From contig NZ_CP087719.1 of assembly GCF_020991085.1 (NCBI RefSeq), positions 3,926,001-3,990,000 of the forward strand: a stretch of 64,000 nt of DNA, read 5' to 3'. The DNA is from Roseomonas sp. OT10. GTDB taxonomy: Bacteria; Pseudomonadota; Alphaproteobacteria; Acetobacterales; Acetobacteraceae. Below are positions 1 to 64,000 of this stretch, piece after piece. Position 1 is the first letter of the stretch; each line of letters starts with the position of its first letter. The position numbers and the translations under genes are program-made. A model generated the notes under the pieces. It saw only the letters and a program-made list of their open reading frames with translations. It ran no database searches and was not told the DNA's origin.

Positions 1-10
1 AAGCAGACCC

Positions 11-3000
11 GTGGCTGACGGCGGGGCCGCGCCCGGCCTGCCGCTGACCGAGGCGCAGGAAGGACTCTGGTACGCGCAGCGGCTGGACGCGGGCAACCCG
101 GTCTTCAACACGGGGCAGTACATCGCCTTCCGTGGCCCGCTGGAGGTGGAGGCGTTCCGCGCCGCCGTGGACGGCATGGTGGCGGAGGCGGATTCGCTCG
201 CCCTGCGCATCCTGGACGCGCCCGGCGGCCCGCGGCAGGTCCCCGACCCCGCGCTGCGCCCCTGGCTGGAGGTGGTGGACCTCTCCGACGCGGCGGACCC
301 GCTGGCGGCGGCGCGGGAGGCGATGGCGCGCGACATGGGCCGGCCGGTGGACCTCGCCCGCGGCGGCCTGGCGGCCGAGCGCCTCTATCGCCTCGCCCCC
401 GACCACCACCTCTGGTACCAGCGCGCCCACCATCTGGTGCTGGACGGCTTCGGCACGGAGCTGCTGGTCCGCCGCACCGCCGCGCTCTACGCCGCGCGCC
501 TGACGGGCAGCGACCCCGGCCAGCCCCTCGCCCCCTTCGCCGCGACGGTGTCGGAGGATGCCGCCTACCGCGCCTCGCCCCGCCGCGCCGCCGATGCCGC
601 CTACTGGCGGGAGGCCATGGCGGGCGCGCCCGAGATCGGCGGCTCCCCTGGCGGCTCCCCCGGCGGCTCCCCTGGCAGCCTCCCGGGCGCGGCCCCGGGC
701 GGCAGCCTGCGCACCGCGCGCTCCGTCCACCGTGCCCATGCGGTGCTGGACGACGCGGCCGGCGAGGCGCTGCGCCGCACCGCCGCCGCCCACGACCTCG
801 CCTGGCCCGACCTGCTGACCGCCCTGCTCGGCGCCTATTGCCGCCGGATGACCGGGGAGGCGGAGGCGATCGTCGGCGTCACCTTCATGAACCGCTTCGG
901 CAGCGCCGCCGCGCGCGTGCCGGCGACGCTGATGAACGTGCTGCCGCTGCGCATCCGCGCGGACGAGGCCGCGCCGCTGCACGAGGCGGTGGAGGAGGTG
1001 GTGGTCCAGCTCGCCCGTCTGCGGCGGCACGGGCGCTACCGCGGCGAGCAGCTGCGACGCGACCTGGGCCGTGTCGGCGGCGGGCGGCGGCTGCACGGCG
1101 CCATCGTCAACATCCAGCCCTTCCACGGCATCCCGCCCTTCCCCGGCCTGACGGCCGCGCTGCACCTGCTGGGCACCGGCCCGGTGGACGACATCACCTT
1201 CGACCTGCGCACCGATCCCGGGGCGGGCACGCTGCGGCTGGACGTGGAGGCCAATCCGGTGCGGCACACGGCGGCGCAGACCGCCGCCCATGCCGCCCGC
1301 GCGGCGCAGTTCGTCGCGGCCGCGCTCGCCGCGGGCCGGCTCGACGCGGTGCCCACCGCCACCCCCGCCGAGGCCCGGCACTTCGTCGAGGCGGTGAACG
1401 ACACGGCGCACCCCGTGCCCGACACCACCCTGGCGGCGCTGATCGCGGCGGCCATGGAAGCGCGGCCGGAGGCCACGGCGCTGGTGCTCGACGGGCAGGC
1501 GCTCAGCTACCGCGCGCTGGACGCGCGCAGCGCCGCCCTGGCCGGCGCGCTGGCGGCGCGGGGGATCGGCCCCGGGGACCTGGTGGCGGTCTCGCTCGAC
1601 CGTTCCTTCGAGCTGGTCGTGGCCCTGCTGGGCGTGCTCCGCGCCGGCGCCGCCTACCTGCCGCTCGACCCGGCGCACCCGCCGGAGCGGCTGGCGCGCA
1701 TCCTGGCCTCCGCCCGGCCCCGCCTCGCCCTCGCCATGGCGGCGCTGCCCGGGGAGGTCCCGGTGCTGCCCCCGGCGGATTGGCCGCGGGAGGGCCGCGC
1801 GCCGCGGGGGCCGGGGCCGGAGGACGCGGCCTATGCCATCTACACCTCCGGCTCCACCGGCGAGCCGAAGGGCGCCGTCATCCAGCACCGCGCCATCGTG
1901 AACCGGCTGGAATGGATGCGCGCGCAATACGGCTTCACCGCGCGGGACCGCATCCTGCAGAAGACGCCGGCCACCTTCGACGTCTCCGTCTGGGAGTTCT
2001 TCCTCCCCCTGCTCTGCGGCGCCACGCTGGTCCTCGCCCCCCCGGGTGCGCATCGCGACCCAGCCGCCATCGCCCGGCTGATCCGGGCGGAGGGCGTCAC
2101 CACCGCGCATTTCGTCCCCTCGATGCTCGCCGCCTTCCTCGCCCATCCCGCGGCGCGCGGCCTCTCCCTGGCCCGCGTCTTCTGCTCGGGCGAGGCGCTG
2201 ACGGCGGAGCTGCGGGACCGCTTCCACGCCACCATGCAGGCGGAGCTGCACAACCTCTACGGCCCCACCGAGGCGGCGGTGGACGTCTCCTTCTGGGACG
2301 CCTCGGCGGGGGATGACAGCCGCCCCGTGCCGATCGGCCGGCCGGTCTGGAACACGCGCCTCTACGTGCTGGACGAGGCGCTGCGGCCCCTGCCGGCCGG
2401 CGTGCCCGGCCACCTCTTCATCGCGGGCCGGCAGCTCGCGCGCGAATACCTCGGCCGCCCGGACCTCACCGGCCGCGCCTTCATCTCCGACCCCTTCCGG
2501 CCGGGCGAGCGGATGTACCGCACCGGCGACCTCGCCTGCTTCCGCGACGACGGCGCCATCCTCTACCTCGGCCGCTCCGACGGGCAGGTGAAGCTGCGCG
2601 GCTTCCGCATCGAGACGGGGGAGATCGAGGCCGCCATCGCCGGGTCCGGCCTGGTGCGCCAGGCCCGCGTGATCGCGCGCGAGGACCGGCAGCGGGGCCC
2701 GATGGCGGACCGCCGCCTCGTCGCCTACCTCGTCCCCGCGCCGGGCTACGACGCCGCCGCGCTGCGGGCCCACCTGGCCGCCCGCCTGCCGGACTACATG
2801 CTGCCCGCCGCCTTCGTCGCGCTCGACGCGCTGCCGGTGAACGCCAGCGGCAAGCTGGACCATGCCGCGCTGCCCGCGCCCCCCGCCGGCCCGGAGGAGG
2901 GCACCGACCGGGGCCGCGCGCCCGAGGGCGACACGGAGCGCCGCCTCGCAGCCCTCTTCGCCGAGGCGCTGGGTATCCCCCGGATCGGGGCGGAGGAGGA

Positions 3001-3946
3001 TTTCTTCGCCCTCGGCGGCCACTCCCTCCTCGCCGTGGACCTGATGCTGCGCGTGCAGGAGGCGTTCGGCCGCGACCCCGGGCTGGGCGCGCTGTTCGAG
3101 CATCCGACGGTGGCCCGCCTCGCCGCCCTGCTCGACTCCGCCAACCTGCCGCCCGGCGACGACGGCCTCGGCCCGCTCATCCGCCTCGGCCGCGGCGAGG
3201 CGGGTCGGCCGCCGCTGATCGTCGTGCATCCGGCGGGCGGCATCGCCTGGAGCTATGGCCCGCTCGCCCGCGCGCTGGCGCCGGAGATCGCCACGCTGGG
3301 CCTGCAGGCGCCCTCGCTCGCCGCCGAGGTGCCGCCCCCCGCCAGCCTGGAGGCGCTGGCCGCCGACTACGTGGACCGCCTGCTGGCCGCCGGCCTGTCC
3401 GGGCCCTTCCACCTCGCGGGCTGGTCGGTCGGCGGCATCATCGCCCAGGCCATGGCCGTGCTCCTGCGCGAGCGGGGCCATGCGGTCGGGGTGCTGGCGC
3501 TGCTGGATGCCTACCCGGCCGATGCCTGGCGCGCCGAGCCGGAGCCCGACGCCGCCGCGGTCTACCGCGCCCTGCTGGCCATCGCCGGGCACGACCCGGC
3601 CGCGCACCCGGACCTGCCGATGCGGCGCGACGCGGTGATGGACTTCCTCCGCCGCGGCGGCACGCCGCTGGGCCGGTTGCCGGAGGCGGCGCTGGACGGG
3701 GTGATCCGCGTGGTGGAGGGCAACAACCGCCTCGTCCGCGGCCACCGGCACCGCCGCTACGACGGCACCATCACGCATTTCCGCGCCGCGCTGGACCACG
3801 CGGGCCGCGCCCTCTCGCCCGCCCTGTGGGAACCCTACGCGGAGGCGGTGGAGGTGATCGACCTCCCGGCCCTGCACAAGGACATGGTCGGCCGCGCGGC
3901 CACGGCCCTCGTCGCCCCCGCCCTGCGCGAGCGGATGGAGCGCTGA
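11..3946 (+). CDS. entF: EntF-like nonribosomal peptide synthetase (C-A-T-TE), predicted L-Ser activation
   Basis: A 1311-residue single-module synthetase, close to the length of E. coli EntF. Domains in order: condensation domain with HHLVLDG near residue 140; adenylation domain with YTSGSTGEPKG near 610, FDVSVW near 656, LYGPTEAAVD near 748 and NASGK near 944; peptidyl carrier with LGGHSLL near 1002 (Ser carries phosphopantetheine); thioesterase with GWSVGG near 1138. Aligning the A domain by eye to GrsA/EntF gives the specificity code D-V-W-H-F-S-L-V-D-K, the EntF serine code. The inferred role is to condense an aryl acid (probably 2,3-dihydroxybenzoate supplied in trans) with Ser and cyclise or release a catecholate siderophore in the cytoplasm. 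The GTG start is 10 bp from the window edge, so the rest of the cluster would lie upstream. The exact siderophore is not determinable here. Confidence 0.88.
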   Translation: MADGGAAPGLPLTEAQEGLWYAQRLDAGNPVFNTGQYIAFRGPLEVEAFRAAVDGMVAEADSLALRILDAPGGPRQVPDPALRPWLEVVDLSDAADPLAAAREAMARDMGRPVDLARGGLAAERLYRLAPDHHLWYQRAHHLVLDGFGTELLVRRTAALYAARLTGSDPGQPLAPFAATVSEDAAYRASPRRAADAAYWREAMAGAPEIGGSPGGSPGGSPGSLPGAAPGGSLRTARSVHRAHAVLDDAAGEALRRTAAAHDLAWPDLLTALLGAYCRRMTGEAEAIVGVTFMNRFGSAAARVPATLMNVLPLRIRADEAAPLHEAVEEVVVQLARLRRHGRYRGEQLRRDLGRVGGGRRLHGAIVNIQPFHGIPPFPGLTAALHLLGTGPVDDITFDLRTDPGAGTLRLDVEANPVRHTAAQTAAHAARAAQFVAAALAAGRLDAVPTATPAEARHFVEAVNDTAHPVPDTTLAALIAAAMEARPEATALVLDGQALSYRALDARSAALAGALAARGIGPGDLVAVSLDRSFELVVALLGVLRAGAAYLPLDPAHPPERLARILASARPRLALAMAALPGEVPVLPPADWPREGRAPRGPGPEDAAYAIYTSGSTGEPKGAVIQHRAIVNRLEWMRAQYGFTARDRILQKTPATFDVSVWEFFLPLLCGATLVLAPPGAHRDPAAIARLIRAEGVTTAHFVPSMLAAFLAHPAARGLSLARVFCSGEALTAELRDRFHATMQAELHNLYGPTEAAVDVSFWDASAGDDSRPVPIGRPVWNTRLYVLDEALRPLPAGVPGHLFIAGRQLAREYLGRPDLTGRAFISDPFRPGERMYRTGDLACFRDDGAILYLGRSDGQVKLRGFRIETGEIEAAIAGSGLVRQARVIAREDRQRGPMADRRLVAYLVPAPGYDAAALRAHLAARLPDYMLPAAFVALDALPVNASGKLDHAALPAPPAGPEEGTDRGRAPEGDTERRLAALFAEALGIPRIGAEEDFFALGGHSLLAVDLMLRVQEAFGRDPGLGALFEHPTVARLAALLDSANLPPGDDGLGPLIRLGRGEAGRPPLIVVHPAGGIAWSYGPLARALAPEIATLGLQAPSLAAEVPPPASLEALAADYVDRLLAAGLSGPFHLAGWSVGGIIAQAMAVLLRERGHAVGVLALLDAYPADAWRAEPEPDAAAVYRALLAIAGHDPAAHPDLPMRRDAVMDFLRRGGTPLGRLPEAALDGVIRVVEGNNRLVRGHRHRRYDGTITHFRAALDHAGRALSPALWEPYAEAVEVIDLPALHKDMVGRAATALVAPALRERMER
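638..682 (+). repeat. In-frame Gly-Gly-Ser-Pro coding microrepeat
   Basis: Inside the NRPS condensation domain, near residues 210-225, about three tandem 12-nt units each encode Gly-Gly-Ser-Pro, followed by a degenerate Gly/Pro/Ala stretch. It reads as a flexible loop insertion. Such repeats can change copy number by slippage without breaking the frame. Confidence 0.7.
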
Positions 3947-3949
3947 TAC

Positions 3950-4375
3950 GCACGGCGGGATGCGCCTTGATCCGTGCCGGCGTGGCTGGCGCCCGTGGCC
4001 CGGGGGCAAGGCGCTGCCTCGCCCCCGTACCCCCACTCCGCCAGGACCCTGCGGGCCCTGGACCCGATCAGCGCTGCCGCGCGGTGGTGGTAACGGGGTC
4101 GAGGCGCCGAGGAGCCATGCTCCTCGGCGGGTACGTCCTCTGCCCTCACTGACGCCTACGAAGTTCTTATGGCGTCCCGCCTGTCCGTGTTCCGTCAGGG
4201 TTCAGCCCGCGGGCGGACATCTACCGGAAGCACCAAACTCCCAGCGGGGACCGGGGCCCGCTTGTGGCCCCGGCAGGGGAGGGTCTGGGACGGGGATCGA
4301 CGCACGGCGTCGATGCCGCAGGCCGGCCTCCCCTCCGGTCCCACGCCCGAACACCACAGCACGACAGGTAGGTCC
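3950..4375 (+). repeat. Mosaic intergenic repeat, copy A
   Basis: About 420 bp of non-coding sequence right after the NRPS stop, sharing ordered blocks with the sequences at 7684, 10980 and (inverted) 53600. Block 1 runs from GCCCGTGGCCCGGGGGCAAG through a CCCCGTACCCCCACTCCGCC core to GGGCCCTGGACC. Block 2 is a perfect hairpin at 4105-4129 (arm CGCCGAGGAGC). Block 3 holds CCGCCTGTCCG and CAGGGTTCAGCCCGC. Block 4 is GGGGCCCGCTTGTGGCCCC and the following purine-rich tract. In this copy block 4 carries a different hairpin at 4296-4314 (ATCGACGC / GCGTCGAT). I see no ORF in it that looks real. Function unknown; the hairpins suggest transcript-end or mRNA-stability roles. Confidence 0.8.
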
Positions 4376-4398
4376 CCCCGGGGAAGCAGGGGAAAGTC

Positions 4399-4410
4399 GT
4401 GAAATATCAC
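4399..4410. promoter_or_regulatory. Candidate operator/promoter of the GntR gene
   Basis: The short palindrome GTGA-AATA-TCAC sits in a locally AT-rich patch 70 bp before the GntR start, with TATGCT just downstream as a possible -10 element. The position fits autoregulation by the gene downstream. The assignment is by position and symmetry only. Confidence 0.3.
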
Positions 4411-4480
4411 AATATGCTTTACACCGCCCCCCGTGCGGGGCTGCATGGCCATACTCTGCCCGGCCAGGAGGAGGACGCCC

Positions 4481-5245
4481 ATGCCCGGTAAGCCCGGACG
4501 CAAGCCGCGGCTGGTGACGGCAGAGGAGCCGCAGCCCCGGCGCAACCGCGACAACCTGGCCAACCAGGCCTACGAACGGCTGGAGGAACTGGTCGTCACC
4601 TGCGCCCTGCGGCCCGGCCAGGCGCTCTCCATCCAGGATCTCCAGGCGCTCACCGGCTTCGGCCGCACGCCGACGCACCAGGCGGTGAGCCGGCTGGCCG
4701 CCGACACGCTCATCATCATCCGCCCGCGCCACGGGCTGCGGATCGCGCCCGTCGATCTCGCGCGCGAACGCACGCTGCTGCTGCTGCGGCGGGACATGGA
4801 GCGCTTCGTGATCCGCCTCGCGGCCGAGCGGTCCGGCCCGACCCAGCGCAACCAGCTCCTGCACCTCATCCGCCTGTTGCGCGACCAGCAGGCGCGGCTG
4901 ACCGTCGACGCCTTCAACCAGATCGACCGGCGCATCGACCGGCTGCTGCTGGCCGCCACGGCGGAGCCCTTCCTGGAGCACACGCTGCGGCCACTTCACA
5001 CCATCTTCCGCCGGGTCGGCTGGATCTACCACACCGCCGTCGCGCCGGATCAGGGCCTCGCCGGCACCCTCGTCCCGCATCTGGAGATCCTGGAGGCGGT
5101 GGCCGCACGCCAGGCCGAGGCCGCCGTCGCCGCCTCCGACCGCCTCATCGGCTTCGCCGAGCACATGCTGGGCGTGATGGAGCGCGAGGTGGACCCCACG
5201 CTGCTGGATTGCAGCATCGACCTCGTCACGCCGGAACTCCGCTGA
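4481..5245 (+). CDS. GntR-family transcriptional regulator (FCD-type)
   Basis: A 254-residue regulator. The N-terminal winged helix-turn-helix includes NQAYERLEELVVTCALRPGQ and RTPTHQAVSRLAAD, typical of the FadR branch of GntR. The all-helical C-terminal half (residues ~90-230), rich in Arg/Leu/His, fits an FCD ligand-binding domain, although it begins atypically with a run of leucines. The start chosen is the ATG at 4481, preceded by AGGAGGAGG; an upstream in-frame start at 4433 lacks such a site. The stop overlaps the ATG of the following dehydrogenase gene (TGATG), so the two are translationally coupled and the regulator probably controls that enzyme. Confidence 0.82.
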   Translation: MPGKPGRKPRLVTAEEPQPRRNRDNLANQAYERLEELVVTCALRPGQALSIQDLQALTGFGRTPTHQAVSRLAADTLIIIRPRHGLRIAPVDLARERTLLLLRRDMERFVIRLAAERSGPTQRNQLLHLIRLLRDQQARLTVDAFNQIDRRIDRLLLAATAEPFLEHTLRPLHTIFRRVGWIYHTAVAPDQGLAGTLVPHLEILEAVAARQAEAAVAASDRLIGFAEHMLGVMEREVDPTLLDCSIDLVTPELR

Positions 5246-6210
5246 TGCGCATCGTCTTCCACGGCGCCAACGCCGCCTCCTTCGCCCCGGGCTTCGCGGC
5301 TCTGCTCGATCCGGGGGCGGAGGTGGAGACCCTCTCCGACGCGCTGGACGCGCCCGGCGAGCGTGACGCCTATGCGGCGGCAGAGGCGGTGATCGGCGTC
5401 CGCTTCGACACCGACCTGCCCTCCCCCGGACGGCTGCGCCTGTTCCAGGTGCCCGGCGCCGGCACCGATGCGGTGCGCTTCGACGCCCTGCCGCCCCAGG
5501 CCGCAGTCTGCAACTGCTTCGGGCATGAGGCCGCCATCGCCGAGTACGTGATGGCCGCGCTGCTGCAATGGCAGATTCCGATGGCGGAGGCCGACCGTCG
5601 CCTGCGCCGGGGCGAGTGGGCCTATTGGGCAGGGGACCCGGCACGGGCGCATGGCGAGCTGGCGGGACGCACCCTCGGCCTGCTGGGCTTCGGCCATATC
5701 GCCAGGGCGGTGGCGCGCCGCGCGAGGGCCTTCGACATGCGGGTGCACGTCGCCAACCGCAGTCCGCTTCCCGCGGGGGCCGAGGTGGACCGGGCCCAGG
5801 GCCTCGACGACCTGCCGGGCTTCTGCCGGGACGTGGAGGCGCTGGTGGTCACCGTGCCGCTGTCGTCGGAGACCCGCGGGCTGGTCGGCGAGGCGGCCCT
5901 GGCGGCGCTGCCCCATGGGGCGCTGGTGGTCAACGTGGCGCGCGGGCCGGTGATCGACGAGCAGGCGCTGTACGACGCGCTCGCCGCCGGCCGGGTCCAG
6001 GCCGCGATCGACACCTGGTACCGCTACCCAAGCGCGCCCGAACCCGCGCCGCTGCCTGCGGCCCTGCCCTTCCACACCCTGCCGAACCTGGTGATGACGC
6101 CGCACATGTCCGGCTGGACCGACGGCACCATCCGCCGCCGGCAGCGGGCCATGGCGGACAACGTCAACCGCCTGCGCCGCGGCGAGCCCTTGGTGAACCG
6201 ACTCCGTTGA
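5245..6210 (+). CDS. D-isomer-specific 2-hydroxyacid dehydrogenase
   Basis: A 321-residue NAD(P)-dependent cytosolic oxidoreductase that interconverts a 2-oxoacid and a D-2-hydroxyacid. The nucleotide-binding Rossmann motif GLLGFGHIARA is at about residues 145-155. The family's catalytic Arg is in VNVARGPVIDE (~R233) and the catalytic His in TPHMSG (~H287). The substrate is not predictable from sequence; the family includes glyoxylate/hydroxypyruvate and phosphoglycerate reductases, and 321 residues matches the short form without an ACT domain. The ATG overlaps the stop of the upstream GntR gene by one base, so they form a two-gene operon. Confidence 0.85.
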   Translation: MRIVFHGANAASFAPGFAALLDPGAEVETLSDALDAPGERDAYAAAEAVIGVRFDTDLPSPGRLRLFQVPGAGTDAVRFDALPPQAAVCNCFGHEAAIAEYVMAALLQWQIPMAEADRRLRRGEWAYWAGDPARAHGELAGRTLGLLGFGHIARAVARRARAFDMRVHVANRSPLPAGAEVDRAQGLDDLPGFCRDVEALVVTVPLSSETRGLVGEAALAALPHGALVVNVARGPVIDEQALYDALAAGRVQAAIDTWYRYPSAPEPAPLPAALPFHTLPNLVMTPHMSGWTDGTIRRRQRAMADNVNRLRRGEPLVNRLR

Positions 6211-6264
6211 CCGGGCCGGGGGCGCTTCGCGCTTCCGGACGGTGCCGCCCTTCGGCGGGCGGTT

Positions 6265-6453
6265 CTATCGCGGCCCGCCCATCCGCGACGGGGGCCCGCA
6301 GCCGCAATCCGTTCCCGGCGGCGGTGCGGGCGGGGCGGCCTCCCGGCCATCGGCGGGCGTGGCCGGCGTCTCCGCCACCTGCCGGGTCGCGCCGCCGGGC
6401 GCCCCCGACAGCGCGGCCGCCAGCAGCAGGGGAAGGAGGGACAGGTGCGGCAT
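6265..6453 (-). CDS. Small putative secreted protein, Pro/Cys-rich
   Basis: A 62-residue minus-strand ORF in a region otherwise without genes. It starts MPHLSLLPLLLAAALSGAPGG, which looks like a signal peptide, followed by a Pro/Ala/Thr-rich stretch and a tail containing TDCGCGPPSR. No recognised family and only a weak ribosome binding site. The signal-peptide-like start is the only argument for a real gene; the high GC content makes chance ORFs common. Confidence 0.3.
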   Translation of the reverse strand: MPHLSLLPLLLAAALSGAPGGATRQVAETPATPADGREAAPPAPPPGTDCGCGPPSRMGGPR

Positions 6454-6926
6454 GTTGGCTTCTGGATATCGGTTGCGCGGGCGCGAAGGCCTGGATGATG
6501 CCAGCGCGGACCCGGCGGCGTGAAGGTGCCGCCTGGGACAGAAGCTGTGGAAGGCACGATGTGCGAGGGGCGGGCGTACCGGGGTTAACGACGTCGCACC
6601 GGTCCATTCCCGGGCGTTCGAGCCGACAGCCCCGACCGAGGATGCCAGCCGCATCGCGCACCACAACGGGCGCGACGTCGTCCCCTCTGTTTCCACCCTA
6701 AACCCGGCCCGTCTTCCGGTCACCGATGACGAGGTTTCTAGCGGGGTCCGGTAACTTATACAAGAATATCGTAAACGTGAAATTGCATGGCACCCATTCA
6801 CTGAGGCCAGGACAGGGACGCCGGATCGCTTCCTAAGTGTATATAGGGGACATGCCTCGTCGCGGGACCGGATCCTCCGTCCGGTCCCTGCGGCATCGGC
6901 GTCCTGCGACAATACCGGGAGACTCC
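6454..6926 (+). promoter_or_regulatory. Non-coding upstream region of the UTRA regulator
   Basis: About 470 bp with no convincing gene. Base composition drops towards AT between about 6740 and 6850, with ACTTATACAAG near 6754 and GTGTATATAG near 6837. Both resemble the ATAC-centred operators of HutC-type GntR regulators, so autoregulation of the next gene is plausible. Neither site is a perfect palindrome. Confidence 0.35.
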
Positions 6927-7685
6927 GTGAGCGACCGCTCATTCCAAGCCGCCGCGCCGACTGGCCTCCGGCCCGATTCGCGCCCGCTCTATGCCCAGGT
7001 CGAGACCATCCTGACCAACCGGATCGCGGAAGGCGAGTGGCCGCCCGGCCATGCCTTGCCCGCCGAGCCCGAACTGGCCGCCGAGCTGGGCGTCAGCCAC
7101 GGCACGGTGCGCAAGGCCCTGGACGCGCTGGAGCGGCGCCACCTGATCGAGCGGCGCCAGGGCAAGGGCACCTTCGTCGCCCGTCAGACCAGCGAGCGCG
7201 CCCGGCACCACTTCTTCCCGGTCCGGGCCCTGGAGCCCGGGCTGCCGCCCCCCATCTCCCGCGCCCTGTCGCTGGAGACGGGTGAGGCCGACACCGCCGA
7301 GGCGAAGGCGCTCCATCTGGCGGAAGGTGCGCCCGTCCACCGGCTACGCCGACTGCGCTTGCAAGGCGGCCGCCCCTTCATGCTGGAGGAGAACGTCCTT
7401 CCGGCCACCCTGTTCGAGGACTTCTCGGTCCCGATGGAGCGGGAGATGCCGGACGAGCTCTACGTCCACTACCAGAAGCGCCACGGCGTCACGGTGGTGC
7501 GGACAGAGGAGGCGCTCAGCGCCCGCGCCGCCACCGCCGCGGTCGCGGCAGAGTTGGGTCTGGAAGAAGGCGCGCCGGTGCTGGTGGCGGAGCGCCACAC
7601 CTGGGACGCCGCCGGCCGCGTGGTCGAACACCGCCTGTCCTGGCTGAACACGGCACGGCATCGCTACGTGCTGGTCCTGGACTGA
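6927..7685 (+). CDS. GntR/HutC-family transcriptional regulator with UTRA domain
   Basis: A 252-residue cytosolic repressor-type protein. The GntR winged helix spans about residues 17-85 (PLYAQVETILTNRIAEGEW, LPAEPELAAELGVSHGTVRKALDALE, RRQGKGTFV). The UTRA effector domain follows (about 105-250), ending in the usual VVEHRLSWLNTARHRYVLVLD pattern. The GTG at 6927 gives the normal family length; an in-frame GTG at 6837 or ATG at 6852 would add a non-homologous basic tail. No obvious target gene is adjacent: downstream lies intergenic repeat copy B and then convergent peptidase genes. It may act elsewhere or autoregulate. Confidence 0.82.
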   Translation: MSDRSFQAAAPTGLRPDSRPLYAQVETILTNRIAEGEWPPGHALPAEPELAAELGVSHGTVRKALDALERRHLIERRQGKGTFVARQTSERARHHFFPVRALEPGLPPPISRALSLETGEADTAEAKALHLAEGAPVHRLRRLRLQGGRPFMLEENVLPATLFEDFSVPMEREMPDELYVHYQKRHGVTVVRTEEALSARAATAAVAAELGLEEGAPVLVAERHTWDAAGRVVEHRLSWLNTARHRYVLVLD

Positions 7686-8085
7686 TCCGCGCGGCGTGAT
7701 GCGCTGACGTCTGCCGGACTGGCGCCCATGCCCCGGGGGCAAGGCTCTGCCTCGCCCCCGTACCCCCACTCCGCCAAGACCCTGCGGGCCCTGGACCCAG
7801 TGGGCGCTGCCGCGGGACAGCCTGACACGGGGTCACAGCGCCGAGGAGCCATGCTCCTCGGCGGGTACGGCCACCGCACTCGCGGACACCTTCTGAAGCT
7901 TTTTCGGAGTCCCGCCTGTCCGTGTTCCGCCAGGGTTCAGCCCGCAGGCTGACGGCAACCGCACAGCGCCAAACGCCCAGCGGGGTCCGGGGCCCGCTTG
8001 TGGCCCCGGCAGGGGAGGGTTTGGGAGGGGACGGCGTCCCCTCCCGGTCTGCCGCCGGAACACGGCAGCACGATCGGTCAGGTCA
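7684..8085 (+). repeat. Mosaic intergenic repeat, copy B
   Basis: The same block order as copy A, filling the gap between the UTRA regulator stop and the convergent peptidase stop at 8100. It contains the perfect hairpin at 7839-7863 (arm CGCCGAGGAGC) and a second near-perfect hairpin at 8023-8045 (GGGAGGGGACG / CGTCCCCTCCC). Lying between two convergent genes, it could end transcription from both sides. Confidence 0.8.
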
Positions 8086-8099
8086 TCCCGCCGCCGGGA

Positions 8100-9356
8100 T
8101 CAGATCCCCACCGGCCGCCCGGCTGCGACCACGCCCAGGGCATCCGGCTTCAGCACCCGGGCGGACGCCTTCGCCACCGCCTCGCGGGTCAGGGCGGAGA
8201 GGCGCTCGCTGCGTCGGGCCAGCCAGTCCAGTGGTCGTCCGTTGCGGCGCAGGCCGAGCAGGATCGAGGCGGTGCGGCGGCTGTCGGTGAACTGGAGCGG
8301 CAAGCTGCCGGTCAGGTAGGCGACCGCATCCTCCAGCTCCTGCTGCGTGGGCCCGGTCTCGGCCATGCGGGCCCATTCCTGGCGCAGGACCGACAGCGTC
8401 TCCGCGACGCGGGCATTCTCCGTCGCGACCGATCCGACCAGCAGCCCCTGCCCGGCGATCGATTCGAAGCCCGCATAGATGCCGTAGGACAGGCCGCGCT
8501 CCACCCGCACCGACTGCATCAGGCGGGAGGAGAAGCCGCCCCCGCCCAGGACGCGCAGCATCACCTGGGCCGCCTCCCAGTCCGGGTCGCGCACGGGGAT
8601 GCCGGGCTGGCCGAAGAGCATCTGGGACTGCGGCGCATCCACCTCCACCACCTGCACACCCTGCAGGGCGAAGGGCGGCAGGGCGGGCAGCGGCGGCGGC
8701 GGCGCCTCCGGCAGCTCGCCGAACAGCGTGCCGAGCAGGGTGGCGAGGTCGGCCTCGTTGATCGCCCCGGCAGCGGCGACCAGCAGCCCGCCGCGGCGCA
8801 GGTGGCGGGCGGCGGCGGCGCGCATCGCCTCCACCGGCAGCGCGGCGAGGCTTTCGGCCGTGCCGTTGGGCGGGCGGCCATAGGAGCTTTCCGGGAAGGC
8901 CTTCGCCCAGAAGGCGCGGCTGGCCTGGCCGCGCGGGCCTTCCAGGGACTGCCGGGCGCTGGCGATGGCGCGGGCCCGGGTGCGGGCCACGGCGTCCTCG
9001 TCGAAGCGTGGGGCCGTCATGGCCAGGCGGGCCAGGCGCACCGCCTCCGGCAGCGCATCGGTGAGCGCCCGGAAGCCGCCCTCGAAGCCGTCGCGGTCGG
9101 CGCCGAAGTTCAACCCGATGGCGGCATCGCGCAGCGCGTCCTGGAAGGCGGCCGCATCCAGGTCGCCCGCGCCCTCGGTCAGCAGGGCGGCGGCCATGGC
9201 CGCGGCGCCCTCCTGCCCCTCGGGGTCGAGGGCAGCGCCGCCGTCCCAGCCCCAGGAGAGGGAGACGACGGGCACGGAGTGATCCTCGGCCAGCCAGGCG
9301 GTCACGCCATGGCCGGCGACCTCGCGGATCGGGACGGAGAAGGAGGCGGCGGTCAC
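8100..9356 (-). CDS. M16-family peptidase, non-catalytic partner subunit
   Basis: A 418-residue M16 (pitrilysin/processing-peptidase-like) protein. The first domain lacks the zinc motif HxxEH, reading SLSWGWDGGAALDPEGQEG where it should be, as in the inactive partner of paired bacterial M16 proteins. The second domain keeps GGGGFSSRLMQSVRVERGLSYG, which carries the Arg/Tyr substrate pair of this subunit type. The GTG start overlaps the TGA of the upstream catalytic gene (GTGA), so the two subunits are translated together and probably form a heterodimer. No signal peptide is visible on this subunit, unlike its partner, which is a little odd for an exported pair. Confidence 0.85.
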   Translation of the reverse strand: MTAASFSVPIREVAGHGVTAWLAEDHSVPVVSLSWGWDGGAALDPEGQEGAAAMAAALLTEGAGDLDAAAFQDALRDAAIGLNFGADRDGFEGGFRALTDALPEAVRLARLAMTAPRFDEDAVARTRARAIASARQSLEGPRGQASRAFWAKAFPESSYGRPPNGTAESLAALPVEAMRAAAARHLRRGGLLVAAAGAINEADLATLLGTLFGELPEAPPPPLPALPPFALQGVQVVEVDAPQSQMLFGQPGIPVRDPDWEAAQVMLRVLGGGGFSSRLMQSVRVERGLSYGIYAGFESIAGQGLLVGSVATENARVAETLSVLRQEWARMAETGPTQQELEDAVAYLTGSLPLQFTDSRRTASILLGLRRNGRPLDWLARRSERLSALTREAVAKASARVLKPDALGVVAAGRPVGI

Positions 9357-10729
9357 GACGCGCTGACTCCCTCGGGCAGCAGCCATCCGGTGGTGGATGG
9401 GTGGGTGAAGACCGTCCGCGCCGCCGCCTCCACCTGCTCCCGCGTCACGGCGCGGATGCGGGCGGGCCAGTACTCCACCACCTCGGGGCCGAGGCCGATG
9501 GACAGCGCATGGCCGAACAACCTGGGCGCGGTACCCAGCCCGTCCAGCGCCAGCAGCGCGCCGGCGGTCACCTGGCGGCGGGAGCGCGCCACCTCCGCCT
9601 CGGTCACGCCGCCATCGAGGAGGCGGGCGACCTCCGCCTCCATCGCCGCCTCCAGCTTCGCCGGCGCCACGTCGCGGCGGGGCGTGCCGTAGAGCACGAC
9701 GTTGCCGACGCCGAGATCGTCGGAATCGTAATAGCCGCCGGCCTGCACGGCGAGGCCGGTCTCCACCAGCGCCTTGTGCAGGCGGGAGCCCGGGCCGCCG
9801 CCGAGGAGGTGCAGCAGCACCTCCAGCGGATCGGCATGCTCGCTCGCGCCCCAGGTCAGGGTCGGGGCGATCCAGCTCCGCAGATACTGCGCCTCCTGCA
9901 CCTGGGGGTCGTTGCGGACCAGGCGGGCCTCCAGCGGGGCCTCGGGCGGCGGGGCACGGTGGCGGGTGGCGGCCTCGCGGGCCGGTATGCCGCCGTACTC
10001 CGCCTCGACCACCCGGCGCAGCTCGGCCTCGCCGACGGCACCGCAGACCACCAGCACGGCATTGCCCGGGGCGTACCAGCGGCTGTGGAAGTCGAAGAGA
10101 TCCTGGCGGGAGATGGCGCGGATTTCGTCCTGCCAGCCGATGATGGGGCGGCCACGCCAGTGCTGGGCGCCCCACATGGCGGCGTCGTAGGCCTCGCGGA
10201 AGCGGGCGCGGGGATTGGCGTCGGTGCGCTGGCGGCGCTCCTCCAGGATGACGCTGCGCTCGGGCTCGACCTCCGCCTCGGGCAGCAGCGCGCCCTCCAG
10301 CCGGTCCGCCTCCATCATCGCCATCAGCGGCAGGCGGGAGGCCTCGACCGTCTGGTGATAGGCGGTCACGTCGCGGGAGGTGTAGGCGTTGTCCTGCCCA
10401 CCCTCCCGCGCCACGCGCAGGTTGAACTCGCCGGAGGCCACGCGCCGGCTGCCCTTGAACATCATGTGCTCCAGGAAGTGCGCGGTGCCGGACTTCCCAG
10501 ACGGGTCCTCGCCGGAGCCGGCGGCGTAATAGAGGTAGTGCGCCACCACGGGGGCGCGGTGGTTCTCCACATGGACGACACGCAGCCCGTTGGGCAGGCG
10601 CCAGAGCCCGGCATCGAAGAGCCGGCGCTCGCCCGCCGGCAGGCCCGCCGGGAGCTGGGCACGGGCCGCGGGCGGGAGGAGAGGAAGGCTGGCGGCGGCC
10701 GCCAGGGCCGCCCGTCGGGTCAGGGACAT
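9353..10729 (-). CDS. M16-family zinc metallopeptidase, catalytic subunit
   Basis: A 458-residue zinc peptidase. The inverted zinc motif HFLEH is near residue 84, and the third ligand Glu lies in PERSVILEE about 75 residues later. The protein starts MSLTRRAALAAAASLPLLPPAARAQ, a Tat-like or Sec signal peptide, so it is likely periplasmic. It pairs with the non-catalytic subunit downstream through a 4-bp overlap. Bacterial pairs of this kind degrade small peptides; the substrate here is unknown. The initiator ATG at 10729 is fixed by the signal peptide. Confidence 0.9.
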   Translation of the reverse strand: MSLTRRAALAAAASLPLLPPAARAQLPAGLPAGERRLFDAGLWRLPNGLRVVHVENHRAPVVAHYLYYAAGSGEDPSGKSGTAHFLEHMMFKGSRRVASGEFNLRVAREGGQDNAYTSRDVTAYHQTVEASRLPLMAMMEADRLEGALLPEAEVEPERSVILEERRQRTDANPRARFREAYDAAMWGAQHWRGRPIIGWQDEIRAISRQDLFDFHSRWYAPGNAVLVVCGAVGEAELRRVVEAEYGGIPAREAATRHRAPPPEAPLEARLVRNDPQVQEAQYLRSWIAPTLTWGASEHADPLEVLLHLLGGGPGSRLHKALVETGLAVQAGGYYDSDDLGVGNVVLYGTPRRDVAPAKLEAAMEAEVARLLDGGVTEAEVARSRRQVTAGALLALDGLGTAPRLFGHALSIGLGPEVVEYWPARIRAVTREQVEAAARTVFTHPSTTGWLLPEGVSAS

Positions 10730-10979
10730 CGTATAACCCAGAATGGGGCGTCGGCAGGCTTTATGCCAGCGGGGATGGCCTCGGGGGCGGGTTGCGGGCG
10801 ACGCGGGCGTCGGCCGGACGGTCCGGGGGCACCCGCCCCGTCCGGGCCAGCAGCACCACGGCAACGCGCTTCGTGGCCTGCTCGTCGTTGCGTTGCGCCC
10901 CTGGCGCCGGGCCGGACCACCGTGCAGCAGACGCGCCGCACGGGCCGATGCCGGGCGCCTTCCCGCCGCATACGCGCGA
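10730..10979. other. Non-coding spacer upstream of the M16 operon
   Basis: About 250 bp between the M16 operon start and repeat copy C. I see no convincing ORF, RNA gene or strong palindrome. It presumably holds the minus-strand promoter of the peptidase operon, but no clear -35/-10 pair could be assigned. Confidence 0.4.
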
Positions 10980-11382
10980 CATGATGCGTTGACGTCTGGC
11001 GGACTGGTGCCCGTGGCCCGGGGGCAAGGCTCCACCTCGCCCCCGTACCCCCACTCCGCCAGGACCCTGCGGGCCCTGGACCCGATCAGCGCTGCCGCGC
11101 GGCTGTCTGTGACGGGGTCACAGCGCCGAGGAGCCATGCTCCTCGGCGGGTACGGCCGCAGCACTCGCTGACGCCTTTGACGCTTTTCCAGAGTCCCGCC
11201 TGTCCGAGCTCCGTCAGGGTTCAGCCCGCAGGCTGACACCCACCGGAAGCACCAAACTCCCAGCGGGGGCCGGGGCCCGCTTGTGGCCCCGGCAGGGGAG
11301 GGTCTGGGAGGGGACGGCGTCCCCTCCCGGTCCCACGCCGGAACACCACAGCACAACGGGTCAGGTCGTCCTGCCGTCCGGA
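10980..11382 (+). repeat. Mosaic intergenic repeat, copy C
   Basis: A third copy with the full block order. Its distal end abuts the stop of the Bug receptor gene on the minus strand. Hairpins lie at 11124-11148 (arm CGCCGAGGAGC) and 11306-11328 (GGGAGGGGACG / CGTCCCCTCCC), nearly identical to copy B. Confidence 0.8.
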
Positions 11383-12372
11383 TCAGTCCGGCGAGATCCC
11401 CGCATCCCGCACCACGGTGGCCCAGCGTTGCAGTTCCGTCCCGACGAAGCGGCGGAAGGTCTCAGCCTCGCCGCCGACCGGAAAGAGTGCCTGCGCCCGA
11501 AGCATCTCCTGGGTCGCGGGCTCCCGGAGCCAAGCATTGGCGGCGGCGGCGAAGCGGGCGGTCAGCTCCGGGGTCATGGCGGGCGGTCCGAACAGCCCGT
11601 ACCACAGGGTCACGCTCGCATCCGGCACGCCCGCCTCGTCCAGGGTCGGGACCTCGGGCGCCTCGGTCGAGCGGCGGTCGGCGCCGATCGCCAGCGCCCG
11701 CACCTGTCCCTCGCGCATCAGCGGCAGCGCCACCGGGACGGGCAGCATCATCGCCGCCACGCGCCGGCCGATCAGGTCCTGCACCGCCGGGGCGGTGCCG
11801 CGATAGGGGATGTGGGTCAGGTCGACCCCGGCCCGCAGCTTGAACAGCTCCATCGTCATGTGCTGCGCCGTGCCGTTCCCGGGCGAGGCATAGTCCAGCG
11901 CCCCCGGCCGCGCCCGGGCCAGCGCGACCAGCTCCGCCACGCTGCGGGCGGGCACGTCCGGCTGCACCACCAGCAGGACGTGGCCCTCGGCCAGGCGCAG
12001 GATCGGCGTGAAGCTGCTGCCGGGGTCGTAGGGCAGCGACTTCATCAGCGGCGGGCTCATCACGAAGGGCACGCCCTGGATCATCAGCATGCGCCCGTCT
12101 GGCGCCGCCCGCGCCACGGCGCCCGAGCCGATCACGCCGCTGGCGCCGGCGCGGTTGTCCACCACCACGGGCTGGCCCAGACGTGCCTGGAGGAAGGGCG
12201 CCAGCAGCCGCGCGAGCAGGTCCTGCGTCGTCCCCGGGGTGAAGGGGACGACGAAGGTAACCGGCCCGTCGGGCTGAATCCCCTGGGCCTGCGCCACCTG
12301 GGCCTGCGCCCCAACCAGCGCGAGGCCGCCAAGGCCGGCGACCGCACCCAGGGCCTGTCTGCGTCGCAGCAT
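11383..12372 (-). CDS. Bug/TctC-family periplasmic solute receptor (1)
   Basis: A 329-residue tripartite-tricarboxylate-transporter-type binding protein. The signal peptide MLRRRQALGAVAGLGGLALV ends near AQAQ. The mature protein has the family pattern: FVVPFTPGTTQDLLARLL, QPVVVDNRAGASG, the YASPGNGTAQHM ligand loop, HIPYRGTAPAVQDLIG and EVPTLDEAG. These receptors bind carboxylates (often aromatic or dicarboxylic acids) in the periplasm; no TctA/TctB membrane partner is present here. It lies 36 bp downstream of a second, closely similar receptor gene, so the two look like a tandem duplication in one minus-strand operon. Confidence 0.88.
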   Translation of the reverse strand: MLRRRQALGAVAGLGGLALVGAQAQVAQAQGIQPDGPVTFVVPFTPGTTQDLLARLLAPFLQARLGQPVVVDNRAGASGVIGSGAVARAAPDGRMLMIQGVPFVMSPPLMKSLPYDPGSSFTPILRLAEGHVLLVVQPDVPARSVAELVALARARPGALDYASPGNGTAQHMTMELFKLRAGVDLTHIPYRGTAPAVQDLIGRRVAAMMLPVPVALPLMREGQVRALAIGADRRSTEAPEVPTLDEAGVPDASVTLWYGLFGPPAMTPELTARFAAAANAWLREPATQEMLRAQALFPVGGEAETFRRFVGTELQRWATVVRDAGISPD

Positions 12373-12408
12373 GCTCGGAACCTCCTCCCTCCTGTCGCGG
12401 GCGGATCG

Positions 12409-13389
12409 TCAGTCCGCCTTGATGTTCCCCTCGCGGATCACGCGGCCCCACAGCGCGATGTCGGACACGATCTGTGCCCGGAACGCCTCCGGCGTGCCGC
12501 CATCGGGCGTCATGCCCTGCGAGCGCAGCCGTTCCCGCGTTTCCGGCAATGCCAGCCAGGCGTTGACCTCCGCGTTCAGCCGCGCGATCAGCTCGGGCGG
12601 CATGCCGGGCGGGCCGAAGAGCCCGTACCACAGCGTCACGTTCTGCATGGGGAAGCCCGCCTCGGCGAAGGTCGGCACCTCCGGCGCCTCCTCGGCGCGC
12701 CGCTCGCTGCCGACCGCGAGGATGCGGATCTGCCCGTCCTTCGCCAGCGGCAGGGCGACGTGGATCGGCAGCATCATCGCATCCACCCGCCGCCCGATCA
12801 GGTCCTGCACGGCCTGGGCGGAGCCGCGATAGGGGACGTGCAGCAGGTCCAGCCGGTTGGTGAGCTTGAACAGCTCCATGATCATGTGGTGCGGCGTGCC
12901 GCTGCCCGGCGAGGCGTAGCTCAGCGCGCCCGGCTGCGCCCGGGCCAGCTCCACGAAGCCGCGCAGGTCGCGCGCCGGGGAGTCCGGCTTCACCGCGAGC
13001 ACGACCAGCCCGCTGGCCAGGCGCACGATGAAGCTGAAGCCGGCCACGGGATCGTAGGGCAGGTTCGGCGTCAGCCCCGGGCTGGTGACGAAGGGATCGC
13101 CGAGGACCAGCAGGGTGCGCCCGTCCGGCGCCGCGCGGTTCACCGCCTGGGCGGCGATCATGCCGCTGGCCCCGGTGCGGTTGTCCACCACCACGGGCTG
13201 ACCCAGCCGCGCCTGGAGGAAGGGCGACATCAGCCGAGCCAGGATGTCGTTGCCGGTGCCGGGGGTCGAGCCGACGATCAGGGCCACCGGCCCGTCCGGC
13301 TGGCGCGCCGGCTGCGCGCGCAGGGTCAGGGGGGCGAAGGCGGCCAGGCCCAGGGAGGCGACGGCGGCGGCGCGGCGTCGGGTCAGCAT
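12409..13389 (-). CDS. Bug/TctC-family periplasmic solute receptor (2)
   Basis: A 326-residue paralogue of the downstream receptor. Shared strings include QARLGQPVVVDNR, VQDLIGRRV, AAMM/DAMM and VTLWYGLFGPP. The signal peptide MLTRRRAAAVASLGLAAFAPL has a twin-arginine-like start. The ATG at 13389 was chosen because it begins the signal peptide; an upstream in-frame ATG at 13464 adds a non-homologous extension. It sits between the amidohydrolase gene and receptor 1, and the two may recognise different pathway substrates. Confidence 0.88.
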   Translation of the reverse strand: MLTRRRAAAVASLGLAAFAPLTLRAQPARQPDGPVALIVGSTPGTGNDILARLMSPFLQARLGQPVVVDNRTGASGMIAAQAVNRAAPDGRTLLVLGDPFVTSPGLTPNLPYDPVAGFSFIVRLASGLVVLAVKPDSPARDLRGFVELARAQPGALSYASPGSGTPHHMIMELFKLTNRLDLLHVPYRGSAQAVQDLIGRRVDAMMLPIHVALPLAKDGQIRILAVGSERRAEEAPEVPTFAEAGFPMQNVTLWYGLFGPPGMPPELIARLNAEVNAWLALPETRERLRSQGMTPDGGTPEAFRAQIVSDIALWGRVIREGNIKAD

Positions 13390-13504
13390 GCTTCGGACGA
13401 TCCTCGTTCTTGCTTGCTTGGTGCCGGCCTCCCCCTGTCGGGAGGCCGGGGAAGTCGGCCGCACGGCCGGGCAGGCGGTCCCGCCGCCGCGCCCGGCCCC
13501 GCGG

Positions 13505-14527
13505 TCAGCGCGGCGTCAGGCCGAAGAAGGCCTCGGCGTTGCGGTAGTTGATCTTCTGCCGGTCCGCGTCGGACATCTCGATGCTCTCCAGCACCTTGAT
13601 CGTCTCGCGGATGTAGCCGGGGCCGCGCTCCGGATCGAAGGGGCAGTCGGAGGCGAAGAGCACCTTGTCCGCGCCGTAGAACTCCAGTCCGCAGACGGTG
13701 GCGGCGCGCGAGCCGAAGACGGCGCTGTCCGCCCAGAAGTCCTTGAAGTACTCCAGCGGCCGCCGCTTCAGCCCGGCGAGGACGTGGCTCAGATCCTCGT
13801 CCGTGGTGCGCTTGCCGAGCTGGTCCCAGCCCGGGCCGACGCGGCCCTCGAAGTACGGCACCATCGCGCCCAGGTGGTGCGCCAGGAGCTTGAGGTTCGG
13901 CAGCTTGTCCATCACCCCGCCGAAGACCAGCCGGGCCATGGCGGCGCTGGTCTCGTAGGGCCAGCCGAAGGTCCACCAGATCTCGTACTTCGACTTGCTC
14001 TCGGTGATGTAGTCGGGCAGCTCGTTGCCGCGCGACGGGTGCAGCGCGATCGGCCGGTCGTACTTCGCCGCGACCTCGAAGATTGGCAGGAAGCGTTCGT
14101 CGTCCAGCGGCACGCCGTTGATGTTGCTGTGGATCTGCAACCCGTTCATGCCCAGGTCGCGGAAGGCGCGCTCCGCCTCCCGCACCGCGGCGTCCGGGTC
14201 GTTCATGGGCAGCGAGCCGACGAAGCCCGCGAAGCGGTCGGGGTGCCTGCGCACCAGCTCCGCCAGCCCGTCATTGGCCAGGCGCGCCAGCTCCACGGAG
14301 ACCGCCGGCTCGCCCAGCTGCTCCAGCGGCGGCATGCCGAGCGAGATGACCTGGGTGTAGTCGTGGTGGCGGAACTGGTCCATGACCCGGAACCGCTCCT
14401 CCAGGTCGTAGATCGCGGGGATGCCGCGCATGCGGGAGCCGATGTTGCGCGCCGACCCTTCGAGGGTCTGCATGCGGTCCCAGAGCGGCTTGGGGAAGAA
14501 GTGGCAGAAGGCGTCGACGTAGCGCAC
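13505..14527 (-). CDS. Amidohydrolase-2 family enzyme (ACMSD/aromatic-acid decarboxylase-like)
   Basis: A 340-residue metal-dependent TIM-barrel enzyme of the ACMSD/gamma-resorcylate decarboxylase group. Seen: VDAFCHFFP at the N-terminus (the family's metal-site strand, here with His spacing HxF rather than the usual HxH), SLPMNDPDAAVREAERA, GLQIHSNINGVPLDD, ALHPSRG, LLAHHLGAMVPYF, and FASDCPFDPERGPGYIRE with the Asp metal ligand. The family decarboxylates or hydrolyses ring-derived carboxylates. The start chosen is the GTG at 14527 (VRYVDAFCHFFP); the upstream ATG extension is unlike the family. Neighbouring monooxygenase, aldolase and IclR genes support a role in aromatic acid breakdown. 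Confidence 0.82.
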   Translation of the reverse strand: MRYVDAFCHFFPKPLWDRMQTLEGSARNIGSRMRGIPAIYDLEERFRVMDQFRHHDYTQVISLGMPPLEQLGEPAVSVELARLANDGLAELVRRHPDRFAGFVGSLPMNDPDAAVREAERAFRDLGMNGLQIHSNINGVPLDDERFLPIFEVAAKYDRPIALHPSRGNELPDYITESKSKYEIWWTFGWPYETSAAMARLVFGGVMDKLPNLKLLAHHLGAMVPYFEGRVGPGWDQLGKRTTDEDLSHVLAGLKRRPLEYFKDFWADSAVFGSRAATVCGLEFYGADKVLFASDCPFDPERGPGYIRETIKVLESIEMSDADRQKINYRNAEAFFGLTPR

Positions 14528-14670
14528 GGCGTTCCTCGGCTGTTGTGGGCGGGCAGGATGCGCGACCCGGCCCCGGCAGGCCATGCGGATCGCTGGGTTC
14601 CGTCACGGATGCCGCCGCCCCCATGGCAGCGGTCCCGGTGGCGTGCCAGGGGGCGTGTCGGGGCGGCGTG

Positions 14671-15405
14671 TCAGGGCGCGGCGCGGTCCGGCACCCCGGC
14701 GCGACGGCACCAGTAGTCCCAGGCACGCCCGAAGCCCTCGCCGGGCAGGCCGTGCAGCAGGCGGGCGTTGATCTTCTCCACCTCGCCGGGGGAGAGGAAG
14801 GTCACCTCGCCCAGGCGGCCCGCGCGCTCCTGGAGCGAGGCGTTCACCTCCAGGTAGACGGCGGTATAGACCGCCTCGCGCACCGAGCGGCCGATGGTGG
14901 TGGAGCCATGGCCGCGCATCAGCACGGCGTTGCCGTCGCCCAGCCCGGCGGCGAGGTCGCGGCCCATGGGCATGTCGCAGACCAGCAGGGTGGTGTCGCC
15001 GAAGCGCCGGCGCGAATCCCAGACCGGCACCTCCGCGCCGATGGTGGCGCAGCTGTGCATGACGGGCCGCAGCCTCTCCTGCACGACGCTGTAGGCGACG
15101 ACGGTGCGGCTGTGGCTGTGCACCACGGACATGACGTCCGGCCGCGCCTCGTAGAGGGCGCCGTGGATGGAGCGCTCCAGGAAGGGCTTGCGCGCGCCGG
15201 GCGACAGCGGCGTGCCGTCCAGCGCGTACTCCTCGATATCCTCGAACTCCACCAGCTCGGGCGAGCGGGCGCGCGCCAGCAGGTAGCGGGCGGGGTCGTC
15301 CGGATGCCGGGCGCTGACATGGCCGAAGGCGTCGCAGACGCCCTCGTTCGCCAGGATCCGGCTGGCGGCGACAAGATCCCGGGCAAGTTCATCGCGTTGC
15401 GACAT
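14671..15405 (-). CDS. Class II aldolase/adducin-family protein
   Basis: A 244-residue cytosolic zinc enzyme of the fuculose-phosphate-aldolase fold. Motifs: SRILANEGVCDAFGHVSARHPDD near the N-terminus, SVVHSHSRTVVAYS (two zinc His) and LMRGHGSTTIGRSVREAVYTAVYLE (third zinc His). In catabolic clusters this fold often serves as a hydroxy-acid decarboxylase or aldolase on ring-hydroxylation products. The ATG at 15405 overlaps the stop of the upstream monooxygenase gene (TGATG), so they are coupled. The substrate is not known. Confidence 0.85.
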   Translation of the reverse strand: MSQRDELARDLVAASRILANEGVCDAFGHVSARHPDDPARYLLARARSPELVEFEDIEEYALDGTPLSPGARKPFLERSIHGALYEARPDVMSVVHSHSRTVVAYSVVQERLRPVMHSCATIGAEVPVWDSRRRFGDTTLLVCDMPMGRDLAAGLGDGNAVLMRGHGSTTIGRSVREAVYTAVYLEVNASLQERAGRLGEVTFLSPGEVEKINARLLHGLPGEGFGRAWDYWCRRAGVPDRAAP

Positions 15406-17033
15406 CAGGGCCTCCCTCCATGGCCCGTGGCGGTATCGGCCAGGGCGGCGGCATCGGCGGGCGGCGCGTTGCCGCGCCAGACGACGTGCAGGTCGGGGCG
15501 CAGCAGCAACAGGTCGTGGCCATAGACCGCGCGCGCCGCCTCCTCGGCGATGTCCAGCACCGCCAGCGGCGCGCCGCGGGCGCGGAAGGCGGCCTCCAGC
15601 GCGTCGGTCTCCGCCCGGGTGCCGCCCAGGCGCAGCAGGGCGTAGCCGCTGTCGGGGATGTGGTCCTGGATGGCCGAGCCGTCGCGCATCCAGACATGCG
15701 GCAGCCGCGCGCCTGGCCAGGTGGTCGGGTGGTACTCGCGGAACAGGTGCTCCGGCCCGCCCGGGACGTTGTCGATGATCGGGCTGTCGACGTAGCGGTA
15801 GCCCAGCTCCGCCCCGATCATCTCGTTGGTCTTGCGCTGCTCCACCTCCGCGACATGGGCGAGGTTGTCGCGCGCGGCCTGTCCCGCAGGGGTCTCGTCG
15901 CGGATTTCCGGCCGCCACTGCGAGCGCCACTTGCGCCGGCCGAGCGAGGCATAGCGCGAGGCGCCGACATTGCGCTCGCCCACCTGGCGCCGCTCGACCT
16001 CGTACGAGCGGAGCAGGTTCGGCCCGCCCCAGCCGCGCAGCGTCGCCGCCAGCTTCCAGGACAGGTCGAAGGCGTCGCCCACGCCCGTGTTCATGCCCAG
16101 CCCCCCGGTCGGGATCACCAGATGCGCGGAATCCCCGGCCAGGAAGACGCGTCCCTCGCCGTAGCGGTCGGCCAGCAGCAGGTTCTGCCGCCATTCGCCG
16201 CAATAGAGCATCTCGTAGCGGACGGGCGTGCCGACGACGCTCTCGAACTGCGCCTGCATCGCCGCGTCGCTCTCGACGACGGCGTGCAGCGTCCAGTGGC
16301 GGGTGGAATCCTGCATGATCAGGAAGCTCGCCCGGTCGTCGGCCACGTGGTAGTGCCGGCCGCGCCCGGGGCCGTCACCGAGCGGCAGGCGGTCGAACAG
16401 CTCGTCGCAGCGGTACAGCGCCTGGCGGAGCTGCAGCAGGTTGCCCTCGCCGCGCAGGCGGATGCCGAGCTGGCGGCGGACCTGGCTCGCGCCGCCGTCG
16501 CAGCCGACGAGGTAGTCCGCGCGCAGGGTGCGGGTGTCGCCGTCGGGCGCGCGCAGCATGGCCGAGACGCCTTCGGCATCCTGGGCGAATTCCAGGAACT
16601 GGTGGCCATAGAGCAGGGTGACGCCGGGCAGCCCCTCCGCCACGGACTTCAGCAGCGGCTCCAGCGTGTACTGGGAGATGAGCTGGTAGGGCTCGGCCGG
16701 CTGGGTGCCGTCATGCGTGGCGGCCAGGGTGGCGCGCGCCTCCTCCACCGAGGGGTAGGGCAGGCGCAGCAGCGGCGGCTCCACCATGGAGAGGATGACG
16801 AAGACATCCATCGGCACGTCGGCGCGCAGCCCGGCGGCGCGGATGCGCTCCGACAGGCCGATGCGCCGGTACAGCTCCATGGTGCGGGCGTTGCACCGCT
16901 CCATCTTGGGCAGGAACTCGGGATGCGGCTTCTGCTCGACCAGGGTGCAGCGGATGCCGCGGCGCCCGAGGTCCACGGCCAGGGTCAGGCCGACCGGGCC
17001 GCCGCCGATGATGAGGACCTCGCTGTCCGGCAT
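15405..17033 (-). CDS. FAD-dependent aromatic monooxygenase (PheA/TfdB/MhpA type)
   Basis: A 542-residue flavin hydroxylase that would insert oxygen into an aromatic ring using NAD(P)H and O2. The N-terminal dinucleotide fold is EVLIIGGGPVGLTLAVDLGRRG. The middle motif DYLVGCDGGASQVRRQLGI is the DG motif of this class. RVFLAGDSAHLVIPTGGLGMNTGVGDAFDLSWKLA is the GD motif for FAD. The extended C-terminal thioredoxin-like tail (~430-542) matches the PheA/MhpA subgroup. The start at 17033 (MPDSEVLIIGG) has GAAGGGA upstream, whereas an in-frame ATG at 17084 adds a non-homologous leader. Two-gene unit with the aldolase-type gene; probably under the divergently positioned IclR-type control region. 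Confidence 0.88.
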   Translation of the reverse strand: MPDSEVLIIGGGPVGLTLAVDLGRRGIRCTLVEQKPHPEFLPKMERCNARTMELYRRIGLSERIRAAGLRADVPMDVFVILSMVEPPLLRLPYPSVEEARATLAATHDGTQPAEPYQLISQYTLEPLLKSVAEGLPGVTLLYGHQFLEFAQDAEGVSAMLRAPDGDTRTLRADYLVGCDGGASQVRRQLGIRLRGEGNLLQLRQALYRCDELFDRLPLGDGPGRGRHYHVADDRASFLIMQDSTRHWTLHAVVESDAAMQAQFESVVGTPVRYEMLYCGEWRQNLLLADRYGEGRVFLAGDSAHLVIPTGGLGMNTGVGDAFDLSWKLAATLRGWGGPNLLRSYEVERRQVGERNVGASRYASLGRRKWRSQWRPEIRDETPAGQAARDNLAHVAEVEQRKTNEMIGAELGYRYVDSPIIDNVPGGPEHLFREYHPTTWPGARLPHVWMRDGSAIQDHIPDSGYALLRLGGTRAETDALEAAFRARGAPLAVLDIAEEAARAVYGHDLLLLRPDLHVVWRGNAPPADAAALADTATGHGGRP

Positions 17034-17100
17034 GGCGTTCCCTTCGCTTTCGGGGAACAAAGCTCCATCCTTGAACGGGGTCAAGTCCCAATATTCAGGA

Positions 17101-17850
17101 TTAAAGCAAGGAGCGGTTGATGACCCCCGCCGCGAAGACGACGCGCTCCGCGATCCGCGCGGCCTCCTCCGGCGCCAGGTCCGGCTTGCCCAGGGTGATG
17201 CTAAGGCTGCCCAGGACCTGGTCGCCGCGCTCCAGGATGGGGGCGGCGATGCCGGTGACGCCCGGCGTCACCTGGCCATGGCTGCAGTCCCAGCCCTGCG
17301 CCCGCATCCGGCGCAGCGTCTCCCGCACCTCCGCCAGGGTGGCGCCGAGCCTCCCCGCCTCGAACTCCGCCGCATGCTCCGCATGGAGCCGCGCCAGGGC
17401 GGGCGGGGGGAGGTGCGCCAGGATGATGCGGGAGGCGGCACCCCGGAACATCGGCCTCCCCAGGCCGCGGGAATAGCGGCTGCGGAAGCGGGCATCCCCC
17501 TGTTCCTGATGGATGCACAGGACCCGGTCCCGGTAGCGGCGGCAGAGCAGCGCGATCCCGCCGATGGAGCCCGCCAGCTCCGCCATCACCGGCCGCGCCG
17601 CCGCGATCAGCGGGTCCCGGTCCCGCATGCTGCGGTCCAGCTCCATGATCCGCGGCCCCAGGGTGAAGCCGCGATCGGGCAGGGAGGCGACCAGCCCGGC
17701 ATCCGTCAGGGTCTTGAGGTGGCGGTACAGGGTGGAGCGGGTGTAGCCGAGGGCCTCGTGTAGCGCCTCGAAGCTCAGCAGCCCCTCGGGCGCCGCCTCG
17801 ATCTGGTCCAGGACGCGCAGCATGCGCTCAGGGCTGGATTGCGCCGTCAA
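17101..17850 (-). CDS. IclR-family transcriptional regulator
   Basis: A 249-residue regulator. The winged helix occupies residues ~5-65 (RMLRVLDQIEAAPEGLLSFEALHEALGYTRSTLYRHLKTLTDAGLV). The IclR effector domain follows with LGPRIMELDRS, FRGAASRIILAHLPP, RAQGWDCSHGQVTPGVTGIAAPILERG and GSLSITLG. A TTG at 17850 is favoured because it adds conserved residues before the helix and lies 9 nt after AGGAC; the ATG at 17823 is the alternative. It lies just upstream of the monooxygenase gene on the same strand (67 bp gap) and most likely regulates that catabolic operon. Confidence 0.85.
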   Translation of the reverse strand: MTAQSSPERMLRVLDQIEAAPEGLLSFEALHEALGYTRSTLYRHLKTLTDAGLVASLPDRGFTLGPRIMELDRSMRDRDPLIAAARPVMAELAGSIGGIALLCRRYRDRVLCIHQEQGDARFRSRYSRGLGRPMFRGAASRIILAHLPPPALARLHAEHAAEFEAGRLGATLAEVRETLRRMRAQGWDCSHGQVTPGVTGIAAPILERGDQVLGSLSITLGKPDLAPEEAARIAERVVFAAGVINRSLL

Positions 17851-18157
17851 TCGGAGTTTGTCCTGACATATGGGATTGACCGATGTCCTTCCGCGCCACC
17901 CGATTGGCGCGGAGACGGATCGGCTTTAGCACCGGCGGGTCCCCGGCAGCCATATGCGCGGAACCCCGACCGGGCCCCCGAGGCTGATCCGGTCCGGTTG
18001 CCGGTGGCACGCCGGGGTCAGGCCCCGTCCCGGCTCCGGTATCGCGCGGGACGGCATCGCGCGGGAGGACACCGGCGCCCGGCACGATCCGACATGGCCC
18101 GCATCCCACCGCGGGACCGGCACGATGGCGGGCGATCGGGTCACGACGGACGCAGCC
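17851..18157. other. Intergenic region between IclR and LysR genes
   Basis: About 300 bp. It must carry the minus-strand promoter of the IclR gene, since a locally AT-richer stretch lies at 17851-17890 (CATATGGGATTGACC). The rest is GC-rich and I see no gene or strong repeat in it. Confidence 0.4.
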
Positions 18158-19108
18158 TCACGTCCGCCGCCGCGATGACGCCGCTCCGGGAGGCGGGGGG
18201 CGAGCCGCGAGGTCGCGATACAGCCCGTCGCGTGCCTGCCGCATGGCGGCCAGGAAGCGCCCGACCAGGGCGGGGCGCGGCCGGCCCTCCGGATACAGGG
18301 CGGAGATGGTGAAGGCGATCTGCGGCATGAAGGGCCGCACGACGAGCCCCCGGTCGCGGTAGCTCTGCGCCGTGAAGGGATCGACGATGGTCACCCCGGC
18401 CCCGCTCGCCACCAGCTCGCAGGCGATCGCGGTGATCGGCGTCTCCACGGTGATGTCCGGCTGCACGCCCTGCTCCGCGAGGAGCAGGCCGAGGGCGCGC
18501 TGCACCACGCTGTTCGGCCCGCTCCCGACGAGCTGGAGCCCGGCGAGGTCCTGCACCTCCACGGTCCTGCGCGCTGCCAGCGGATGATCCGGCGGCATGA
18601 TGCAGACACTGGGCGAGGGATCGAACAGCTCCGTTTCCAGCCCGGGCCGCTCGGCGGCCAGCATGGCGAAGCCGATGTCGAACTGCTGCGTCGTCATCCA
18701 GCCCGGGATGGCGTCCGACCGTTGCACCTGCAACGACGCCGACACGCCGGGATGGTCCCGCAGGAAGCCCGCCAGCACGCGCGGGAGGAAGGCCTGCGCC
18801 AGGGCGGGCATGCTGAGGATGTTCAGATGGCCGACGCGGTGCGTGCGGATGCGCTCCGCATGCTGGAGGATCTTGTCCACGCCGGTGAAGGAGCGCTCCA
18901 CCTCCTGGTGGAAGACCAGCGCCTCGGCCGTCGGCACGGTCCGCCCCTGCACGCGCGAGAAGAGTGGGAAGGCCAGGCTGTCCTGCAACTCGGCGATCAG
19001 CCGGCTGATCGAGGGCTGCGAGGTGCGCAGCAGCTTCGCCGCTCGCGTGAAGCCCCCGGACTGTATCACGGCGTGGAACGCTTCCAGATGCCGGTGGGTG
19101 ACGGCCAT
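18158..19108 (-). CDS. LysR-family transcriptional regulator
   Basis: A 316-residue LysR regulator. The N-terminal helix-turn-helix is THRHLEAFHAVIQSGGFTRAAKLLRTSQPSISRLIAELQ, and the periplasmic-binding-like effector domain runs from about residue 90. The ATG at 19108 is chosen because GGAGGG precedes it by three bases; two upstream in-frame ATGs lack such sites. It is transcribed away from the ABC transporter/oxidoreductase operon that starts at 19261, the classic arrangement for a LysR activator of an opine or amino-acid operon (OccR and NocR are known examples). Confidence 0.88.
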   Translation of the reverse strand: MAVTHRHLEAFHAVIQSGGFTRAAKLLRTSQPSISRLIAELQDSLAFPLFSRVQGRTVPTAEALVFHQEVERSFTGVDKILQHAERIRTHRVGHLNILSMPALAQAFLPRVLAGFLRDHPGVSASLQVQRSDAIPGWMTTQQFDIGFAMLAAERPGLETELFDPSPSVCIMPPDHPLAARRTVEVQDLAGLQLVGSGPNSVVQRALGLLLAEQGVQPDITVETPITAIACELVASGAGVTIVDPFTAQSYRDRGLVVRPFMPQIAFTISALYPEGRPRPALVGRFLAAMRQARDGLYRDLAARPPPPGAASSRRRT

Positions 19109-19260
19109 TCGCCCTCCATTCCCCTGCGCCATATCAGATCCGGATGAGCACATCCAGAATCAGCGAATTGACAGATCGCCTGCCGCGCCGAGACTGCCCG
19201 CAAGAGCAAGACGATCCGGGACGCCGACAGGCCGGCAAGGCAAGTTCAAGGGGCTGCACG
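19109..19260. promoter_or_regulatory. Divergent LysR / ABC operon control region
   Basis: A 150-bp region between the divergent LysR gene and the transporter operon. ATCAGATCCGGATGA near 19134 contains a short dyad (ATCCGGAT), and TTGACA at 19168-19173 is a perfect -35 hexamer reading towards the transporter operon, though no good -10 follows at 17 bp. Activator-dependent promoters often lack a good -10. This is an assignment by position. Confidence 0.35.
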
Positions 19261-20307
19261 ATGCAGATGGACCGACCGACGCTTCTTCCCATCCTCGGCC
19301 TGGCTTTGGGTGCCGCCCTCCTCCTGGGGAAGCCGGCCCAGGCGCAGCAGACGCTCTACGTGGCGGGCTACGGCGGTTCCTTCGAGCGCATGATGCGCGA
19401 GCGGATCATCCCGCCCTTCGAGCAGGCCAACAACCTCCGCGTGGAATACGTCGCCGGCCAGTCCACCGCGACGCTGGCCAAGCTTCAGGCGCAGCGCGGG
19501 CAGCAGGAGCTGGACATCGCCATCGTCGATGACGGGCCGATGTACCAGGCGGTGCAGTTCGGCTTCTGCGCGCCGATCGAGGCGTCGCCCGTGCTGAACG
19601 ACCTCTACCCGCTGGCGCGGCTGGACGAGAAGGCGGTGGCCTTCGGCGTCGGCGCCACCGTGCCCGTCTACAACGAGCGCGTCTTCGCCGAGAAGGGCTG
19701 GGCCCCGCCCGCCTCCTGGGCCGATCTCGGCAACCCCGCCTTCCGCGGCCAGCTCGCCCTGCTCGGCGCGGCCAGCACCACGGGTCTGCACGGGCTGATC
19801 ATGGTCGCCCGCGCCAAGGGCGGCGGCGAGGCCAACATCGATCCGGGCTTCGCCGCCTTCCGCAGCGAGATCCGGCCCAACGTCGTGACCTTCGCGCCCT
19901 CCGCCCCGAAGATCGAGGAGCTGCTGCAGAGCGGCGAGATCTCGCTCTCCGTCCTCTCCCGCTCCCGCGTCACCGCGCTGCGCGCCATGGGCCTGCCGAT
20001 CGCCGCCGCCACGCCGAAGGAAGGGCCGGTCGCGCTGATGACGACGATCTGCCCCGTGGCGAAGAGCACCGTCTCGCCGGCGGCGCAGGCCTTCATCCGC
20101 CACATGCTCTCGCCGGAGATGCAGCGCATCTTCGCCTCCGGCGGCTACGGCCCGGTGAACCGCACGACGCAGCTCACCGAGAAGGAGGCCGAGGCGGTCC
20201 CCTTCGGCGCAGAGGCGGTGAACAGCCTGGTGACGCTGGACTGGCCGACGATCAACCGCCAGCGCGCCGCCTGGACGCAGCGCTGGAACCGCGAGATCGA
20301 GCGCTGA
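19261..20307 (+). CDS. ABC transporter periplasmic substrate-binding protein (PotD/opine type)
   Basis: A 348-residue exported binding protein. After MQMDRPTLLPILGLALGAALLLGKPAQA (signal peptide) the mature protein starts QQTLYVAGYGGSFERMM, the usual beginning of the putrescine/spermidine/iron-type receptor family. Later patterns are IAIVDDGPMYQ, TVPVYNERVFAEKGW.PPASWADLGNP and LSRSRVTALRAMGLPI. The ATG at 19261 begins the signal peptide and follows AAGGGG; the longer in-frame ORF upstream is not a signal sequence. It is the first gene of a six-gene operon with ATPase, two permeases, a FAD oxidoreductase and an opine-dehydrogenase-family enzyme, so its ligand is probably an amine or opine-like compound. 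Confidence 0.87.
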   Translation: MQMDRPTLLPILGLALGAALLLGKPAQAQQTLYVAGYGGSFERMMRERIIPPFEQANNLRVEYVAGQSTATLAKLQAQRGQQELDIAIVDDGPMYQAVQFGFCAPIEASPVLNDLYPLARLDEKAVAFGVGATVPVYNERVFAEKGWAPPASWADLGNPAFRGQLALLGAASTTGLHGLIMVARAKGGGEANIDPGFAAFRSEIRPNVVTFAPSAPKIEELLQSGEISLSVLSRSRVTALRAMGLPIAAATPKEGPVALMTTICPVAKSTVSPAAQAFIRHMLSPEMQRIFASGGYGPVNRTTQLTEKEAEAVPFGAEAVNSLVTLDWPTINRQRAAWTQRWNREIER

Positions 20308-20313
20308 GCGCGC

Positions 20314-20343
20314 GGCGGCCGGCCCGGCAGCGGGCCGGCCGCC
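20314..20343 (+). promoter_or_regulatory. Intercistronic 13-bp stem-loop
   Basis: A perfect hairpin with arms GGCGGCCGGCCCG / CGGGCCGGCCGCC and the tetraloop GCAG, six bases after the binding-protein stop and just before the ATPase gene. There is no T-tract, so it is not a canonical terminator. Stems in this place in ABC operons are known to protect the upstream receptor mRNA and lower expression of the membrane and ATPase genes. Confidence 0.6.
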
Positions 20344-20359
20344 AGGACGGACACAGGAC

Positions 20360-21430
20360 ATGGCCAAGATCGCCGTCGAGGCGCTGACCAAGCGCTTCGC
20401 CCATTTTGTCGCCCTGCACGGCATCGACCTCGCCGTGGAGCCGGGCGAGTTCATCGCGCTCCTCGGCCCCTCGGGCTGCGGCAAGACGACGACGTTGAAC
20501 ATCATCGCGGGCTTCGAGGCACCGAGCGGCGGCCGCGTGCTGCTGGACGGGCGCGACCTCGCGGGGGTGCCCGCCAACCGCCGCGGCATGGGCATCGTTT
20601 TCCAGAGCTACGCCCTCTTCCCGCACATGACGGTGGCGGAGAACGTCGCCTTCGGGCTGGAGATGCGGCGTGTGCCGAAGGCGGAGCGCGACGCGCGGGT
20701 GCGCCGCACGCTGGATCTGGTGGGGCTTTCCGCCATGGCGGACCGCTACCCGCGCCAGCTCTCCGGCGGGCAGCAGCAGCGCGTGGCCCTGGCCCGCGCC
20801 ATGGCGATCGAGCCCGAGCTGCTGCTGCTGGACGAGCCGCTCTCCAACCTCGACGCCAAGCTGCGCGAGGGGATGCAGGTGGAGCTGCGCGCCATCCAGC
20901 GCCGCGTCGGCACCACCACCCTGATGGTCACCCACGACCAGGCGGAGGCGCTCGCCACCTGCGACCGCATCGCCGTGATGGAGGCGGGGCGCATCGTGCA
21001 GTACGCCGATCCGCAGAGCCTCTACGACGCCCCGCGCAGCGCCTTCGCCGCCGGCTTCGTCGGCCGCTCCTCGCAGCTGCGCGGGCAGGTGGTGGCGGGG
21101 CCGGACGGCCCGGCGCTGCGGCTGGAGGGCTGTGAGGCGCCGCTACCCGGTGTGCTGGGCGGCTGGTCGCCCGGAGAGGCCGTGCTGCTCGCGCTCCGCC
21201 CGGAACGCGTCGCCATCGGCCCGGTGGGCGAGGGCATGCTGCAAGGGCAGGTGACGGCGCGCGTCTTCCAGGGCAGCGCCTGGCTGTTCGAGGTGACGAC
21301 GCCGGCCGGGCGGGTCACGGCGGCGCAGTTGCACCGCGGCACCCCCGCCTTCCGCGAGGGGGATGCGGTCTCGCTCGGCTGGTCCTGGTCCGACGCGGTG
21401 CTGCTGCCGGCGGAGCCCGCCCGTGGCTGA
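20360..21430 (+). CDS. ABC transporter ATP-binding protein (PotA family)
   Basis: A 356-residue cytosolic ATPase. Walker A GPSGCGKTT near residue 38, signature LSGGQQQRVALARAM near 134, Walker B LLLLDEPLSNLDAK near 155 and H-loop MVTHDQAEA near 192. A TOBE-like C-terminal domain from ~240 carries VLLALRPERVAIGP and VTARVFQGSAWLFEVTTPAG. It energises the two permeases immediately downstream, the first of which starts inside its last codons (8-bp overlap). Confidence 0.92.
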   Translation: MAKIAVEALTKRFAHFVALHGIDLAVEPGEFIALLGPSGCGKTTTLNIIAGFEAPSGGRVLLDGRDLAGVPANRRGMGIVFQSYALFPHMTVAENVAFGLEMRRVPKAERDARVRRTLDLVGLSAMADRYPRQLSGGQQQRVALARAMAIEPELLLLDEPLSNLDAKLREGMQVELRAIQRRVGTTTLMVTHDQAEALATCDRIAVMEAGRIVQYADPQSLYDAPRSAFAAGFVGRSSQLRGQVVAGPDGPALRLEGCEAPLPGVLGGWSPGEAVLLALRPERVAIGPVGEGMLQGQVTARVFQGSAWLFEVTTPAGRVTAAQLHRGTPAFREGDAVSLGWSWSDAVLLPAEPARG

Positions 21431-22289
21431 GGTCGCGCGGCGGCCCGGCCCGCCCATCCTGCTCAGCCTGCCGGCGCTGCTCTTCTTCGCCGCGCTGCTG
21501 GTGACGCCGCTGGTGATGACGGTGGCGCTCAGCCTCCAGGCCTTCGACCTGAACACGGGCGCCACGGGCGGCTTCACCTGGCAGAACTACGCCGACGTGC
21601 TGACCGATCCCTACTACCACACCATCTTCGGCCGCACCCTGGGCATCGCGGTGGCCACCACCCTCGCCTGCATCCTGCTGGGCGCGCCGGAGGCCTATAT
21701 CCTCTCGCGCATGCGCTCGCCCTGGCGTTCGGTCTTCCTGATCGTCTGCCTCAGCCCGCTGCTCATCTCCGTGGTGGTGCGGACGCTGGGCTGGGCGCTG
21801 CTCTTCGGCCGCAACGGGGTGATCAATCAGGCGCTGGGCGCGCTGGGGCTGGGCGGCGGGCCGATCCCGCTGCTCTACACCACCCACGGCGTCGTCATCG
21901 CCCTGGTGCATGTGGCGCTGCCCTTCATGGTGATCTCCGTCTGGACCTCGCTGCAACGGCTGGACCCACGCGTCTCCCACGCCGCCGTCTCGCTCGGGGC
22001 CGGGCCCTTCACCATGTTCCGCCGCGTCATCCTGCCGCAGATCATCCCCGGCATCCTGTCCGGCTCGCTGATCGTCTTCGCCATGGCCGCCAGCGCCTTC
22101 GCGACGCCCGCGATCATCGGTGGGCGGCAGCTCAAGGTGGTGGCGACGGCGACCTATGACGAGTTCCTGGGCACGCTGAACTGGCCGCTGGGCGCCGCCC
22201 TCGCGATCGCCCTGCTGGTCGTCAACGCCGCCATCATGCTGACCTACAACCGGGTGCTGGAGCGCCGCTACGCGAGGTTCGCCGCATGA
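21423..22289 (+). CDS. ABC transporter permease (PotB family)
   Basis: A 288-residue inner-membrane protein with about six hydrophobic segments, the first at LLSLPALLFFAALLVTPLVM. The ATPase-contact EAA loop reads SHAAVSLGAGPFTMFRRVILPQIIPGI. The GTG at 21423 overlaps the ATPase gene by 8 bp and gives the usual short N-terminus; the longer frame upstream is translated from ATPase codons. The following gene begins within its stop (ATGA). Confidence 0.9.
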   Translation: MAEVARRPGPPILLSLPALLFFAALLVTPLVMTVALSLQAFDLNTGATGGFTWQNYADVLTDPYYHTIFGRTLGIAVATTLACILLGAPEAYILSRMRSPWRSVFLIVCLSPLLISVVVRTLGWALLFGRNGVINQALGALGLGGGPIPLLYTTHGVVIALVHVALPFMVISVWTSLQRLDPRVSHAAVSLGAGPFTMFRRVILPQIIPGILSGSLIVFAMAASAFATPAIIGGRQLKVVATATYDEFLGTLNWPLGAALAIALLVVNAAIMLTYNRVLERRYARFAA

Positions 22290-23083
22290 CCCGCAACGGC
22301 CCGCTCAGCCTGATCTTCCACGCCGTCTTCGTGCTGTTCATGCTGGCGCCGCTGCTCGTCATCGTCTGGATGGCCTTCACGCCGGAGAGCCTGCTGGTGC
22401 TGCCGACCACGCGCTTCTCCCTGCGCTGGTTCGCGGCGATCCTGAACAGCCGGCAGTTCCTGGACGCCTTCGGCTTCAGCATCCTGCTCGGCCTGCTCGC
22501 CGCGACCTGCGCCATGCTGCTGGCGGTGCCCGCGGCGCTGGCCGTGGCGCGGCACCGCTTCCCGGGACGGGACGGCGTGATCGCGCTGTTCCTCTCGCCG
22601 CTGATCATCCCGCACGTCGTCCTCGGCGTCGCCTTCCTGCGCTTCTTCACCGGGATAGGCGTGCAGGGCAGCTTCGCGGCCGTGCTCGCCAGCCACGTGC
22701 TGGTGATCTTCCCCTATGGGCTGCGCCTCGTCCTCGCCGCGCTGGTCAGCGCCGATCCCGCGCTGGAACGGGCGGCGCTCTCGCTCGGCGCCTCGCGCTG
22801 GACGCTGTTCCGCCGGCTCACCCTGCCGCTGATGCTGCCGGGGGTGGCGGGCGGCTGGGTGGTGTCCTTCATCCAGAGCTTCGACGAGGTGACGATGACC
22901 GCCTTTATCGCCACGCCCTCCTCGATGACGCTGCCGGTGCGGATGTACCACTACATCGAGGAATCCATCGATCCGCTGGTCGCCTCCGTCTCCACCGTCG
23001 TCATCCTCGGCACCTTCGTCCTGATGCTGGTGATCGACCGCATCTACGGGCTCGACCGCATGCTCGTCGGCAAGGGGCGCTGA
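22286..23083 (+). CDS. ABC transporter permease (PotC family)
   Basis: A 265-residue inner-membrane protein with six predicted membrane segments and the EAA loop ERAALSLGASRWTLFRRLTLPLMLPGVAGG. The start overlaps the stop of the first permease by 4 bp. It completes the importer encoded by the operon. Confidence 0.9.
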   Translation: MTRNGPLSLIFHAVFVLFMLAPLLVIVWMAFTPESLLVLPTTRFSLRWFAAILNSRQFLDAFGFSILLGLLAATCAMLLAVPAALAVARHRFPGRDGVIALFLSPLIIPHVVLGVAFLRFFTGIGVQGSFAAVLASHVLVIFPYGLRLVLAALVSADPALERAALSLGASRWTLFRRLTLPLMLPGVAGGWVVSFIQSFDEVTMTAFIATPSSMTLPVRMYHYIEESIDPLVASVSTVVILGTFVLMLVIDRIYGLDRMLVGKGR

Positions 23084-23126
23084 CGCCCCCGCCCTTCCCT
23101 TCCGTCCGGATCAAGAGGTCCTTCGT

Positions 23127-24245
23127 ATGAAAGCCATCGTCGTGGGGGCCGGCATCGTCGGCGCCTCGGTTGCCTATCGCCTCGCGCAGGCCGGCGCCGC
23201 CGTCACCCTGGTCGAGGAGCGCCGCATCGGCGGCGGCACCTCCGGCGTCACCTATGCCTGGGTGAACGCCTGCGAGAAGCTCGCTTCCCGCCCCTATTTT
23301 GAGCTGAACATGGCCGGCCGCCGCGCCCACGCGGCGCTGGCCGAGGAGCTGGACGGCGCGAAGTGGTGGTACCATCGCCCGGGCGTGCTGCAATGGCAGC
23401 ATGCCGAGGCGGAGGCGGGCGGGCGCGACGGCGCCGAGCCGACGGACAAGCTGAAGCGCCTCCAGGAATGGGGCTATCCCGCCGAGCCGCTGGACCAGGC
23501 CGAGTTGCTGAAGCTGGAGCCGGAGATCAGCCCGGCGGTGGTCGGCAACGCGCCGGTCATCCACTACCCCGGCGACGGCTGGGCCGATGCGCCGCTCTGC
23601 GCCGCGGCGCAGGTGGGGGCGGGGATGGAGCGGCACGACCTCACCCTGCGGATCGGCAAGGTCGCCGGGCTGGAGGTGCGGGCCGGGCGCTGCGAGGGCG
23701 TGCGGCTGGCGGATGGCAGCGTGCTGGGCGCCGACCTGGTGGTGAACTGCGCCGGGCGCTGGTCCAACGAGGTCGCGGGGGAGGCGGGCATCCCCCTGGC
23801 GCCGACCTACGGCATCGTCGCCTATACCCCCGCCGTGGGGCTGCGGCTGCGGCGCGGGCTGCGCACGCCGCTGATCAACCTGCGCCCCGATGGCGGCGGG
23901 CGGCTGCTGCTGCGCTCCAACGAGCTGGACCGGCTGGTCACCTCGCTCGACGGCGCCGTGCCCTCCCACCCGCAGGCGCAGGAGCTGCTGCGCCGGGCGA
24001 AGCTGACCCTGCCGGCCCTCGGCCCGGCCGAGGTGGAGGCGGTGCGCATCGGCATCCGTCCGGTGCCGGGCGACAGCTACTCCGCCGTCGGGCCGGTGCC
24101 GGGCCTGTCCGGCTACTACCTGGCGGTGACGCACAGTGGCGTGACGCTCGGCCCCTTCCTCGGCCAGGCCATCGCGCAGGAGGCGATCGAGGGGCGCGAG
24201 GCGCCGGAGCTGGCCGAGTTCCGCCCGGCGCGGTTCTTCCGCTGA
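23127..24245 (+). CDS. FAD-dependent amine/amino-acid oxidoreductase (DadA/opine-oxidase type)
   Basis: A 372-residue flavoprotein of the D-amino-acid-oxidase fold. MKAIVVGAGIVGASVAYRLAQAGAAVTLVEE is the N-terminal FAD site, followed by GGGTSGVTYAWVNACEK. DLVVNCAGRWSNEVA is the mid-protein motif, and GIRPVPGDSYSAVGPVPGLSGYYLAVTHSGVTLGPFLG is the C-terminal flavin contact. Enzymes of this group oxidatively release amines from secondary amines, including opines. It follows the permease genes by 43 bp and is coupled to the next gene by a TGATG overlap. Confidence 0.85.
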   Translation: MKAIVVGAGIVGASVAYRLAQAGAAVTLVEERRIGGGTSGVTYAWVNACEKLASRPYFELNMAGRRAHAALAEELDGAKWWYHRPGVLQWQHAEAEAGGRDGAEPTDKLKRLQEWGYPAEPLDQAELLKLEPEISPAVVGNAPVIHYPGDGWADAPLCAAAQVGAGMERHDLTLRIGKVAGLEVRAGRCEGVRLADGSVLGADLVVNCAGRWSNEVAGEAGIPLAPTYGIVAYTPAVGLRLRRGLRTPLINLRPDGGGRLLLRSNELDRLVTSLDGAVPSHPQAQELLRRAKLTLPALGPAEVEAVRIGIRPVPGDSYSAVGPVPGLSGYYLAVTHSGVTLGPFLGQAIAQEAIEGREAPELAEFRPARFFR

Positions 24246-25333
24246 TGCGCGTCGGCATCCTCGGCGCCGGCGCCGTCGCCTATGGCAGCGCCGCCTTCCT
24301 CTGCGCCAACGGGCACGAGGCGCGGCTCTGGTCGCCCTCCGGTCGCCGCACGGAGGCGCTGGCGGCCGGCGCGCCGCTGGTGAGCGAGGGCGTGGTGGCG
24401 GGAGAGTTCCATCCCGTCATCGCCGGCAGTTGCGCCGCCGCGCTGGACGGCGCCGATGTCGCGCTGGTCGCCCTGCCCGCCAATGGCTACCGCATGGTGC
24501 TGGAGGCGATGGCGCCGCATCTGCGCCCCGGGCAGGTGGTGATCGTCAGCGCCCATGCCTCCTTCGGCGCGCTCTACCTCTCGCGGCTGCTGGCCGCGCG
24601 CGGGCTGGAACTGCCGATCGTGGCGCTGAGCACCACGGTGCTGCGGGCGCGGCAGACCTCGCCGACGCGCGTGCGGGTGGCCACGCTGCGCGGCAAGGTG
24701 GACATGGCGACGGTCCCCGCCGCCGCGGCGGCGGAGGGGCTCGCCGCCTGCAACGCGCTGTTCGGCGAGCGCTTCCTCCCGCGTGCCGACCTGCTCGCCG
24801 TGGCGCTGAGCAACGTCAACCCGCAGAGCCACCTGGCACTCGCGCTGTGCAACTTCACCCGCATGGAGAAGGGCGAGGCCTGGGGGCAGAGCGAGCACAT
24901 GACGGAGTCCGTCGGGCGCCTGCTGGAGGCGGTGGATGCGGAGCGCCTCGCCATCGCCGCCGCCTTCGGGCGCGAGGTGCGCAGCATGCGCCAGCACTAC
25001 AGCCTGACCTACGGCCTGCCCGACGCGCCGGTGGCGGAGAGCGCCCGCATCCTGGCCGCGCGCGACGCGCCGACCCTGGGGCCGGCCACGATCCAGACGC
25101 GCTACACGCTGGAGGACGTGCCCTTCGGGCTGGTGCCTCTGGCCTGGCTGGGGCGGCTGGCGGGGGTTCCCGTGCCGCTGCACGAGGCGGGGATCGCGCT
25201 GTTCTCCGCTCTCTACGGACGTGACCTCGCGGCGGAGAACGACCTGCTGCCGGCGCTGGAAGCGCAGGGATTGGCCGAGGAGATCCTGGCCGAACGGGGC
25301 ATCGGCCGCAGCCCGGCAGCGGCAGGAAACTGA
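24245..25333 (+). CDS. NAD/NADP octopine/nopaline dehydrogenase-family protein
   Basis: A 362-residue protein. The Rossmann start is MRVGILGAGAVAYGSAAFLCANGHEARLWSPSG. The C-terminal half is helical with LSNVNPQSHLALALCNFTRMEKGE and ESVGRLLEAVDAERLAIAAAFGREV, matching the helical domain of the opine dehydrogenase family, including the His and Asn/Gln pattern. Opine dehydrogenases reductively join, or split, an amino acid and a 2-oxoacid. The context (binding-protein importer and FAD opine-oxidase-like enzyme) suggests breakdown of an imported opine-like compound. The initiator ATG shares one base with the previous stop. Ketopantoate-reductase-like enzymes have a similar N-terminus and are the main alternative. 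Confidence 0.8.
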   Translation: MRVGILGAGAVAYGSAAFLCANGHEARLWSPSGRRTEALAAGAPLVSEGVVAGEFHPVIAGSCAAALDGADVALVALPANGYRMVLEAMAPHLRPGQVVIVSAHASFGALYLSRLLAARGLELPIVALSTTVLRARQTSPTRVRVATLRGKVDMATVPAAAAAEGLAACNALFGERFLPRADLLAVALSNVNPQSHLALALCNFTRMEKGEAWGQSEHMTESVGRLLEAVDAERLAIAAAFGREVRSMRQHYSLTYGLPDAPVAESARILAARDAPTLGPATIQTRYTLEDVPFGLVPLAWLGRLAGVPVPLHEAGIALFSALYGRDLAAENDLLPALEAQGLAEEILAERGIGRSPAAAGN

Positions 25334-25334
25334 C

Positions 25335-25641
25335 ATTGCCGTGTCGATCGCCATTCCGCGGCGCCGAGCAGAACCGTTTGATCTGTTTGAGGGTGATGCG
25401 TGCGATGGCGAGGGGGGGAAGGCTTGGCCGTTATCGGCGCGGCGCTCGTCGCGGATGGCCAGACGGCGGTCGTGGCTGAACAGGCATAGGCGCCCTCTCC
25501 AAGCCGGCACGCTGCTTCTTCCAGCGCCAGCGGGCCTGCTCCGAGATGCCGAAGCTTGCGGATCAGGTCGGCCACCGGCAGGTCCATCTCGGCCTGCCTC
25601 AGCGCCGCCACGGTCTGCTCCACGGAGAATCTCTCCGTCAT
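25335..25641 (-). mobile_element. Transposase debris (frameshifted IS3 OrfA, possible second IS tail)
   Basis: Reading from 25641 leftwards on the minus strand, MTERFSVEQTVAALRQAEMDLPVADLIRK is the N-terminus of an IS3-family OrfA helix-turn-helix protein. A frameshift then moves the homology to another frame, GISEQARWRWKKQRAGLERA, after which it breaks off. Further left, HDRRLAIRDERRADNG followed in another frame by ARITLKQIKRF may be the tail of a different (IS5-like) transposase; that part is uncertain. Non-functional. It borders the CRISPR-Cas locus on its upstream side. Confidence 0.65.
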
Positions 25642-25659
25642 GGCCGATCTCTCCATCCA

Positions 25660-26104
25660 TCATGGGGAAATCTGCCGAAGAACCATCACCAGATCCGGGC
25701 CCCCTCCGCTGGTTCGCCTCATACCGTGCACCGCACCGGGAGGCGCCGCTGTCGAATCCAGGATAAAAGAAGGCACAGGCTGCAGCGGTCGTGGCGAATG
25801 GTGTTGTTGCCCTGACCTTGCTCCGGCATCGTGACCGAGGCAGCGACTGAAAATGATGTCATGCTCCGCGGTGGTCCTTCGACCATCGTGGCGGCCATGG
25901 ATAAAGCAGTAAATTTATTGCATCAGGCAAAGGACCGGAAATTCGCCGAAAGGCATGATTTTTCCACCACCATGCTCAATGAATCCCAATCAAACCCAGC
26001 TTTACGGGACTTGTCTTTGAAATAGACGACACCGAAACGGGTTTGTTTTCGCAAACAAGCGAAATAGTCTACGTTCGGGCTGCGCAACCGGGGGCCCGAT
26101 CTGA
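25660..26104 (+). promoter_or_regulatory. AT-richer upstream region of the cas operon
   Basis: About 440 bp, clearly lower in GC than the rest of the window, especially 25860-26070. I see no reliable gene in it. A stem-loop TTGTTT-TCGC-AAACAA lies at 26043-26058, about 50 bp before cas3, and could be an operator or part of the 5' leader of the cas mRNA. The cas promoter is presumably in this stretch. Confidence 0.45.
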
Positions 26105-28360
26105 ATGCCTGTGTATGCTCATTCGGTCAAAGGCCAGTCGCCAGAAAGCTGGGAACAGCTTTCCGACCATCTCGAGGAGGTCGCCGATCTCGCTGCATGC
26201 TTTGCGGCGCCATTCGGCTGGTCCCCTATGGGCCGCGTGGCGGGCCTGTTGCACGACATCGGTAAGGTCTCCGCCGCCTATCAAACCTACATCGCGGCCC
26301 CGCCCCGCTCCGGGCGCAAAGGACCGGACCATTCGACGGCCGGGGCGAGGGAGGCCTTGGCCGCCTATCCGAAGGCAGGTGGCCCGCTGCTTGCGGGGAT
26401 CATCGCAGGGCACCATGCCGGCCTCCAGGATGGCAGGACGCTACGGGAGGGGCGGCTGAGCCCCGACCATTCCCTGGAGGCCTATGATGGATGGCAGGCG
26501 CATGCCGGTCCCTTGCCGCCTGCCCGGGACATGGCGCCGCCGGCCGGCTTCCGGCCCTCCCGGCATCCCGGCTTCTCCCAGGCATTCCTGACGCGGATGC
26601 TGTTCTCGTGCCTGGTGGATGCCGATTTCCTGGCGACGGAAGCCTTTTTTGCCCGGACCAGGGGCGAGGCCCCGCACCGCGGCGGCCATACCCCGCTGGA
26701 CACGCTCCGCCAGCGCCTCGACGCGTCCCTGGCGGCCCTGCCGCCGACGGGAGCGCCCGAGGTCATCGCGTTGCGGCAACGGGTGCTGGAGCATGCGCGG
26801 GAGAAGGCCGCACTGGCACCGGGCCTCTTCACCCTCACCGTGCCCACCGGCGGCGGCAAGACGCTGACCTCGCTCGCCTTCGCTCTGGAGCATGCGCGGC
26901 GGCACGGGCTGCGGCGCGTGGTCTATGTGGTGCCGTTCACCGCCATCATCGAACAGACCGTCGACGTGTTCCGCAACGCCCTGGACACGCAGGACGACGT
27001 GCTGGAGCACCATTCCGGCGTCGACTGGTCGGGCGCGGAATCGGAGGAGGGAACGGAGCCGGACAGCCTCACCCGGCTGCGGCGCGCGGCGGAGAACTGG
27101 GATGCGCCGATCGTCGTCACCACCGCGGTGCAGTTCTTTGAGAGCCTCTTCGCCAGCCGCACCGCCCGCTGTCGCAAGCTGCACAACCTGACCAGGGCGG
27201 TGATCGTGCTGGACGAGGCGCAGACCCTGCCGCTGCCGGTGCTGCGCCCCTGCATGGCGGCACTGGAGGAGCTGGCGTGCAACTATGGCAGCAGCGTCGT
27301 GCTCTGCACCGCCACCCAGCCCGCGCTGCGGCGGACAGACGGCTTCGAGGATGGATTCTGTCTCGATGACACGCGCGAGCTGGCCCCGGACCCCCGCGCC
27401 CTCTACGCCGCGCTGAAGCGCGTTCGGGTGGAGGTGGCGCCGCAGCCCGTCCCCGACGCCGCGATCGCCGCACGCTTCGCGGGCCAGCCGCAGATGCTGT
27501 GCATCGTCAACAGCCGGGCGCATGCCGCGGCGCTGTACGGGACCATCCGCGGACTGCCCGGGGCGATGCATCTCAGCACGCTGATGTGCGCGAAACACCG
27601 GCGCCAGGTGCTCGCCGAGGCACGGGAGCGGCTGCGTGGTGGGGAGCCGGTGCGGCTGGTCTCCACCAGCCTGATCGAGGCGGGGGTGGACATCTCGCTG
27701 CCCGAGGTCTGGCGCGCCGCGGCGGGGCTGGATTCCATCGCCCAGGCGGCAGGCCGCTGCAACCGGCACGGAGAGCTGGCGGCCGGTCGGGTGGTGGTGT
27801 TCACGCCGCAGGAGGACAAGGTGCCGCACAGCCTGAAACAGTTCCGGCAGGCAGCGCAGGGCGTTCTGGGACACACGGAGGATCCACTGGGGCTGGAAGC
27901 CATCCAGGCCTATTTCCAGGCGCTGTACTGGACGCAGGGTCGCGAAGCACTGGATGCGACTGTGGTGGACGGGCATCGCGGCGTGCTGCCGGCCCTGGCC
28001 GAAACGCGCAGGACCGGCGAGTTCCCGTTCCGCAGCCTGTCCGAAGCCTTCCGGATGATCGACGAGACGATGCTGCCGGTCGTTGTCGCCTGGGATGACG
28101 AGGCTGCGGCTCTGCTGCGCAAGATCGAGGCGATGGAGCGGCCACTCTCCGCTGACCTGCGGAAGCTGCAGCCCTACACCGTGTCCGTGCCGCGGCAGGC
28201 GCGGGCACAGTGGCTTGCATCGGCGGCGTTGCGTCCGGTGCATGTCGGGCTGGGCGATACGCTGCTGACCTTCGTGGCTGAGGCGCCTTACGACCCGCAG
28301 ACGGGGTTACGGCTCGGCGATAGCGCACTGCTCCGACGAGCAGAGGAAAACATATGGTGA
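26105..28360 (+). CDS. cas3: CRISPR-associated nuclease-helicase Cas3 (type I-C)
   Basis: A 751-residue fusion of HD nuclease and superfamily-2 helicase that is recruited by Cascade and degrades the target DNA strand. HD domain: HLEEVADLA, GLLHDIGKVSAAYQ, DHSTAGA and IAGHHAGL in the first ~110 residues. Helicase: TVPTGGGKTLTSL (Walker A, ~247), VLDEAQTLPLPVL (motif II, ~369), STSLIEAGVDI (motif V, ~519) and QAAGRCNRHG (motif VI, ~547), with the Cas3 C-terminal domain at the end. All catalytic motifs are present, so it should be active. First gene of the type I-C operon; 173 bp precede the next leader ORF. Confidence 0.96.
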   Translation: MPVYAHSVKGQSPESWEQLSDHLEEVADLAACFAAPFGWSPMGRVAGLLHDIGKVSAAYQTYIAAPPRSGRKGPDHSTAGAREALAAYPKAGGPLLAGIIAGHHAGLQDGRTLREGRLSPDHSLEAYDGWQAHAGPLPPARDMAPPAGFRPSRHPGFSQAFLTRMLFSCLVDADFLATEAFFARTRGEAPHRGGHTPLDTLRQRLDASLAALPPTGAPEVIALRQRVLEHAREKAALAPGLFTLTVPTGGGKTLTSLAFALEHARRHGLRRVVYVVPFTAIIEQTVDVFRNALDTQDDVLEHHSGVDWSGAESEEGTEPDSLTRLRRAAENWDAPIVVTTAVQFFESLFASRTARCRKLHNLTRAVIVLDEAQTLPLPVLRPCMAALEELACNYGSSVVLCTATQPALRRTDGFEDGFCLDDTRELAPDPRALYAALKRVRVEVAPQPVPDAAIAARFAGQPQMLCIVNSRAHAAALYGTIRGLPGAMHLSTLMCAKHRRQVLAEARERLRGGEPVRLVSTSLIEAGVDISLPEVWRAAAGLDSIAQAAGRCNRHGELAAGRVVVFTPQEDKVPHSLKQFRQAAQGVLGHTEDPLGLEAIQAYFQALYWTQGREALDATVVDGHRGVLPALAETRRTGEFPFRSLSEAFRMIDETMLPVVVAWDDEAAALLRKIEAMERPLSADLRKLQPYTVSVPRQARAQWLASAALRPVHVGLGDTLLTFVAEAPYDPQTGLRLGDSALLRRAEENIW

Positions 28361-28533
28361 GACTTTGTCCAGGGCCATAATTCAGCACTTAGGCGGTACC
28401 ATCTTATTTTAGAAGTATCGTCTGCCGAACATCTTCAACCTGACGCAAGAAGCTTTACCATTATCTGCGGAAACTGACGCGAATCGACCCAACGCCTTCG
28501 CATTTCGGACGCACAGCAGGTCGGGAGGAAGAT
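28361..28533 (+). promoter_or_regulatory. Unusual gap within the cas operon (possible second promoter)
   Basis: A 173-bp AT-richer gap between cas3 and the leader ORF before cas5c, in an operon whose other junctions overlap or are within about 11 bp. TCTTATTTTAGAAG near 28401 is a candidate -10 region. A separate promoter for the Cascade and adaptation genes would explain the gap. GGGAGGAA at 28523-28530 is the strong ribosome binding site of the leader ORF. Confidence 0.35.
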
Positions 28534-28560
28534 ATGTTGCTTTCTTTGCACTCGGCGTGA
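28534..28560 (+). promoter_or_regulatory. Eight-codon leader ORF overlapping the cas5c start
   Basis: ATG at 28534 starts an ORF encoding MLLSLHSA. It is preceded at three bases by GGGAGGAA, the best Shine-Dalgarno in this operon. Its TGA stop (28558-28560) overlaps the cas5c GTG start (28557-28559) as GTGA. The cas5c GTG has no Shine-Dalgarno of its own. The arrangement suggests that ribosomes load at the leader ORF and reinitiate on cas5c, as with the GTGA coupling seen again between cas5c and cas8c. Confidence 0.6.
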
Positions 28561-29234
28561 GCTTCGGCGTCCGGCTGCACGTCTGGGGCGACCGCGCCTG
28601 CTTCTCCCGTCCGGAGATGAAGGTCGAGCGTGTTTCCTACGATGTCATCACCCCTTCCGCCGCACGCGGCATCCTGGAGGCGATCCACTGGAAGCCGGCC
28701 ATCCGCTGGGTGGTGGATCGGCTCCACGTCCTGCGCCCGATCCGCTTCCAGTCCTTCCGCCGCAACGAGGTGTCCAGCAAGATCCCCGGCCCCACTGCGG
28801 AACGCGCCATGCGGGCGGGTTCCGTCGCCGGGCTGGGGATGGTGATGGAGGAGGTGCGGCAGCAGCGCGCCGCCACCCTGCTCGTCGACGTCGCTTATGT
28901 CATCGAGGCGCATTTCGTCATGACGCCGCGCGCGGGCGCCGAGGACACGCCGGCCAAGCACCTGTCGATGTTCAACCGGCGCGCCGAGGCCGGCCAGTGC
29001 TTCCATCGTCCCTGCCTCGGCACGCGGGAGTTCGCCGCAGAGTTCGCGTTGCTCCCGCCCGGGGCCCCGCTGCCGGCGAGCACCCTGCCGCCGGACCAGC
29101 GCGACCGCGACCTGGGCTGGATGCTGCACGACATCGATCACGGGGCGGACGCGGTCTCGCGCTTCTTCCGGGCGCGGATGCAGGACGGGGTGGTGAATGT
29201 GCGTGCCTGCCTGGAGGAGGGCAGCGCGACGTGA
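28557..29234 (+). CDS. cas5c: Cas5c (Cas5d), pre-crRNA endoribonuclease and Cascade subunit
   Basis: A 225-residue RAMP protein. In type I-C systems, which lack Cas6, Cas5 cuts the repeat and stays bound to the crRNA 5' handle. The N-terminus GVRLHVWGDRACFSRPEMKVERVSYDVITPSAARGILEAIHWKP is typical of the family, and HVLRPIRFQSFRRNEV follows. The GTG at 28557 is chosen by homology of these first residues; it overlaps a leader ORF stop. Its own stop overlaps the GTG of cas8c. Confidence 0.94.
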   Translation: MSFGVRLHVWGDRACFSRPEMKVERVSYDVITPSAARGILEAIHWKPAIRWVVDRLHVLRPIRFQSFRRNEVSSKIPGPTAERAMRAGSVAGLGMVMEEVRQQRAATLLVDVAYVIEAHFVMTPRAGAEDTPAKHLSMFNRRAEAGQCFHRPCLGTREFAAEFALLPPGAPLPASTLPPDQRDRDLGWMLHDIDHGADAVSRFFRARMQDGVVNVRACLEEGSAT

Positions 29235-31021
29235 CCATCCTCCAGTCGCTCGACCGCTACTACGACCGCATGGCTGCGCGGGGAGAGGCGGAAGCGCCCG
29301 GCTACTCCCGCGAGAAGATCGGCTTTGCCATCGTGCTGTCCCCGGAGGGCAAGCCAGCGGCGCGGCTGGACCTGCGCCAGCAGGCCGGCAGAAAGCTGCT
29401 GCCCCGCCTGATGGAGGTGCCGGCCGCCGTCAAGCGGACGGCGGGCATCTTGCCCAACCTGCTCTGGGACAAGAGCGCCTATGTGCTTGGCCGGACCGCC
29501 GGCGAGGGACGCCGCACGGCCGAGGAGCATGCGGCCTTCCGCAAGCTGCATCTGGACCTGCTGGCGGACACGAAGGATCCGGGTCTGCTGGCGCTGCGCC
29601 GCTTCCTGGAGGCCTGGCAGTCGGAACACTTCGACGCCCCGCCTTTCGAGGCGGAGATGCTGGACGCCAACCTGGTTTTCGCGCTGGAGGGCGAGCACCG
29701 CTACCTGCATGAACGGGTGGCCGCGCGCGCCCTGGTCGCGGCGCGCGCGGGCGGCGAGGGAAAGCGCGCCTTTTGTCTGGTCTCCGGCGTGGAGGCGCCG
29801 ATCACGCGGCTGCATCCGACCATCAAGGGGGTGGAAGGCGCGCAGAGTTCCGGCGCGGCGCTGGTCTCCTTCAACCTCGAAGCCTTCAGCTCCTACGGCC
29901 AGGAGCAGGGCGCGAATGCTCCGACCTCGCAGGTCATCGCCTTCCGCTACGGCGCTGCGCTGAACCGCATGCTGGATCGGGGCAGCCGCAACCGCCTGCC
30001 GCGCCCGATCGGCGACACCACCGTGGTGTTCTGGGCCGATGCCTCGGGCGTCGGCGAGGTGGCGGCGGAGGCCGCCGAGAGCGCCTTCGATACGCTGTTC
30101 AACCCGCCCGCCCCGGAAGGCGACACGGCGCGCGACGGCGAGGAGGCCGCGAAGCTGCGTGCCCTTCTCGCCGCGCTGCATGAGGGCCGCCCGCTGCGCG
30201 ACGCCGACCCGAAGCTTGCCGAGGGCGTGCGCTTCCACATCCTGGGCCTCGCACCCAATGCCGCGCGGCTTTCCGTGCGCTTCTGGCTGTCGGACGACTT
30301 CGCCATCTTCGCCCGCCGGCTGGCCGACCACTACGCGGCGCTGACGATCGAGCCGCCGCCCTGGCGAGCGCTGCCGCCCTCGGTGAACCGGTTGCTGGTG
30401 AAGACCGTCGCCTTGCAGGAGAAGTTCGACAACATCCCGCCCCTGCTCGCCGGGGAGGTGACGCGCGCCATCCTCGCCGGCACGCCCTATCCGCGCAGCC
30501 TGCTCGCCGCCGCCATCATGCGTCTGCGCGCGGGCGACGATGCCGGCACCGGCTGGCACGCCGCCGCGATCCGCGCCGTGCTCGCCTCGCACCACCGAAA
30601 GGAACCGCCGCCCGTGAGCCTCGACCGGGAGAATGCCAGTCCGGCCTATCAGCTCGGCCGACTCTTCGCGATGGCCGAGATCGCCCAGCGTGTCTCGCTG
30701 GGCACGGTGAACGCCACCATCCGCGACCGCTACTTCGGCGCCGCCTCCGCCACGCCGGCCAGCGTCTTCCCGCTGCTGCTGCGCGGAGTGCAGAACCATC
30801 TCGGCCGGCTGCGCAAGGAGGGCAAGGGCGGCTGGATCGAGAAGGAGATCGACCAGATCTTCGCGCAGCTCCCGCCCTCGCTGCCGCGCTCGCTCGCGCT
30901 GGAGAAGCAGGGGGAGTTTGCCATCGGCTACTACCACCAGCGCAGCGCGCGCATCGGCAGCAGGTCCGCCGTGCAGACCGCGGACGAGGATGAGAGCAAG
31001 AAAGGCCATACCGATGAGTGA
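29231..31021 (+). CDS. cas8c: Cas8c (Csd1), Cascade large subunit
   Basis: A 596-residue large subunit that recognises the PAM and recruits Cas3. TILQSLDRYYDRMAARGEAEAPGYS at the N-terminus is the family's standard opening. The C-terminal region carries SLDRENASPAYQLGRLFAMAEIAQ and TIRDRYFGAASATPASVFPLLLRGVQNHL, as in the Csd1 family. GTG start at 29231, overlapping the cas5c stop by 4 bp. An internal GTG with its own Shine-Dalgarno at 30614 probably makes the small subunit Cas11c from the same gene. The 3' end overlaps cas7c by 8 bp. Confidence 0.94.
   Translation: MTILQSLDRYYDRMAARGEAEAPGYSREKIGFAIVLSPEGKPAARLDLRQQAGRKLLPRLMEVPAAVKRTAGILPNLLWDKSAYVLGRTAGEGRRTAEEHAAFRKLHLDLLADTKDPGLLALRRFLEAWQSEHFDAPPFEAEMLDANLVFALEGEHRYLHERVAARALVAARAGGEGKRAFCLVSGVEAPITRLHPTIKGVEGAQSSGAALVSFNLEAFSSYGQEQGANAPTSQVIAFRYGAALNRMLDRGSRNRLPRPIGDTTVVFWADASGVGEVAAEAAESAFDTLFNPPAPEGDTARDGEEAAKLRALLAALHEGRPLRDADPKLAEGVRFHILGLAPNAARLSVRFWLSDDFAIFARRLADHYAALTIEPPPWRALPPSVNRLLVKTVALQEKFDNIPPLLAGEVTRAILAGTPYPRSLLAAAIMRLRAGDDAGTGWHAAAIRAVLASHHRKEPPPVSLDRENASPAYQLGRLFAMAEIAQRVSLGTVNATIRDRYFGAASATPASVFPLLLRGVQNHLGRLRKEGKGGWIEKEIDQIFAQLPPSLPRSLALEKQGEFAIGYYHQRSARIGSRSAVQTADEDESKKGHTDE
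30614..31021 (+). CDS. cas11c: Candidate Cas11c small subunit, internal start within cas8c
   Basis: In type I-C systems the small subunit is known to be translated from inside cas8c. Here an in-frame GTG at 30614 (Cas8c residue 462) is preceded by AAAGGAA with a 9-nt spacing. It would give a 135-residue protein beginning VSLDRENASPAYQLGRLF, helical and basic as expected. Another in-frame ATG at 30518 has no Shine-Dalgarno and is the weaker candidate. Inferred role: lines the Cascade belly and stabilises the non-target strand. Confidence 0.6.
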   Translation: MSLDRENASPAYQLGRLFAMAEIAQRVSLGTVNATIRDRYFGAASATPASVFPLLLRGVQNHLGRLRKEGKGGWIEKEIDQIFAQLPPSLPRSLALEKQGEFAIGYYHQRSARIGSRSAVQTADEDESKKGHTDE

Positions 31022-31952
31022 GACGGCCGCGCTGACCCGCCGGCACGAGTTTGTGCTGTTCTTCGACGTCACCAACGGCAACCCGAACGGCGACCCGGAT
31101 GCGGGCAACCTGCCGCGCCTCGATCCCGAGACCAACCGCGGCCTGGTGTCGGACGTCGCGCTGAAGCGCAAGCTGCGCAACTATGTGGCACTCGCCCGGG
31201 GCGACCGTCCGGGGCACGAGATCTACATGCGCGACGGCGCCACGCTGAACCTCGAGCACAAGCGCGCCTGGGCCGCCGTGATGCCGGAGGTGACCAAGGC
31301 CGACGAGCAGAAGAAGCTGCCGAAGGACGAGGCCAGGGCCCAGGCCCTGACGCGATGGATGTGCGCGAATTTCTGGGACATCCGCAGCTTCGGCGCGGTG
31401 ATGACCACGGGGGTCAATGCCGGGCAGGTGCGCGGGCCCGTGCAGCTCACCTTCGCCACCTCGGTCGAGCCGGTGCTGCCGCTGGAGATTTCCATCACCC
31501 GCCTCGCCGCCACCACCGAGAAGGATGCGGAGGAGAAGGGCGGCCGCACCATGGGCCGCAAGCACATCATCCCCTATGGCCTCTACCGCGCGCACGGCTT
31601 CGTCTCCGCGCCGCTCGCCTCGCATCCGGTCAAGGGCACGGGCTTCTCCGAAGCCGATCTCGACCTGCTGTTCGAGGGTCTGACGCAGATGTTCGAGCAT
31701 GACCGCTCCGCCGCCCGTGGCGAGATGGCCATGCGCCGGCTGGTGGTGTTCCGGCACGCCACGGCGCTGGGCAATGCGCGGGCCAGCGAACTCTTCGACC
31801 GGGTGCGCTGCTGGCGCCGCAAGGGGGACAGCCGCCACCCCGTGGGCGCGGAGGCGATCGACAACTGGCCTGCCGCTCGCAGCTTCGCCGACTACGACAT
31901 CACCGTCGATCGCGATGGGCTGCCGGAAGGGGTGGAAGTGATCGAACGTTGA
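31014..31952 (+). CDS. cas7c: Cas7c (Csd2), Cascade backbone subunit
   Basis: A 312-residue RAMP protein that polymerises along the crRNA spacer. The opening RRHEFVLFFDVTNGNPNGDPDAGNLPRLDPETNRGLVSDVALKRKLRNYV is the hallmark of Csd2, with IRSFGAVMTTGVNAGQVRGPVQLTFATSVEPV following. The ATG at 31014 lies 8 bp inside cas8c. The stop is followed after 10 bp by cas4. Confidence 0.95.
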   Translation: MSETAALTRRHEFVLFFDVTNGNPNGDPDAGNLPRLDPETNRGLVSDVALKRKLRNYVALARGDRPGHEIYMRDGATLNLEHKRAWAAVMPEVTKADEQKKLPKDEARAQALTRWMCANFWDIRSFGAVMTTGVNAGQVRGPVQLTFATSVEPVLPLEISITRLAATTEKDAEEKGGRTMGRKHIIPYGLYRAHGFVSAPLASHPVKGTGFSEADLDLLFEGLTQMFEHDRSAARGEMAMRRLVVFRHATALGNARASELFDRVRCWRRKGDSRHPVGAEAIDNWPAARSFADYDITVDRDGLPEGVEVIER

Positions 31953-31962
31953 GTTCGGCTCC

Positions 31963-32604
31963 GTGCTCGCGCCCAGCCCGGAGGCCGAGGATGGGCTGAT
32001 CCCGCTCTCGGCCTTGCAGCACCAGCTTTTCTGCCCGCGGCAATGCGCGCTGATCCATGTGGAGCAGCTATGGGCGGAGGATGCTGCCACCGCCGAGGGC
32101 AGGCTGCTGCACGACCGCGTGGACGCCGGCAGGGGCGAGACCCGCCCCGGCCTTCGGATCGCGCGCGGCATCGCCCTGCGCTCCCTGGCGCTGGGCGTGG
32201 TGGGCAAGGCGGATACGGTGGAGTTCCGCGGCCGTCCGCCGCAGCCCTACCCGGTCGAGTACAAGCGCGGCCGCCCCAAGGCGCATCGCGCCGACGAGGT
32301 GCAGCTTTGCGCCCAGGCACTTTGCCTGGAGGAGATGTTCGGCACCGCCGTTCCCGAGGGTGCGCTGTTCTACGGCCAGACCCGACGCCGGGTGGTGGTG
32401 CGCTTCGACGAAGCGCTGCGGGCGCTGACCGCCGCCACGGCGGAGACGGCGCGGGCGAACATCCTGGCGGGCGTGACGCCGCCGCCCGTGCTGCAACCCG
32501 GTTGCCAGCGTTGCTCGATGATCGACCTGTGCCAGCCCGGCCGCCTGGAGAAGCCGCCGAAGGTGGCCAGCTGGCTCGCGCAGCAACTGGTGGCGGAGGA
32601 ATGA
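31963..32604 (+). CDS. cas4: Cas4 exonuclease
   Basis: A 213-residue PD-(D/E)xK nuclease with an iron-sulfur cluster that trims and PAM-selects prespacers together with Cas1-Cas2. An N-terminal FCPRQC pair and a C-terminal GCQRCSMIDLC group supply the cluster cysteines. The nuclease core is GKADTVEFRG and VEYKRGRPK, with QLCAQALCLEEMFG after it. GTG start at 31963 with no obvious ribosome binding site, so translation may depend on coupling to cas7c, whose stop is 10 bp upstream. Confidence 0.93.
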   Translation: MLAPSPEAEDGLIPLSALQHQLFCPRQCALIHVEQLWAEDAATAEGRLLHDRVDAGRGETRPGLRIARGIALRSLALGVVGKADTVEFRGRPPQPYPVEYKRGRPKAHRADEVQLCAQALCLEEMFGTAVPEGALFYGQTRRRVVVRFDEALRALTAATAETARANILAGVTPPPVLQPGCQRCSMIDLCQPGRLEKPPKVASWLAQQLVAEE

Positions 32605-32608
32605 TCCG

Positions 32609-33649
32609 ATGCGACGCATGCTGAACACGATCTACGTGACGCGCGATGCTGCCTGGCTGCGCAAGGACGGTGCCAACCTGGTGGTCGAGGTGGAGGGCCA
32701 GGAGGTCGGCCGCGCGCCGCTCCACATGCTGGAGGGGCTGGTCACCTTCGGACGCCCCGGCCTCTCCCCCGCGCTGATGGCGGCCTGTGCGGAAGGCGGC
32801 ATCGCCATGTCCTGCCTTGATCCGAACGGGCGGTTCCTGGCTCGGATCGAGGGCTCGCGCAGCGGCAACGTGCTGCTCCGTCGCACGCAGTACCGGCTGG
32901 CCGACGATGTGGTGCGGGCCGTGCCGGTGGTACGCGGGATGGTCGCCGCCAAGGTGGCGAACCAGCGCACCGTGCTGCTACGGGCGCTGCGCGACCATGG
33001 CGCGGGCATGGACGCGCCGGCGCGGGGGGCCCTGGAGCTTTGCGCCGCACGGCTTCTGGACCAGGCACGGCGTATCCTGCTGGCGGCGGAGATCGACCTG
33101 CTGCGCGGATTGGAGGGCGAGGCAGCGGCCCTCTACTTCGGTGTCTTCGGGCATCTCGTCCGGGCGGCTGATCCCGTCATGGGCTTCACCACGCGCTCGC
33201 GGCGGCCGCCGCTGGACCGGATGAACGCGCTGCTCTCCTTCCTCTATGCGATGCTGGGGCATGACTGTCGCGCCGCGTTGGAGGCGCATGGGCTGGACCC
33301 GCAGGTCGGCTTCCTTCACCGCGACCGGCCGGGCCGCGCCGGGCTGGCCCTGGACCTGATGGAGGAGCTGCGGCCGGTGCTGGCGGATCGGCTGGCGCTG
33401 AGTCTGGTCAACCGCGGGCAGATGCGGGGCGGCGATTTCATCATCGAGGAGGCTGGTGGTGTGCGTCTGACCGACGAAGCCCGGAAGCAGGTGCTGGTCG
33501 CCTGGCAGGAACGCAAGCGCGACACGCTGCGGCACGGCTTTCTGGGGGAGATCGTGCCGCTGGGGCTGGTTCCATACCTGCAGGCCCAGCTCCTGGCGCG
33601 GCATCTGCGCGGGGATCTGGATGGTTATCCTGGCTTCTTCTGGAAGTAG
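32609..33649 (+). CDS. cas1: Cas1 integrase
   Basis: A 346-residue integrase that inserts new spacers at the leader end. The metal ligands can be placed: Glu in RGLEGEAAALYF (~169), His in VGFLHRDRPGRAGLALDLMEELRP (~236) and Asp in LALDLMEE (~249). MLNTIYVTRDAAWLRKDGANLVVEVEG is the subtype I-C style N-terminus. ATG four bases after the cas4 stop. Confidence 0.96.
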   Translation: MRRMLNTIYVTRDAAWLRKDGANLVVEVEGQEVGRAPLHMLEGLVTFGRPGLSPALMAACAEGGIAMSCLDPNGRFLARIEGSRSGNVLLRRTQYRLADDVVRAVPVVRGMVAAKVANQRTVLLRALRDHGAGMDAPARGALELCAARLLDQARRILLAAEIDLLRGLEGEAAALYFGVFGHLVRAADPVMGFTTRSRRPPLDRMNALLSFLYAMLGHDCRAALEAHGLDPQVGFLHRDRPGRAGLALDLMEELRPVLADRLALSLVNRGQMRGGDFIIEEAGGVRLTDEARKQVLVAWQERKRDTLRHGFLGEIVPLGLVPYLQAQLLARHLRGDLDGYPGFFWK

Positions 33650-33658
33650 GGGCATGCC

Positions 33659-33949
33659 ATGCTGATGCTGGTCACCTATGACGTCAGCACCGTCACGCCG
33701 GAAGGCCGGCGGCGGCTAAGGCGCGTGGCGCGCGCCTGTCTCGATCGTGGCCAACGGGTGCAGAATTCCGTGTTCGAATGTGACGTCGACCCAGCACAAT
33801 GGGCGACACTGCGCGCACGGCTGATCGCCGAGGCGGACCTGGAGCAGGATAGCCTCCGGTTCTACAAGCTGGGTGCATCAGGTAAAGCACGGGTGGAGCA
33901 TCTGGGCGCCAAGCCCATCCTGGACCTGGACGGGCCGTTGATCTTTTAG
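33659..33949 (+). CDS. cas2: Cas2
   Basis: A 96-residue ferredoxin-fold protein that bridges two Cas1 dimers in the adaptation complex. MLMLVTYDVSTVTPEGRRRLRRVARACLDRGQRVQNSVFEC has the conserved Asp after strand 1, and DSLRFYKLG is the fourth strand. Last cas gene; its stop is 192 bp before the first repeat. Confidence 0.96.
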   Translation: MLMLVTYDVSTVTPEGRRRLRRVARACLDRGQRVQNSVFECDVDPAQWATLRARLIAEADLEQDSLRFYKLGASGKARVEHLGAKPILDLDGPLIF

Positions 33950-34141
33950 GGCCTTCGGCGTGGCGCGAACCACAAGCGGTCACGAAAGTGCTGTGAGGAT
34001 CGCGCGCGGCCGAGGCTGCTGAATACGCCAAGGAAAACCGGCTGGCTGGGATTGCGTGTTGCGTCCAGGAGCCAGCCTTGAAGCAGGTTCGCATCCGCTT
34101 TTCTCCATCCGTTTGATATGTCAGTGCTTTTTGTGCAAGGC
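33950..34141 (+). promoter_or_regulatory. CRISPR leader
   Basis: The region between cas2 and repeat 1. The orientation is supported by position next to cas2 and by mutated repeats being at the far end. Its last ~50 bp are AT-richer (TCCGTTTGATATGTCAGTGC then a T-run), and an inverted repeat GGCTGGC (34040) / GCCAGCC (34071) lies upstream. It should hold the array promoter and the Cas1-Cas2 integration site. Confidence 0.75.
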
Positions 34142-38022
<3,881 letters not shown>

Positions 38023-38204
38023 TTCGGCGCGTAGACCATCCCGTCGAGCGCCTTGGTCACCCCCCGCGCGTGCCGGGCATCGAGGCAAACCACCGGGATC
38101 CCGAGTGCCTTGAGCGAGTGGTACAGCCAGGGCGTCAGCCGCCCTGTCTCCGGTCCCACCCGCCGCCACTCAGGGGCATGCCGGCGGAGCACCATGGCCA
38201 GCAC
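38023..38204 (-). mobile_element. IS110-family transposase fragment abutting the array
   Basis: Reading leftwards from 38204, RVGPETGRLTPWLYHSLKALG and IPVVCLDARHARG match the N-terminal RuvC-like part of IS110-family transposases. The fragment is about 60 codons and runs straight into repeat 59 at 38022 without a terminal end. It has no start context and no C-terminal catalytic domain, so it is dead. It marks the leader-distal boundary of the array. Confidence 0.7.
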
Positions 38205-38334
38205 TTCCGGCTCGCTCGCCCGCGCGCCCTTTCACACCAGCCTGCCGGGCCAGGCTCCACCCACCCATCGGGGGCGTCGGGCACGAATCCCCATCCGGGG
38301 AAGCGCCAGCAACCCAAGGCCGTCCACACCTTTT

Positions 38335-38361
38335 ATTGGTCTGACCGGTTGACAGGCCAAT
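38335..38361. promoter_or_regulatory. Candidate FadR/PdhR-type operator before the GntR gene
   Basis: ATTGGTCTGACCGGT at 38335-38349 closely follows the ATTGGTnnnACCAAT pattern of PdhR and the TGGTnnnACCA pattern of FadR-branch GntR regulators. A larger imperfect dyad joins ATTGGTCTG with CAGGCCAAT (38353-38361). It ends 33 bp before the GntR start codon, so autoregulation and control of the following operon are likely. Confidence 0.55.
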
Positions 38362-38394
38362 CCAGTGGCGCTCATCTCCGCCCGGGAGGCCCTC

Positions 38395-39117
38395 ATGTCT
38401 CAGCAGGCGGTGAGCCGGCTCAAGCTGATCCGGCCCAAGCGAATCTACGAACAGATTGCCGAACAAGTGGAAGCGCTCATCCGCAAGGGCGTCTTCGCGC
38501 CCGGTGCGCGTCTTCCCGGCGAGCGGGAGCTGGCCGACCGGCTCGGCGTCAGCCGTCCCTCGCTACGCGAGGCCCTCATCGCCCTGGAGACCACCGGCCT
38601 CATCGAGACGCGCATCGGCGACGGCACCTATGTCCGCGCCGAGATCCCGCCTGTCTTCGTCTTTCCCCTCGGCCCGGCGGCCGACCTGGGACCGGGCACC
38701 CTGGAACAGTTCGAGGCGCGACAGGCCCTGGAATGCGCCTGCGCCGAACTGGCCGCCGCACGCGCCGACGAAGCCGATTTCGGCGCCCTGGACGCGAGCC
38801 TCGACCGCATGCGGACCCTTGCGGCCTCCGGTCAGAGTCCGTCCGAGGAGCATCGCGTCTTCCATGTCCGCCTGGCGGACAGCGCCCGCAACCCGATCCT
38901 TGCCGGCGCCGTGCGCGAGCTCTGGCGCCTGAGGGGCGAGGAGATGTGGGAGATCCTGCGGCGCAAGGTCGAGAACAGCCAGAGCTGGGCCGCGGGAATC
39001 CGGTTTCGCGAGCGCCTGATGGCCGCGCTTCGCGACCGTGACGGCACCGCCGCCCGTGCCGCCATGCGGGCACACTTCCGAAGAGTCGGCCGGATGTATT
39101 TCGATCCGAAGGAGTAG
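38395..39117 (+). CDS. FadR-type GntR transcriptional regulator
   Basis: A 240-residue regulator with winged helix RIYEQIAEQVEALIRKGVFAPGARLPGERELADRLGVSRPSLREALIALETTGLIETRIGDGTYV, followed by an FCD effector domain from about residue 95 (LEQFEARQALECACAELAA, HRVFHVRLADSARNPILAGAV, AMRAHFRRVGRMYF). The start at 38395 is preceded by GGGAGG; a longer frame from 38365 lacks one. It is placed 32 bp before the ABC importer gene and is the probable regulator of the operon to 47013. Confidence 0.88.
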   Translation: MSQQAVSRLKLIRPKRIYEQIAEQVEALIRKGVFAPGARLPGERELADRLGVSRPSLREALIALETTGLIETRIGDGTYVRAEIPPVFVFPLGPAADLGPGTLEQFEARQALECACAELAAARADEADFGALDASLDRMRTLAASGQSPSEEHRVFHVRLADSARNPILAGAVRELWRLRGEEMWEILRRKVENSQSWAAGIRFRERLMAALRDRDGTAARAAMRAHFRRVGRMYFDPKE

Positions 39118-39149
39118 GCGCGGGACCAGCGCCCCGAGGGAGGACGAAG

Positions 39150-40466
39150 ATGACCAGACGAATCACGCGCCGGGCCACGCTCGGTGCGGCCGGCGCCCTC
39201 ATGACGCCCGCCCTGCTCCGCCAGGGAGCCGCGCAGACGCCGACGACCGTCACGATGTGGACCTTCCTCGACCCCAGCCGCCCCGGCGGGCGGGAGACCG
39301 CGTTGAAGCGGTCGATCGAGAGCTTCGAGGCCGCCCATCCTTCCATCCGGATCCGGGTCGAGCCGCAGGTCTGGACGACGCTCGGCGAGAAATTCGTCCT
39401 CGGCCACAATTCCCGCAACGCCCCCGATATCGGCTGGGTCAACGCGGAGAACATGGGCCTCATCCTGAACACGGATGCGGCCGCCGACCTCAAGCCGCTC
39501 ATCGTGGATCATTGGCCCGCGGGCCACCGGGCCGACCTCCTGCTTCCCGCCTGGCTGGACAGCCTGACCGTCGAGGGGCGGCTCCTCGCCATGCCCATCA
39601 TGGCCTCGACCTGGGTCCTGATGGTGCGACGCGACCTGATGAAGGCCGCGGGAGTCGGCGACGCCGATCTGCGGACCTGGGACGGGGTGACAGAGGCCGC
39701 CCGGAAGATGACCCGGGACACGAACGGGGATGGCCAGCCGGACGTCTGGGGACTCGGCATCGGCCTCGCGACGGAGCGCTTTTCCGTGACACCCGCCGTC
39801 CTGGCCGCGATCGGCGCGCAAGGCGGGCTCTTCGGCGACGCCTGCCGCGCCCAGTTCGCCAATCCGGCCGGCGCACGTGCCCTCGCCTGGCAGGCCGATC
39901 TCATCACCCGGCACCGGGTCGTCCCGCGCGAGGCGGTGGCCATGACCTCGGACGACGCCATCGACCAGTTCGCAGCCGGCCGCTACGCGATGCAGATCGT
40001 CGCCAACAGCCGTTTCGAGCAGATCCAGCGCACGGCCGCCGGCTGGAATCGCGAGGATCTCGGGATGCTCCCGATCCCCAACTGGACGACGGAACGCCCC
40101 GGCCCCACGCTGATCAGCGGCTGGTCCGCCGTCGTCTGGCGGAACTCGCCCCGGCTGCGCGAGGCCACGCGTTTCGTCGAGCACATGACGAGCCCCGCCA
40201 CCATGGCCCTGTGGACCGATCCCGGGGCGCAGGTGCCGATGCTGCGGTCGCTCCTGGATACGCCGGCGATGGCCGAGCCGCGGAATGCCCCTCAGCGGCA
40301 GGTGGCCGAGATGTTTGGCGCCTCCGGGCTGGCCATGCCGGGGCAATGCAACTGGGCCCGCACCCTCGCGGACTTCAACCTGGCCACCCAGCAGGTCGTC
40401 CTGGGGCAGCGCTCGGTCGAGGATGCGCTGAAACGGGCCGAACGCGCCACCCAGGACCGGCAATGA
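39150..40466 (+). CDS. CUT1-type sugar ABC transporter substrate-binding protein
   Basis: A 438-residue exported receptor. MTRRITRRATLGAAGALMTP with two RR pairs is a Tat-like signal. TVTMWTFLDPSRPGGRETALKRSIESFEAAHPSIRIRVE and APDIGWVNAENMG are typical of the extracellular solute-binding family 1, as are IASTWVLMVRRDLMKAAGV-type hinge sequences. Likely ligand: a sugar, polyol or sugar acid. First structural gene of the operon; the first permease begins within its stop (ATGA). Confidence 0.88.
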   Translation: MTRRITRRATLGAAGALMTPALLRQGAAQTPTTVTMWTFLDPSRPGGRETALKRSIESFEAAHPSIRIRVEPQVWTTLGEKFVLGHNSRNAPDIGWVNAENMGLILNTDAAADLKPLIVDHWPAGHRADLLLPAWLDSLTVEGRLLAMPIMASTWVLMVRRDLMKAAGVGDADLRTWDGVTEAARKMTRDTNGDGQPDVWGLGIGLATERFSVTPAVLAAIGAQGGLFGDACRAQFANPAGARALAWQADLITRHRVVPREAVAMTSDDAIDQFAAGRYAMQIVANSRFEQIQRTAAGWNREDLGMLPIPNWTTERPGPTLISGWSAVVWRNSPRLREATRFVEHMTSPATMALWTDPGAQVPMLRSLLDTPAMAEPRNAPQRQVAEMFGASGLAMPGQCNWARTLADFNLATQQVVLGQRSVEDALKRAERATQDRQ

Positions 40467-41389
40467 GCGCGACCAGGGTCGCGGCCGGGATGCCCGGGCA
40501 TGCGGCCGCCCGACCCATCCGCCGGCGCCGCCATCTCGTCTGGACACCCTATCGGCTCGTCCTGCCGGCCGTGCTGCTGGAGGCGGCGCTGGTCCTCGGT
40601 CCGCTCGTGATCGGGTTCTGGTACAGCATGCACAACGTCCGCTTCTTCCAGATCCGCAGCTTCGTGGGCCTCGAGAATTACGGGCGCGTGCTCGGCTCCC
40701 CGGAGGTCCTCAACAGCCTCTGGGTGACGGCCGTCTTCTCGCTGTTCTCGCTCGTCTTCACCTTCGTGCTGGGCTTCGCCCTCGCCCTCTGGCTCGAGCG
40801 CGACGGCCGGGCGGCCACCGCGATGCGGGCCGTGGTCCTCGTCCCCTACATGATCGCGATGCTGGTCGGCTCCATGCTGCTGAAATGGGTCTTCTCGCAG
40901 GAATCCGGCCTCTCGGCCCTGCTGCTCGGCCCGCTGGGCCTCGGGCAGGCCTCCATCCTGGCGGAACCCGGCACGGCCATGGCCGCCCTCGTGTTCAACG
41001 CCATGTGGCGCGACAGCGGATTCGCGATGATCATGCTGCTCGCGGGCCTCAAGAGCATCCCGCCCGAGCTGCACCTCGCCGCGCGGGTGGATGGCGCCTC
41101 GGCCTGGATGCGGTTCCGGCGGATCACCCTGCCGCTTCTCCATGTGGCGATCCTCATCACGCTCGTGCGGATGCTGATCCACTTCGTCAACATCCTCACC
41201 TTCCCCTTGATCCTCACGGGCGGCGGTCCGGGCGATGCGACGGAGGCGGTCGTCCTGAAGACCTTCCGCCTCGGCTTCCAGGACCACATCCTCGGCATGG
41301 CGAACGCGCTCGCCCTCCTCGTCTTCGCCGCGAACCTCGTCCTGGTCGGGGTCCTGCTCCTCCTCTTCCGCCGGATGGGACGGATCTGA
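40463..41389 (+). CDS. Sugar ABC transporter permease (MalF/UgpA type)
   Basis: A 308-residue membrane protein. After a basic N-terminus (RPIRRRRHLVWTPY), six hydrophobic segments begin at LVLPAVLLEAALVLGPLVIGFWYS. The EAA loop is LHLAARVDGASAWMRFRRITLPLL. The ATG at 40463 overlaps the receptor gene stop by 4 bp. Confidence 0.9.
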   Translation: MSATRVAAGMPGHAAARPIRRRRHLVWTPYRLVLPAVLLEAALVLGPLVIGFWYSMHNVRFFQIRSFVGLENYGRVLGSPEVLNSLWVTAVFSLFSLVFTFVLGFALALWLERDGRAATAMRAVVLVPYMIAMLVGSMLLKWVFSQESGLSALLLGPLGLGQASILAEPGTAMAALVFNAMWRDSGFAMIMLLAGLKSIPPELHLAARVDGASAWMRFRRITLPLLHVAILITLVRMLIHFVNILTFPLILTGGGPGDATEAVVLKTFRLGFQDHILGMANALALLVFAANLVLVGVLLLLFRRMGRI

Positions 41390-41390
41390 C

Positions 41391-42233
41391 ATGAGCGCCG
41401 CCCTGCATCGTTCCGTGCGCCGTCGCCGGCTGCACCGGCTCGCGGTCAACGCGCTGATCTGCGCCTTCGCGCTCTTCCCGATCCTCTGGGGCCTTTCCGC
41501 CTCCCTCAAATCCGCGGATCGCATCCTCGAATTCCCGCCGCAGCTGATCCCCGACGCTCCCACCCTGCAGCACTACGTCCGGCTGTTCGGGGAAGGGGCG
41601 GCCTACTACATCCTGAACTCGGTGCTCGTTTCGGCGCTCACCGTCCTCGTGACGCTCGGCCTCGGCGCCCTCGCGGCCTATGCCCTGGCGCGCTACGAGT
41701 TCCGCGGTCGCGCCGGCCTCATGGGCGCCACCGTCGCGATCATGAGCATCCCGATCGCCTCCCTCCTGGTTCCCACCTTCACCCTGCTCAGCGCGACGGG
41801 CCTGACGGACACGCGGACGGGGCTGGTGCTCCTCTACGCCGCCTACCAGCTCCCGGTCGTCGTCTGGATGCTCTACGGCTACTTCCGTTCCCTGCCGGTG
41901 GAGATCGAGAACGCGGCCCGCCTGGACGGCTGCTCGCCCCTGCGGACGCTCGTGAAGGTGGTGCTGCCGCTCTCGAAGCCGGGCCTCATCGCGGCGGGCC
42001 TCTTCGTCCTCGTCTTCGCCTGGAACGACTTCGTGGTGGCGGTCACCATGACCTCGACCGAGGCCGTCCGCACCTTCCCGGTCGCGATCTACTTCTACCT
42101 CGGCTTCTACGGGCGCGAATGGGGTCCGCTCCTCGCCGCGTCGATGGTCTCGATCGTCCCGATCCTCCTCGTCTTCGTGCTGCTCCAGCGGCACTTCATG
42201 TCCGGCCTGACCGGCGGCGGCGTAAAGGGCTGA
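41391..42233 (+). CDS. Sugar ABC transporter permease (MalG/UgpE type)
   Basis: A 280-residue membrane protein, one base after the previous stop. LICAFALFPILWGLSASLKSADRILEFPPQLIPD and the EAA loop IENAARLDGCSPLRTLVKVVLPLSKPG are typical of the MalG group. It works with the preceding permease. Confidence 0.9.
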   Translation: MSAALHRSVRRRRLHRLAVNALICAFALFPILWGLSASLKSADRILEFPPQLIPDAPTLQHYVRLFGEGAAYYILNSVLVSALTVLVTLGLGALAAYALARYEFRGRAGLMGATVAIMSIPIASLLVPTFTLLSATGLTDTRTGLVLLYAAYQLPVVVWMLYGYFRSLPVEIENAARLDGCSPLRTLVKVVLPLSKPGLIAAGLFVLVFAWNDFVVAVTMTSTEAVRTFPVAIYFYLGFYGREWGPLLAASMVSIVPILLVFVLLQRHFMSGLTGGGVKG

Positions 42234-42236
42234 GCC

Positions 42237-43361
42237 ATGGCGAACGTTTCCTTCCGCGGGGTCTCGAAGCACTACGCCGAGGTGGTGGCGCTGGAGGCGC
42301 TGCAGCTCGACATCGAGGACGGGGAGTTCGTCTCCCTCCTCGGGCCCTCGGGGTCCGGGAAGTCCACGACGCTGAACCTCCTCGCCGGCCTGCTGGAGGC
42401 CGATTCCGGCTCGATCTACATCGGCAGCCGGGACGTCACGCACCTGCCGCCGGAGCGGCGCGACCTGGCGATGGTCTTCCAGAACTATGCCCTCTACCCG
42501 CACCTCACGGTGGCGGAGAACCTCGCCTTCCCCCTGGAGGCGCGGCGGCCCCGCCCGGCGGCGGCGGAGATCCGCGCGAAGGTCGACCTGGTGGCGGAGA
42601 CGCTCGGTATCGGCGCGTTGCTGGACCGCTACCCGAAGGAGATCTCGGGCGGGCAGCAGCAGCGCGTGGCGCTCGGCCGCGCCATGGTCCGGGACCCGCG
42701 CGTCTTCCTCCTGGACGAGCCGCTCTCCAACCTGGACGCCCGCCTGCGCATCCGGATGCGCCGGGATCTGAAGAGCCTGCACGCGGCGATCCGGTCGACC
42801 ATCATCTACGTCACCCACGACCAGTCCGAGGCCATGACCCTCTCATCCCGGATCGCGGTCTTCGACCGGGGGCGGCTGCAGCAGTTCGGCCCGCCGGAGG
42901 AGATCTATGGCCGGCCGGTCAACACCTTCGTCGCGAACTTCGTGGGGGAGCGGGAGACGGGCTTCCTGCCGGGCGAGGCGTTCGACGAGGGCGGCGGGCT
43001 GCGCTTCAGGACCTCGTTCGGGGCAATCGACCTGGCCCGTCCTGCCGGTTCGCTTCGTGCAACCGGACCGCTTCTGGTGGGGGTTCGCCCGGAGGCGATC
43101 GCCATCGTGCCGCCCGAGGGGCCGGTGCGCGCGACGGTCGTCCTGACGGAACTGTCGGGGGCCGACATGCATGTCACCCTGCGCTCCGCATCGGGCGGGG
43201 AGCTGGTGGCCCGGCACGACCCCCGTACCGGCCTGCCCCTGCCGGGCGAGACGGTCGGGCTGCGCTTCGATCCGGCGCAGCTCCACCTGTTCGACCAGGA
43301 TTCCGGGCAGGCCGTCAGCCACGGCGTGCTTTCGAACTGCAACGGGAAGGGAGAGGGATGA
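42237..43361 (+). CDS. Sugar ABC transporter ATP-binding protein (MalK/UgpC type)
   Basis: A 374-residue ATPase. Walker A GPSGSGKSTT (~39), signature ISGGQQQRVALGRAM (~135), Walker B VFLLDEPLSNLDAR (~156), H-loop YVTHDQSEAMTLSSRI (~187), and a C-terminal MOP/TOBE-like domain from ~240 (VGVRPEAIAIVPPEG, VVLTELSGADMHVTLR). It energises the sugar importer. The stop overlaps the next start in ATGATG. Confidence 0.92.
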   Translation: MANVSFRGVSKHYAEVVALEALQLDIEDGEFVSLLGPSGSGKSTTLNLLAGLLEADSGSIYIGSRDVTHLPPERRDLAMVFQNYALYPHLTVAENLAFPLEARRPRPAAAEIRAKVDLVAETLGIGALLDRYPKEISGGQQQRVALGRAMVRDPRVFLLDEPLSNLDARLRIRMRRDLKSLHAAIRSTIIYVTHDQSEAMTLSSRIAVFDRGRLQQFGPPEEIYGRPVNTFVANFVGERETGFLPGEAFDEGGGLRFRTSFGAIDLARPAGSLRATGPLLVGVRPEAIAIVPPEGPVRATVVLTELSGADMHVTLRSASGGELVARHDPRTGLPLPGETVGLRFDPAQLHLFDQDSGQAVSHGVLSNCNGKGEG

Positions 43362-44770
43362 TGGCGCAGCGCCTGCGGCATGAAGAGTACGATGTGGTCG
43401 TCGTCGGGGGTGGATGCGCCGGGGTCGCCGCCGCGATCAGCGCGGCGAAGAGCGGGGCGAAGACCCTCCTGATCGAGGCAGGCTCCATGATCGGGGGCGA
43501 GCTGATCACCGGCCTGCCGGTCGACGGCGCGCTGAACGCCCGCGGGGAATGGATCGTGGGCGGCTCCATGAAGGAGATCCTCGACGAGCACGAACGCCTC
43601 GGCGGCTATATCGGCCCGATCAAGGACTGGCGGCTGATCTGGTACGTCTGCATCGACCCGGAGATCATGAAGATCGCCGTGTCCAACGTCGTCCGCCGGC
43701 ACGGGGTGGATGTCTGGATGTACAGCTTCGCCGAGGACGTCGTGACCAATCGCGGCGAGGTCACGGGGGTCGTGGTGCTCAACAAGCGGCAGCGCACCCT
43801 CGTCAGCGCCAAGGTCTTCATCGACTGCTCCGGCGATGGCGACGTCGCGATGATGGCCGGGGCCGAGACGATGGTCTCCAACGAGATGGGGGAGTTCCAG
43901 CCCCTGACGATGCTCTTCCGGATCTCCGGCGTGAGGACGGAGCCGTTGCTGCGCTTCTGCGTCGAGCACCCGGAGAACCTGGCCGTCGGCGAGAGCGAGT
44001 GGATGGGGGCGGAGCTTTCGCCAAGGGAATGCGCGGAACGTCTCTATGAGCAGGGGCAGCCGGCCGTCTTCATCAAGGGGCAGGGACCGCTGATCCAGGA
44101 CGGCGTCCGCTCGGGCGCCTTGAAGTACGAGACCGCCCTGATCGGGATCATTCCCGTCTCCAAGGAACGGGGCGAGGTGTCCGTCAACACCACGCGCATC
44201 GCGAACATCGATGCGACGGACACGGTCAAGCTGTCCGAAGCCTTCGGATCGCTCGTGGACCAAGCGTGGAGCTGCATCTCCTTCATGCGCGGCCACATTC
44301 CCGGATTCGAGGAGGCGCATTTCTCCGGCCTCGCCCACCGCGTCGGCATCCGGGAAACCCGCCGTGTCCGCGGGGAGTACGTGTTGACGGGCGACGATGT
44401 GCTGCATGCCCGCAAGCGGCCGGAGGACGGGATCGGGAAGGGATCGCATCACATCGACATCCACCAGGACGGCTTCAAGCAGGTCCGCATCCCGGTCCGG
44501 GGCGGCGGTTCCTACGACATGCCCTACGAGATGCTGATCCCGGTCGGCGTGAAGAACGTGTTCGCCGCGGGCCGCTGCATGTCGGCGGATCGGGAGGGAC
44601 ATGGCTCGGCGCGCGTCATGGGCCCGTGCATGGCGCAGGGCGATGCGGCCGGCCTCGCCGCCTCCATGAGCCTGCACCTGAACGATCCGGGGAATGTCCG
44701 GGGCGTCCCCGTGGGGCGGTTGCGGGACGGTCTCCGCCGCCAGGGAGCCATCCTCGAAGGCACCCATTGA
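43358..44770 (+). CDS. FAD-dependent oxidoreductase (PF12831-like)
   Basis: A 470-residue flavoprotein. EEYDVVVVGGGCAGVAAAISAAKSGAKTLLIEAGSMIGGELITGLPVDGA is the FAD site and the conserved GG...G stretch of this family; FIDCSGDGDVAMMAGAE and NVFAAGRCMSADREGHGSARVMGPCMAQGDAAGLAASM are the later motifs. Its substrate is unknown, but its place in a sugar-importer operon suggests oxidation of an imported polyol, sugar or derivative. Two adjacent ATGs at 43358 and 43361 could start it. Confidence 0.82.
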   Translation: MMAQRLRHEEYDVVVVGGGCAGVAAAISAAKSGAKTLLIEAGSMIGGELITGLPVDGALNARGEWIVGGSMKEILDEHERLGGYIGPIKDWRLIWYVCIDPEIMKIAVSNVVRRHGVDVWMYSFAEDVVTNRGEVTGVVVLNKRQRTLVSAKVFIDCSGDGDVAMMAGAETMVSNEMGEFQPLTMLFRISGVRTEPLLRFCVEHPENLAVGESEWMGAELSPRECAERLYEQGQPAVFIKGQGPLIQDGVRSGALKYETALIGIIPVSKERGEVSVNTTRIANIDATDTVKLSEAFGSLVDQAWSCISFMRGHIPGFEEAHFSGLAHRVGIRETRRVRGEYVLTGDDVLHARKRPEDGIGKGSHHIDIHQDGFKQVRIPVRGGGSYDMPYEMLIPVGVKNVFAAGRCMSADREGHGSARVMGPCMAQGDAAGLAASMSLHLNDPGNVRGVPVGRLRDGLRRQGAILEGTH

Positions 44771-44781
44771 GCCGCGCCCCG

Positions 44782-47013
44782 ATGACCCTCTCGGCTCCCC
44801 TCGCGCTGACCCGTGGCGAGGCCCGCACGCTGGCCACCCTGCTGCGGCGGATCTGGCCGGAGCGGGGGGCGATGCCGGATGCCGTGGGCCTCGGGGCGCT
44901 CGACTTCCTCGACAGGACGCTCGCCGGGGCGGAACGCGCAGCCCTCGACCTCTATCGCGAGGGCGTGCCCGCGCTGAACCGGGCCGCCCGCGCGCTCTAC
45001 GGCAGCCCGGTCGAGGGGTTGGAGGACCGGCAGGTCGACGACCTGCTGGGCCGCCTCGCCGCCGGCGACGTTCCGGGGATGCGCCTGCCTTCGGCGGCGG
45101 AGTTCTGGGCGACCCTGCGCCGGCACGCGATCGAGGGATTGTTCTCCGACCCTGCCCATGGCGGGAACCGGGCCGCCGCGACCTGGCGATTCCTCGGCCA
45201 TCCGGGCGTTCGCCTTGCCGACATGCCGGCTCCGGGCACCTCTCCGCTGACCCTGGCCGATCTCGACGACGGGCCGGACGAGGACGAGATCGCCGGCTTC
45301 GACCCGGCGAGGGGGCTCGATGCGCCGAACCCGCGCGCGGACGTCGTGGTCGTCGGGCTCGGCGGAGTCGGATCGCTCGCCGCCGCGCGCCTGGCGCTCC
45401 TCGGCATGGAGGTGGTCGGCCTGGAGGCCGGTGGCTGGCGCCCGCTGGCCTCGTACCGCCCGGACGAGCTGACCGGCGCGGTCTATGCCCGCGCCAGCCT
45501 CGGCCCGAAGTTCAACGCCGAGGTGCCGCGCTGGCGCGAGACGCCGCAGCAGGCGACGCGACCGATGCCCTTCTCGCTCGGGCGCATGGGCAATGGCGTC
45601 GGCGGCACGATCGCGCATTACGGCGCGCGCCTGCGCCGCCATCATCCCCATCATTTCCGGATGCGCAGCCTGGTGCGCGAGATGGGCCTGGAACGCAGGC
45701 TCGAGGAGGACTGCACTCTTGCCGACTGGCCGCTCTCCTACGACGCGCTGGAGCCGTGGTACGAGGAGATGGAGCAGCTGGTGGGCGTGGCCGGGCCGGA
45801 CAGCCACCCGTTCATTCCGCGCCGCACGGGGCTGCCCATGCCGGCGACACGCGCGCCGAAGGTCGGCCTGGCCTTTGCCCAGGCCGCCACGACCCTCGGC
45901 TATCATCCCACCGCCGTCCCGGTGGGACAGAACACCCTGCCGTGGGGTGGGCGTCCGCCGATGGCCTACTCCCCCTGGGGGGAAGGGCTGGGCAGCCGGA
46001 CCCGCGATCGCTGGATGCCCACCTTCGACCTTCTCCCGCGCGCGCTCGCGACGGGTCGGCTGGACCTGCGGACACGCTGCCGCGTCCTGCGGGTCCTGAC
46101 CGGTGCCGATGGCCGGGCCGCCGGCGTCTCCTATGTCGGCCCGGACGGGAGGGAGCGCGAGCAGCGCGCCCCCACCGTCATCCTCGCGGCCTATACCTTC
46201 GAGACGGTCCGGCTGCTGTTCCTCTCGGGCGATACCCATCGGGCGGATGGGCTGGGGAACACGTCGGCACAGCTCGGGCGTCACTTCATGACGAAGCAGT
46301 TCCCCAGCGTGCTCGGCCATGTCCCGGGTGCGGCGTTCGACCGGCACGCCGGCCCGGGCGCGCAGGGCATCATCGTCGAGGATCTGCTGCGCCCCGAGGC
46401 ATTCGCTGCCGAGGATGGCCTGGTCGGCGGCGCGACGCTTGGCGTCGAGAACCAGATGCTGCCGATCCAGATCGCGCGCGAGGCCCTTCCGCCGGGCCTG
46501 CCCTCCTTCGGCCCGGCGTGGCAGGACCATATGGCCCGCTGGAACGAACGGGCCGTGATCCGCATCCAGACCGACACCCTCTCCTACCATGGCAACGTTC
46601 TTGACCTCGATCCCCTTCATCGCGACCGCGGCGGCTACGGGTTGCCCCTGGTCAGGGTGACCTTCGCGGTGCGCCGGAACGAGGAGCGCCTCGCCGACTG
46701 GGCGATGCGCCGTTCCCGGGACATGCTCAGGCGCATGGGCGCGGCGACAAGCTGGGACGGGCCGCGCTTTACCGGCATCGGAAGTTGCCACGATTTCGGG
46801 GGGGCGCGGATGGGGCTGGACCCCAGGACCTCCGTGGTGAGCGATGACATGCAGGTGCATGATACGCCCGGGCTCTATGTGATGGGCGGTGCGACCTTTC
46901 CTTCGTGCCACGGCGTGAACCCGACCTTGACGATGTGGGCGTTGGCAGCGCGCGCTTGCGACCGCTTGGCTGGGCTGCACCGCCCTGGGCTCCCTGGAGG
47001 CTCCTGTTCCTGA
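44782..47013 (+). CDS. Fused gluconate-dehydrogenase-subunit-3-like / GMC oxidoreductase
   Basis: A 743-residue protein. Residues ~8-135 (RGEARTLATLLRRIWPERGAMPDAVGLGALDFLDRTLAG, AARALYGSPVEGL, FWATLRRHAIEGLFSDPAHGGN) resemble subunit 3 of flavin gluconate/sorbitol-type dehydrogenases. Residues ~187-743 are a GMC flavoprotein: VVVVGLGGVGSLAAARLALLGMEVVGLEAG, the long middle domain, IGSCHDFGGARMGLDP and SCHGVNPTLTMWALAARACDRL. The two are normally separate subunits, with a cytochrome c as third; none is seen here. ATG at 44782 chosen; a TTG at 44767 overlapping the previous stop, with GAAGG upstream, may be the real start. No export signal is evident. Likely role: oxidation of the imported sugar or sugar acid. 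Confidence 0.82.
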   Translation: MTLSAPLALTRGEARTLATLLRRIWPERGAMPDAVGLGALDFLDRTLAGAERAALDLYREGVPALNRAARALYGSPVEGLEDRQVDDLLGRLAAGDVPGMRLPSAAEFWATLRRHAIEGLFSDPAHGGNRAAATWRFLGHPGVRLADMPAPGTSPLTLADLDDGPDEDEIAGFDPARGLDAPNPRADVVVVGLGGVGSLAAARLALLGMEVVGLEAGGWRPLASYRPDELTGAVYARASLGPKFNAEVPRWRETPQQATRPMPFSLGRMGNGVGGTIAHYGARLRRHHPHHFRMRSLVREMGLERRLEEDCTLADWPLSYDALEPWYEEMEQLVGVAGPDSHPFIPRRTGLPMPATRAPKVGLAFAQAATTLGYHPTAVPVGQNTLPWGGRPPMAYSPWGEGLGSRTRDRWMPTFDLLPRALATGRLDLRTRCRVLRVLTGADGRAAGVSYVGPDGREREQRAPTVILAAYTFETVRLLFLSGDTHRADGLGNTSAQLGRHFMTKQFPSVLGHVPGAAFDRHAGPGAQGIIVEDLLRPEAFAAEDGLVGGATLGVENQMLPIQIAREALPPGLPSFGPAWQDHMARWNERAVIRIQTDTLSYHGNVLDLDPLHRDRGGYGLPLVRVTFAVRRNEERLADWAMRRSRDMLRRMGAATSWDGPRFTGIGSCHDFGGARMGLDPRTSVVSDDMQVHDTPGLYVMGGATFPSCHGVNPTLTMWALAARACDRLAGLHRPGLPGGSCS

Positions 47014-47277
47014 GACGATGGCGCCCTGACGACGAAGCCGCCGACCCGGCCTTTGCCTGAAGCCCGGGAGCGGGCGGCGCGGATGGTCCTGGAGCACGGG
47101 GGCAACTGGCCTGCCTCCTTAGAAGCGATCCGCCGGACTGTTCCCGCACCGGACTGCCTGCGACACGCGACTGGGCACCATCGCGCCGGGCTACACCGCG
47201 TTCCGGAACGTCCAGTGGCAGCTGGATGAGGTCGTCCTCAAGATCAACGCCACAGGATCTTCAACGCCGGCACAGCC
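47014..47277 (+). mobile_element. IS3- and IS6-like transposase fragments
   Basis: No intact gene. Plus-strand codons near 47055-47165 read RERAARMVLEHGGNW and SLEAIRRTVPAPDCLRH, a decayed IS3-family OrfA N-terminus. Immediately after, in another frame, YTAFRNVQWQLDEVVLKINATG resembles the WHLDEVV stretch of IS6-family transposases. Two unrelated IS remnants are spliced together here. Confidence 0.5.
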
Positions 47278-47518
47278 CTACAGCTCAGGTGGGATCAAGG
47301 TGCTCAGAAAAGCGGCGATGAGCGCCTCCCGGGGGCCGCGCTGACCCAGCAGCCCCGTCTCACGCACAAAGGCGCTGTCATCCACGATGATCCGCCGCAG
47401 CCGTGATTCCTGATACTGGCCAAGACTCCAATCCGGCATCAACGTCACCCCCATATCGCGCTCGACCAGCCTCAGGATTACCTCCAGCCCGTCCATCAGG
47501 CTCCGCATCTCATTTGGC
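47278..47518 (-). pseudogene. Truncated LysR-type regulator C-terminus
   Basis: The minus-strand frame from 47518 to the stop at 47278 reads MRSLMDGLEVILRLVERDMGVTLMPDW and LGLLGQRGPREALIAAF-like sequence, the last ~75 residues of a LysR effector domain. The helix-turn-helix and most of the effector domain are missing, and upstream sequence in the same frame is unrelated. A broken remnant. Confidence 0.6.
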
Positions 47519-47959
47519 CCGGAAGGGTTGGAGGCGGCCCTGGGCGTCCATCGCTTTCCGTTGCTACCGGCAACGGAAGACCTGTTTGCCGCTGTCCTCG
47601 ATCCGAGCCTGCCTCCGGAACCCATGGCCATCCGGCAGGGGAGGTCGGGTTGGCACGTGACCTGGCGAGACACGACGTTCGTCCGGTCGTGAACTGAACC
47701 ACCCCAGGCTTGCCGGAGACCCTGAACGGTGGCTCATGCCGACAGGGTTGTGGCCTCCGGGTGCGCAGGGTGACGCGCCTCGGCCGGGGGGATGATGGCA
47801 CGCGGCCTGGCCGAGGGAGACGGCGCGCGGTGGTGCGGGCGCGGCAGGCGGGCGACGGCAGCCCCCACGCCCCGGCGGAAGAGCCGGTGCGCCGGGGCGC
47901 CATGGCGCAGCGACGAGGTCGGCAGATGCAGCGCCTCCGGTCAGCGGGCCAGGCGCCGG
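47519..47959. other. Degenerate intergenic stretch
   Basis: About 440 bp without an intact gene. A plus-strand frame at ~47560-47690 (ATEDLFAAVLDPSLPPEPM then WHVTWRDTTFV) looks like the end of some protein I cannot name. The following AACCACCCCAGGCTTGCCGG resembles an IS end. The rest is GC-rich with no feature I can support. Confidence 0.35.
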
Positions 47960-48496
47960 TCACTCAGCCTGCTCGCTCCGGGGCGGGCACGTTGGCGGTG
48001 CCTTCACGGTGTCGTCTTCCAGCATCTGGGCGCGCGCCACCGCCAGCAGCTTGCGGATCACCCGGTCGATGACGTCCTTCTCCTCGCCGTCCAGCGCGCC
48101 CAGGAAGGCGTCGTCGCGCTCGCAGGCCGCCCGGATGAGCCCCCGGAACACCTTGCGGCCGGGTGCCGTCAGGCTCAGGGCGAGCTCCCGGGCGTCATGG
48201 CGGCTGGTGCCGCGCCGGACCAGGCCGCGCTCGACCAGGCCGCTGACCGCGCGGCTGGCGAGGCCCTTGTCCAGCCCTCCCTGCCGGGCGAGGTCGGTCA
48301 GGGTCAGCGGCGCGAAGTCGCCCAGCAGGGCCAGGATGCGCCATTCCATCAGGCTGACGTCGAATTCCTGCCGGTAGCGCAGCGCGGCGCCGCGGCTCAG
48401 CGCATTGGCGAGCTGATGGATGCGATAGGAGAGCAGGTCGCGGATGGTCCGCGGATCGGTCGGGCCGTCATCGGCATCAGGGTCGGATCGAGCCAT
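47960..48496 (-). CDS. MarR-family transcriptional regulator
   Basis: A 178-residue winged-helix repressor: TIRDLLSYRIHQLANALSRGAALRYRQEFDVSLMEWRILALLGDFAPLTLTDLARQGGLDKGLASRAVSGLVERGLVRRGTSRHDARELALSLTAPGRKV. The ATG at 48496 has GGATGG upstream; an in-frame start at 48532 adds unrelated residues. It faces away from the hydrolase gene at 48610, and the palindrome GTTGACGCCATCAAC lies between them. The same palindrome at 49421 and 54628 makes this protein the probable repressor of the acyl-CoA cluster to 60928; MarR proteins of such clusters commonly sense an aryl- or acyl-CoA. Confidence 0.88.
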   Translation of the reverse strand: MARSDPDADDGPTDPRTIRDLLSYRIHQLANALSRGAALRYRQEFDVSLMEWRILALLGDFAPLTLTDLARQGGLDKGLASRAVSGLVERGLVRRGTSRHDARELALSLTAPGRKVFRGLIRAACERDDAFLGALDGEEKDVIDRVIRKLLAVARAQMLEDDTVKAPPTCPPRSEQAE

Positions 48497-48552
48497 GCTG
48501 TGCCATCCTACGGGTGACCGCCCGCCGGACAAAGCAGGCCATCCGCCGGAAG

Positions 48553-48567
48553 GTTGACGCCATCAAC
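48553..48567. promoter_or_regulatory. MarR operator candidate O1
   Basis: GTTGACGCCATCAAC, in the divergent marR/hydrolase region. It shares the pattern GTTGAYnnnATCAAC with two other sites, at 49421 and 54628. Position fits autoregulation of the MarR gene. Confidence 0.7.
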
Positions 48568-48609
48568 GGATGCCGGGCCTCCTCCCCCGACACAGCGGGA
48601 GAGGCGGCG

Positions 48610-49425
48610 ATGGCACGGCATGAGCAGGCGCACCGGATCGCCGCGCCCAACGGCGCCCGGATCGCGGTGACGGTGGCCGGGGAGGGCCCGGCCCTGGTCC
48701 TGCTGCCCTCCCTCGGCCGGGGCGCGGAGGATTTCGACGCCCTGGTCCCGCCCCTGGCGGCGGCGGGGCACCGGGTGATCCGGCCACAGCCGCGCTGGGT
48801 CGGCGACAGCACGGGGCCGGTGGAGGGGGTGACCCTGCACGACCTGGCGGCCGATGTCGCGGCGGTGATCGTCGCGCTGGCGGCCGCCCCGGCCGTGGTC
48901 GCCGGGCACGCCTTCGGCAACTACGTCGCGCGCAGCCTGGCGGCGGACCGGCCGGAGCTGGTCCGCGGCGTGGCGCTGCTGGCGGCCTCCCCGGGCAAGG
49001 CGCCGCCGGGAGAGGTCACGATCGGCCCGGCGATGCGGGCGGCGATCATGGGCTCCGGCGACGAGGCCCTGCCGGCCGAGGAGCGGCTGGCCCATCTGCG
49101 CACGGCCTTCTTCGCGCCGGGTCACGATCCCTCGCCCTGGCTCGCCGGCTGGCATGCCGCGGCCAAGCGGGCCCAGCGCGCCGCGATCGAGCGGACCCCG
49201 GTGGATGATTTCTTCGCCGCCGGGCGGGCGCCGCTGCTGGACCTCCAGGCGGAGGAGGATGCGGTGGCGCCCCCGGCCCAAGGCGGCTTCCTGAAGGCCT
49301 GCCTGGGCGAGCGCGTGACCATCGCCACCATCCCCCGCGCCGGCCATGCCCTGCTGCCGGAGCAGCCGGAGGCGGTGGTGCGGGCGCTGCTGCGCTGGAT
49401 GGCCGGGCTGCCGCTATATAGTTGA
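48610..49425 (+). CDS. Alpha/beta-hydrolase-fold protein with Ala at the nucleophile position
   Basis: A 271-residue protein of the alpha/beta-hydrolase fold. The N-terminal strand pattern is GARIAVTVAGEGPALVLLPSLGRGAEDFDALVPPLAAAGHRVI. The nucleophile elbow reads AGHAFGNYVARSLA, i.e. GxAxG, so the catalytic Ser is replaced by Ala. The Asp (LQAEEDAVAPP) and His (IPRAGHALLPEQP) regions remain. Either it uses a non-Ser mechanism or it is a binding or non-hydrolytic member. The ATG at 48610 follows GGGAGAGG; the frame upstream from 48514 has no such site. Its stop codon lies inside MarR operator O2. Confidence 0.8.
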   Translation: MARHEQAHRIAAPNGARIAVTVAGEGPALVLLPSLGRGAEDFDALVPPLAAAGHRVIRPQPRWVGDSTGPVEGVTLHDLAADVAAVIVALAAAPAVVAGHAFGNYVARSLAADRPELVRGVALLAASPGKAPPGEVTIGPAMRAAIMGSGDEALPAEERLAHLRTAFFAPGHDPSPWLAGWHAAAKRAQRAAIERTPVDDFFAAGRAPLLDLQAEEDAVAPPAQGGFLKACLGERVTIATIPRAGHALLPEQPEAVVRALLRWMAGLPLYS

Positions 49426-49435
49426 CATTATCAAC
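49421..49435. promoter_or_regulatory. MarR operator candidate O2
   Basis: GTTGACATTATCAAC overlapping the hydrolase stop codon, 47 bp before the ATP-grasp ligase start. TATATAG just upstream and CATAAT just downstream make the area AT-rich and promoter-like. Same motif as O1 and O3. Confidence 0.72.
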
Positions 49436-49481
49436 CATAATCTGCGACAACCCCCGCAACGACAGCACGGGGGGGGAAGGC

Positions 49482-50630
49482 ATGCGTCTGACCGAGATGG
49501 AGGCGAAGGCGCTGCTGCGCCGGCACGGGATTCCCGTCCCGCGCGGCCTGGCCATCCCGCCTGGCGCCCCCCTGCCGGCGGCGCTGCCCGACTGGCCCGG
49601 CCTCGTGCTGAAGGCGCAGCTCCTCGAAGGCGGCCGCGGCAAGCGCGGCCTGGTGCGCCGCGTGACGGCCGGTGAATTGGACGGGGCCCGCGCGGCCATG
49701 GAGGCCATCGCCGGCCCGGTCGGCTTCCTGGTGGAGGAGGCGGTCGCCATCGAGCGCGAGCTGTACGTCGCCCTGCGCGTCGACGGCACGGCGCAGCGGA
49801 TGGAGGCGCTGGTCTCCGCCGAGGGCGGCATGGCCGTGGAGGAGGGCGCGCCCCTGCTCCGCCTGCCGCTCGACCCCGGCGCGCCGGATGCGGCCGAGCG
49901 CCTCTACCCCGCGCTGCGCGACGCCCTGCCCCCTGCCCTGGCCGCGCGCCTGGCGCGGGAGGTGGTGCGGCTGGCCCGCCTCGCGGTGACGGAGGATCTG
50001 ACGCTGCTGGAGATCAACCCGCTGGCGGTCACCCCGACCGGGCTGCTGGCCTGCGACGCCAAGCTGGTGCGTGACGATGCGGCGCTGGACCGCCAGGACG
50101 CGGCGGCCACGGCCGGCAGCGCGGCGCTGGAGGATGCCGCGCTGACGCCGCTGGAGCGCCGTGCCCGCGACCGCGGCTTCGCCTTCGTGGAAATGCCCGG
50201 CAACGTGGCGGTGGTCTCCGCCGGCGCCGGGCTGGGCATGCTGCTGATGGACCTGCTGGCAGATCACGGGCTGCGCGCCGCCTGCTTCATGGACAACCTG
50301 CGCGGCGGCCCGGCCGAGACCACCGAGGCGCGGCTGGAGGCGGCCTTCGACCTCGCGGAGCGGGACGGGGTGCGGGCGATCCTGTTCTACACCACCCTCG
50401 CCTCCCGCCCGCTGGCGGAGCGGGTGGAGGCGCTGCTCGGCTTCCTCGCCCGCCGCCCGCCGCCGAAGCCGGTCTTCGCGGGCTTCGCCGCCGCCCATGC
50501 CGCCACGCGCGGCTTCGACGCCGCCGCCGCGCGGGAGCGGCTGCGCGCGGCGGGCGTCGTGCTGCTGGAGGAGGACCCGCTGGCGCTGATCCGCCGCATG
50601 GCCGCGCGGCTGGAAGGGGGTGCCGCGTGA
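49482..50630 (+). CDS. SucC-like acyl-CoA ligase, ATP-grasp (beta) subunit
   Basis: A 382-residue homologue of the beta subunit of succinyl-CoA/malate-CoA ligases. RLTEMEAKALLRRHGIPVPRGLAI and LVLKAQLLEGGRGKRGLVRRV form the ATP-grasp N-terminus; LTLLEINPLAVTPTGLLACDAKLV carries the Mg-binding ENP. The C-terminal CoA-ligase domain begins at PGNVAVVSAGAGLGMLLMDLLADHG. Start ATG 49482 with GGGGAAGG upstream. With the next gene it forms a two-subunit acyl-CoA ligase. The substrate is unknown and the sequence is diverged from housekeeping SucC. Confidence 0.85.
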   Translation: MRLTEMEAKALLRRHGIPVPRGLAIPPGAPLPAALPDWPGLVLKAQLLEGGRGKRGLVRRVTAGELDGARAAMEAIAGPVGFLVEEAVAIERELYVALRVDGTAQRMEALVSAEGGMAVEEGAPLLRLPLDPGAPDAAERLYPALRDALPPALAARLAREVVRLARLAVTEDLTLLEINPLAVTPTGLLACDAKLVRDDAALDRQDAAATAGSAALEDAALTPLERRARDRGFAFVEMPGNVAVVSAGAGLGMLLMDLLADHGLRAACFMDNLRGGPAETTEARLEAAFDLAERDGVRAILFYTTLASRPLAERVEALLGFLARRPPPKPVFAGFAAAHAATRGFDAAAARERLRAAGVVLLEEDPLALIRRMAARLEGGAA

Positions 50631-51496
50631 TGCCGCCCTTCCTGCGCGCCTTCCCGCAACGGGTCATCGTCCTCAACCCCGCCGGCCGCTACGCCGCCCG
50701 GCAGGTCGCCGGCATGCGCGAGGCGGGGACGCGGATCGTCGCCGGCATCGCCCTCGGCCGCGGCGGCACCGCGCTGGATGGGCTGCCGCTGCTCGACAGC
50801 CTAGCGGATCTGGAGGCGCCGGCCGATGCCGCCATCCTCTACACCCCGCCCGAGGGCACGGCCGACGCCATCCGGCAATGCGCCGCCGCCGGCATCCCCA
50901 CCATCGTCGCGGCGGCGGAATACGTCCCGCTGCATGACGGGCTGCGGGCGGCCCGGGCGGCGCGCGAGGCGGGAAGCTGGCTGGTGGGGCCGAACACGCT
51001 CGGCCTCTGCGTCCCCGGCGAGGGGCTGCTGGGCTCCATCGCCCCCTCCTTCTGCATGCCCGGCGGCGTGGCGCTGCTGGGACGCAGCGGCACGCTGACC
51101 CTGACCGTCGCGCGGCTGCTGACGGCGGCCGGGATCGGCCAGCGGCTCGCCTTGCACCTGGGCGGGGATTCGGTGATCGGCCGCAACCCGCACGAATACC
51201 TCGACGGGCTGGCCGCCGATCCGGGCACGCGCGCCGTGCTCTATTGCGGCGAGGTCGGCGGCGACAAGGAATACGCCCTGGCCGAGGCCCTGGCGCGCTT
51301 CCCCAAGCCGCTGGTCGCCACCGTGGTCGGGCGGCACGCCCCGGCGGACCGGCAGCTCGGCCATGCCGGCGCGCTGATCGGCAGCGCGCGCGAGGGGGCG
51401 GCGGCCAAGCTCGCGGCGCTGGGCGCGGCGGGCGCGATCACCGCCGCCACCCCCTACGACGCCATCGCCCGGCTGAAGGAGCTGCTGCCCGCATGA
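50627..51496 (+). CDS. SucD-like acyl-CoA ligase, CoA-binding (alpha) subunit
   Basis: A 289-residue alpha subunit. VIVLNPAGRYAARQVAGMREAGTRIVAGI is the CoA-binding Rossmann start, AILYTPPEGTADAIRQCAAAGIPTIVAAAE and GPNTLGLCVPGEG are family motifs, and the active-site phosphohistidine is in QLGHAGALIG. VALLGRSGTLTLTVARLLTAAGIGQRLALHLGGDSVIG is the ligase domain. GTG at 50627 overlaps the beta-subunit stop; an ATG at 50630 is equally possible. Translationally coupled to both neighbours. Confidence 0.86.
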   Translation: MMPPFLRAFPQRVIVLNPAGRYAARQVAGMREAGTRIVAGIALGRGGTALDGLPLLDSLADLEAPADAAILYTPPEGTADAIRQCAAAGIPTIVAAAEYVPLHDGLRAARAAREAGSWLVGPNTLGLCVPGEGLLGSIAPSFCMPGGVALLGRSGTLTLTVARLLTAAGIGQRLALHLGGDSVIGRNPHEYLDGLAADPGTRAVLYCGEVGGDKEYALAEALARFPKPLVATVVGRHAPADRQLGHAGALIGSAREGAAAKLAALGAAGAITAATPYDAIARLKELLPA

Positions 51497-52419
51497 GCCA
51501 GAACCCCGAGGTCGTCCTCTGCGAGTGCTTCGCCCGCGACGGGCTGCAGCACGAGCCGGAGGTGGTGCCCGCCGCGGCCAAGGCGGCGATGCTGGCGCGC
51601 ATCGCCGATTGCGGCTTCCGGCGCATCGAGATCACCTCCTTCTCGCACCCGAAGTACATCCCGCAATTCGCCGATGCGGAGGCGGTGCTGGCCGCCGTGC
51701 CGCCGCGCCCGGGCGTGCTGTTCAAGGCCACCTGCCCCAACCCCGCCGCCGTCCGCCGCGCCCTGGCCGCGCGCGAGGCCGGCCGCGGCCCGGAGGAGAT
51801 CAGCTTCCTCGTCTCCGCCTCGGAGGGGCACACGCAGAAGAACCTGCGCCGCTCCCGCGCCGAGCAATGGACCCAGGTGGAGGAGATGGCGGCGCTGGCC
51901 GGCGGCGCCTTCACCACGGTCGGCACCATCTCCGTCGCCTTCGACTGCCCCTTCGACGGCCCGACGCCGGAGGAACGCGTGGTGGAGGATGCGCAGCACT
52001 TCCTCGCACTCGGCGTCACCCGCATCGCCATCGGCGACACCATCGGCAGCGCCACGCCGCCGCGCGTGCGTGCCCTGATGCGACGCCTGCGCGACGCCCT
52101 GCCGGAGGACACCGTCCTCATCGCGCATTTCCACGACAGCCGCGGCACGGGCATCGCGAACTGCGTCGCCGCGCTGGAGGCGGGGGTGACGCATTTCGAC
52201 ACCGCCCTGGGCGGCACGGGCGGGCACCCCGCCGGCATCGCCTATGGCGAGGGCTTCACCGGCAATGTCTGCACCGAGGACCTCGCCACCCTGTTCGAGG
52301 CAATGGGTATCCGCACCGGGCTGGACATCGCGGCGGTGCGCGAGGCCGGGCGGGCCGCCGAGACCCTGCTCGGCCGCCGCCTGCACGCCCGCACCACCCG
52401 GCTGGGAGAGCATGCATGA
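51493..52419 (+). CDS. HMG-CoA-lyase-like enzyme
   Basis: A 308-residue TIM-barrel of the HMGL/DRE-TIM family: VVLCECFARDGLQHEPEVVPAAAKAAML carries the DxxQ-like motif, TSFSHPKYIPQFADAEAVLAAVP, ISFLVSASEGHTQKNLRRS, IGDTIGSATPPRVRALM and HFHDSRGTGIANCVAALEAGVTHFDTALGGTGGHPAGI carry the metal-binding HxHD/N-like residues. It would cleave a 3-hydroxyacyl-CoA into acetyl-CoA (or similar) and a smaller acid. Start overlaps the previous stop by 4 bp. Confidence 0.86.
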   Translation: MSQNPEVVLCECFARDGLQHEPEVVPAAAKAAMLARIADCGFRRIEITSFSHPKYIPQFADAEAVLAAVPPRPGVLFKATCPNPAAVRRALAAREAGRGPEEISFLVSASEGHTQKNLRRSRAEQWTQVEEMAALAGGAFTTVGTISVAFDCPFDGPTPEERVVEDAQHFLALGVTRIAIGDTIGSATPPRVRALMRRLRDALPEDTVLIAHFHDSRGTGIANCVAALEAGVTHFDTALGGTGGHPAGIAYGEGFTGNVCTEDLATLFEAMGIRTGLDIAAVREAGRAAETLLGRRLHARTTRLGEHA

Positions 52420-53228
52420 GCCAGGGGGAGATGGACCGGGAGGAGAACCCGCTGCTGCTGCGCCGGGAGGGCCCGGTGCTGCACGCCACGCTGAACCGCC
52501 CGGCGCGCCGCAACGCGCTCAGCGCCGCCCTTGCCGCCGCGCTGGACGACATGATCGCCGGGCTGCGCGAGGACCGCGAGACGCGCGTGCTGGTGATCGG
52601 CGGCGCGGGCGGGCATTTCTGCGCCGGGCTCGACCTGGCCGAGGCGGGCACGCCCCAGGCGCCCGAGGAGAAGCGTGCCGCGCAACTGGAGCGCAACCGC
52701 CGCACCGCCGCGCGCCTCGCCGCCCTGGCCGCGCTGCCGCAGGTGGTGATCGCCCGCATCGAGGGCTCCGCCTATGCCGGCGGGCTTGGCCTGGTCTGCG
52801 CCGCCGATCTCGCCCTGGCCGACGCCACCGCGCGCTTCGCCGCGCCCGAGGTGCGGCGCGGCCTGGTGCCGGCGCAGATCCTGCCCTGGCTGGTCCGCCG
52901 CATGGGCCGCAGCGACGCCACCCGGCTGGTGCTGCAGGGCGACGCCTGGGACGCGCCCACCGCCCTGCGCGCCGGGCTGGTGCACGAGGTGCTGCCCGAC
53001 GCCGCCGCGCTCGATGCACGGCTGGCGACCGTGCTCGCCGACCTGCGCCAGGGCGCGCCCGGCGCGCTGGCGGCCACGAAGGAGCTGCTGGCCGCGCTCG
53101 GCCCCGTGGCGCCGGAGGGCTATGCCGAGGCGGGCGCCCGCGCCTTTGCCCAGGCCGCGGCCGGCGAGGCCGCCGAAGGCATCGCCGCCTTCCGCGAGAA
53201 GCGGGCGCCAGCCTGGGCTGTGCGCTGA
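52416..53228 (+). CDS. Enoyl-CoA hydratase/isomerase family protein (1)
   Basis: A 270-residue crotonase-fold enzyme. ATLNRPARRNALSAALAAALDDM, GGHFCAGLDLAEAG (first oxyanion-hole region) and RIEGSAYAGGLGLVCAADLALADATARFAAPEVRRGLVPA (second) are clear. Two catalytic-Glu positions are not obvious, so it may be an isomerase or hydrolase rather than a hydratase. Last gene of the operon; starts within the lyase stop. Confidence 0.85.
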   Translation: MSQGEMDREENPLLLRREGPVLHATLNRPARRNALSAALAAALDDMIAGLREDRETRVLVIGGAGGHFCAGLDLAEAGTPQAPEEKRAAQLERNRRTAARLAALAALPQVVIARIEGSAYAGGLGLVCAADLALADATARFAAPEVRRGLVPAQILPWLVRRMGRSDATRLVLQGDAWDAPTALRAGLVHEVLPDAAALDARLATVLADLRQGAPGALAATKELLAALGPVAPEGYAEAGARAFAQAAAGEAAEGIAAFREKRAPAWAVR

Positions 53229-53600
53229 GGCGTCGGTTCGCGTGGTGTCCCCCGGGCGAGGCGCTGCCTCTCCCGGACCCTCTCCGCCGGGGGCGGGCCG
53301 GCCCCCGGACCCCGGCGGGAGTCTGGCGAGGTGTTGTCGGCGTCAGCCTGCGGGCGGAACCCTGACGCAACGCGGACAGGCGGGACTCCGAAAAGCTTCA
53401 GCAAGCGTCCGCGAACGCGGAGGCCGTGCCCGCCGAGGAGCGTGGCTCCTCGGCGCCTCGACCCCGTTACAGGCTGTCCCGCGGCAGCGCCCTTCGGGTC
53501 CAGGGCCCGCAGGGTCCTGGCGGAGTGGGGGTACGGGGGCGAGGCAGCGCCTTGCCCCCGGGGAGCGGGCGCCACGGGCCACGGCACCGCGCTGGGCGTA
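53229..53600 (-). repeat. Mosaic intergenic repeat, copy D (inverted)
   Basis: The fourth copy, in reverse orientation and more diverged, filling the gap between the convergent hydratase and Bug receptor stops. The core hairpin is at 53431-53455 (arm CGCCGAGGAGC, loop GTG instead of CAT). Its last block differs from copies B and C and carries another GC-rich inverted region near 53288-53325. Confidence 0.8.
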
Positions 53601-54584
53601 TCACTCCAGCCGGATGCCCGCCTGCGCCACCACCTGCTTCCACAACGGTACTTCGCGCTGGAGGCGTTCGGCGAGCGGGGCGGGGCCGTCGAGCAGGAGG
53701 CGTGCGCCGGAGGCTTCCAGGCGCTGGGCCAGGACGGAGCCCTCGCGGAGGGGCGCCATCTCCTGCACCAGGCGCTCCACCACGGCGGGCGGGGTGCCGC
53801 GCGGGCCGAGCATGGCGTACCAGATGGGCATGTCGTAGCCGGGCACGGCCTCGGCGATCGCGGGCACGTCGGGCAGGGCCTTGTTGCGCTGGGGCGAGGT
53901 GACGGCCAGGGCGCGCAGCCGGCCCTCGCGCACATGGGTCATCGTCTCGATCAGCCCGGTGATGAGCAGGTCGGTGTCGCCGGCGTAGAGGGCGTTCACC
54001 GCCTGTCCGGCGCCGCGATAGGGGACGTGCAGCAGGTCGATGCCGGCGCGGACCTTCAGCAGCTCGCCGCCGAGATGGGTGGTGGAGCCGGCGCCGGAGG
54101 AGGCGAAGCTGATCCTCCCCGGCTGCGCGCGGGCGCGGGCGAGCAGATCGTCCAGGCTGCGGCCCGGCCAGTCCGGGCGCACCAGGATGGCCATGGGCAT
54201 CTCCACCACCATGCTGATCGGCACCAGGTCGCGGAACGGGTCGTAGCCGGGGTCGTGCAGCAGCGCCGGCAGGATCGACACGGAGGAGGTGGTGAAGAGC
54301 AGCGTGTGCGGGTCGCCCGCCTGCACCACGTACTGGATGCCCAGCGCCCCGCCGGCGCCGGGCTTGGTCTCGACGATGGTGCTCTGGCCCAGGCGCTGGG
54401 TCAGGTGCTCGGCGATGAAGCGCGCCGGCACCTCCACCGGCCCGCCCGGCGCGAAGGGGACGATGAAGCGCAGCGTGCGCTCCGGCCAGCCGGCGGCACG
54501 GGCGGGGCCGGCGGCAAGCCAGGGCATGGCACCGGACAGCGCCGCGCCGGCCAGCAGGCGACGGCGCGCGATGGAATGGGACAT
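53601..54584 (-). CDS. Bug/TctC-family periplasmic solute receptor (3)
   Basis: A 327-residue exported receptor: MSHSIARRRLLAGAALSGAMPWLAAGPARA signal, FIVPFAPGGPVEVPARFIAEHL, SFASSGAGSTTHLGGELLK, LHVPYRGAGQAVNALYAGDTD and KALPDVPAIAEAVPG. The start at 54584 has GGGGAGGAA upstream. It is divergent from receptor 4, with MarR-type operator O3 between them, and probably binds a carboxylate feeding the acyl-CoA pathway. No TctAB pair is nearby. Confidence 0.88.
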   Translation of the reverse strand: MSHSIARRRLLAGAALSGAMPWLAAGPARAAGWPERTLRFIVPFAPGGPVEVPARFIAEHLTQRLGQSTIVETKPGAGGALGIQYVVQAGDPHTLLFTTSSVSILPALLHDPGYDPFRDLVPISMVVEMPMAILVRPDWPGRSLDDLLARARAQPGRISFASSGAGSTTHLGGELLKVRAGIDLLHVPYRGAGQAVNALYAGDTDLLITGLIETMTHVREGRLRALAVTSPQRNKALPDVPAIAEAVPGYDMPIWYAMLGPRGTPPAVVERLVQEMAPLREGSVLAQRLEASGARLLLDGPAPLAERLQREVPLWKQVVAQAGIRLE

Positions 54585-54627
54585 TCGGTTCCTCCCCGAT
54601 CTTCTGCGCACAGGCTAGGAGAAATTG

Positions 54628-54642
54628 GTTGATAAGATCAAC
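54628..54642. promoter_or_regulatory. MarR operator candidate O3
   Basis: GTTGATAAGATCAAC, a perfect dyad with arms GTTGAT / ATCAAC around AAG, in the 118-bp gap between the divergent receptor genes 3 and 4. From here one repressor could control both directions. Same motif as O1 and O2. Confidence 0.72.
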
Positions 54643-54702
54643 TAAAACCTCTAGCCCTGCTGGCAAGAGCTTCGCCGCGATGCGGAAGACCGAGGAAATG
54701 CC

Positions 54703-55674
54703 ATGCTCCGACGCACCCTGCTTGCCGCCGCCTGCTGCCTGCCCGCGCTGCGCCCCGCCCTGGCCGCGGGCTGGTCGCCGGACCGGCCGCTGCGCCTGAT
54801 CGTCCCCTTCGCCGCGGGCGGCCCCGCCGACATCTTCGGCCGCCTCTTCGCCGAGGCGCTGTCGCGCCAGCTCGGCCAGCCGGTGGTGATCGAGAACCGC
54901 ACCGGGGCCGGCGGGCTGGTGGGGACGGAGGCGGTGGCGCGGGCGGCGCCGGACGGGCTGACGCTGGGCTTCACCGGCCCTGGCGCGCTCTCCATCGCGC
55001 CCGCCATGCCGCAGCAGCGCATGCCCTTCGACGTGGAGCGCGACCTGGCGCACCTGACGCTGGTGGTGCGCGTGCCGGAGGTGCTGGTGGTCAACGCCGC
55101 CTCCGGCCCCGCCAACCTGAAGGCGCTGATCGCCAAGGCAAAGGCCAGGCCGGGCGAGATGTCCTACGGCTCGGCCGGGGCCGGGTCGCTGACGCACCTG
55201 GCCAGCGCGCTCTTCGCCTCGGCCGCGGGGATCGAGGCGCTGCACGTCCCCTATCGCGGCGCCGCCCCGGCGGCGACGGACCTGCTGGCCGGACGCTTCG
55301 ACTTCATGACCGCCGACGTTCCCGTGCTGCGCCCGCATATCGAGGCCGGCGCGCTGCGGCCGCTCGCCGTCACCACGGCGCAGCGCGTGGCCGCCCTGCC
55401 GGAGGTGCCGACCACGGCGGAGCTGGGCCTGCCGCAGGTGAACTCGGACAACTGGTACGGGCTGGCCCTGCCGGCGGCGACGCCCGCGCCGATCCGCGAG
55501 GCACTGCGGGCGGCGGCGCTGAAGGCCCTGCGCGATCCGGCGCTGGTGCAGGAATTCGCCAAGCAGGGCGGCGAGTCCTCGCCGATGGAGCCGGAGGCCT
55601 ATCTCGACTTCCTGCGCCGGGAAGCGGCCAAGTGGGGCCCGATCGTGCGCAGCACCGGGGCGGAGGCGCTGTGA
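54703..55674 (+). CDS. Bug/TctC-family periplasmic solute receptor (4)
   Basis: A 323-residue exported receptor: signal MLRRTLLAAACCLPALRPALA, then LIVPFAAGGPADIFGRLFAEAL, QPVVIENRTGAGGLVGTEAVARAAPDG, SYGSAGAGSLTHLASALF and LHVPYRGAAPAATDLLAGRFDF. First gene of the rightward cluster; the next gene starts on its stop (GTGA), an unusually tight link between a receptor and an enzyme gene. Confidence 0.88.
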   Translation: MLRRTLLAAACCLPALRPALAAGWSPDRPLRLIVPFAAGGPADIFGRLFAEALSRQLGQPVVIENRTGAGGLVGTEAVARAAPDGLTLGFTGPGALSIAPAMPQQRMPFDVERDLAHLTLVVRVPEVLVVNAASGPANLKALIAKAKARPGEMSYGSAGAGSLTHLASALFASAAGIEALHVPYRGAAPAATDLLAGRFDFMTADVPVLRPHIEAGALRPLAVTTAQRVAALPEVPTTAELGLPQVNSDNWYGLALPAATPAPIREALRAAALKALRDPALVQEFAKQGGESSPMEPEAYLDFLRREAAKWGPIVRSTGAEAL

Positions 55675-56657
55675 CGATGACGGAGTTCGGCTTTCCCTCG
55701 CGCCTGCCGGCGCTGCTCGGCATCCGCTATCCGATCGTGCAGGGGGGGATGAGCTGGGCCTCCTCCTCCGCCGCCCTGGCGCTGGCCGTGGCGCGGGCCG
55801 GGGGGCTCGGCACCATCGCCGCCGGGCCGATGCGGCCCGAGGCGCTGGTCGAGGCGATCCGCGCGGTGCGGGCCGGCACGGACGCCCCCTTCGCCGTCAA
55901 CGTGCCGCTCTACAACAAGCGTTCCGCCGAGTTCCTCGACATCGTCGAGGCGGAGCGCGTGCCCATCCTGATCTGCTCCCAGGGCGGGTCGAAGGCGCAT
56001 CTGCCGCGCTTCCGGGCCTATGGCGCCAAATGGCTGCACGTCGTCGCCTCCCCCCTGCACGCCGCCAAGGCCGAGGCGGCCGGGGTGGACGGGCTGATCG
56101 TCGTCGGCGGCGATGCCGGCGGGCACCCGGCGCCGGACGAGGTCTCCGCCATGGTGATGGTGCGCGCGGTGGCGCGCGCGGCGCGGGTGCCGGTGATCGG
56201 CGCGGGCGGCGTGGCGGACGGCGCCGGCATCGCGGCGATGTTCGCCCTGGGCGCGGAGGGGGCGCAGCTCGGCACGCGCTTCCTGATGACGGAGGAGGCG
56301 ACGGTCCACGCCGCCTACAAGGACAGCGTCCTGCGCGCCGGGCTGGCGGACACCACGCTGGTCGGGCGCGGCGGGCTGCCGGTGCGGCAGGTGCGCAACC
56401 GCTTCACGGAGGAGGTCGATGCGGCCGAGCGCGCCGGGCAGGACAAGGCGGCGCTCGATGCCCTCTATGCCAGCCGCAGCCTGAAGCTCGCCGCGCTCGA
56501 CGGCGATGTGGAATGGGGCAAGGTCGAGGCCGGCCAGACCGCCGGGCTGATCGACGACATCCTGCCCGCCGCGGAGGTGATGCGCCGGCTGGTGACGGAA
56601 GCGGAGGCGGTGCGCCGCCGCCTCGCCGGCCAGCCGGAGGCGCGGGCCGCCGCATGA
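55671..56657 (+). CDS. Nitronate monooxygenase/2-nitropropane dioxygenase-family protein
   Basis: A 328-residue FMN-binding TIM-barrel. RLPALLGIRYPIVQGGMSWASSSAALALAVARAGGLGTIAAG is the family opening, with IVVGGDAGGHPAPDEVSAMVMV (phosphate and catalytic-His region GGHP), VIGAGGVADGAGIAAMFALGAEGAQLGTRFLMTEEA following. Members also act as enoyl-CoA reductase-like enzymes; here the acyl-CoA neighbours make that as plausible as nitronate oxidation. GTG at 55671 overlaps the previous stop; an ATG at 55677 is the alternative. Confidence 0.82.
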   Translation: MTMTEFGFPSRLPALLGIRYPIVQGGMSWASSSAALALAVARAGGLGTIAAGPMRPEALVEAIRAVRAGTDAPFAVNVPLYNKRSAEFLDIVEAERVPILICSQGGSKAHLPRFRAYGAKWLHVVASPLHAAKAEAAGVDGLIVVGGDAGGHPAPDEVSAMVMVRAVARAARVPVIGAGGVADGAGIAAMFALGAEGAQLGTRFLMTEEATVHAAYKDSVLRAGLADTTLVGRGGLPVRQVRNRFTEEVDAAERAGQDKAALDALYASRSLKLAALDGDVEWGKVEAGQTAGLIDDILPAAEVMRRLVTEAEAVRRRLAGQPEARAAA

Positions 56658-57352
56658 TCCGCATCGGGGACCATGACGGCATCCGTACGCTTGCCCTGGC
56701 CCGCCCGGAGAAGCGCAACGCCCTCGACACGGCGCTGGGGGAGGCGCTGATCGCCGCGCTGCGCGAGGCGGAGGCGGCGCCGGAGGTGGCGGCCATCGTG
56801 CTGGCCGCCGAGGGGCCTGGCTTCTGCGCCGGCGCCGATCTGGGCGAGCTGCGCGCCCTGGCGGACGACCCCGTGGCGAAGGCCGCGCGCGCGGCGCTGA
56901 GCGAGGCGATCCTGCTGGCGCCCGGGGATACGGGAAAGCCGGTGGTCGCCGCCGTGCACAGCGCGGCGCTGGGCGCCGGGGCGGCGCTGGCGCTGTGCTG
57001 CGACCGGCTGGTGCTGGCCGAGGACGCCACGCTGGGCTTCCCCGAGGCCCGGCACGGCATGCTGCCGGCGCTGATGGCCCCCGTGCTGCGGCAGCACCTG
57101 CCGCCGCGGCAGGTCTTCCGCCTGCTCGCGACGGGGCAGCCGCTGCCGGCCGCCGAGGCGCTGGCGCTCGGGCTGGCGGAGGCGGTCGTCCCGGCGGAGG
57201 CGTTGCTCGCGGAGGCGGGGCGCCTGGCGCGGGAGGCGGCCAGCCTGCCGGTGCCGCGGATGCGCGCGCTGAAGCGGCTCTGCGCCGCCGCCCCGCCCTC
57301 GCTGACCGAGGGCTTCGCCCGGGCCCGTGCCGAACGGGAGGCGCTGGCATGA
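56654..57352 (+). CDS. Enoyl-CoA hydratase/isomerase family protein (2)
   Basis: A 232-residue crotonase-fold enzyme, slightly short. ALARPEKRNALDTALGEALIAAL, GFCAGADLGELR and VHSAALGAGAALALCCDRLVLAEDATLGFPEARHGMLPAL carry the oxyanion-hole and adjacent regions. Starts in the stop of the preceding gene and ends in the start of the CoA-transferase gene (ATGA at both ends). Confidence 0.85.
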   Translation: MIRIGDHDGIRTLALARPEKRNALDTALGEALIAALREAEAAPEVAAIVLAAEGPGFCAGADLGELRALADDPVAKAARAALSEAILLAPGDTGKPVVAAVHSAALGAGAALALCCDRLVLAEDATLGFPEARHGMLPALMAPVLRQHLPPRQVFRLLATGQPLPAAEALALGLAEAVVPAEALLAEAGRLAREAASLPVPRMRALKRLCAAAPPSLTEGFARARAEREALA

Positions 57353-58548
57353 CGCGGCCGCTGGACGGTCTGGTGGTGCTGGACCTCTCCCGGGTCCTCG
57401 CCTGCCCCTTCGCCACCATGCTGCTGGCCGAGATGGGGGCCGAGGTCATCAAGGTGGAGCAGCCCGGCTCGGGCGACGAGACCCGCTCCTTCGAGCCCTT
57501 CGCCGAGGGGCCGGGCGGCTCCGTCAGCGGCTACTACATGGCGGTGAACCGGGCGAAGCGCTCGATCACCGTGAACCTGCGGCATGCGGAGGGGCGGCAG
57601 GTGATCCGCGACCTCGCCGCCCAGGCGGACGTGCTGGTGGAGAACTTCCCCGTCGGCACGCTGGCGCGGCGCGGGCTGGACTGGCCGGCGCTGGCGGCGG
57701 TGAACCCGCGCCTCGTCTACGTCTCCTGCACCGGCTTCGGCCAGAGCGGCCCCTATGCCGGACGCAAGGGCTACGACACCGTCTTCCAGGCGATGGGCGG
57801 GCTGATGGGCCTGACCGGCGAGCGCGGCGGCGGGCCGGTCAAGCCCGGCCTGCCGGTGGCCGACATCTCCTCCGGCCTCTGGGTCGCCATCGCCATCCTC
57901 GCCGCGCTGCAGGGGCGGGAGCGGACGGGCAAGGGCGGGCATGTGGACGTCTCCATGCTCGACGCGCAGGTGGCCCAGCTCACCATCGCCGCCGCCCGGG
58001 TCTTCGCCCTGGGGGAGGTGCCGCCGCGCCTGGGCACGGAGCATCCCGGCCGGGTGCCGAGCGCCAGCTTCCGCTGCGCCGACGGCCGCTGGCTGCACAT
58101 CACCGCCAGCGACCAGCACTGGGCGCCGCTCTGTGCCGCGCTGGAGCTGGGCGAGCTGGCGGCCGACCCGGCGCTGGGGAGCAATGCCGGGCGCGTGGCG
58201 CAGCGCGAGCGGGTGATGGCGGCGCTGTCGGCCGCCATGGCCCGCCTGCCGCGCGGCGAGGCCTTCGCCCGGCTGGATGCGGCCGGCGTGCCGGCGGGGC
58301 CGGTGCTGGAGCTGGACGAGGTGCTGGCCGACGAGCACGTGCAGGCGCGCGGCATGGTCCGGCGCTTCGAGCACCCGACGCTCGGCAGCTTCCCTGCCCT
58401 GCCGGTGCCGCTGCGCTTCGCGGGCTGGGACGACCCGGCGCTCGGCCGCCCGCCGCTGCTGGGCGAGCATACGGACGTGGTGCTGCGGGAGCGGCTGGGG
58501 ATGGATGCGGCGCGGATCGAGGCGCTGCGGGAGGACGGTGCGCTGTGA
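57349..58548 (+). CDS. CaiB/BaiF-type (family III) CoA-transferase
   Basis: A 399-residue enzyme that moves CoA between carboxylic acids. LDGLVVLDLSRVLACPFATMLLAEMGAEVIKVEQPGSGDETR is the standard N-terminus with the catalytic Asp region later (VADISSGLWVAIAILAALQGRERTGKGGHVDVSMLDAQ). KGYDTVFQAMGGLMGLTGE and PVLELDEVLADEHVQARGMV complete the pattern. It would activate the pathway substrate using an endogenous CoA donor such as succinyl- or acetyl-CoA. Confidence 0.9.
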   Translation: MTRPLDGLVVLDLSRVLACPFATMLLAEMGAEVIKVEQPGSGDETRSFEPFAEGPGGSVSGYYMAVNRAKRSITVNLRHAEGRQVIRDLAAQADVLVENFPVGTLARRGLDWPALAAVNPRLVYVSCTGFGQSGPYAGRKGYDTVFQAMGGLMGLTGERGGGPVKPGLPVADISSGLWVAIAILAALQGRERTGKGGHVDVSMLDAQVAQLTIAAARVFALGEVPPRLGTEHPGRVPSASFRCADGRWLHITASDQHWAPLCAALELGELAADPALGSNAGRVAQRERVMAALSAAMARLPRGEAFARLDAAGVPAGPVLELDEVLADEHVQARGMVRRFEHPTLGSFPALPVPLRFAGWDDPALGRPPLLGEHTDVVLRERLGMDAARIEALREDGAL

Positions 58549-59294
58549 CGGAACCCCTGCTCTACGCGATGGCGGAAGGCGGCGTCGCCACCCTGACGCT
58601 GAACCGGCCGGAGGCGCGCAACGCCCTGAACACCGCGCTGGCCGAGGCGCTGCTCGCCGCCGCGCGGCGCGCGGTCGCGGAGCAGGCGCGGCTGGTGCTG
58701 GTGCGGGCCGCGGGGCCGGTCTTCTGCGCCGGCGCCGACCTGAAGGAACGCAAGGGGATGAGCGAGGACCAGGTCCGCGCCCGCCGCCTGAAGGGCTTCG
58801 CCGCCTATGACGCGCTGGAGCGGCTGCCGATGCCTTCCGTCGCCGTGGTGACGGGGCCGGCGGTGGGCTCGGGGGTGGAGATCGCGGCCGCCTGCGACTT
58901 CGTGGTGGCGACGCCCGCCGCCTCCTTCCGCACGCCCGAGGCGCTGTGGGGCACGGTGGGGGCGACGCAGCGCCTGCCGCGCATCCTGGGCAAGCGGCTG
59001 GCCAAGGATATGATGTTCACCGGCCGCACGCTGTCGGCCGGTGAGGCGCGCGAGGCGGGGCTGGTGGCGCGGCTGGTGGCGCCCGAGGCGCTGGAGGAGG
59101 AGTTGGCCGGCATCGTCCGCGCCGTGACCGGGGCGCCGCCGACCGCGATGCGCCTGGCCAAGCGCTGCGTGGACGAGGGGCTGGAGCGCGACCCGCGCGG
59201 CGCCCTGGCGACGGAGCTGCTGGCGATCGAGGAGAACCTCGCCGGCGGCGAATGGCGCCAGGGGATCGCGGGCTTCGGGAAGGCGGCGGAATGA
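58545..59294 (+). CDS. Enoyl-CoA hydratase/isomerase family protein (3)
   Basis: A 249-residue crotonase-fold enzyme: ATLTLNRPEARNALNTALAEALL, GPVFCAGADLKERKGMSEDQ and VTGPAVGSGVEIAAACDFVVATPAASFRTPEALWGTVGATQRLPRILGK. The segment around PEALWGTVG holds a Glu at a catalytic-hydratase position, making this the best hydratase candidate of the three paralogues. GTG start overlaps the previous stop. Confidence 0.87.
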   Translation: MTEPLLYAMAEGGVATLTLNRPEARNALNTALAEALLAAARRAVAEQARLVLVRAAGPVFCAGADLKERKGMSEDQVRARRLKGFAAYDALERLPMPSVAVVTGPAVGSGVEIAAACDFVVATPAASFRTPEALWGTVGATQRLPRILGKRLAKDMMFTGRTLSAGEAREAGLVARLVAPEALEEELAGIVRAVTGAPPTAMRLAKRCVDEGLERDPRGALATELLAIEENLAGGEWRQGIAGFGKAAE

Positions 59295-60928
59295 GCCTCG
59301 ACCTCGATGCCGTCTGCCCGCTGACGACGCAGCGGGCGCTGGACCGCGCCGCCGCCATCGCGCCGGAGGTGGAGGCCGTCGTCGTCCCCTCCGGCCGCAT
59401 CACCTATGCCGGGCTGGCGGCGGAGGTGCCCCGCATCCGCGCGGCGCTGGCGGCGGCCGGGATCGGGCACGGCGACCATGTCGGGCTCTGCCTGGGCAAC
59501 GGTCCACGCTGGGTGGCGATCTTCCTCGCGCTGGGCTCGCTCGGCGCGGTGACGGTGCCGGTGAACACGCGCTTCCGCGGCGAGGAGATGGCCTATGCCC
59601 TGCGCCAGTCGCGGGTGCGGCTGCTGCTCACCGCCGACCGCTTCCTGCGCGTGGACTTCGTCGCGATGCTGCGCGGCATCTGCCCGGGCATCGACACGGG
59701 CCTGCCGGACGCGGCCCTGCCCGATCTCGCGCAGGTCGTGGTGCTGGGCGAGGACGTCCCGGCCGGGGCGCGGCGCTGGGAGGAGTTCCTGGCGGCGGGC
59801 GAGGGGCGCGACGTCCCCGCCGCCTGCACGCCGGACGACGTGCTGCTGATCCAGTACACCTCCGGCACCACCGCCTTCCCCAAGGGCGTGCTGCTGACCC
59901 ATCGCAGCATGTGCGCGGACGCCTTCTTCTCCGGCGGGCGCATGGGGCTGCGCGTGGCCGACCGCTTCCACAGCGCGCGTCCCTTCTTCCATGTCGCCGG
60001 GACCACCCTCTCCATCCTCTCCTGCCTGCAGCACGTGGCGACCCTGGTCTCCATGGACCGCTTCGAGCCGGCCGAGGCGCTGCGGCTGATGGAGGAGGAG
60101 CGCTGCACCCACTTCTCCGGCAACGACACCATGGCGCTGATGCTGCTGAACCACCCGGACCGGGCGGGCCGGCGGCTGGCGTTGCGCGGCGCCTGGGCCG
60201 CCGCCTCGCCCAGCATCGTGCGGCGCATCATCGACGAGCTGGGCGCGCGGGAATGCGTCGTCGGCTACGGCCTGTCGGAAGCCTCGCCCAACGTCTCGCA
60301 ATCCGCCTGGTGGGAGCCGGAGGCGGTGCGCGTCGCCGGCCGCATGCTGCCCGAGCCGGGGGTGGAGGTCCGCATCCGCGCCCTGGATGGCGGCGGGGAC
60401 TGCGCGCCGGGCGAGCCGGGCGAGATCCTGGTGCGCGGCTGGAACGTGATGCAGGGCTATTTCGACAAGCCGGAGGAGACGGCGAAGGCGCTCTCGCCCG
60501 AGGGCTGGCTCGCCACCGGCGATCTGGGCCGGCTGGGCGAGGACGGACGGCTGGAGTTCACCGGCCGCGCCAAGGACATCGTGCGCGTGGGCGGCGAGAA
60601 CGTCTCGCCCGCGGAGGTGGAGGACATCCTGCACCGCCATCCGGCGATCCGGCAGGCGGTGGTGGTGGGCGTGCCCGACCCGCGGCTGGTCGAGGTGGTG
60701 TGCGCCTTCGTCATCCCGAACGAGGGCCAGTCCTGCGACCCGGAGGCGCTGATCGCCTGGAGCCGGGAGAACATGGCCGGCTTCAAGGTGCCGCGCCACG
60801 TGCTGGTGGTGGAGAGCTTCGAGGCCATCGGCATGACCGCCAGCTCCAAGATCCAGAAGCGGCACCTGGCGGAGCATGCGGTCAGAATCCTCGGCCGCAA
60901 CGGCCCTCCTGATCGGTCGTCGGTGTAA
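59291..60928 (+). CDS. AMP-forming acyl-CoA synthetase
   Basis: A 545-residue member of the AMP-binding family. IQYTSGTTAFPKGVLLTHRSM is the P-loop (~190), YGLSEASPNVSQS (~335) and ATGDLGRLGEDGRLEFTGRAKDIVRVGGENVSPAEVED (~410-450) the hinge region, and ASSKIQKRHLAEH holds the catalytic Lys. It adenylates a carboxylic acid and attaches CoA. The start overlaps the upstream stop by 4 bp, closing a compact six-gene operon that begins with receptor 4. Confidence 0.92.
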   Translation: MSLDLDAVCPLTTQRALDRAAAIAPEVEAVVVPSGRITYAGLAAEVPRIRAALAAAGIGHGDHVGLCLGNGPRWVAIFLALGSLGAVTVPVNTRFRGEEMAYALRQSRVRLLLTADRFLRVDFVAMLRGICPGIDTGLPDAALPDLAQVVVLGEDVPAGARRWEEFLAAGEGRDVPAACTPDDVLLIQYTSGTTAFPKGVLLTHRSMCADAFFSGGRMGLRVADRFHSARPFFHVAGTTLSILSCLQHVATLVSMDRFEPAEALRLMEEERCTHFSGNDTMALMLLNHPDRAGRRLALRGAWAAASPSIVRRIIDELGARECVVGYGLSEASPNVSQSAWWEPEAVRVAGRMLPEPGVEVRIRALDGGGDCAPGEPGEILVRGWNVMQGYFDKPEETAKALSPEGWLATGDLGRLGEDGRLEFTGRAKDIVRVGGENVSPAEVEDILHRHPAIRQAVVVGVPDPRLVEVVCAFVIPNEGQSCDPEALIAWSRENMAGFKVPRHVLVVESFEAIGMTASSKIQKRHLAEHAVRILGRNGPPDRSSV

Positions 60929-60932
60929 CGCC

Positions 60933-61761
60933 GTGGAGTGCCCCCTCATTTCGACCGGACAGGTGGCTTAACCTGAGGGCCTAGGCTTGAGCCCAGGCAT
61001 ACGCCTATATCCAAGCCCGTTGAGCGCGTCGACATCATCACCGGCTGCGAGCGCCGCAGGCGCTACAGTGCCCCGAGAAGGTTCGGCTGGTCGAGACTGT
61101 GAAGCAATGCCTCACAGTCTCGACCAGCCCAGCATGACGGTCCCGGCCGTCGCCCGGCTGTACGGCATCTCGCCCAGCCTGCTGTTCGGGTGGAGGCGTC
61201 GCATGGCTGAGGGCGGCCTGGAGGCGGTTCGGGCAGACGACGACGTGGTGGCCGCCAGCCGTGTCCGCGAGCTCGAGGCCACGGTCCGGGATTTTGAGCG
61301 CCTGCTCGGTCGCAAGACCATGGAGGTCGAGATCCTGCGGGAGGCATGGGACGCCACCCGGGGAAAAAGCCCGGCTTCCGGCTGCCGTCGCCGCCTCCAA
61401 CCGGTTCCCAGTGAAAGCGGTGACCGACACCCTGGGCGTGGCCCGCTCCAACCTGGTCGAGCAGTTGCAGGGTCCGGGACGCCGCCGCGACTCCTACCAG
61501 CGCGAGGGCGACGACGTGCTCCTAGCCGAAATCCGCGCCGTCACCGATGCCCGGCCCACCTATGGCTACCGCCGGATCACCGCCCTGCTGAACCGCGCCC
61601 GCCGGGCCGCTGCAGGGCCGCCGGTCAACCGCAAGCGCGTGCTGCGCCTCATGCGCCGTTCCTCGCTCACGCTGCAGCCCAGCACCACGATGCGTGTCAT
61701 CCGAACGCATGAGAGCAAGGTCGTCGCGCCCGGCTGGCGAGCACACGTGCCGCGACGCTGA
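60933..61761 (+). mobile_element. Decayed IS3-family (IS2-group) element
   Basis: The left end begins TGGAGTGCCCCCTCATTTCG, like the ends of IS2-group elements. OrfA: VERVDIITGCERRRRYSAP, a one-base loss, then PSMTVPAVARLYGISPSLLFGWRRRMAEGGLEAV and RDFERLLGRKTMEVEILREAWD. OrfB begins in another frame near 61370 (FPVKAVTDTLGVARSNLVEQL, ARPTYGYRRITALLNR, VNRKRVLRLMRRSSL) and stops near 61761 before the DDE catalytic domain. No right end. Immobile relic between the catabolic operon and secA. Confidence 0.8.
61085..61129. repeat. Perfect 18-bp inverted repeat inside the relic orfA
   Basis: Arms GGCTGGTCGAGACTGTGA (61085-61102) and its exact reverse complement (61112-61129) flank a 9-nt loop. In intact relatives the codons here run straight through a KVRLVETVKQP-like stretch. 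About 20 extra bases, complementary to the upstream arm, lie between the Lys-Gln and Pro-Ser codons. An inverted template-switch duplication explains both the palindrome and the frameshift. Confidence 0.75.
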
Positions 61762-61779
61762 CCCATGGGGCGGGGGCCC

Positions 61780-64000
<2,221 letters not shown>

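Follow-up and report, generated by a model that had tools for sequence, protein, structure and literature searches.

The cluster of acyl-CoA genes analysed here raises the question of whether a palindrome that recurs three times within it is the operator of the MarR family regulator encoded by its first gene, and which pathway the genes so marked might serve. The window, that is, the whole stretch of the Roseomonas sp. OT10 genome that was analysed, comprises 64,000 nucleotides. Most likely, the neighbouring MarR protein uses the palindrome as its operator and would repress its own gene, the hydrolase gene, the ligase-lyase operon, both receptor genes and the second acyl-CoA operon; judging from sequence comparison, the entire cluster is very probably under the control of a single regulator gene.

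The predicted regulator gene, marR (47960-48496, minus strand), encodes a protein of 178 aa that belongs to the MarR family (Pfam MarR_2, PF12802, 58.9 bits against a cut-off of 27; MarR, PF01047, 41.8 bits against 24.6) and reaches none of the NCBIfam equivalog cut-offs. Around putative operator 1 (48553-48567), an exact motif with the weakest flanks of the three, marR diverges from a gene for an alpha/beta hydrolase of 271 aa (48610-49425, plus strand; Pfam Abhydrolase_6), the start of which, the ATG at 48610, was chosen by eye. If the hydrolase starts at the upstream GTG (48514), operator 1 is intragenic according to the simple GC3 gene caller, which counts against the promoter reading of this site. 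The hydrolase is a distant relative of PcaD (NCBIfam, below cut-offs) and scores well short of the PcaD equivalog (TIGR02427, 60.2 bits against a cut-off of 255.85). No relatives of it were detected at E<=1e-20 in 20 loci round MarR relatives; one (46%) is present in a Rhodococcus locus (L176).

Putative operator 2 (49421-49435) overlaps the hydrolase stop codon and precedes an operon that encodes, on the plus strand, a sucC-like ATP-grasp subunit of a CoA ligase (49482-50630; Pfam ATP-grasp_2; 144.1 bits, below the SucC NCBIfam cut-off of 370), a sucD-like subunit (50630-51496; Pfam CoA_binding, Succ_CoA_lig and Ligase_CoA; 196.4 bits, below the NCBIfam cut-off of 336), an HMGL-like lyase (51493-52419) and the enoyl-CoA hydratase family protein ech1 (52416-53228; Pfam ECH_1, 147.5 bits). 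Putative operator 3 (54628-54642), again an exact motif, lies between the divergent genes of two TctC-type receptors, bug1 (53601-54584, minus strand; Pfam TctC, 202.2 bits) and bug2 (54703-55674, plus strand; 231.1 bits). The latter is the first gene of the second operon, which continues on the plus strand with the nitronate monooxygenase/FabK-like flavoenzyme nmo (55677-56657; Pfam NMO, 182.6 bits; 264.5 bits, below the FabK cut-off of 453), ech2 (56654-57352; enoyl-CoA hydratase family, Pfam ECH_1, 126 bits), the class III CoA-transferase frc (57349-58548; identified through solved relatives, below NCBIfam cut-offs), ech3 (58569-59294; enoyl-CoA hydratase family, NCBIfam enoyl-CoA hydratase models, below cut-offs) and the AMP-forming acyl-CoA ligase acs (59291-60928; NCBIfam acyl-CoA ligase models, below cut-offs). 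The best solved relatives of frc are the CaiB/BaiF protein 4ed9 and succinate--hydroxymethylglutarate CoA-transferase 9br6 (E 1.9e-83); kinship with the latter would fit a branched diacid as substrate. Directly behind acs are IS3-family transposase fragments (60987-61761; NF033516, 64.3 bits against a cut-off of 160), followed by secA (61780-63942, minus strand); upstream of the cluster (39150-43361) are ABC-transporter genes for a solute-binding and an ATP-binding protein (Pfam), where the motif is absent.

The sequence-only reading had placed the palindrome at 48553, 49421 and 54628, and exact matches to GTTGAYNNNATCAAC were indeed recovered at all three positions in a search of the window, with the minus strand matching too at 54628; the count was 0 in 100 dinucleotide shuffles of the window. 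The same reading had held that the sites cover every transcription unit of the cluster, which agrees with the arrangement of the genes into five units that start at three operators, namely marR and the hydrolase (48553), sucC-sucD-lyase-ech1 (49421), and bug1 and bug2-nmo-ech2-frc-ech3-acs (54628), with gaps of at most 20 bp inside the operons. Its figure of ten fixed bases needs correction: the motif has 11 fixed bases and one two-fold base. It had also proposed a genome-wide motif search, in which many unrelated copies would speak against a regulon. The symmetric form GTTGAYNNNRTCAAC (GTTGAYnnnRTCAAC) was found in only three places in the 5.69-Mb genome, all three inside the cluster, compared with 0.18 per genome expected from base composition and one place for the reversed control pattern. 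Allowing one mismatch adds 13 places (16 in total; six for the control), of which 11 fall within genes as delineated by the same caller; the two outside called genes (L100 1478 and L109 1499) were not counted to the regulon, and a wider regulon in this genome was rejected. Open-frame length was dropped as a coding test because at 72% G+C long frames span real sites too.

The position of the sites relative to promoter elements was assessed for 38 sites hand-picked beside cluster genes, which are related sequences and not independent trials; they yield 59 promoter directions, excluding one-mismatch sites in three genomes (G142, G238 and G300) as well as those that head additional operons in two same-genus genomes (G006 and G011). 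With the spacer counted from the TTGAYN hexamer to TA, the start of the -10 element, TA occurs at spacer 17 in 14 directions, at 18 in seven and at 16 in none, the background being 15/2124. Hence, at such promoters each arm is a half-site and a -35 element at once. In the window, this geometry is seen only at 54628, in both directions, with TAGCCC at spacer 17 to the right and TAGCCT at spacer 18 to the left; at operator 1 neither direction shows a -10 at a spacing of 16-18, operator 2 has none at the expected distance, and the same holds for 38 of the 59 directions overall. Among 27 aligned sites the flanks prolong the symmetry, with A at -2 in 19, T at -1 in 19, A at 17 in 18 and A at 18 in 22; the flanks of operator 1 match this extended symmetry poorly.

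A MarR dimer would bind the palindrome with one half-site per subunit, and at the divergent receptor promoters, where each arm would supply the TTGAY -35 of one promoter, one bound dimer would shut both. By analogy, the likeliest mode is repression that a metabolite of the pathway lifts, the prime candidate being a CoA thioester from one of the CoA-activating enzymes of the cluster. Some MarR proteins activate transcription, according to PMC4737184; activation at the sites considered here is highly improbable, given that the operator covers the -35 wherever a -10 is visible, an arrangement that suits repression.

The proposed MarR regulon gains support from comparison of genomes. MarR orthologues, defined as relatives at E<=1e-30, are encoded in 20 of 299 genomes of the family (that of the window included) and in G006 and G011, 22 genomes in all; the sample of 299 was taken as identical between the motif and MarR scans. 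In 20 of the 22, by hand count, a site is present at the promoter of marR or of a cluster operon, 14 with an exact copy and six with one changed base. All of these six (G028, G142, G238, G271, G290 and G300) share GTTTAC in one arm, and the site with this arm each time lies before a gene of the muconate cycloisomerase family, with pcaH and marR following on from it. The 21 orthologue genomes other than that of the window contain 33 exact places, against seven for the control; counting by hand with the window genome included, marR is no more than 40 kb away for 29 of 36 exact copies. An exact copy is also present somewhere in 105 of the 279 family genomes that lack a MarR orthologue, so it is the place of the site and not its presence that counts.

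In 16 non-duplicate orthologue loci (304,099 bases, counted without the duplicate genomes L038=L031, L046=L032, L047=L033 and L048=L034, and with L051, of 26% identity, unused), 20 exact and eight one-mismatch sites were found, compared with none of either kind in the reversed sequences. All 20 exact and five of the eight one-mismatch sites precede marR or cluster genes, the other three being located away from cluster-gene promoters (L032 7368, L042 11319 and L044 17069). Most syntenic loci have sites between marR and the divergent structural gene and before bug2; the exceptions are L033 and L035, with one-mismatch sites only, L042 and L044, with none before bug2, and L050, which lacks both the cluster and the site. 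In the window, the hydrolase gene is situated between marR and sucC with a site on each side, and hydrolase-free syntenic relatives have one site there. In G006, about 13 kb separates ech1, in the first operon, from the bug1/bug2 pair, in the second, and both parts keep sites: one with a single mismatch before sucC and two exact ones at the receptors (L033, L145). A motif unique in its genome, accompanying marR in 20 of the 22 orthologue genomes and kept by both split operons, thus supports the proposed MarR regulon, and the shared operators together with the conserved gene order support the view that the two operons belong to one pathway, as the sequence-only reading also had it.

Beyond the family, a Burkholderiales metagenome-assembled genome (L049) has an exact site before marR. 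On a Rhodococcus opacus plasmid, a MarR relative (54%) adjoins the cassette, with a one-mismatch site 38 bp before the lyase match, and on a Cupriavidus campinensis plasmid a MarR relative (44%) likewise adjoins it, with such a site 51 bp before the marR match. One-mismatch sites also precede the lyase on a Paracoccaceae plasmid (L179), and both marR and the lyase in Shinella (L181), whose adjacent MarR has an identity of just 31%. Cases that rest on a single-mismatch site are no more than suggestive. No site with at most one mismatch was found at the Bosea cassette (L180) or near a Polaromonas MarR relative (L178, 40%), which has no cluster nearby. The control loci L008-L030, 23 in number and taken from around less closely related MarR proteins, likewise had none.

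The palindrome could, in principle, be the operator of another regulator encoded elsewhere, with MarR merely sitting alongside. An IclR-family gene (PcaR/BhcR-like, below cut-offs) is indeed found near further operator-marked operons of G006 (L146:1552-2349), with a counterpart in G011 (L144:1831-2628), and two genomes, G230 (L168; named record L050) and G265 (L169), encode MarR orthologues of 65-66% identity without the cluster and without the site. This explanation is nevertheless highly improbable, considering that the 13 genes of the window cluster include no second regulator gene, that the sites accompany marR in most orthologue genomes, often within the marR promoter itself, and that MarR relatives in Cupriavidus and Rhodococcus also have such sites next to them. 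That the repeats are mere paired -35 elements, each arm containing the -35-like TTGAY, or products of chance can be practically dismissed: one-sided promoters (operator 2; L031 9734; L036 17364) likewise preserve the two arms and the 3 bp between them, the exact pattern is otherwise absent from the window genome, and chance was rejected in view of the empty shuffles, the excess of genomic places over expectation and the lack of sites in reversed loci.

Local MarR regulons with a TTGA-N5-TCAA operator are a known kind. In PMC4737184, the CouR regulon of Rhodococcus jostii RHA1 is described as having an inverted repeat, cATTGA-N5-TCAATg, that overlaps the -35 boxes; one box serves a divergent promoter pair, and several units of a CoA-dependent catabolic pathway share the box. 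The two systems are alike in the MarR regulator, in the TTGA-N5-TCAA skeleton over the -35 (the skeleton is present in all three window sites, the -35/-10 geometry in 21 of the 59 directions) in the divergent pair per box and in the grouping of several units of a CoA-dependent pathway under one box, whereas the outer base is G/C in the window cluster and A/T in the CouR box (PMC4737184), and the enzymes differ, the window cluster having an HMGL-like lyase, a SucCD-like ligase and TctC receptors. CouR was not recognised among the 31 solved chains listed. Among the matches listed in the open-licence literature, no description was found of the regulator-operator pair or its pathway cassette, of the reach of this pair into other orders and Rhodococcus, or of the associated lyase in which His replaces Cys.

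The product of 51493-52419 is named HMG-CoA lyase in databases. It exceeds the cut-offs of the HMGL-like domain (PF00682, 131.8 bits against 29) and of an NCBIfam subfamily (NF004283, 255.8 bits against 246), and shares the common fold family of the solved HMG-CoA lyases (6nds, 1ydn, 1ydo and 2cw6), with which its RDGLQ and HFHD/HxH regions align. The loop Cys of HMG-CoA lyase has a catalytic role. The solved enzymes possess this Cys, whereas in all 20 cassette lyases compared it is replaced by His (GGHP for GGCP) and followed by a four-residue insertion that lengthens the loop; because of these two changes the cassette lyase is not filed here as an HMG-CoA lyase.

Further operator-marked operons in relatives provide indications of the pathway. 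In the same-genus genomes G006 and G011, further exact sites head two sets of genes. One begins with a receptor gene and continues with those for a ring-hydroxylating dioxygenase, akin to 3-phenylpropionate/cinnamate dioxygenase, and for a short-chain dehydrogenase; the other is a PcaGH-like operon that also encodes a GlcD-like oxidase and a thiamine-diphosphate enzyme. An additional exact site in G011 precedes a receptor, and one-mismatch sites in the two genomes precede another thiamine-diphosphate enzyme and a receptor. The operons in L144 (G011) and L146 (G006) also hold a muconate-cycloisomerase-family enzyme and several TctC receptors, with the IclR-family gene nearby. In G124, G295 and the g15 genomes, marR immediately follows the genes for PcaH and another intradiol subunit, PcaG in relatives being recognised in part by a second, weaker pcaH match. 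In the window genome, the nearest PcaH (53%) is encoded elsewhere, on contig 2 (C2:139003), and cycloisomerase relatives reach only 36%. Because the same operator precedes ring-hydroxylating and intradiol dioxygenase operons in relatives, the cluster probably supplies the lower, CoA-dependent steps of a route for aromatic ring cleavage. The Bosea and Shinella plasmids (L180, L181) carry a lyase-ech-transferase-ech-ligase-nmo cassette next to an ABC transporter, an aminotransferase, a 'histone deacetylase family' protein and a succinate-semialdehyde dehydrogenase, neighbours that might point to an acid released from an amine conjugate.

The beta-ketoadipate (pca/cat) pathway usually employs a transferase and a thiolase where the cluster has its ligase and lyase. 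The operator-marked PcaGH-like subunits and muconate-cycloisomerase-family enzyme of the relatives resemble that pathway, from which the cluster differs in its SucCD-like ligase and HMGL-like lyase. A tentative and rather doubtful proposal is that the operator marks an undescribed lower route for products of aromatic ring cleavage. A muconolactone-type product, for which the PcaGH-like dioxygenase and an enzyme of the muconate cycloisomerase family would account in relatives, would be opened to a tertiary-alcohol acid, HOOC-CH2-C(OH)(R)-CH=CH-COOH (R = CH3 or COOH), and activated to a CoA thioester, which the His-for-Cys lyase would cleave to acetyl-CoA and an unsaturated keto acid that the NMO/FabK-like enzyme may reduce; MarR and its operator would have travelled with the cassette through Alpha- and Betaproteobacteria and Rhodococcus. 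An HMG route and an itaconate route were considered and abandoned in view of the His that replaces Cys and of the dioxygenases that relatives encode; a homocitrate-like version is retained as the R = COOH form of the muconolactone route.

With the palindrome assigned to the MarR protein, acyl-CoA genes that had only loose annotations become a regulon with defined members and an operator open to test. The assignment also points to an unassigned type of lyase with a changed active-site residue; the regulator-operator pair, with three sites per whole genome, is a possible biosensor part. The operator also leads to more candidate pathway genes in relatives, including ring-hydroxylating and intradiol dioxygenases, and thereby makes the question of the substrate testable. 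Some muconolactones are blocked from the usual beta-ketoadipate steps, and the muconolactone route, if true, would bypass this block.
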